Of a stretch of DNA of 25,594 bases, positions 1 to 25,594 are shown one piece after another. Below the pieces are notes generated by a model that saw only the letters and a program-made list of their open reading frames with translations, was not told where the DNA came from and made no database searches. The stretch is taken from the IMG/VR virus record IMGVR_UViG_3300017758_000119, positions 1 to 25,594 of that record, one strand, 5' to 3'. Origin of the DNA: a virus. Position numbers and translations under genes: made by a program. Position 1 is the stretch's first letter. Every line of letters begins with the position of its first letter.

Positions 1-1
1 G

Positions 2-397
2 AAACATGAAAATTTTCCACGACTTATGTTGGAGTACCAAGACATCACAATGAAAAAATTAAAAGTTTTCTTTATGGACGAAAAAATAAAAAGTGCCCTT
101 GAAAGGAAGTTTGACACCACCTTAAAATTTGACAGCGTTGATTTTTGGATTGACGACAAAGGTTATAGTCTTAAGCCACACACAGACGATGACAGGATCA
201 AACTAGCAATTCAGATATATCTGGGCAATGATAACATTGGCACGTCATTGTTTGGTTTGGAGAACACAAGTATCAAAACATTCGAGTACAAAGAAAATTC
301 AGGATATGCACTGTTGAACAACAGCGTCAGCAGGCATGGGACACAAGGTAGGAGTGAAAAAGGTAATCGTAAAAGTGTTTACGTGAGGTATGGATAA
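2..397 (+). CDS. 2OG-Fe(II) oxygenase (5'-partial)
   Basis: Probable non-haem iron, 2-oxoglutarate-dependent oxygenase, a fold that hydroxylates or oxidatively modifies proteins, nucleic acids or small molecules. The frame is open to the left edge, so the gene begins outside the window; the first ATG in view is at 26. Counting from that ATG, the double-stranded beta-helix signature is seen: the iron-binding H52-x-D54 in 'KPHTDDD', the following strand 'IQIYLGN', the distal iron ligand H104 in 'SRHGT', and R115, placed as the usual 2-oxoglutarate-binding basic residue about ten residues later. The iron triad is therefore complete. Only about 130 residues are visible; family members are usually 180-220 residues. 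The stop overlaps the next gene by 8 nt, suggesting one operon. Such oxygenases are frequent in marine T4-like phages. The substrate cannot be read from the sequence. Confidence 0.75.
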   Translation, partial: KHENFPRLMLEYQDITMKKLKVFFMDEKIKSALERKFDTTLKFDSVDFWIDDKGYSLKPHTDDDRIKLAIQIYLGNDNIGTSLFGLENTSIKTFEYKENSGYALLNNSVSRHGTQGRSEKGNRKSVYVRYG

Positions 398-1193
398 TTT
401 AACAATTCAAGATCTGGATACCCAACTGTTTCCTTTGCAAGATTCATATCTAGCAGAGTTAAAGGACAGTTGGTACACACAACCACAGAAGGACATCGAA
501 CATGAAACATTTGTTGCAAAAGCCGACGAATGGTTTAGAAGTACTAAAATTAATAATGTCCAGGGGTGGAATAAGTTTCCTTGTATTGACGTCATAATGG
601 GGTGTACACACTTCATAGAGAGTCTGGCCAGTAAACACAAATGGAACATACAGATACTAGGAAGAGAGTACGCTTACTACAGTGTTATGGGTAAGCAGTC
701 CACAAAGCAGGGAGAACTTGTGCCTGGTGTTCCTTTGATAGTCTCGATGCCAAACTACTTCTATGGCAATAGGCCAGATTGGGAAATGGTATTAAATGAA
801 TGTGAAGCAAAAGGAATAGATATTCATATAGACTGTGCGTGGATCACGGCCGCAAAGGATTGGAGTTTCGATTTTGATCATCCTAACATCAAATCATTTG
901 CAATGAGTATGTCCAAGTATAATTTTACCTGGAATAGGATAGGACTGAGATGGTCAAGACAACGTAGCATGGACTCATGCACATTGATAAGTGCCCAGCG
1001 TAAGTACAATGAACTTACAACAGCATGTGGATCTTTCATGATGGATAATCTCCCTAGGGACTACGGTTGGAACACATATGGTGAAAAAAATAAAGAGATT
1101 GCTAAAAAACTAGGAATGGATCAGACTATGTTTTTCTATACCTTAAAAGATAAGGATAAACTTTATTCGGTTGGTAGGATTTTAGGACGATAG
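390..1193 (+). CDS. PLP-dependent aminotransferase-like protein (short)
   Basis: A 267-residue protein whose centre resembles the large domain of fold-type I (class I/II) aminotransferases. 'HIDCAW' holds D148 where the aspartate that pairs with the pyridine nitrogen of PLP is expected. 'SMSKYNF' supplies K176 as the candidate Schiff-base lysine. 'RIGLR' follows, with R183 at the position of the phosphate-binding arginine. Upstream, 'SMPNYFYG' and 'RPDWEMVL' fit the pre-aspartate part of the fold. The D-to-K spacing of 28 residues is a little shorter than in aspartate aminotransferase (36). Family enzymes are usually 350-430 residues, so the N-terminal arm and most of the C-terminal small domain appear missing. 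It may be a reduced enzyme or a PLP-fold protein with another role. It overlaps the oxygenase gene upstream by 8 nt, and its 3' end overlaps the convergent methyltransferase gene by 31 nt. The substrate is unknown. Confidence 0.6.
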   Translation: MDNLTIQDLDTQLFPLQDSYLAELKDSWYTQPQKDIEHETFVAKADEWFRSTKINNVQGWNKFPCIDVIMGCTHFIESLASKHKWNIQILGREYAYYSVMGKQSTKQGELVPGVPLIVSMPNYFYGNRPDWEMVLNECEAKGIDIHIDCAWITAAKDWSFDFDHPNIKSFAMSMSKYNFTWNRIGLRWSRQRSMDSCTLISAQRKYNELTTACGSFMMDNLPRDYGWNTYGEKNKEIAKKLGMDQTMFFYTLKDKDKLYSVGRILGR

Positions 1194-1756
1194 CAAATAT
1201 CCCATTGGCTTTTGAAATTTTGATCCTCTTCGTAGCCAACACTTGCTAGTATCTCGTCAATCAACAACTTGTCAGGTTCCGCTTCAACAGTGCATATTTT
1301 TGGTCTGCTATTTTTTAACATCTTCATTCCACTTTTGATGACCCGTGCATTGTCAGTCGCACAGTCTATTTTTACAATATCTACTTTAAGTTTGTTGTTG
1401 TTAAGCCACCATGTGTCCAACTGTTCCGTCTGGACCTCGATGTACTCTTTGCCACCCTTGACAAACTCAAGTCGGCTCCTGCCAGGTTCGTCGTGTATGT
1501 GAAACTGTTCAGTGCCGTCCTTTAGTGAAACTGCTTTGCATCTTGGCTTGAGGTTCTTGAATTTATAGTGTCCTATGCCTTTTTTGAATATGATAGGGTC
1601 GGGCTCCCAACTGATGACTTCACCGGTGCCTCGCAGATGTTTCAACATTATCCACGACATTCTGCCAGTGTTGGCGCCTATGTCTAAGCATCTGTCACCG
1701 GCCTTGATGTTATTTGCATATAATTGATTTAATTCTTTAGCACCGTTGTCTGGCAT
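1163..1756 (-). CDS. FkbM-family SAM-dependent methyltransferase
   Basis: A 197-residue class I methyltransferase. Motif I is 'LDIGANTG' (D25-G31), the SAM-binding loop. The second strand ends in 'SWEPDP', with E51 placed to bind the ribose hydroxyls of SAM. The FkbM-type C-terminal part is visible as 'TEQLDTWW', then 'VDIVKIDC' (about residues 125-132), a helix 'VIKSGMKML' and 'RPKICTVEAEP'. The canonical KIDxEGxE is changed here to KIDCATDN. FkbM enzymes generally O-methylate sugars or other small hydroxylated molecules and are common in marine phages. It is the last gene of the leftward gp55-gp47-gp46 operon; its ATG lies 1 nt beyond the gp46 stop, with no clear Shine-Dalgarno sequence, so translation is probably coupled. 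Its 3' end runs 31 nt into the convergent aminotransferase-like gene. The target is unknown; glycan or virion modification is possible but not shown. Confidence 0.8.
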   Translation of the reverse strand: MPDNGAKELNQLYANNIKAGDRCLDIGANTGRMSWIMLKHLRGTGEVISWEPDPIIFKKGIGHYKFKNLKPRCKAVSLKDGTEQFHIHDEPGRSRLEFVKGGKEYIEVQTEQLDTWWLNNNKLKVDIVKIDCATDNARVIKSGMKMLKNSRPKICTVEAEPDKLLIDEILASVGYEEDQNFKSQWDICYRPKILPTE

Positions 1757-1757
1757 G

Positions 1758-3533
1758 TTACACTATTATATCTACGTCATTCGCGTAGTTTGTAAAACCA
1801 TTTTCTTTGACAACTTTTAGCACACTGTTTACTCTGCTCACCAATTCATCTTTGTGGGATATTAGGAAAATATTTTTTTTCTGAGTCCTGCTCATATCTT
1901 TCAATACTGCCATCGAGCTCTCAACACCCGAAATATCCATACCAGCGTCCACCAGTTCGTCAATGAACAACAAGTTGATCTGTTGATAAAGGCTCTCCCA
2001 CACATCTCGGAATGCCCAACTTAGACTTAATATCAACCTGTTCCTTTCACCCCTACTTAAATTATCGAAGTCCAGTTCCCTGCCCAGTTCCTCGATACGC
2101 ACACTTAGATCCGATTGGAAAGTCACTGTGTGTGGCAGTTTCACTTTGCCCAGGAAGTATGCGAGTCTCTGGTTCAAGTATGTTAAGTTTTGTTCTATGA
2201 TCCTTGTTCTTATGAAAGAATCTTTTGCAGTCAACAATTTATACAAGAAGTCTTGGTGTCTGTGTAGGTCTTCCATTTCGTTGGCTTTCTCATAGTCGAC
2301 ATCCTGTATGGCAGACTTCTTCATTTCTGCTATCTGCTCCGCGTATGTGTCTTCTTTGTTTTCGGTCTGATCTAACTGCCTCTTAAGATCCTGCAGTGAA
2401 CTTTTATGATTGTACGCCTCGTCGATTGTGTCATAGTACGTGTCCGGTATTTGTCCTAAATCTCCCACTTCATCTATGCCCTCTTGTATTTTTGCAAGAT
2501 CCGTTTTAAGTTTTGTAACGTACTCTGTTGATTCCGTAAGTTGTGCCTTTAGTTTTCCAACCAGGTGCTCGTGTTTATCATCGTGCAGTTCTTGTTCACA
2601 CGTAGGACATTTTTGTTGTTTAGTGTATTCTAGGTCTGCTTCAGTTTTTGTCACTGTGCTTTCTGCTTTGGTCAGCGAGTTTTCATGATATGCTTTTTCT
2701 TTTTCCAAACCTCTCAGTGCTGTTTGCATCTCGTTGTGCTTCTGTAATTTTTTGTGTTTGGCAATCTCTATCTCACTGTCTACCTTCTCCAATTCTGCTA
2801 TTGCTTCTTGGAAACTTTTTACATCGTCCTGCTTCTGCTTGGACCAAGCGTTTGATCTGATCTGTAGGCTTTCAATGGATTCCTGTATCTTCTCATTTGA
2901 TGCCACTCTGGCATCTATTTTCAATTTCTCCTCAGTAAGCATCTGCTTTGTTGCTTTCTGTTTTTCACGTAATAAATCTGCCTTCTGTGACAACAGTGTG
3001 ATACCCAACAACTGTTCAATTATTTCACGCTGTTCTGCCTGCTTTGTTGACAAGAACGGTTGTGTGTATGTGTTCAATGCAATTATGTTTTTAAACATAG
3101 AATGGGTCATGCCCATCAATTTGTTTATTTCTATTTGTGTTTCTCTGTTCTCACCTTGTGCTTCGTTGCTTTCCGTATTTTGTTCAATGTTGTTTGCATA
3201 GAATTTAAATATTTGTGGTTTTCTTCCTCTTTCGATAGTGTACTCGACATTATTCTTTACAAACTTAACACCAACCAACATTCCTTTTTCGTTGGTTTTG
3301 TTTACGAGATTATCTCTTCTAATGTTAGTTAATGCCTCGCCAAAGAACACGTAACTCAATGCGTTTATAATCGTTGTCTTTCCAGTACCGTTTCTCGCAC
3401 CTGCATCATCACCACCTAAGTCCATGTTCTCACCAATTACAAGAACAAGGCTTTTGTTAGAGAAGTCTATTGCCTGGGCCTGATTCCCCACACTCATAAA
3501 GTTCTTTACTGTAAGTTCTTTAATCGTTAACAT
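1758..3533 (-). CDS. gp46: Recombination endonuclease subunit gp46 (Rad50/SbcC-like ATPase)
   Basis: Large subunit of the phage Mre11-Rad50 complex, which with gp47 resects DNA ends for recombination-dependent replication and host DNA breakdown. The 591 residues (T4 gp46 is 560) show the full SMC-type plan. The N-terminal P-loop is 'ARNGTGKTT' (K52), preceded by an acidic insertion 'GENMDLGGDDAG'. Long coiled-coil arms flank a zinc hook, C309-P-T-C312. The C-terminal half has the ABC signature 'LSRGERNR' (S493), Walker B 'LLFIDE' (D525, E526) and an H-loop 'LISHKDE'. The first glycine of the consensus Walker A is an alanine here. An in-gene AGGA on the minus strand lies about 8 nt before the start, and the start overlaps the preceding 77-residue gene by 14 nt. 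It is third from last in the leftward order gp55, gp47, small protein, gp46, methyltransferase. Confidence 0.95.
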   Translation of the reverse strand: MLTIKELTVKNFMSVGNQAQAIDFSNKSLVLVIGENMDLGGDDAGARNGTGKTTIINALSYVFFGEALTNIRRDNLVNKTNEKGMLVGVKFVKNNVEYTIERGRKPQIFKFYANNIEQNTESNEAQGENRETQIEINKLMGMTHSMFKNIIALNTYTQPFLSTKQAEQREIIEQLLGITLLSQKADLLREKQKATKQMLTEEKLKIDARVASNEKIQESIESLQIRSNAWSKQKQDDVKSFQEAIAELEKVDSEIEIAKHKKLQKHNEMQTALRGLEKEKAYHENSLTKAESTVTKTEADLEYTKQQKCPTCEQELHDDKHEHLVGKLKAQLTESTEYVTKLKTDLAKIQEGIDEVGDLGQIPDTYYDTIDEAYNHKSSLQDLKRQLDQTENKEDTYAEQIAEMKKSAIQDVDYEKANEMEDLHRHQDFLYKLLTAKDSFIRTRIIEQNLTYLNQRLAYFLGKVKLPHTVTFQSDLSVRIEELGRELDFDNLSRGERNRLILSLSWAFRDVWESLYQQINLLFIDELVDAGMDISGVESSMAVLKDMSRTQKKNIFLISHKDELVSRVNSVLKVVKENGFTNYANDVDIIV

Positions 3534-3753
3534 TTTTTTTCCTACGTTTCTTTTTGCCTAATTTTTCTATTGCTTCGTACACTTCAGGTGGTGTTGAAAG
3601 TGTGTGTTGCTCAACCCATCTCTTGTATCCCTTCAACCATTCTTCCTGTGTGACGGGTTTGGACATGTGATCCAACAATGATTTTTCGGTGAGCGGTTCC
3701 TCGAGATCACCCTTTAAAACTTTTATCAATCTTCTTTTACTAATTCGTGACAT
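3520..3753 (-). CDS. Small basic protein of unknown function between gp47 and gp46
   Basis: A 77-residue, lysine/arginine-rich protein that I do not recognise. It begins with a basic stretch 'MSRISKRRLIKVL', has a middle part with 'TQEEWLKGYKRWVEQH' that could form an amphipathic helix with tryptophans, and ends in a highly basic tail 'KKKRRKKNVND'. No signal peptide or membrane segment is visible. Its start overlaps the end of gp47 by 14 nt and its end overlaps the start of gp46 by 14 nt. This compact arrangement on the coding strand argues that it is a real gene translated with the two nuclease subunits. A role bound to the gp46/47 complex or to DNA is a guess from position and charge only. 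Confidence 0.7.
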   Translation of the reverse strand: MSRISKRRLIKVLKGDLEEPLTEKSLLDHMSKPVTQEEWLKGYKRWVEQHTLSTPPEVYEAIEKLGKKKRRKKNVND

Positions 3754-4762
3754 CTAGATCGTTGTAAATTGCTGTTAATACGTTTTTGTCATAGACTTCT
3801 GAATCCACACCCTGCAACTGTTTGACAACTATTTGATCCACACTGTCAAACTTCTGCACTTCCACCAATGGTTGTCGTGCGTTGTCCACCTGCTCTGGTA
3901 TCAGTTGTAGTTCTCGGAGTTGATATTTGTCTATGAACGTTTCTCTAACGAAGTTCGCTTCTTCGTAACTAATTTTTATATCTAGTGTTACCCGCACATA
4001 CATTTTTGGTTTCAGGTACTTGTCTGGATCTTCTAGTAGTTCAGACACTTTAATAGTGATGTATCTCGGCATATCTGGCCAATTGATATATTTAGGTTTG
4101 CCGCCCATTTCTATAATCATCATGCCTCGGTCATCGTCCCAGGCATCTGCATAGTTGTGTGGAAATGCGTTGCCCATGTAAGTGACGTTCTTCATTACTT
4201 GTCTTTTATGGAAGTGTCCTGAGAACACTTGTCCACAGTTGGCAAAATGATCCGTCTGTATTCCTCCAACGTCTGGCATCTCCACCATTGCGTTCATTTT
4301 GAAATACGGCAGTTCAAAGTGTCCAAACACATACTGTTGTTTCATCTTTTGTATTTTTTTATATTCATCACCTACTATCCATGGGATAATTGCAACATCG
4401 TCTTCGACAAGCCATTCGTTAACAAGATGTATGTTTGGTATGTTTCTTATGAACTCCATGGAATTAATTTCCCTTTTTTCTCTGTAGAATAAATCGTGGT
4501 TACCCATGATAACATAAACTTTTTCAAATGCCGCACCCAGTCTTTCCATGTTGGAAACTGTGTAGTTCATTGTGGATACATTCGTTGAAGATCTATGATG
4601 ATGCCAGTCGCCCAGGAATATACAGGTCTCACAACCTTCTGCCTTCGCTTGTGATATGAACCATTTTACGAAATCCTCACAGTCATCGTTGTGTATCCTA
4701 GAATTACCCTTCATGCCGAAGTGTATGTCCGTGAAACAGGCTACCTTTTTAAAGAATGCCAT
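3740..4762 (-). CDS. gp47: Recombination endonuclease subunit gp47 (Mre11/SbcD-like nuclease)
   Basis: Catalytic subunit of the gp46/47 nuclease. The 340 residues (T4 gp47 is 339) contain every calcineurin-like phosphoesterase motif in order: D12-I-H14 in 'FTDIHFG'; 'GDWHHH' (G51, D52, H54); 'GNHD' (G87-D90) with the catalytic histidine H89; 'GHFE' (H148); and 'SGHFH' (H183, H185). These residues bind two metal ions, normally manganese. The C-terminal third (about 230-340) fits the capping and Rad50-contact region. The start lies 3 nt after the gp55 stop, and the stop overlaps the following 77-residue gene by 14 nt, so the three are probably one transcript. All catalytic residues appear present, so the enzyme should be active. 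Confidence 0.95.
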   Translation of the reverse strand: MAFFKKVACFTDIHFGMKGNSRIHNDDCEDFVKWFISQAKAEGCETCIFLGDWHHHRSSTNVSTMNYTVSNMERLGAAFEKVYVIMGNHDLFYREKREINSMEFIRNIPNIHLVNEWLVEDDVAIIPWIVGDEYKKIQKMKQQYVFGHFELPYFKMNAMVEMPDVGGIQTDHFANCGQVFSGHFHKRQVMKNVTYMGNAFPHNYADAWDDDRGMMIIEMGGKPKYINWPDMPRYITIKVSELLEDPDKYLKPKMYVRVTLDIKISYEEANFVRETFIDKYQLRELQLIPEQVDNARQPLVEVQKFDSVDQIVVKQLQGVDSEVYDKNVLTAIYNDLDVTN

Positions 4763-4765
4763 TGA

Positions 4766-5749
4766 TTACCATTTCTTCTTAACGATTGGTTTATGATTAG
4801 TCATGTCTATCTTGTTCTTAAACTTGACGTCTTCAAAATCATCTGAATCTAGTTTGCCTTTTTTCTTCAACACTTTGTTTAATTTTTTCAAAGTTGTCTT
4901 GTTGACTTCATGCACGTCGCCGTGAGCGGTCTTCATTCTTTTTTTGTACGAAGGGCCAGTGCTTTCATTCTCGTTCTGCCTAGTGAAGCTTGGCATCATG
5001 CCGTTGTATTCCAGCAAGTCGTCACGTATCGATTGATTTTTCTTTTCTATGTTCAATATTCTGGTGAAACTGTTTGTGATTGCCGCCGTGTAGTATGCGA
5101 ACGGATTGTCCGACTTTGATTCATCGAACTGTAGTCCTATCTGACTCAATTGCATCAGCGCCTGTGACTGCATCTCGTCATTGTATGTGTAACCTCTCCA
5201 GTTTGCCCTTGTGCCATAACGTTCACACAATTTCATGTACATCATGGCCAACTGGTTTGTCATCTTGCCATGGTCCACGCTGAAGTGTCCGTTGCTCATT
5301 CCGCCAATCCAATGACTCTTGCCCACGCAGATTAGTTTGCTATTCTTGTCAAATTTGTAATGTTGGAATGGGGGAAAGTTGACCTTGGAGTGATGGTCCG
5401 CAGTGCTTTTTGGATTTTTCTTCCTTTCGTTGTCCATTGGTACGTGGTCGAACATCATTACCCTGAACACTAGATCTGTTTTCTCTATCTTTCTTGGACT
5501 CACTGTGTAGTCCGCTAATTTTATCTTTTTAAGTCCTGCTTCCTTGGCCTGTTCCCATGCTTCTTGTGTTAGCCTCTTTGCCTTGGCCTTACGTGCCTGT
5601 GCCACAGCACTGGCGTTGACCTTCTTCAGATTGGGTACAATTAAATCATACCGTGCGTCCTCCGGCGTAACATATGAGCAGTAGGTGTTCTTGCTGGCGT
5701 GTATTTGTGCCAACAGATCTCGGTTATTTAGGTACTTGACTCTCTTCAT
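4766..5749 (-). CDS. gp55: Late-transcription sigma factor gp55, enlarged
   Basis: Sigma factor that directs host RNA polymerase to late promoters of the TATAAATA type. The 327 residues carry two blocks similar to T4 gp55 (185 residues). The extreme N-terminus 'KYLNNRDLLAQI' matches the T4 start. Region-2-like helices run from about residue 165 to 250, including 'WRGYTYNDEM' (W184), 'FDESKSDNPFAY' and 'RILNIEKKNQ'. Between the two blocks lies an insertion of roughly 130 residues: first lysine/alanine-rich and helical, then 'FPPFQHYKF' and 'GKSHWIGGMSNGHFSVDHG'. The C-terminal tail is basic with an acidic patch 'DSDDFEDVKF', which might play the part of the T4 sliding-clamp-binding tail; that is speculative. 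A strong minus-strand ribosome binding site (AGAAGGA, 5754-5760) precedes the ATG. This is the first gene of the leftward operon and diverges from the late baseplate operon. Confidence 0.85.
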   Translation of the reverse strand: MKRVKYLNNRDLLAQIHASKNTYCSYVTPEDARYDLIVPNLKKVNASAVAQARKAKAKRLTQEAWEQAKEAGLKKIKLADYTVSPRKIEKTDLVFRVMMFDHVPMDNERKKNPKSTADHHSKVNFPPFQHYKFDKNSKLICVGKSHWIGGMSNGHFSVDHGKMTNQLAMMYMKLCERYGTRANWRGYTYNDEMQSQALMQLSQIGLQFDESKSDNPFAYYTAAITNSFTRILNIEKKNQSIRDDLLEYNGMMPSFTRQNENESTGPSYKKRMKTAHGDVHEVNKTTLKKLNKVLKKKGKLDSDDFEDVKFKNKIDMTNHKPIVKKKW

Positions 5750-5753
5750 AAAT

Positions 5754-5760
5754 TCCTTCT
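5754..5760 (-). promoter_or_regulatory. Ribosome binding site of gp55
   Basis: On the minus strand this reads AGAAGGA, a near-perfect Shine-Dalgarno sequence 4 nt before the gp55 ATG at 5747-5749. It supports that start and is the strongest ribosome binding site in the leftward operon. Confidence 0.75.
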
Positions 5761-5840
5761 CTGTATATAATGTAAAGTGACCACAAACAGGTCTGTTGAA
5801 TCGTGCCGTATGGTGAATTAAGTGCGCCTAGAATAATGCC

Positions 5841-5848
5841 TATAAATA
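5841..5848 (+). promoter_or_regulatory. T4-type late promoter (TATAAATA)
   Basis: An exact match to the T4 late promoter octamer TATAAATA. It lies in the divergent intergenic region, 44 nt before the gp48 ATG and on the same strand as the baseplate operon. By analogy with T4, transcription should begin about 6-7 nt downstream (near 5854), giving a leader of roughly 40 nt that includes the gp48 ribosome binding site. It would be recognised by RNA polymerase carrying the gp55 encoded just to the left. Confidence 0.85.
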
Positions 5849-5872
5849 TAGTTAAAGTATACGAAATTTTAC

Positions 5873-5879
5873 AAAGGAA
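5873..5879 (+). promoter_or_regulatory. Ribosome binding site of gp48
   Basis: AAAGGAA is a recognisable Shine-Dalgarno sequence, though at 13-14 nt it is rather far from the ATG at 5893. No closer in-frame ATG with better spacing is present, so the start at 5893 is retained. Confidence 0.5.
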
Positions 5880-5892
5880 AGCAACCATTTAA

Positions 5893-6723
5893 ATGGCATT
5901 TGGAGAAATAGGTAAGATAGTAAAGAACGTGGGATCGGGGATATTTAACAGGACCCTGGGGAGGCTCACCGGTGCAGGTATTTCTACTGACAGTAGGATA
6001 GTGCAGGCTCGAGCAAAATGGTCTGGACGTAGCGACAAGAAAGATTGGCGTGTAAGACTGGAAGTGCCAGATGGACCGCTGACCAAGTTCTTTGACTTTG
6101 AGAACAATCCATTGATGAAACCCTTGGCCTCGTCACGAGGCATATTTTGGCCCCTAACTCCTGCAGTTGTAATACAACATTCAGCGAACTATAATGCCAT
6201 GGATCAGGTACACAGCAACTTTCCACACCAGGCATACCAAAATTCACAGGTCGATTCATTGAACATCATTGGAGAATATCCTGTACAGAACTCGGAGGAC
6301 GCCAAGCATTGGATCGCAACTGTAAACTTTCTAAGGACTGCTACAAAAATGTTTTTTGGTAGAGAGGGAGGCATAGAAGGATTGAAAGGCAATCCACCGC
6401 CAATCATGCACTTGTTTGGTTATGGTGATCATATGTTTAATAGGGTACCTGTAGTTATAAACACATTCAACGTAGAACTTAGACCAGGGATCGACTACAT
6501 ATCAACAAAACAGTCACAGACGGGATATGGGCAAGGGAGAGTAGACCCAACATTAGCGGCCGCTGTGGAGGCTGGCGAAAATCAATCATGGGCACCTACG
6601 CTGTCAAATATATCTGTGTTAGTGACACCAATATACAGCAGAGATTCAATTAAGAACTTCTCAATGAAAAAATTTGTAAGAGGTGAATTGAACGGTAAGG
6701 GCAATGAGGTAGGATTCATCTAA
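5893..6723 (+). CDS. gp48: Baseplate tail tube cap protein (gp48-like)
   Basis: A 276-residue baseplate protein thought to cap the baseplate hub and start the tail tube. The recognisable core runs from about residue 50 to 160: 'DWRVRLEVPDG', 'GIFWPLTPAVVIQHSANY', 'SQVDSLNIIGEY' and 'FLRTATKMFFG'. This pattern recurs in the tube-cap proteins of marine T4-like phages and resembles the beta-barrel of tube proteins. 'RPGIDYIST' and 'PTLSNISVLVTPIY' follow near the C-terminus, consistent with the same fold. T4 gp48 is 364 residues, so this version is shorter; gp54 has a related fold and cannot be fully excluded. It is the first gene behind the late promoter, and its TAA overlaps the gp53 ATG by one base (TAATG), with an in-gene AGGAT upstream. 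Confidence 0.7.
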   Translation: MAFGEIGKIVKNVGSGIFNRTLGRLTGAGISTDSRIVQARAKWSGRSDKKDWRVRLEVPDGPLTKFFDFENNPLMKPLASSRGIFWPLTPAVVIQHSANYNAMDQVHSNFPHQAYQNSQVDSLNIIGEYPVQNSEDAKHWIATVNFLRTATKMFFGREGGIEGLKGNPPPIMHLFGYGDHMFNRVPVVINTFNVELRPGIDYISTKQSQTGYGQGRVDPTLAAAVEAGENQSWAPTLSNISVLVTPIYSRDSIKNFSMKKFVRGELNGKGNEVGFI

Positions 6724-7022
6724 TGGCCAAGTATTCGAACACATCTCCTTATTTTGAAACTGAAGAAATTGCAGACTACTTAGACATCCTGAATCCAAGA
6801 ACTATAACCGCAGAGCAAGATGACCCAAGTTACACAATCGAAAGAACTTACGCATACAGACCAGATCTATTGGCCTTTGACCTTTATGGTACGCCAAGAC
6901 TCTGGTGGGTTTTTGCTCAAAGAAATCCTGACCAGATCGAAGATCCTATCTATGACTTTAAACCAGGAGTGACAGTTCAGTTACCCAAGAAAGAGAACCT
7001 ACTTAAAGACATAGGAATTTAG
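6723..7022 (+). CDS. gp53: Baseplate wedge subunit gp53
   Basis: A 99-residue protein matching the core of gp53, the wedge component that helps clamp wedges around the hub. The signature is 'YRPDLLAFDLYGTPRLWWVF' (about 50-69), followed by 'NPDQIEDPIYDFKPG' and a short LysM-like end 'VTVQLPKKENLL'. T4 gp53 is 196 residues; the shorter form is usual in marine relatives as I recall them. The start is the TAATG overlap with gp48, with AGGAT five bases before the TAA. The next gene begins 2 nt after its stop. Confidence 0.85.
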   Translation: MAKYSNTSPYFETEEIADYLDILNPRTITAEQDDPSYTIERTYAYRPDLLAFDLYGTPRLWWVFAQRNPDQIEDPIYDFKPGVTVQLPKKENLLKDIGI

Positions 7023-7024
7023 TC

Positions 7025-9166
7025 ATGGCAACCGATTCATATACATACGCGGCCAACGCCAGGAAGCGTAGCATAAATCAACTTCCTATCACTCCAGACC
7101 CTAATGTGTTGCATCAGTTTGCATCATATAATACACTGTTTACATTGTCAGCACTGAGTACACAGGAGTTGCGAAATCCTAAAACGTTTTTCCAAGGCAA
7201 GCCACATGACATAATTGCTCGTAGTGGTGGCATATCGGACGCCAACTTCTCGAGCCACACGGAGGCATCAGCCAACAACAGGGAAAGTCGTAGAGATCCC
7301 ACTAATGAATTTAACAAGACAGTAGACAAGGGAAGGGTAGGAGCGTCACTAGGACAGGCTTCCAGGACCTTTAAAAGAGACCATGATTTGTATTTTAGAA
7401 ATGTTGAACTTACATCTGTACCAGGATTCAATGAAAAAAGACGGTTAACCAGTGTGACAAATATTACTATGGAGCTAGTAGAGCCTTCAGGGATCACATT
7501 ATTAGATAAAATAAAGGCCGCGGCGGCCAACAACGGTTTCCTAGATCACCTAGATGCACCCTACATGCTTACCATAGAATTCGTAGGCTTTGATGAAAAT
7601 GGCCAATCGATAAAAGAAAAATCGGATTTTATTAAAAGGGTCATTCCTGTTAAATTGATTACCATGGACATCGATGTGAATCAAGGCGGATCCTACTATA
7701 ACATTAAGGCAATACCATATAATGAGTTTGGATTCACAAACAATTTTATGTATCCTAGGACAAGTGGAAGTTTGAAATCCACTAATCGAACATTTAAAGA
7801 TGCCGTAGTTGATCTACAAAACATTTTGAACGATCAAAATGAGCAGGAGAAGGATAGCAAATTCAACCAATATCCTGACAAATATGAAATTTCCATCAGC
7901 GAAGATCTAGACCCGGAACAACAACTTGCATATGAACTACTGCAACAGGCAGACATGACCCAGACAAATGTTAATCAGGCGCCCGGGGAAGAAGCATTTG
8001 AGATGACATTCATAAAATTTTCGTCCGCTGTTGGTATACCTATGCTTTTAGAAAATTTAATGAAGACCCATCCTAAGTACGGGGCCGTAAGTTTTGATAA
8101 ATGGAGCGAGGCGGTGTCCAAAAAAGGATCTGATAAGTTTGATCCTAACGATGGCTTGTCTACATATTTTAAATATTTTAGAATACGAACTAGTGTTGAG
8201 CCTACTCTCGACTTTGACGAGATTCGACAAACTAATCGGAAGATAATAAAAATTGTGGTGGAACCATACTACATCAGTGCATACAATTTGGCAACTGCCG
8301 GCATCCACCAGGATAGAAATTACCAAACCTACGTGGCCAAAGCATACAATTACATCTTTACAGGTGATAATGTTGACATTCAAAACCTAGACATAAACTA
8401 TAAGGTTGCATACTATCAATCAAGGCTGAAAGATCTTGAAGCCAATGATGCCAGGACGTTTGAAACTAGTAATGATGCCACTACAGAAGAGACAGGTACT
8501 CCTACTAATAGGACTCGACCAGATAATATGCCGGATCATTTAACACTTTTGCCCCTCAAGAGTGAAGTGTCTTTATACAAATCTAGCACAGATGGCAGAA
8601 CAGGAAAGGGCGATAACAGAGTAGATGCATTTTTTGATGCCATTACAAACCCACAGGCAGACATGGTAGTAATAAACATGGAAATTTTAGGAGACCCTGC
8701 ATGGCTTGGGCAGAGCCAATTCATCCCAGCAACACCTGTAAATTCAAATGGTAGCTCAATTGATAATAACCTAGAATTTTTCAGAGGAGGCGAAAAAACC
8801 AACATTTGGAATCCAAAACTTCGTTGTTACAATTATGATGTGGCGGAGCCGGTGACCAACTTGACATTTAAGACACCGCAGGATTTCAATGACATGACAG
8901 GTGTTTACGAAATATCGAACGATCAACGGCAGGTGTTTTCCGGTCTGTACAAGGTGGTACAGGTGGCCCATAGCTTCACTGATGGAAAATTCACACAGAA
9001 TCTTACCATGGTACGTTTCAATAATCAAGATAAGTCAGTTACAAAAACCTTAAATGAAAAAATTGTTAAGAAAAACAATGTTATAACTAGTGTCAAGAAC
9101 CCAATCCAGCTCTCACGTGAAAATGAGAACATTTGGAGTATTAGGGAAGATGATAGGATGGCGTAA
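7025..9166 (+). CDS. Baseplate hub-like structural protein (candidate gp27 analogue)
   Basis: A 713-residue soluble protein with no signal peptide or membrane span. The N-terminus 'LHQFASYNTLFTLSALS' and the region 'HDIIARSGG' are typical of a large family seen between gp53 and gp5 in marine T4-like phages. Near residues 140-250 are 'ITMELVEPSG', 'YMLTIEFVGFD' and 'GGSYYNIKAIPYNEF', and at about 395-450 a beta-rich block including 'IDFD'-type strands and 'NLDINYKVAYYQSRL'. The C-terminal part has 'INMEILGDPAWLGQSQF' and 'YKVVQVAHSFTDGKFTQNL', which resemble the last barrel of hub proteins (gp27, P2 gpD, Mu gp44). Position directly before gp5 also fits a hub trimer that holds the spike. Homology to gp27 is inferred from motif and context, not proven. 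AGGA at 7013-7016 is the ribosome binding site. Confidence 0.55.
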   Translation: MATDSYTYAANARKRSINQLPITPDPNVLHQFASYNTLFTLSALSTQELRNPKTFFQGKPHDIIARSGGISDANFSSHTEASANNRESRRDPTNEFNKTVDKGRVGASLGQASRTFKRDHDLYFRNVELTSVPGFNEKRRLTSVTNITMELVEPSGITLLDKIKAAAANNGFLDHLDAPYMLTIEFVGFDENGQSIKEKSDFIKRVIPVKLITMDIDVNQGGSYYNIKAIPYNEFGFTNNFMYPRTSGSLKSTNRTFKDAVVDLQNILNDQNEQEKDSKFNQYPDKYEISISEDLDPEQQLAYELLQQADMTQTNVNQAPGEEAFEMTFIKFSSAVGIPMLLENLMKTHPKYGAVSFDKWSEAVSKKGSDKFDPNDGLSTYFKYFRIRTSVEPTLDFDEIRQTNRKIIKIVVEPYYISAYNLATAGIHQDRNYQTYVAKAYNYIFTGDNVDIQNLDINYKVAYYQSRLKDLEANDARTFETSNDATTEETGTPTNRTRPDNMPDHLTLLPLKSEVSLYKSSTDGRTGKGDNRVDAFFDAITNPQADMVVINMEILGDPAWLGQSQFIPATPVNSNGSSIDNNLEFFRGGEKTNIWNPKLRCYNYDVAEPVTNLTFKTPQDFNDMTGVYEISNDQRQVFSGLYKVVQVAHSFTDGKFTQNLTMVRFNNQDKSVTKTLNEKIVKKNNVITSVKNPIQLSRENENIWSIREDDRMA

Positions 9167-10653
9167 TGGCAGGTAAGGACTATTTAAAAGGACACTCTTC
9201 AACAAGCAAGGCACCAGGAGGTGACAAGTCGTGGATGGGCGGAGAGCCCGGTCCATACATAGCCATAGTAAAGAATAATGTTGATCCATTAAGGATGGGC
9301 AGACTGCAGGTAAACATTCCTGCTTTGAGTAAGACAGCAAATCCTATAAGCAGTAACCTATTTACATGTGAATATCTTTCGCCTTTTTATGGCGCCAAGG
9401 ATGTAAGGTATAACATCGGAGGATCTACGAAATACCAAGACAGTCAACACAGTTATGGTTTCTGGGCAGTGCCACCCGACATTGGTACTAGGGTGCTTGT
9501 GATATTTGCAGAAGGCAAATTAGAACAGGCATTCTGGATAGGTTGTTTACAAGATCCTGTTACCAACCATATGGTGCCAGGTATAGCGGCCAGCACAAAA
9601 ACACATGACAGTTTGGATGGGACATTCACTGGTCCGGATGCAGGTTTCCAAAAAGACAAGCAATCAACGTATGGAACAAAAAATGTACCGGCGGGAGAAG
9701 TAAACAGAACAAGTGCTGGAATCAATCCCGCAACCAATTATGATAATATTAATAAACCTATCCATCCATTTGCTAATGTACTTGCCGATCAAGGACTATC
9801 GGGTGATGAGATTAGAGGTACCACTACTAGTTCTGCTAGAAGGGAAACTCCGAGTAATGTGTTTGGCATAAGCACACCTGGCCCTAAGGACACAGATTCG
9901 ACCAGGCAATTGGTTGGAGTCAAAAACTCGCAACGACAAGACTATGTAGCAAGGAAAATAGGACACACCTTTGTGCTTGACGATGGAGATGTGGAAGGAA
10001 ACAATCAACTTACAAGATTAAGGACGGCATCAGGTCATCAATTATTGATGCACGACACCGAAGGTGTTGTTTATCTTGCAAACGGATCAGGCAAGGCATT
10101 TATAGAGATGGACAAGAATGGAAAGATCAGCATATATTCAGACAAGGGAATAGACATACGGGCAGAGGGAGATTTTAATCTACACGCAGATGATAATATA
10201 AACTTCCATGCAGGAAAGAAAATTAAATTCACCGCTGAAGAGAACTTAGTGCTCAACGCAGAGAAATATGTTTACGTTATGGGTGAGTCTGGAATATTAA
10301 GTGCCTCACAGAAAGGCAGTGTAAGGAACTTTGCTAGGGATGGTATAACTTCCCACACCAAAGGTATACAGTTCCACAGTGCAGACGGTAGGATCGATCT
10401 AGCGAGTGGTAGTCAGGTTCATCTAAATTCAGTTGGTCCAAGATCTAACATGGGACCTGGTTGGTTAAAACCAACTAGCGTAAAAGTCGGAATACAGGAA
10501 ACAAAAAAACAAGATGTTATTGCACAACAACCTATTTTAAACGGAAAACCAAACTACGAGAAAGTTAAGGTAAAAACAACTGTAGGAGGCTTTGTGACAC
10601 ATGAGCCTTACACAAGACCGGCGGGTGGCAGAGAGCGAGACGACATAGCGTAA
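9166..10653 (+). CDS. gp5: Baseplate central spike gp5 (no lysozyme domain)
   Basis: A 495-residue central spike protein. The N-terminal OB-fold covers about residues 28-145, with 'GPYIAIVKNNVDPLRMGRL', 'GFWAVPPDIGTRVLVIF' and 'FWIGCLQDP'. A linker of variable composition follows (about 150-260). The C-terminal half is a VgrG/gp5-like triple-stranded beta-helix: 'GHTFVLDDGD', 'RLRTASGHQLLMHDTEG', then alternating short strands such as 'GKISIYSDKGIDIRAEGD' and 'NINFHAGKKIKF'. T4 gp5 (575 residues) carries a T4-lysozyme-like domain between these parts; none is visible here, so this spike pierces without that muralytic domain. The start is the TAATG overlap with the hub-like gene, with AGGAT at 9155-9159. 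The hub-like neighbour probably anchors it. Confidence 0.85.
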   Translation: MAGKDYLKGHSSTSKAPGGDKSWMGGEPGPYIAIVKNNVDPLRMGRLQVNIPALSKTANPISSNLFTCEYLSPFYGAKDVRYNIGGSTKYQDSQHSYGFWAVPPDIGTRVLVIFAEGKLEQAFWIGCLQDPVTNHMVPGIAASTKTHDSLDGTFTGPDAGFQKDKQSTYGTKNVPAGEVNRTSAGINPATNYDNINKPIHPFANVLADQGLSGDEIRGTTTSSARRETPSNVFGISTPGPKDTDSTRQLVGVKNSQRQDYVARKIGHTFVLDDGDVEGNNQLTRLRTASGHQLLMHDTEGVVYLANGSGKAFIEMDKNGKISIYSDKGIDIRAEGDFNLHADDNINFHAGKKIKFTAEENLVLNAEKYVYVMGESGILSASQKGSVRNFARDGITSHTKGIQFHSADGRIDLASGSQVHLNSVGPRSNMGPGWLKPTSVKVGIQETKKQDVIAQQPILNGKPNYEKVKVKTTVGGFVTHEPYTRPAGGRERDDIA

Positions 10654-10662
10654 ATATAGTAT

Positions 10663-11088
10663 ATGGCATACGGAGATTCAGGATCAGGTTCAGGAGCAGG
10701 TGGCTTATCAAACAAGTCTGTAACCTTCAAGGGTTTCAGTTCACGTGCCGACAAGAAGAACTTCAAACTGTATGACTTTGAGGTTGCCAAGCAGGACCTC
10801 ATCAACAGATTAAGCATACGTAAGGGCGAGAGGGTCGAGAACCCTGAATTCGGCACTATAATATATGATGCCATATTCGAACCATTCACAGAACAACTTA
10901 AAGACGCCATTGTTGAGGATGTTACTGCCAATCTTAATGCTGATCCACGTATTGCAACAGAAGAGATATTGGTAACAGAAGCGGACAAGGGCATAGCCAT
11001 ACAGGCCACTATTACATATGTTCCGCTTAACATTACAGAGAAATTGAGATTCAATTTTGACGAAAACTCACTATTGCGTCTATCTTAA
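10663..11088 (+). CDS. gp25: Baseplate wedge subunit gp25
   Basis: A 141-residue member of the GPW/gp25 (TssE-like) family, part of the wedge core that nucleates the sheath. The family core is clear: 'LYDFEVAKQDLINRLSIRKGERVENPEFG' region at about 40-68, then 'YDAIFEPF', and a C-terminal 'ITYVPLNITEKLRF'. T4 gp25 is 132 residues. Members were once called lysozymes, but no catalytic role is established. The N-terminus has a Gly/Ser-rich lead 'GDSGSGSGAGG' before the fold. The start lies 9 nt after the gp5 stop, and no AGGA-type ribosome binding site is visible upstream, unlike most neighbouring genes. Confidence 0.92.
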   Translation: MAYGDSGSGSGAGGLSNKSVTFKGFSSRADKKNFKLYDFEVAKQDLINRLSIRKGERVENPEFGTIIYDAIFEPFTEQLKDAIVEDVTANLNADPRIATEEILVTEADKGIAIQATITYVPLNITEKLRFNFDENSLLRLS

Positions 11089-11108
11089 TATACGCACATT
11101 TCCTAACA

Positions 11109-11116
11109 CATAAATA
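11109..11116 (+). promoter_or_regulatory. Probable second late promoter (CATAAATA) before gp6
   Basis: CATAAATA matches seven of eight bases of the T4 late octamer, and fits the NATAAATA form that I recall described for T4-like cyanophages. It lies in the 42-nt gap between gp25 and gp6, the only gap longer than 9 nt in the baseplate operon. Initiation 6-7 nt downstream would leave a leader of only about 8-9 nt before the gp6 ATG at 11131, so the product would be almost leaderless. Confidence 0.5.
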
Positions 11117-11130
11117 CCGTTGTATACACA

Positions 11131-14100
11131 ATGGCCACAACAGATAGACAGAACAGATTACTAGTAGCGGAAGATTGGAGAAAGATCTACCAGGCATTCC
11201 AACAGGCGGATTTCAAATCTTACGATTTTGAGACACTGAGAAGGACTATGGTTGCCTATCTCCGTGAGAACTACCCAGACGATTTCAACGATTTTGTAGA
11301 GAGTTCGGAGTACGTGGCACTTATAGATCTGATAGCATACATATCGCAGGCCCTATCTTTTAGGGTTGATTTAAACGCTAGGGAGAATTTCCTTGAAACT
11401 GCGGAAAGAAGAAATTCAGTATTAAGATTAGCACGGCTAATCAACTACAATGCCAAGAGAAACAAACCTGCAACAGGACTATTGAAGATAGATAGTATAT
11501 CCACATCACAAGATGTGCTAGACAGTTCTGGAACGAATTTAGCAAATTCAAATATCATATGGAATGATTCCGCAAACGCCAACTACAGAGAGCAGTTTAC
11601 TGCTATTTTGAATGCGGCAAACCAAACCGGACAACTGTTTGGCAATCCAAGAGAGTCTGGGAAAATAGGCGGCATAAACACGGAAGTCTACACATTAAGT
11701 TCTAACCAGTTGGATCTGCCTGTATTTAATTTTACTAAAGGTGTCGGAGGCATAAGCAGAAATTTTGAGATTGTTTCAAGCACTATCACAGATTCAGATT
11801 CTATATATGAGTCATCACCTGTGCCAGGAACAGGACTGACATACACATACAGAACAGACGGTGCTGGTGACAGTTCAAACAACACAGGATTCTTTTTTCT
11901 TTTTAAACAAGGAACATTAGAGCAAACAGACTTTACTGTTGATACATCAGTAACAAACTACGTAAAAAGTTTAGAAACAACAAATATTAACGACTCGGAT
12001 ATTTGGCTATACAAATTAGATCAGTTTGGACAGATATTGAACTTGTGGTCTAAGGTTCCGTCATTAGCTGGAAACAATGCAATTTATAATTCATTGTCCA
12101 AAGCGGAGCGAAATACCTACAATGTAGTGACTAAGAATAACGACGCTATAGACTTTGTATTTGGTGATGGCAACTTCTCGAACATACCACTAGGCAGTTT
12201 CAGGACCTACTATAGGGTCAGCGACAATGCCAAGTTTGCTATACAACCAGCCGACATGCAGAATGTACAGTTGACCGTGCCTTATACTGATGCCAACGGT
12301 GCTCAGCAGTCGTTAACCTTGAGTATAAGTTTAAAGGCAAGTGTCTACAATTCAGCGGCGACAGAATCCAACGAATCAATTAAGGAAAAAGCATCGCAGG
12401 TTTATTATTCACAGAACAGGATGATAACCGCTGAGGACTACCAAGTGGTTCCCTTGTCTGCATCACAGGAGATTGTTAAAGTGAGATCCGTAAACAGGTC
12501 AGCCTCAGGCATAAGCAGAGCCAAAGAAATTTTAGATCCAACAGGTGCTTATTCAAACGTCAGTGTGTTTGCAGAGGATGGAATACTTTACAGGGAAGAA
12601 TCAACACAACAGTTTACTTTTACTTTCAACAACAGGAGTGACATACAGTCTACAATAGATACATCTGTGGAAGCCAAGTTAAAGGAAGCATACGCAAGGC
12701 AATTTTATTATTTAAAATACGCTACAAAAGATGTCAGCACTCTTACTGCAACATGGAATTCAACGACAACTTCCACTAACACCAACACTGGATACTTCAC
12801 ATCAGGTGGTGCATTAGTAATAGGTGACTCGGCCACTTCCAACTTAAAGTATGCCAAACCCGGAGCATTGGTCAAGTTCACTTCCCCAGACACTAGAAAG
12901 TTCTTAAACGGGACTTTGGTTACTTCAACAACGGACAATGCAGAGGATAGACTATGGGCCAAGATAGGAGCGGTCGTGCTAGATGGTGCCAACAGTGGAT
13001 TGGGAAATTTAGAATCAGGCGTAGGTCCTGTGACTTTGAACAACATAGTTCCAAATGGTTCCGTGATAAATGCAATTATCCCTAACCTTACCACGTCATT
13101 TTCAGCAACACTTGAAGCAGATATTATAGCTAGAATTGAAGCGTATGAAGAATTTGGACTTAGATACGACATTGATACAGAAACATGGAAGGTAATAACT
13201 TCAACTAACTTATCGGCTAGCACAGTTTTTAGCCTCGGTAATCAAGGTAGCACAGCAGGAACAAACGCAGACGCCAGTTGGTGGTTCAAGTTCACGAATG
13301 ACGGAAACACTTACACAGTGCAGTTCAGAAAATTAGATTACATCTTTGAATCAGAATCGCAGAACAAGTTTCATTATGACCTTGAGGAAAAAATTTATGA
13401 TTATAAAACTGGTAAGAGCGTAAAAGACACAGTAAAAATATTAAAGACCAACAGCATTGTTTCATCAGGTAATAGTATTGGTTACCCATTAACTTGGCAA
13501 GTTGTGGACACAGTAACGGAATCAGACGGATTCCAGGACAACAGGAAAGTTAAAGTTGGTTTCTTTGATGATGACGATGACGGGGTAGTTGACAATCCTG
13601 AACTGTTCGACATTATAATTGAACCAACTGTCTCAGAATCAACTAAATTTGTGTTCTCTGAAAAATATCTTTCTTATGACAAAATAGAACGATATAAACC
13701 ATACGCTTCCTCTAATTTTGTTGTGAGCCAAAATGAGGCAGATATTAATCTTAGCACTGGAAATTACACAGACGGCCAATTATTTTATTTTTATGACGAG
13801 GATGAAGATGTAGTTAAAAAATACAGTTCCACTACAAATACACTTACAACTAGCACTGACTACATAGCAAGGAAAGGCAGAGGTAGTATAAGTTTCCAAT
13901 ACAAACATCATGCAGGGCAGGAAACCAGGATTGATCCCAGCGTTTCCAACATAGTAGATGTATATCTTTTAGAAAGGACGTATGATAATCTATACAGGAT
14001 CTATCTGCAAGACGGTGGTACTAAACCAGACACGTCAACTGCGGATCAGTTAAGGATAAGTTATTCAGGGACACTAAATCCTCTGAAATCACTCTCCGAT

Positions 14101-14619
14101 CAAATAGTCTACCATCCGGTAAAATACAAAGTGCTATTTGGTACCAATGCAGAAGAAGAACTGCAGGCAACATTTAAGGTTGTTAAAAATCTTAAGACAA
14201 ACGTGTCGGACGCAGTCATTAAGACACGTGTCATTGCCGCTATCAACGAATTCTTTGCACTTGATAATTGGGATTTTGGTGATGCATTTTATTTTACAGA
14301 ATTAGCCGCTTACATACACAACCAACTGGCTCCAGACTTGTTGACGGTAGTCATTGTACCAAATCAATCGGGACAGACATTTGGATCTCTGTTTCAGTTG
14401 AATTCCGCGGCGGACGAAATTTTTATCAGTGGGGCCACCGTTGATGATGTTTCTATCATAACTGCACTTGGAGCCAACCAATTGGCATCCTCTGGCACTG
14501 TGGTTACATCAACATCAACTGCCACGACAAGTTCTACATCAGGATCAGCAGTATCAGGCTCTACTACAACCAGTTCCGGCTCAAGTTCAAGTTCGGGCAG
14601 TAGTGGATCAGGATATTAA
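11131..14619 (+). CDS. gp6: Baseplate wedge protein gp6, enlarged
   Basis: A 1162-residue wedge protein (T4 gp6 is 660) that forms the inner ring of the baseplate. The N-terminal block is characteristic: 'EDWRKIYQAFQQADFKSYDFETL' region, 'YVALIDLIAYISQALSFRVDL', 'NFLETAERRNSVLRLARLI'. Baseplate-J-like segments follow, with 'FVFGDGNFSNIPLG' and 'NESIKEKASQVYYSQNRMITAEDYQ' (about 340-435). Residues about 540-715 look like an inserted Thr/Ser-rich domain. An acidic loop D813-D817-G-V-V-D821 resembles calcium-binding DxDxDG loops. The C-terminal gp6 dimerisation region is seen in 'ELAAYIHNQLAPDL'. The last 42 residues are a Ser/Thr/Gly-rich low-complexity tail. No Shine-Dalgarno sequence precedes the ATG. 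Its TAA overlaps the next ATG (TAATG). Confidence 0.88.
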   Translation: MATTDRQNRLLVAEDWRKIYQAFQQADFKSYDFETLRRTMVAYLRENYPDDFNDFVESSEYVALIDLIAYISQALSFRVDLNARENFLETAERRNSVLRLARLINYNAKRNKPATGLLKIDSISTSQDVLDSSGTNLANSNIIWNDSANANYREQFTAILNAANQTGQLFGNPRESGKIGGINTEVYTLSSNQLDLPVFNFTKGVGGISRNFEIVSSTITDSDSIYESSPVPGTGLTYTYRTDGAGDSSNNTGFFFLFKQGTLEQTDFTVDTSVTNYVKSLETTNINDSDIWLYKLDQFGQILNLWSKVPSLAGNNAIYNSLSKAERNTYNVVTKNNDAIDFVFGDGNFSNIPLGSFRTYYRVSDNAKFAIQPADMQNVQLTVPYTDANGAQQSLTLSISLKASVYNSAATESNESIKEKASQVYYSQNRMITAEDYQVVPLSASQEIVKVRSVNRSASGISRAKEILDPTGAYSNVSVFAEDGILYREESTQQFTFTFNNRSDIQSTIDTSVEAKLKEAYARQFYYLKYATKDVSTLTATWNSTTTSTNTNTGYFTSGGALVIGDSATSNLKYAKPGALVKFTSPDTRKFLNGTLVTSTTDNAEDRLWAKIGAVVLDGANSGLGNLESGVGPVTLNNIVPNGSVINAIIPNLTTSFSATLEADIIARIEAYEEFGLRYDIDTETWKVITSTNLSASTVFSLGNQGSTAGTNADASWWFKFTNDGNTYTVQFRKLDYIFESESQNKFHYDLEEKIYDYKTGKSVKDTVKILKTNSIVSSGNSIGYPLTWQVVDTVTESDGFQDNRKVKVGFFDDDDDGVVDNPELFDIIIEPTVSESTKFVFSEKYLSYDKIERYKPYASSNFVVSQNEADINLSTGNYTDGQLFYFYDEDEDVVKKYSSTTNTLTTSTDYIARKGRGSISFQYKHHAGQETRIDPSVSNIVDVYLLERTYDNLYRIYLQDGGTKPDTSTADQLRISYSGTLNPLKSLSDQIVYHPVKYKVLFGTNAEEELQATFKVVKNLKTNVSDAVIKTRVIAAINEFFALDNWDFGDAFYFTELAAYIHNQLAPDLLTVVIVPNQSGQTFGSLFQLNSAADEIFISGATVDDVSIITALGANQLASSGTVVTSTSTATTSSTSGSAVSGSTTTSSGSSSSSGSSGSGY

Positions 14620-14621
14620 TG
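14617..14621 (+). promoter_or_regulatory. TAATG stop-start coupling site, gp6 to giant gene
   Basis: The gp6 stop and the next start share one base (TAATG). AGGAT at 14610-14614 lies just upstream inside gp6 and can serve as ribosome binding site. The same design occurs at 6721-6725 and 9164-9168. It fixes the start of the giant gene at 14619. Confidence 0.7.
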
Positions 14622-17600
14622 GCCGACAATATAACAAATCCATCAGCAAACAATGAAGTTGTAAAGCAAGGCACCAACGAGTACAGACGATCTGTGCAAC
14701 ATTTGCCTGCTTTCTACAGGACAGATACTAACCAAAGATTCTTGTCAAGCACGATTGATCCTTTGATACAGCAAGGTAACCTAGAAAGACTAGATGGGTT
14801 TATCGGCAGGCAGGACGCCTACACTAGAGATGTCACTGACAGGTATTTGCCGGCAACCAGCAGAGACAGGATGGCTTATCAACTTGAACCTGCTGTAACT
14901 TACACGAACAAAGACACAACGTCAATAAATCCAGAAGACCAAGTACAGTTCACGGGTACCTATGATGATTACCTTAATCAAATAAAGTATTTCGGTGGTA
15001 ATGTTGACAATCATGATAGATTGAACAAAGAGACAGTCTACAGTTGGAATCCAGCAATTGACTACGACAAATTGGTAAACTACAGGGAGTACTATTGGAT
15101 ACCGGAGGGACCTGGTGCAATAGAGATAGATACGCTTGGGCCGTCTGTTGTTGCAGAGTACAAAGTAGAAATTGCAGAAGCTGATGGAAGTTCTGCAAGG
15201 GGTTACAGTTTCCCGCACAGGGAAAATGAGAGGAATCCTAGTATTACCTTGTACAGGGGTAACACATACAAGTTCAATGTGAATGCAAAAGGACATCCTT
15301 TCTACATAATGACTGAACCATACAAAAGCCAAGTTTCGGAGGATGGTTCAACATCCACACTTTTTAACACTGGTGTTACAAACAACGGTGCAGACTATGG
15401 AACGGTTACATTTACAGTTCCGACTGCAGGTGTGCCTGACACACTTTACTATCAATGTAGCAATCATGATGCCATGTATGGTATATTACAAATAAGGGAC
15501 ATCACCAGCACGGTTAAAATAAATCCTGACAACGACATTATAGGTGTAAAAAATTATAGTCTAAGGACTTTAGATCTTTCAAATGGAATGAAGGTGAAGT
15601 TTACAAACAGTCTGGTACCGACTGAGTATCAAGATAAAGAATACTATGTTGAAGGTGTTGGTGACGCTATCACGCTGACGAACGTTGAGGATCTTATCAC
15701 TCCTGGATCCTATGCCACAGAGTCTACTATACTTTATGATTCCGTGGCCTATGACTCACGACCATATGCAAAGGCTTACTACACTCCAGATACTACAGAT
15801 TATATCACAATAAAAAGAGACAGTCTAGACCAAAATGCGTGGTCCAGGTACAACAGATGGTTTCACAAATCCATTATCGAAGAGACAGCCAGGGTAGGAG
15901 GTTTTACTCCTAATTTGGACGAGGGCGACAGGGCCAAGAGACCAATCATAGAGTTTGATTCGGGACTTGCACTGTACAACCATGGAACAGTGGCCAAGAA
16001 ATCTGTAACTTTGTACGACACAGTAACCACTGATGCGTTCAGCAACGTTGTACTGCAAACAGGTTACATAATAGATGGACTTGCTCTAGCCGAGGGCATG
16101 AGGGTAATTTTTGCCGCAGACACTGATCCAACTGTTAAAGGCAGAATATACAAAGTCAGCTTTGCGACTGCAGGTGACAGTTCACAGGTGATATCATTGA
16201 CACAGGAGCCTGACGGTGTACCAGGAGTTAATGACAGTGTGTTCATAGAATTTGGTACAGACAACCAAGGAAAAACTTTCAATTACGATCTTGCAACAAC
16301 CTCATGGCAGGAGTCACAACAAAAAACAAAAGTAAATCAACAACCATTATTCAGTATGTTTGACAATAATCATGTATCGTTTGATGATCCTACTACGTAT
16401 CCAAACTCGTCGTTTGTAGGAGCAAAAGTTTTTGAATTTGCAACTTCAGACACAGCAACCGAAGACACCGTACTTGGTATAAAGGTAAAATACAACACAA
16501 TCAACAATGTTGGAGATATAGTTTTTGATTCCGATCATACATCAGGAAGTTTCACCTACAAAAGTGGCACAACAACTGTAACAAAAAAATTAGGGGAAGG
16601 ACACCTACACTACACCACAGGACGTACAACACACAACTCCAGAAGTTCTTGGATAAAAAGAACAGTAAACAGTAAACAGCGTGTCGTAAGGACCTTAATA
16701 GTTGATGCAACAGAAAGACAGTTGTTTCCAATTGATGTATATAAAAATTCAGCTTTACTATCTGACATAGAGGTGTCTGTCAACATAAACGGAGTTAGGA
16801 AAACACTGACTACAGACTACACACTAGTTGACGGAACTACAAACAAATATATAAAATTTAACAACAAACTTGCCGTAGACGATCAGGTTAGAATTGCAAC
16901 GTATAGCAGTGCTGACAAAGTAAGTGATAAAGGTATATATGAGGTACCACAAAATTTATCAACCAACAGTCTTAACGAACAGTTAGGTACTTTCACCTTT
17001 GGGCAAATACTAAATCATGTCAGAGACATATTAGATAGGAATCAGGAGGTTACCGGCAGTATTCCAGGTGTGTCCAACCTAAGGGACAAACCAGACGCTA
17101 GACTCAAAGGTGGTAGCATCCAGCAACACGAGGCACCATTGCTTCCTGCCGTGTTTAGCATTATAGATCAAGATTCAAATGCAATTACAGCCATCGATTA
17201 TTCAAATAAGGAATACGAAAAATGGTACAACGCATTCCTTACACATGCCACAGGCACTGCGTACGAAGGCGTGGCCACAGATAGGGTTGACGAAATTATA
17301 GCGGCAATAACTCCAGGAAGAAACAGCAGTTTCCCATTCTATTATGAAGACATGATAGGCTATGGTGAAAACGTTTCCAAAAGGTCATACACTGTAATGG
17401 GTGCGACCCAGACGGAATATGCATTAGACTCGCAACACACTATTACAAAAACAAGTAACAGGGCAGTTTATGTGTACTTGAATGACGTCCAACTTTTATT
17501 AGGGACAGATTACACTTTCAGCACTGTAGATGACAGTGTAGTCATTTCCAAAGCCCTAGTCGAGGGTGATAAAATTGTAATAAAAGATTACGAGGACACC

Positions 17601-20600
17601 ACAGGTAGTTACATGCCACCGTCGCCTACCAAATTGGGAATGTATCCGAAATACACTCCTGAAATATACACTGATACCACTTATCTCACAAACACTTCCG
17701 TGATAAGGAAACACGATGGATCAATTATAAAAGCATACGGTGACGAACGTGATGATCTTATTTTAGAACTAGAGAAAAGGATTTATAACAATATTAAGGT
17801 ATCATATGATTCAGATTTACTTGAAATAAATGACGTGATGCCTAGTGCTTTTAGCTCTACAGAATACAAGTCTACAGAGATAGACAATGTAATGGGTCCT
17901 GATTTTTATCAATGGGCGGGTCGGAACAACGTGCAATACATTAACAACACTGTGTTCTCAGAAGGATCCCCATTCACATACAACTATTCTAGATCGAAAG
18001 GAAGACTGACTGGTGAGAACCTACCAGGACACTGGAGAGGCATATACAAATATTTCTATGACACTGATGCACCTCACGTGAGACCATGGGAGATGCTAGG
18101 CAATTCCCAAAAGCCTTCGGACTGGGAGGCAACATATGGCCCCGCACCGTACACATCTGCAAATGACGTGCTGTGGAACGCCATAGCGACACAGACCGGA
18201 AGGTACGGTAAGCCTGAGATCAAAACATACTTGCCGGTAGATGCATCTGGCAACCTTCTGGATCCACTTGCGGCAGGAGTAGTTGACAATTTTGACATAC
18301 CAGGTAGGCAGAACGCTTGGAAGTTCGGAGATCAAGCCCCAGCGGAGACGGCATGGAGGAGATCCAGTGCATTTCCGTTTACCGTATTAAAAACATTGGC
18401 ACTTACAAAGCCGGCAAAATTCTTCTCAAACTTTTTTGATACATCAAGGCTTTCGACTAACGTTTCTAATAATCAAATTGACACAGATACTGGAATAAGG
18501 AGATCATTGGCCACGGCCAAGTACCACCTTGAAACAGAAACCAACAATGCAACGGGTGTTACTACTCGATACCAAACAACAGGCTATCAGCCCTACGTGG
18601 TGAATTATCTGGTTTCAAGAAACCTCGACGCCAAATCATTCTATTATGACAAGATGAAGGAGTTGACTGTCCAGTTGTCCTACAAGCTAGGTGGGTTTAC
18701 TGATAAAGCAAATTTAAAAGTGCTTACAGACAGTGTGTCACCTGGATCAACGGCAGGTTCAAAATTTATTCCTGATGAAAACTACAAAATAGTTTTTAGA
18801 ACTTCAAATCCTGTTGAAAGTTTTTACTACTCAGGTGTCCTAGTTGAGAAGAACACAGACATCAGCGAAGATGGGTCAACTGTGTTACCTGGATTCAAGG
18901 TACTAGGTTACAGCACAGTCAAACCATATTTCAGCTTCAATTATCCTGTGAAAACTTCTACAGAGACACCGGTATCAGTTGGGGGATCGATTACAGTAAA
19001 ACAATACAATACATATGAAGAAAACACACAAACAATACCTTATGGATATGTGTTTGACACCATACAAGACGTAGCTGATTTCTTGTTTGGTTATGGATAC
19101 TGGCTTGAAACACAGGGATTCAAATTCAACAAGTTTTCAACTGAAATCAAAGAAACATTAAACTGGTCTAACGCAGTAAGAGAATTCTTATTTTGGACAA
19201 CACAGGATTGGGCTCCCGGAGCCGCGGTCACTGTATCTCCGGCCGCGGATGGGTTCGAGCTCGACACTAATAACAGTGTGGTTGGAAAATTAAGGAATCT
19301 AGCAGGCGACTACTCAATATTAGATGCTGGCGGAAGAAAGATAGATATAAAAGAAATATCGACCAAAAGGATAGGAAAAACTTTTGAGTTGGGCATCAAG
19401 TCTGATACAGTCGGACTTTACAACGTTGCACTAAACACAGTGCAAAAAGAACATCTATTGTTATTTGATAACAAGACTGTGTTCTCGGACATTATATATG
19501 AGCCAAGCACTGGTTTTAGACAGCAGAGATTAAAGTTGGTAGGTTGGAAAACAGCAGGGTGGAATGGTGACTACTATGCACCAGGCTTCGTGTTTGACGC
19601 CGCACAGGTGACATACTGGTTGGCCAACACAGACTACAGGATAGGAGACAGTGTTGAGTACCAAGGAAAGTTCTACGTAGCCAAGACAAATCACAACTCG
19701 GGGACTAGCTTTGTTACTGCAAACTGGACACAGAAAGATAATAAACCAGCGCCGCAACTTATTCCAAACTTTGAATACAAGATATCGCAGTTCAACGACT
19801 TCTATGAGCTAGAAACTAATAACTTCGATGAATCACAGCAACAACTGGCTCAAAGATTGATAGGATATCAGAGCAGAGACTACCTAGAAAATCTTTTTGT
19901 CAATGACGTATCGCAATATAAGTTTTATCAAGGTTACATTAGAGAAAAAGGCACACAGAACGCAATTGACAAGATCTTAAAAGCCAAGTACGAAGGAGAA
20001 GATATAAGTTTAGATCTATATCCTGAATGGATGATCAGGACAGGCAATTTTGGAAATCAAGATTCTATAGAAAACATACAAATTACAATGAAGGACAACG
20101 AAATCACTAAAAATCCTCAGAGTATTGAACTTCTAGACAATAGCAGTGACACAGTATCATATTTGGGGTCACGTGGGATAGTCAAAGAGAATTTTTATTA
20201 CAAACCTGTTGAGTACACAGCGTCGACTACATTCAGCAGGCTGGACTACACCAAGGAGGGTGTAAGTAGGGACACCGCACAGGTTTTTAAGACAGCAGGG
20301 TATCCACAACTTACACAGGTGCAACACACCGCATTCAACATAGCAGATCTTTTGAACCTTGACATCAATAACATCAAAGGTAATGACCTCGTATGGGTTG
20401 CCAATAAGAGCAACAATGATTGGGACGTTTTTAGAATTACAAATGTTGGTTTTAAAATAGCAAATCTTATTTTAATCAATGACAGCACACAATTAGAGAT
20501 TACATTCACTGGTTCTCATGGATTGTCGGCAGGATCACGTACCACACAGGCAGACTACTTTGCCATATCCAACAGTGAGGAGACTACCTTGAACGGCGTG

Positions 20601-23600
20601 TACCAGGTATCTGCTGTGCCAAGTCACAAGTCAATAATAATAGACTACACAGGAAATGTTGGATTTATTCCTGCATTGGAAGATGGATCCACAGCTGACA
20701 GTTTTGGAAATGTTTTGAAATTCATATCTGTGAGGTTGGCATCAATGGACAATGTAAACGATCTCCTAAATTATGCAGAATACAAAGACAGGGTAGATGA
20801 AATAGAAAAGCCGGGTGACAAAGTGTTTGCGGACACTGACAGTGCGGGCCTATGGCACGTGTATGAAAAGCAAGACCCGTACACATCTCAATTGATACTA
20901 TCCCCTGACTCAAGCACCACGGACCAAGAGTTCGGACACAGAATTGTGGCACGTAATGATGGTAGGACCATCATTGCTTCCGCACCAGGAAAAGGGCAAG
21001 GTGAGGTACACTTTTTATTCAGGAGTTCTAGCACTGCTGGTACTGTGTTCCAAACACAGTCAACTGCAACAATGACTGAAAATAATGACAACACCAGTAG
21101 GTTAGGTGATTCATTATCCATCAGCACAGACGAGAACTTTGTAGTGGCAGGTGCACCTTTTACTAACACACTTGATTCGGACGACAGCACAAGACAACTT
21201 GATTCAGGTCTAATCAAAATATATCTATGGAACCCTAGCACTTTCACGTATGGAATCCTAAACACTATACGCCCACCAACAGATGGATCCACTGCAAATG
21301 ATGGACTTAACTTTGGCCATGCACATAAGATATCAGAACCTGGATCTAGTTCTGTAAGATCAACAGCAACGAAATATCTTTTTGTTTCCGCACCAGGACA
21401 CGACAGTAACCAGGGAAGGGTGTACATGTACACTTGGGGTGTTGGGGCAGACGGTTCTACGTACGACACGTGGACACAGGACTACACGATAGAAGCACCT
21501 GATGGTGGATCAGGACAGAGATTTGGTCATAGATTGGCCGCCAACGACAACGGTGATATTCTGGCAGTGTCTTCGTTGGCTCCAGGCAATGCAGGCAAGG
21601 TGGAGATATTCAGGAGAACATCACAGAGCAATGACGGTAGCACACAGAATTCATTCGCCCTTGCACAGACACTCACGGGTGTTTCAGCAGACGGATCATC
21701 ACTGAACACAGCGTTTGGTGAGTCTATAGCGATGAGCAAAGACGGCACAACACTGATAATAGGGGCTCCGGGCGTTGATGATGGTAGCACCGGTCAAATA
21801 GATGGCGGTGCAGTGTACTACTACAAATGGAATGCTGATGGATCAACCAACACATACACTCTACAGCAAACAATAAAAGCACCAGATACCAGTAACAACA
21901 TCAAATTTGGAACAACGTTGGACATTAACCATGACGGCACCAGGGCAGTCATTGGCGCTGAACAATTTGCAAGTTTTAGGGAAATGAAATTTGATTCAGG
22001 AGAGACAACTTATGACCTACAGGACACAGGCATAGTTGACTTGAATATCGGTTCCGGAGGCGCCTTCACTGCAACCATGTACAACAGCAAGTTCGTGATC
22101 GACGACAGCCTTATGATCGACAATGTTACTGAGAACGACGACTTTGGACGTGGCGTGTGCATGACTAACAACAGGCTACTAGTTGGTGCCCCACAAGACA
22201 ACGGTAACGTTGGATCAGATGGTAGTACAAAAATTAGCAAAGACGGAACATTGGTTTGTTTTGATCTGAAAACTGACGGAGAGTACGCTTGGAAAAATTT
22301 AGTAACAGAGACACCACTGATAGACATAGAAAAATTAGGGAAAGTGTTTGAGTTCAACAACAGAAGTAAAGAGATTGGTGAGTACTACGATCTTTACGAT
22401 CCAATCAAAGGCAGAATACTAGGAGTGGCAGATAGAGAAATTAATATCAAGACTGCTTGGGATCCTGCAACATATAATTTTGGAACCAATGCTAACAGCA
22501 AGACACCATGGGCTGAAGAACACCTTGGTGAGACGTGGTGGAACCTTTCAACGGTCAAATGGTTATGGTATGAGCAGGACACACAAGAATACAAACAGAA
22601 TAATTGGGGTAAAATCTTTCCTGGTTCAAGCATAGATGTGTATGAATGGACGGAATCAAGGTTACTTCCGAGCCAATGGAATTTAAGAGCAGAGGGATCT
22701 GGACAGACAATCACTGGAACTGCACTTTACGGAGATGACTCCCAGTACTCTGTAGTTGAGAGATATGACTCTAGACTGGATCGTTTTGTTAACATATACT
22801 ACTACTGGGTAAGAGGCAAGACAACCTTGCCTGAAAACAGTGTGGTACACAGGAAAAGCACTGTAGGCGCAGTGAGTAACCTTATAGCAAACCCTATTGC
22901 TTTTGGCAACAGGTACTATGCAGTCACAGACACAAATAAATTATTGGTAAACAATGTGCGTGGACTGATCGATGACCATGTAGTTCTTAACGTAGACATC
23001 AGGACAAACAACTACGACGGTGACTCACACTCTGTGTGGAAGTTGGCCAGAGAGGGAGACGCAGACTACAGACCAGGAAACACAATAGAAGCACGTTGGT
23101 GGGACTCATTGATTGGAAAAAACAGCACTGGGGATCTTGTGCCAGATCCAGAGTCAGCAGTGAATGAGAGATATGGAAACAGTGTAAGACCTAGACAAAG
23201 TTGGTATGTTGACAGATTCGCGGCCCTTAAGGAAATAATAGATTATTCAAACACGGTGCTTAAAAAGAACCAACTGGCGGGACAGATAAATTTAGATAAC
23301 TTAGATAGCAAAGAACCAGAACCAACGGCACAGAGCCTTGAATGGGACCAATCCGTTAATACATATGCGGAACTAACTTACTTGAACACTGCAGAACTTT
23401 CTGGCAGTGTGAAATATCTTGTCAAAGCTGATGAGACTGCTAACAATTACTGGGCGATATACACTTGGGATGGCACAGAATTTACTAGGACAAAACTACA
23501 AACATACAACACATCGGCTTACTGGAGTTACACAGATTGGTACGGAACAGACCCGGATGTGCATCTAATGGCTCACAATGAAAACACTCCTATTGATAAA

Positions 23601-25594
23601 CAGGTGACATATCAATACGAGTTGGATTCGTTGGATGTTGCCATAGGTAAACACGTCAAGGTAACCAACGCCGATACTGGCGGATGGAAACTGTTTATGA
23701 AGACAGCGACTGGCTTTACCAATGTCGGAACGGAAAATGGCACAATAAGATTAAGCACTAAACTGTATGATTACTCACTGGATGCCACAGGCTTTGCAGG
23801 TGCTGATAATTTTGATGACAACTTTTTTGATCAAGAACCAAGCACAGAGACAAGGAACATCTTGACCGCTTTGAGGGACGACCTATTCATCAACGATTTG
23901 GCAATCGAATACAACACACTATTCTTCACAGGTTTGAGAAAAGTGCTTTCCGAACAGACCTACGTGGATTGGATGTTCAAGACTTCATTTATAAATGTAA
24001 AAAATTCTGTAAGACAACTGGATCAGAGAAAAACTTACACAACCGGAACAGACAGTTGGATAGAAAGTTACATAAACGAGGTCAAACCGTTCCACACAAA
24101 ATTAAGAGAGTACAGACTAGGGTACAACAAGACTGAAACCCAAGACGGTATCTACACAGACTTCGATAATCCACCTTTTTATGACGCAGGCACAGGCAAA
24201 ATTAGACCTTTGAATGTAAACCTAGACACTGATAAACTAACAGAATACCCTTGGCAAATGTGGAATGACTACCACAAGAAGTACGTATCTTCCATAACTG
24301 TCACTGCAGGTGGTTCAGGTTATACTAAAACGCCAACTGTGACAATAGTTGGGGGTACAGTTGCTAGTACAGGGCCATTCCAATTACAGGCAACAAGTTC
24401 AAGTGGATCTACGTCAGGCACGTATGGTTACTACTACCCATTATTCTCCAACCAAACGCAGGCTAAGATATGGGATAGCCAGAATGGTGGTTCAGGCACT
24501 ACAAACACCTACACGTTCGAAGGTTACACAGCGACTTTCTATGGCCCAAGCACATCAATAACTGCCACATCCACAAAGTCGGGTGCATATAAATTATACG
24601 AAACACCTTCGGTAACAGCGGCAACGGCCACGGCAACTATACAGGATGGCGCGGTGACTAAAATTGCTGTGACGGGCATAGGTGCAAATTACACCGCAAC
24701 ACCAACAGTGGTGATCACTGGTGGAACAGACGATGGGTCAACGCCAACAGACACTGCCAAAGCATACCCTAACCTGAGCAACGACCTAGTAAGAGATTTC
24801 GACACCACAATAAAATTTGATAGGGTGTCAAGTACATCCAGGGTGGTGGATTGGACAGCAAGTACAAGTTACGCCTACAACGATCTTTTAAGATACAGTA
24901 ATCAGCTTTACAAAGTGACAAATGCATTTACGTCGACAACTGATTTCGATGAGGGCATAGGCAACCTTTACAAAGTATACGGCAACGAGACCGGAGTCAC
25001 AGCGGCAGACAGGACAAAAGGATTTTACACTCCAGGGTCCGGCATGCCAGGCAACGAATTAGACCAAGTCATGACAGGTGTCGACTACGGTGGAACAATG
25101 GTGACGGGACTATTGTTTTCACAAGAAGCAGGTTGGGACAACGAAGGTTGGTATGATTTCCCATGGGACAACTATGGTGAATCTAGGATCAAGGCATTTA
25201 GGGCAGACGGAACAAACAATGATTACACTTTTGACACTGCTCCAGCAACAACAGATGTGTTCCAGGTGTACATTACACAAGATGATAGCACAAGGAAAAA
25301 ACTTCCTGACTTGATCAGAGGAGATGGATCAACAGTACGCTTTGCAATCACGGAAACACCCGAGGCGAATGCACTTGTTGAGTTCATACCTTTTGACGAC
25401 GACGGTGTGCTAACGCCAACAGATGATAGAACGCTGGATACACTAGTTAAGGGTGGACTGTTCACATCAGCACTTGGACACGCACCTAGCGACATTGTGT
25501 TAGAGGGCGATCAATTTGTGTCACCAGATACAAGTTACGCACCTGAAGAAGTCGTTCCTGGACAGATGTTTGACACAGTAGACATCAAAGTTTA
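14619..25594 (+). CDS. Giant baseplate structural protein in gp7 position (3'-partial)
   Basis: An uninterrupted frame of at least 3,658 codons, still open at the right edge. The position after gp6 is that of T4 gene 7 (wedge, 1032 residues), and the N-terminus ('LPAFYRTDTNQRFLSSTIDP', 'YLPATSRDRMAYQLEP', 'YSWNPAIDYDKLVNYREYYW') is typical of very large structural proteins in marine T4-like phages, annotated gp7-like or VrlC-like as I recall. Domains seen: a cupredoxin-like domain (residues 206-294); a beta-rich region with 'YYWIP'- and 'VYVYLNDVQLL'-type segments; a carbohydrate-binding-like module (about 1667-1703, W1667, W1703); seven FG-GAP-like blades (about 2105-2540); a conserved block 'VDWMFKTSFI' and 'ESYINEVKPFHTKLREY' (about 3117-3165); paired GGSGY-type repeats (about 3231 and 3353); and a second binding-like module from W3412. 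No signal peptide or membrane span is visible at the N-terminus. Wedge assembly plus surface-exposed recognition is the likely role; equivalence to gp7 is inferred. Confidence 0.85.
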   Translation, partial: MADNITNPSANNEVVKQGTNEYRRSVQHLPAFYRTDTNQRFLSSTIDPLIQQGNLERLDGFIGRQDAYTRDVTDRYLPATSRDRMAYQLEPAVTYTNKDTTSINPEDQVQFTGTYDDYLNQIKYFGGNVDNHDRLNKETVYSWNPAIDYDKLVNYREYYWIPEGPGAIEIDTLGPSVVAEYKVEIAEADGSSARGYSFPHRENERNPSITLYRGNTYKFNVNAKGHPFYIMTEPYKSQVSEDGSTSTLFNTGVTNNGADYGTVTFTVPTAGVPDTLYYQCSNHDAMYGILQIRDITSTVKINPDNDIIGVKNYSLRTLDLSNGMKVKFTNSLVPTEYQDKEYYVEGVGDAITLTNVEDLITPGSYATESTILYDSVAYDSRPYAKAYYTPDTTDYITIKRDSLDQNAWSRYNRWFHKSIIEETARVGGFTPNLDEGDRAKRPIIEFDSGLALYNHGTVAKKSVTLYDTVTTDAFSNVVLQTGYIIDGLALAEGMRVIFAADTDPTVKGRIYKVSFATAGDSSQVISLTQEPDGVPGVNDSVFIEFGTDNQGKTFNYDLATTSWQESQQKTKVNQQPLFSMFDNNHVSFDDPTTYPNSSFVGAKVFEFATSDTATEDTVLGIKVKYNTINNVGDIVFDSDHTSGSFTYKSGTTTVTKKLGEGHLHYTTGRTTHNSRSSWIKRTVNSKQRVVRTLIVDATERQLFPIDVYKNSALLSDIEVSVNINGVRKTLTTDYTLVDGTTNKYIKFNNKLAVDDQVRIATYSSADKVSDKGIYEVPQNLSTNSLNEQLGTFTFGQILNHVRDILDRNQEVTGSIPGVSNLRDKPDARLKGGSIQQHEAPLLPAVFSIIDQDSNAITAIDYSNKEYEKWYNAFLTHATGTAYEGVATDRVDEIIAAITPGRNSSFPFYYEDMIGYGENVSKRSYTVMGATQTEYALDSQHTITKTSNRAVYVYLNDVQLLLGTDYTFSTVDDSVVISKALVEGDKIVIKDYEDTTGSYMPPSPTKLGMYPKYTPEIYTDTTYLTNTSVIRKHDGSIIKAYGDERDDLILELEKRIYNNIKVSYDSDLLEINDVMPSAFSSTEYKSTEIDNVMGPDFYQWAGRNNVQYINNTVFSEGSPFTYNYSRSKGRLTGENLPGHWRGIYKYFYDTDAPHVRPWEMLGNSQKPSDWEATYGPAPYTSANDVLWNAIATQTGRYGKPEIKTYLPVDASGNLLDPLAAGVVDNFDIPGRQNAWKFGDQAPAETAWRRSSAFPFTVLKTLALTKPAKFFSNFFDTSRLSTNVSNNQIDTDTGIRRSLATAKYHLETETNNATGVTTRYQTTGYQPYVVNYLVSRNLDAKSFYYDKMKELTVQLSYKLGGFTDKANLKVLTDSVSPGSTAGSKFIPDENYKIVFRTSNPVESFYYSGVLVEKNTDISEDGSTVLPGFKVLGYSTVKPYFSFNYPVKTSTETPVSVGGSITVKQYNTYEENTQTIPYGYVFDTIQDVADFLFGYGYWLETQGFKFNKFSTEIKETLNWSNAVREFLFWTTQDWAPGAAVTVSPAADGFELDTNNSVVGKLRNLAGDYSILDAGGRKIDIKEISTKRIGKTFELGIKSDTVGLYNVALNTVQKEHLLLFDNKTVFSDIIYEPSTGFRQQRLKLVGWKTAGWNGDYYAPGFVFDAAQVTYWLANTDYRIGDSVEYQGKFYVAKTNHNSGTSFVTANWTQKDNKPAPQLIPNFEYKISQFNDFYELETNNFDESQQQLAQRLIGYQSRDYLENLFVNDVSQYKFYQGYIREKGTQNAIDKILKAKYEGEDISLDLYPEWMIRTGNFGNQDSIENIQITMKDNEITKNPQSIELLDNSSDTVSYLGSRGIVKENFYYKPVEYTASTTFSRLDYTKEGVSRDTAQVFKTAGYPQLTQVQHTAFNIADLLNLDINNIKGNDLVWVANKSNNDWDVFRITNVGFKIANLILINDSTQLEITFTGSHGLSAGSRTTQADYFAISNSEETTLNGVYQVSAVPSHKSIIIDYTGNVGFIPALEDGSTADSFGNVLKFISVRLASMDNVNDLLNYAEYKDRVDEIEKPGDKVFADTDSAGLWHVYEKQDPYTSQLILSPDSSTTDQEFGHRIVARNDGRTIIASAPGKGQGEVHFLFRSSSTAGTVFQTQSTATMTENNDNTSRLGDSLSISTDENFVVAGAPFTNTLDSDDSTRQLDSGLIKIYLWNPSTFTYGILNTIRPPTDGSTANDGLNFGHAHKISEPGSSSVRSTATKYLFVSAPGHDSNQGRVYMYTWGVGADGSTYDTWTQDYTIEAPDGGSGQRFGHRLAANDNGDILAVSSLAPGNAGKVEIFRRTSQSNDGSTQNSFALAQTLTGVSADGSSLNTAFGESIAMSKDGTTLIIGAPGVDDGSTGQIDGGAVYYYKWNADGSTNTYTLQQTIKAPDTSNNIKFGTTLDINHDGTRAVIGAEQFASFREMKFDSGETTYDLQDTGIVDLNIGSGGAFTATMYNSKFVIDDSLMIDNVTENDDFGRGVCMTNNRLLVGAPQDNGNVGSDGSTKISKDGTLVCFDLKTDGEYAWKNLVTETPLIDIEKLGKVFEFNNRSKEIGEYYDLYDPIKGRILGVADREINIKTAWDPATYNFGTNANSKTPWAEEHLGETWWNLSTVKWLWYEQDTQEYKQNNWGKIFPGSSIDVYEWTESRLLPSQWNLRAEGSGQTITGTALYGDDSQYSVVERYDSRLDRFVNIYYYWVRGKTTLPENSVVHRKSTVGAVSNLIANPIAFGNRYYAVTDTNKLLVNNVRGLIDDHVVLNVDIRTNNYDGDSHSVWKLAREGDADYRPGNTIEARWWDSLIGKNSTGDLVPDPESAVNERYGNSVRPRQSWYVDRFAALKEIIDYSNTVLKKNQLAGQINLDNLDSKEPEPTAQSLEWDQSVNTYAELTYLNTAELSGSVKYLVKADETANNYWAIYTWDGTEFTRTKLQTYNTSAYWSYTDWYGTDPDVHLMAHNENTPIDKQVTYQYELDSLDVAIGKHVKVTNADTGGWKLFMKTATGFTNVGTENGTIRLSTKLYDYSLDATGFAGADNFDDNFFDQEPSTETRNILTALRDDLFINDLAIEYNTLFFTGLRKVLSEQTYVDWMFKTSFINVKNSVRQLDQRKTYTTGTDSWIESYINEVKPFHTKLREYRLGYNKTETQDGIYTDFDNPPFYDAGTGKIRPLNVNLDTDKLTEYPWQMWNDYHKKYVSSITVTAGGSGYTKTPTVTIVGGTVASTGPFQLQATSSSGSTSGTYGYYYPLFSNQTQAKIWDSQNGGSGTTNTYTFEGYTATFYGPSTSITATSTKSGAYKLYETPSVTAATATATIQDGAVTKIAVTGIGANYTATPTVVITGGTDDGSTPTDTAKAYPNLSNDLVRDFDTTIKFDRVSSTSRVVDWTASTSYAYNDLLRYSNQLYKVTNAFTSTTDFDEGIGNLYKVYGNETGVTAADRTKGFYTPGSGMPGNELDQVMTGVDYGGTMVTGLLFSQEAGWDNEGWYDFPWDNYGESRIKAFRADGTNNDYTFDTAPATTDVFQVYITQDDSTRKKLPDLIRGDGSTVRFAITETPEANALVEFIPFDDDGVLTPTDDRTLDTLVKGGLFTSALGHAPSDIVLEGDQFVSPDTSYAPEEVVPGQMFDTVDIKV
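15234..15500 (+). other. Cupredoxin-like domain inside the giant baseplate protein
   Basis: Residues 206-294 of the giant protein begin with 'ITLYRGNTYKFNV', like the first strands of blue-copper proteins. H226 lies in 'GHPFYI', and 'YYQCSNHDAMYG' gives C280, H283 and M286. This is the full type 1 copper ligand set (His, Cys, His, Met) in the right order, with the Cys-x2-His part as in plastocyanin and a short His-x2-Met. A copper-binding role is inferred; a stabilising metal site without redox function is equally possible. Confidence 0.65.
19617..19727 (+). other. Carbohydrate-binding-like module in the giant protein
   Basis: Residues 1667-1703 read W-x5-Y-x2-GD-x-V-x-Y-x-G-x-x-Y-x-A-x10-... 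ending in NW, the aromatic pattern of CBM5/12-type chitin-binding modules. A second, looser copy starts at W3412 (24852): 'WTASTSYAYNDLLRYSNQLY'. In phage tails such modules often mediate surface contact. The ligand is unknown. Confidence 0.45.
20931..22260 (+). repeat. Seven FG-GAP-like repeats (predicted beta-propeller)
   Basis: Seven segments in the giant protein begin with FG or LG followed by a short strand, then a 'VVAGAP/IIGAP/LFVSAP' strand and often a 'GxVxxYxW' strand. Their phenylalanine or leucine starts are residues 2105, 2162, 2232, 2302, 2366, 2430 and 2509, a spacing of 57-79 residues. This is the blade pattern of FG-GAP (integrin alpha-type) seven-bladed propellers. Complete DxDxDG calcium loops are not seen. 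The repeats have diverged at DNA level, so this is a protein repeat and not a recent duplication. Confidence 0.7.
24309..24731 (+). repeat. Paired GGSGYT..PTVTI repeats
   Basis: Residues about 3231-3245 ('GGSGYTKTPTVTIVGG') and about 3353-3368 ('GIGANYTATPTVVITGG') are two copies of a short beta-repeat common in phage tail proteins. They flank a Tyr/Gly/Ser/Thr-rich segment with 'YYYPLF' and 'YTFEGYTATFYGP', which may be one inserted domain framed by the repeats. Confidence 0.5.

Follow-up and report, generated by a model that had tools for sequence, protein, structure and literature searches.

What protein is encoded directly after the baseplate wedge gene gp6 in a large marine virus, and does it take the part that gp7 plays in T4? 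The window, which is the entire IMG/VR record IMGVR_UViG_3300017758_000119 (25,594 nucleotides), represents an uncultivated marine lineage within the RaK2-, PA5oct- and Atu_ph07-type large myoviruses. Its plus strand carries a gp25-like sheath initiator/baseplate wedge subunit of 141 aa (10663..11088; PF04965, 30.3 bits, over the cut-off; phrog_261/43), a gp6-like baseplate wedge subunit of 1162 aa (11131..14619; phrog_10646 baseplate wedge subunit, E 4.6e-290) and a giant virion structural protein gene of at least 3658 codons (14619..25594) that is open at the contig end. A profile that includes the window gp25 matches gp25 in 16 of the 16 records tested, and by tblastn the window gp6 matches jumbo-phage proteins annotated as baseplate wedge.

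A single intact giant gene follows gp6

The giant gene begins with an ATG that shares one base with the gp6 stop codon (TAATG, 14617-14621), and its frame (14619..25592, plus strand) runs through 3,658 codons with zero stops up to the window end. Since the window is the complete record, the end of the frame at the window edge is the contig end, located inside the gene. A stop-free run of this length would arise by chance with a probability of about 10^-76 for equal codons and about 10^-103 for the local base composition; the remaining frames over the same stretch contain 147-298 stops each.

The preliminary description read this region as one frame from the TAATG onward, and the relatives agree. 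A search with aa 2860-3260 yields 80 close contigs at 77-89% identity, of which 53 contain both gene ends. The gene spans 4,162-4,579 aa in 52 of these 53, with intact relatives at about 4,290 aa, and is split in one (L016). By this measure the window gene is about 85% complete, with about 630 residues missing. When profiles of the most conserved block are used as queries, the set grows to at least about 600 matches at 28-62% identity, and the complete ORFs within it (n = 65) cover 2,058-4,719 aa, mostly 4,200-4,700. In more than 100 marine contigs, as well as in jumbo phages that have been isolated (PA5oct, Atu_ph07, RaK2, CBB and 121Q), a single uninterrupted giant adjoins gp25-gp6. Four relatives (L016, L183, L203 and L228) have the giant broken into shorter frames, which in L016 encode 1,255 and 3,089 aa and reflect either a frameshift error or a real split.

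The contig end within the gene and these few split relatives would fit a long frame produced by faulty assembly or base calling. The same unbroken gene, however, recurs in more than 100 contigs and 11 phage genomes; it rules out an assembly artefact and leaves this account with a negligible chance.

The giant belongs to a family known from jumbo phages

The giant is a member of the already catalogued family PHROG 10938, 'virion structural protein' (hmmscan, E 0, 1161 bits, five stretches), and is itself known. In tblastn against annotated phages it matches the PA5oct group, Atu_ph07, Phosso, SCTP-2, Vibrio 2.275, RaK2, 121Q, GAP32, CBB and others, at 25-29% identity. The comparison group suggested earlier, marine T4-like phages, applies only in part: the nearest isolates are jumbo phages of the RaK2, PA5oct and Atu_ph07 type, whereas T4-like cyanophages have no more than the cupredoxin domain in common with the giant. 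A single gene of 3,313-4,555 aa immediately 3' of gp6 encodes the homolog in 10 of the 11 genomes inspected, namely PA5oct, Atu_ph07, RaK2, Phosso, Vibrio 2.275 (with gp6 assigned from place and size), XaC1, Munch, CBB, 121Q and XacN1. The exception is the Salicola phage SCTP-2, with gp6 at 231-235 kb and the giant, not adjacent, at 128-139 kb. Immediately 5' of its giant homolog, SCTP-2 carries another giant gene, of about 3,096 codons (L092 1-7902; SCTP-2 139271-148561), and its gp25-gp6 genes are located apart from both giant genes.

Members of the family include PA5oct gp355 (3857 aa), Atu_ph07 gp180 (4449 aa), RaK2 ORF070 (3326 aa), CBB_236 (3340 aa) and 121Q gp582 (3323 aa). The window giant has in common with the jumbo-phage homologs the family profile, the place after gp6 and the blocks aa 1-170, 300-1900 and 2600-3200, including the CBM5/12 region. 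Identity to the jumbo-phage homologs is 25-30%. The jumbo isolates differ in the cupredoxin ligand motif, which is absent from 11 of the 11 checked, and the RaK2-type members differ in missing the FG-GAP region.

Homologs of the giant are present in the virions of isolates. PA5oct gp355 was found by ESI-MS/MS according to its source record, and CBB_236 is represented in CBB virions by 21 peptides (PMC5259590). The phAPEC6 protein gp245, taken as a giant homolog by position and size, has a predicted mass of 381.88 kDa, is represented by 17 peptides and adjoins the baseplate wedge protein gp244 (PMC7247149); AP-J-162 gp58 (4455 aa) has no name beyond 'structural protein' (PMC11242549). This proteomics places the homologs in the virion and no more finely than that. 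As for the host, an initial guess of cyanobacteria was dropped, as ten relatives of 67-323 kb, possibly fragments, give no psbA/psbD-type match.

Conserved core and inserted modules

Alignments divide the giant into a conserved core (aa 1-170, 300-1900, 2600-2900 and 3000-3200) and segments that are insertions relative to the RaK2-type members: aa ~200-300 with the cupredoxin, aa ~900-1000, and aa ~2000-2600 with the FG-GAP repeats. Both the cupredoxin and the seven repeats fall into alignment gaps in the compact RaK2-type relatives. The mosaic build noted earlier is borne out by the cupredoxin, CBM5/12 and FG-GAP modules within one frame.

All features of the giant lie on the plus strand. The N-terminal segment (aa 1-170, 14619..15128), conserved in the alignment with 11 jumbo-phage homologs, has no relative in Pfam or PDB. 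It is followed by the predicted cupredoxin-fold domain (aa ~190-297, 15186..15509) and by the core common to jumbo phages (aa 300-1666, 15516..19616; alignment). Next is a CBM5/12 (chitin-binding type 3) module (aa 1667-1711, 19617..19751; PF02839, 39.9 bits, cut-off 26.2), which identifies one of the binding-like modules claimed before, and a conserved segment with the motif FYQGxIxxKGTxNA (aa 1715-1850, 19761..20168; alignment A12). The claimed propeller is supported by seven FG-GAP repeat positions counted within aa 2103-2526 (20925..22196; PF14312, 52.8 bits, over the cut-off of 23), predicted to form a seven-bladed propeller; calcium-binding DxDxDG loops were not seen in these repeats by eye.

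A core block at aa 2590-2960 (22386..23498; alignment A2) has no credible relative in a PDB sequence search, and the conserved blocks in general give nothing credible against PDB and Pfam by sequence. The last block, aa 3000-3200 (23616..24218; DWMFKTSFIN...INEVKPFHTKLREY; alignment A4), had been taken for a conserved C-terminal block. It exists as a block, but about 450 further window residues and the missing ~630 follow it, so that it is not the true C-terminus. A possible, weak second CBM5/12-like stretch was read by eye at aa 3408-3455 (24840..24983), and the relative L012 has two PF02839 stretches.

Such length and mosaic structure could also belong to a polyprotein that is cleaved into parts working as separate baseplate proteins. 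Against this, no cleavage report was found, the phAPEC6 homolog is listed as a single virion protein at its full predicted mass (PMC7247149), and conserved blocks flank the inserted modules on both sides; cleavage into separate proteins is highly improbable.

Relationship of the giant to gp7

The preliminary description placed the giant in the T4 gene 7 position. The place itself holds, as the gene lies immediately 3' of gp6, but neither profiles nor folds link it to gp7. Sliding-window profile-profile comparison (hhalign) against the T4 gp6, gp7, gp8, gp9, gp10, gp11 and gp12 families gives nothing, with a gp7 probability of at most 1.2%. Profiles of T4 gp7 and gp8 recover their own phages, used as controls, but give no match across 14 related records, made up of eleven jumbo genomes and three long contigs, whereas the gp25 profile finds gp25 in all 14. 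Because gp7 and gp8 are undetectable throughout these 14 records, the giant is the strongest candidate for the part of gp7. With T4 gp7 (the baseplate wedge initiator, 1032 aa), tail protein I and TssG, the giant thus shares its place after gp6 and, by elimination, a likely role, but it has no significant sequence or profile relation to them, and no fold relation was found in the parts modelled. The length, put at more than three times that of T4 gp7, is about four times in intact relatives (~4,290 against 1032 aa). The gp7 reading is positional only, and membership of the gp7 family is not supported.

Structure prediction, which had been proposed as a way of finding a wedge domain, points the same way, with unequal strength along the protein. 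The AlphaFold model of aa 1-1200 is good (mean pLDDT 85.9, pTM 0.76), and Foldseek finds only cupredoxins and multicopper relatives among the 50 PDB matches listed for it, with no gp7-like domain. The model of the compact relative L181, corresponding to window aa 1500-3200, is poor (mean pLDDT 66.3); Foldseek returns its own family in the viral library and no PDB match at E<=1e-3, and the low confidence of this model makes the fold test of aa 1500-3200 a weak one.

The segment aa 1715-1850 is an unproven candidate for a gp7/gpI-like core. On reading of the sequences, its conserved FYQGxIxxKGTxNA helix resembles the KGT/KGI helix of T4 gp7 and P2 gpI. Of 71 forward windows compared with a gp7-core profile of 69 sequences, aa 1751-1900 scores highest, at 18.4, and reversed-column controls reach up to 21.2. 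As the reversed null beats the forward best, the KGT motif was dropped as proof of gp7 homology, and the likeness is weak and suggestive rather than evidence. Two further routes were abandoned: PF09684 has zero matches in the giant and in T4 gp7, and is uninformative because it misses T4 gp7 as well; the gpI relatives from IMG/VR, intended for profile building, are all 99-100% identical.

The giant may nevertheless be a true, highly diverged gp7/gpI/TssG ortholog, with its wedge core at aa ~1715-1850 after the CBM and the rest made up of insertions. The best three of the 71 forward windows all contain the KGT at aa 1777-1779, which falls on the KGT/KGI helix of T4 gp7 in the alignment, and the same window reciprocally picks the same gp7 slice. 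Gene position agrees, and a whole wedge partner can be small, as in XM1 gp17 with 242 aa (PMC10457771). Yet the match has a probability of about 2%, the reversed windows outscore it, and Foldseek gives no match for a model of that part with a mean pLDDT of 66. We regard such orthology as a substantial possibility, somewhat short of an even one; it is a special case of the reading preferred below, in which a wedge scaffold stands in place of gp7.

A baseplate wedge-associated scaffold as the likely role

Overall, the observations are best explained, with reasonable though far from full confidence, if the PHROG 10938 giant is a baseplate wedge-associated scaffold that replaces gp7, and perhaps gp8, with a marine cupredoxin that probably binds one copper. 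Most likely made just after gp25 and gp6, the scaffold would sit in the baseplate, bind the gp6 dimer and span outwards, displaying beta-rich modules (the cupredoxin, the CBM5/12, the seven FG-GAP repeats and C-terminal beta repeats). These modules may touch the cell surface or anchor fibres.

The CBM5/12 and FG-GAP modules are of the adhesion type, the tails of several relatives are whiskered or hairy (Atu_ph07, PMC6102473; CBB, PMC5259590), and the SCTP-2 giant lies apart from gp6. A tail fibre, whisker or adhesin-network protein, standing beside gp6 through operon order and not as a wedge component, would account for these features. It would account less readily for a gp6-giant order held across very distant phages in which no other gp7 candidate is detectable, or for a core (aa 300-1666 and 2590-3200) largely without likeness to any adhesin in the libraries searched, and we consider it rather unlikely.

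For the wedge-associated scaffold, the earlier suggestion of a different solution from the separate peripheral proteins of T4 stands in so far as gp8 is undetectable. It is qualified by the fibre-like genes that still lie 3' of the giant in L012, where a phrog_11259 protein, two fibre-like proteins and a glycine-rich protein are encoded downstream; contact with the cell surface may come from the products of those genes instead. The giant gene is ordinary within its phage group, and it hints at a baseplate in which neither gp7 nor gp8 can be recognised. In the glycine-rich, fibre-like protein of L012 (18128-19552), the C-terminal stretch CFIAGTMISMHDGSLKPVEQVDIGDTV weakly matches a Hint domain (PF05203, E 0.018), as found in self-splicing or self-cleaving proteins.

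A predicted copper site in the cupredoxin domain

The cupredoxin-like module of the preliminary description is upheld as a predicted fold, and the present analysis newly finds in it a full type-1 copper set. AlphaFold models aa 190-300 with a pLDDT of ~73-92. Among the 50 PDB matches listed for the aa 1-1200 model, 40 of the 40 at E<=1e-3 are cupredoxins, including rusticyanin (E 5.4e-5), two-domain laccases, plastocyanin and 2ux6, a pseudoazurin with an engineered amicyanin loop (3.9e-4). The putative ligands on the plus strand are complete and in order: His226 (15294-15296), Cys280 (15456-15458), His283 (15465-15467) and Met286 (15474-15476), the last three in a short C-x2-H-x2-M loop whose spacing we take to be that of amicyanin. 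Small blue copper proteins (rusticyanin, pseudoazurin, plastocyanin and amicyanin) resemble the window domain in fold, by Foldseek, and in the ligand order His...Cys-x2-His-x2-Met; the window domain, with its predicted copper site, differs in being built into a virion protein. Sequence similarity to these small proteins is marginal (azurin, E 0.067). The best cupredoxin matches by sequence, 9rxk and 8a14, are spurious, as they align to ENLYFQS stretches that look like tags and are similar to LYYQC.

A segment at this site is present in 67 diverse relatives: 48 of them have four ligands, five a single ligand and 14 no ligand, and there is no relative with two or three. This all-or-none trait involves about two changes on the tree of the core, which means few events and strict retention of the ligands. 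Of 153 broader giants, 75 have the full motif, in most cases near aa 196-229. It is also located at aa 694-880 in L182-L184, L186 and L187 and at aa 4305-4353 in L175, giving three sites overall, and its presence at other places in the giant suggests domain transfer.

The cupredoxin domain in other marine phages

Outside the giants, a search with the domain alone yields 325 phage records, nearly all from cyanophages or marine phages; their names comprise only Synechococcus, cyanophage, Prochlorococcus, marine and Pelagibacter phages, plus one 'Actinomycetia'. Plasmids give no match. The Cys-His-Met loop (Y-x-C-x2-H-x2-M) is intact, with His-Pro-Phe upstream, in all four cyanophage proteins examined: P-SCSP2 ORF33 (L408), S-ShM2 gp9 (L409), the P-SSM2 tail spike protein (L410) and Bellamy gp29 (L100, 6990-8435). 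These tail proteins of about 300 to 1,100 residues have the domain and loop in common with the giant and are otherwise unrelated to it. A description of a copper-type domain on phage tail proteins was not found in the open literature.

It is an evenly balanced proposition that unrelated marine phages (large myoviruses, T4-like cyanomyoviruses and cyanopodoviruses) carry a mobile blue-copper module on tail or baseplate proteins. Their virions would then hold copper at the host-contact end, where it could serve redox sensing, electron exchange with the cell surface, docking to a copper receptor or stability. With a complete putative copper site that is all-or-none among relatives and located on host-contact proteins, the cupredoxin is a larger lead than the giant itself. 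If the domain binds copper, phages would be copper carriers in the sea, in parallel to the 'Ferrojan horse' idea, in which they have reportedly been proposed as iron carriers.

Genes to the left of the baseplate genes

The genes for gp46, gp47 and a late sigma factor occupy 1758-5749 on the minus strand of the window, divergent beside the baseplate genes. The layout matches that of PA5oct, and in RaK2 gp47 and the sigma factor are likewise found there. Further left are three ORFs (1163-1756 on the minus strand, 26-397 and 390-1193 on the plus strand), which comprise an ORF without a family match, a short protein that by eye resembles an oxygenase and a methyltransferase gene (phrog_8156).
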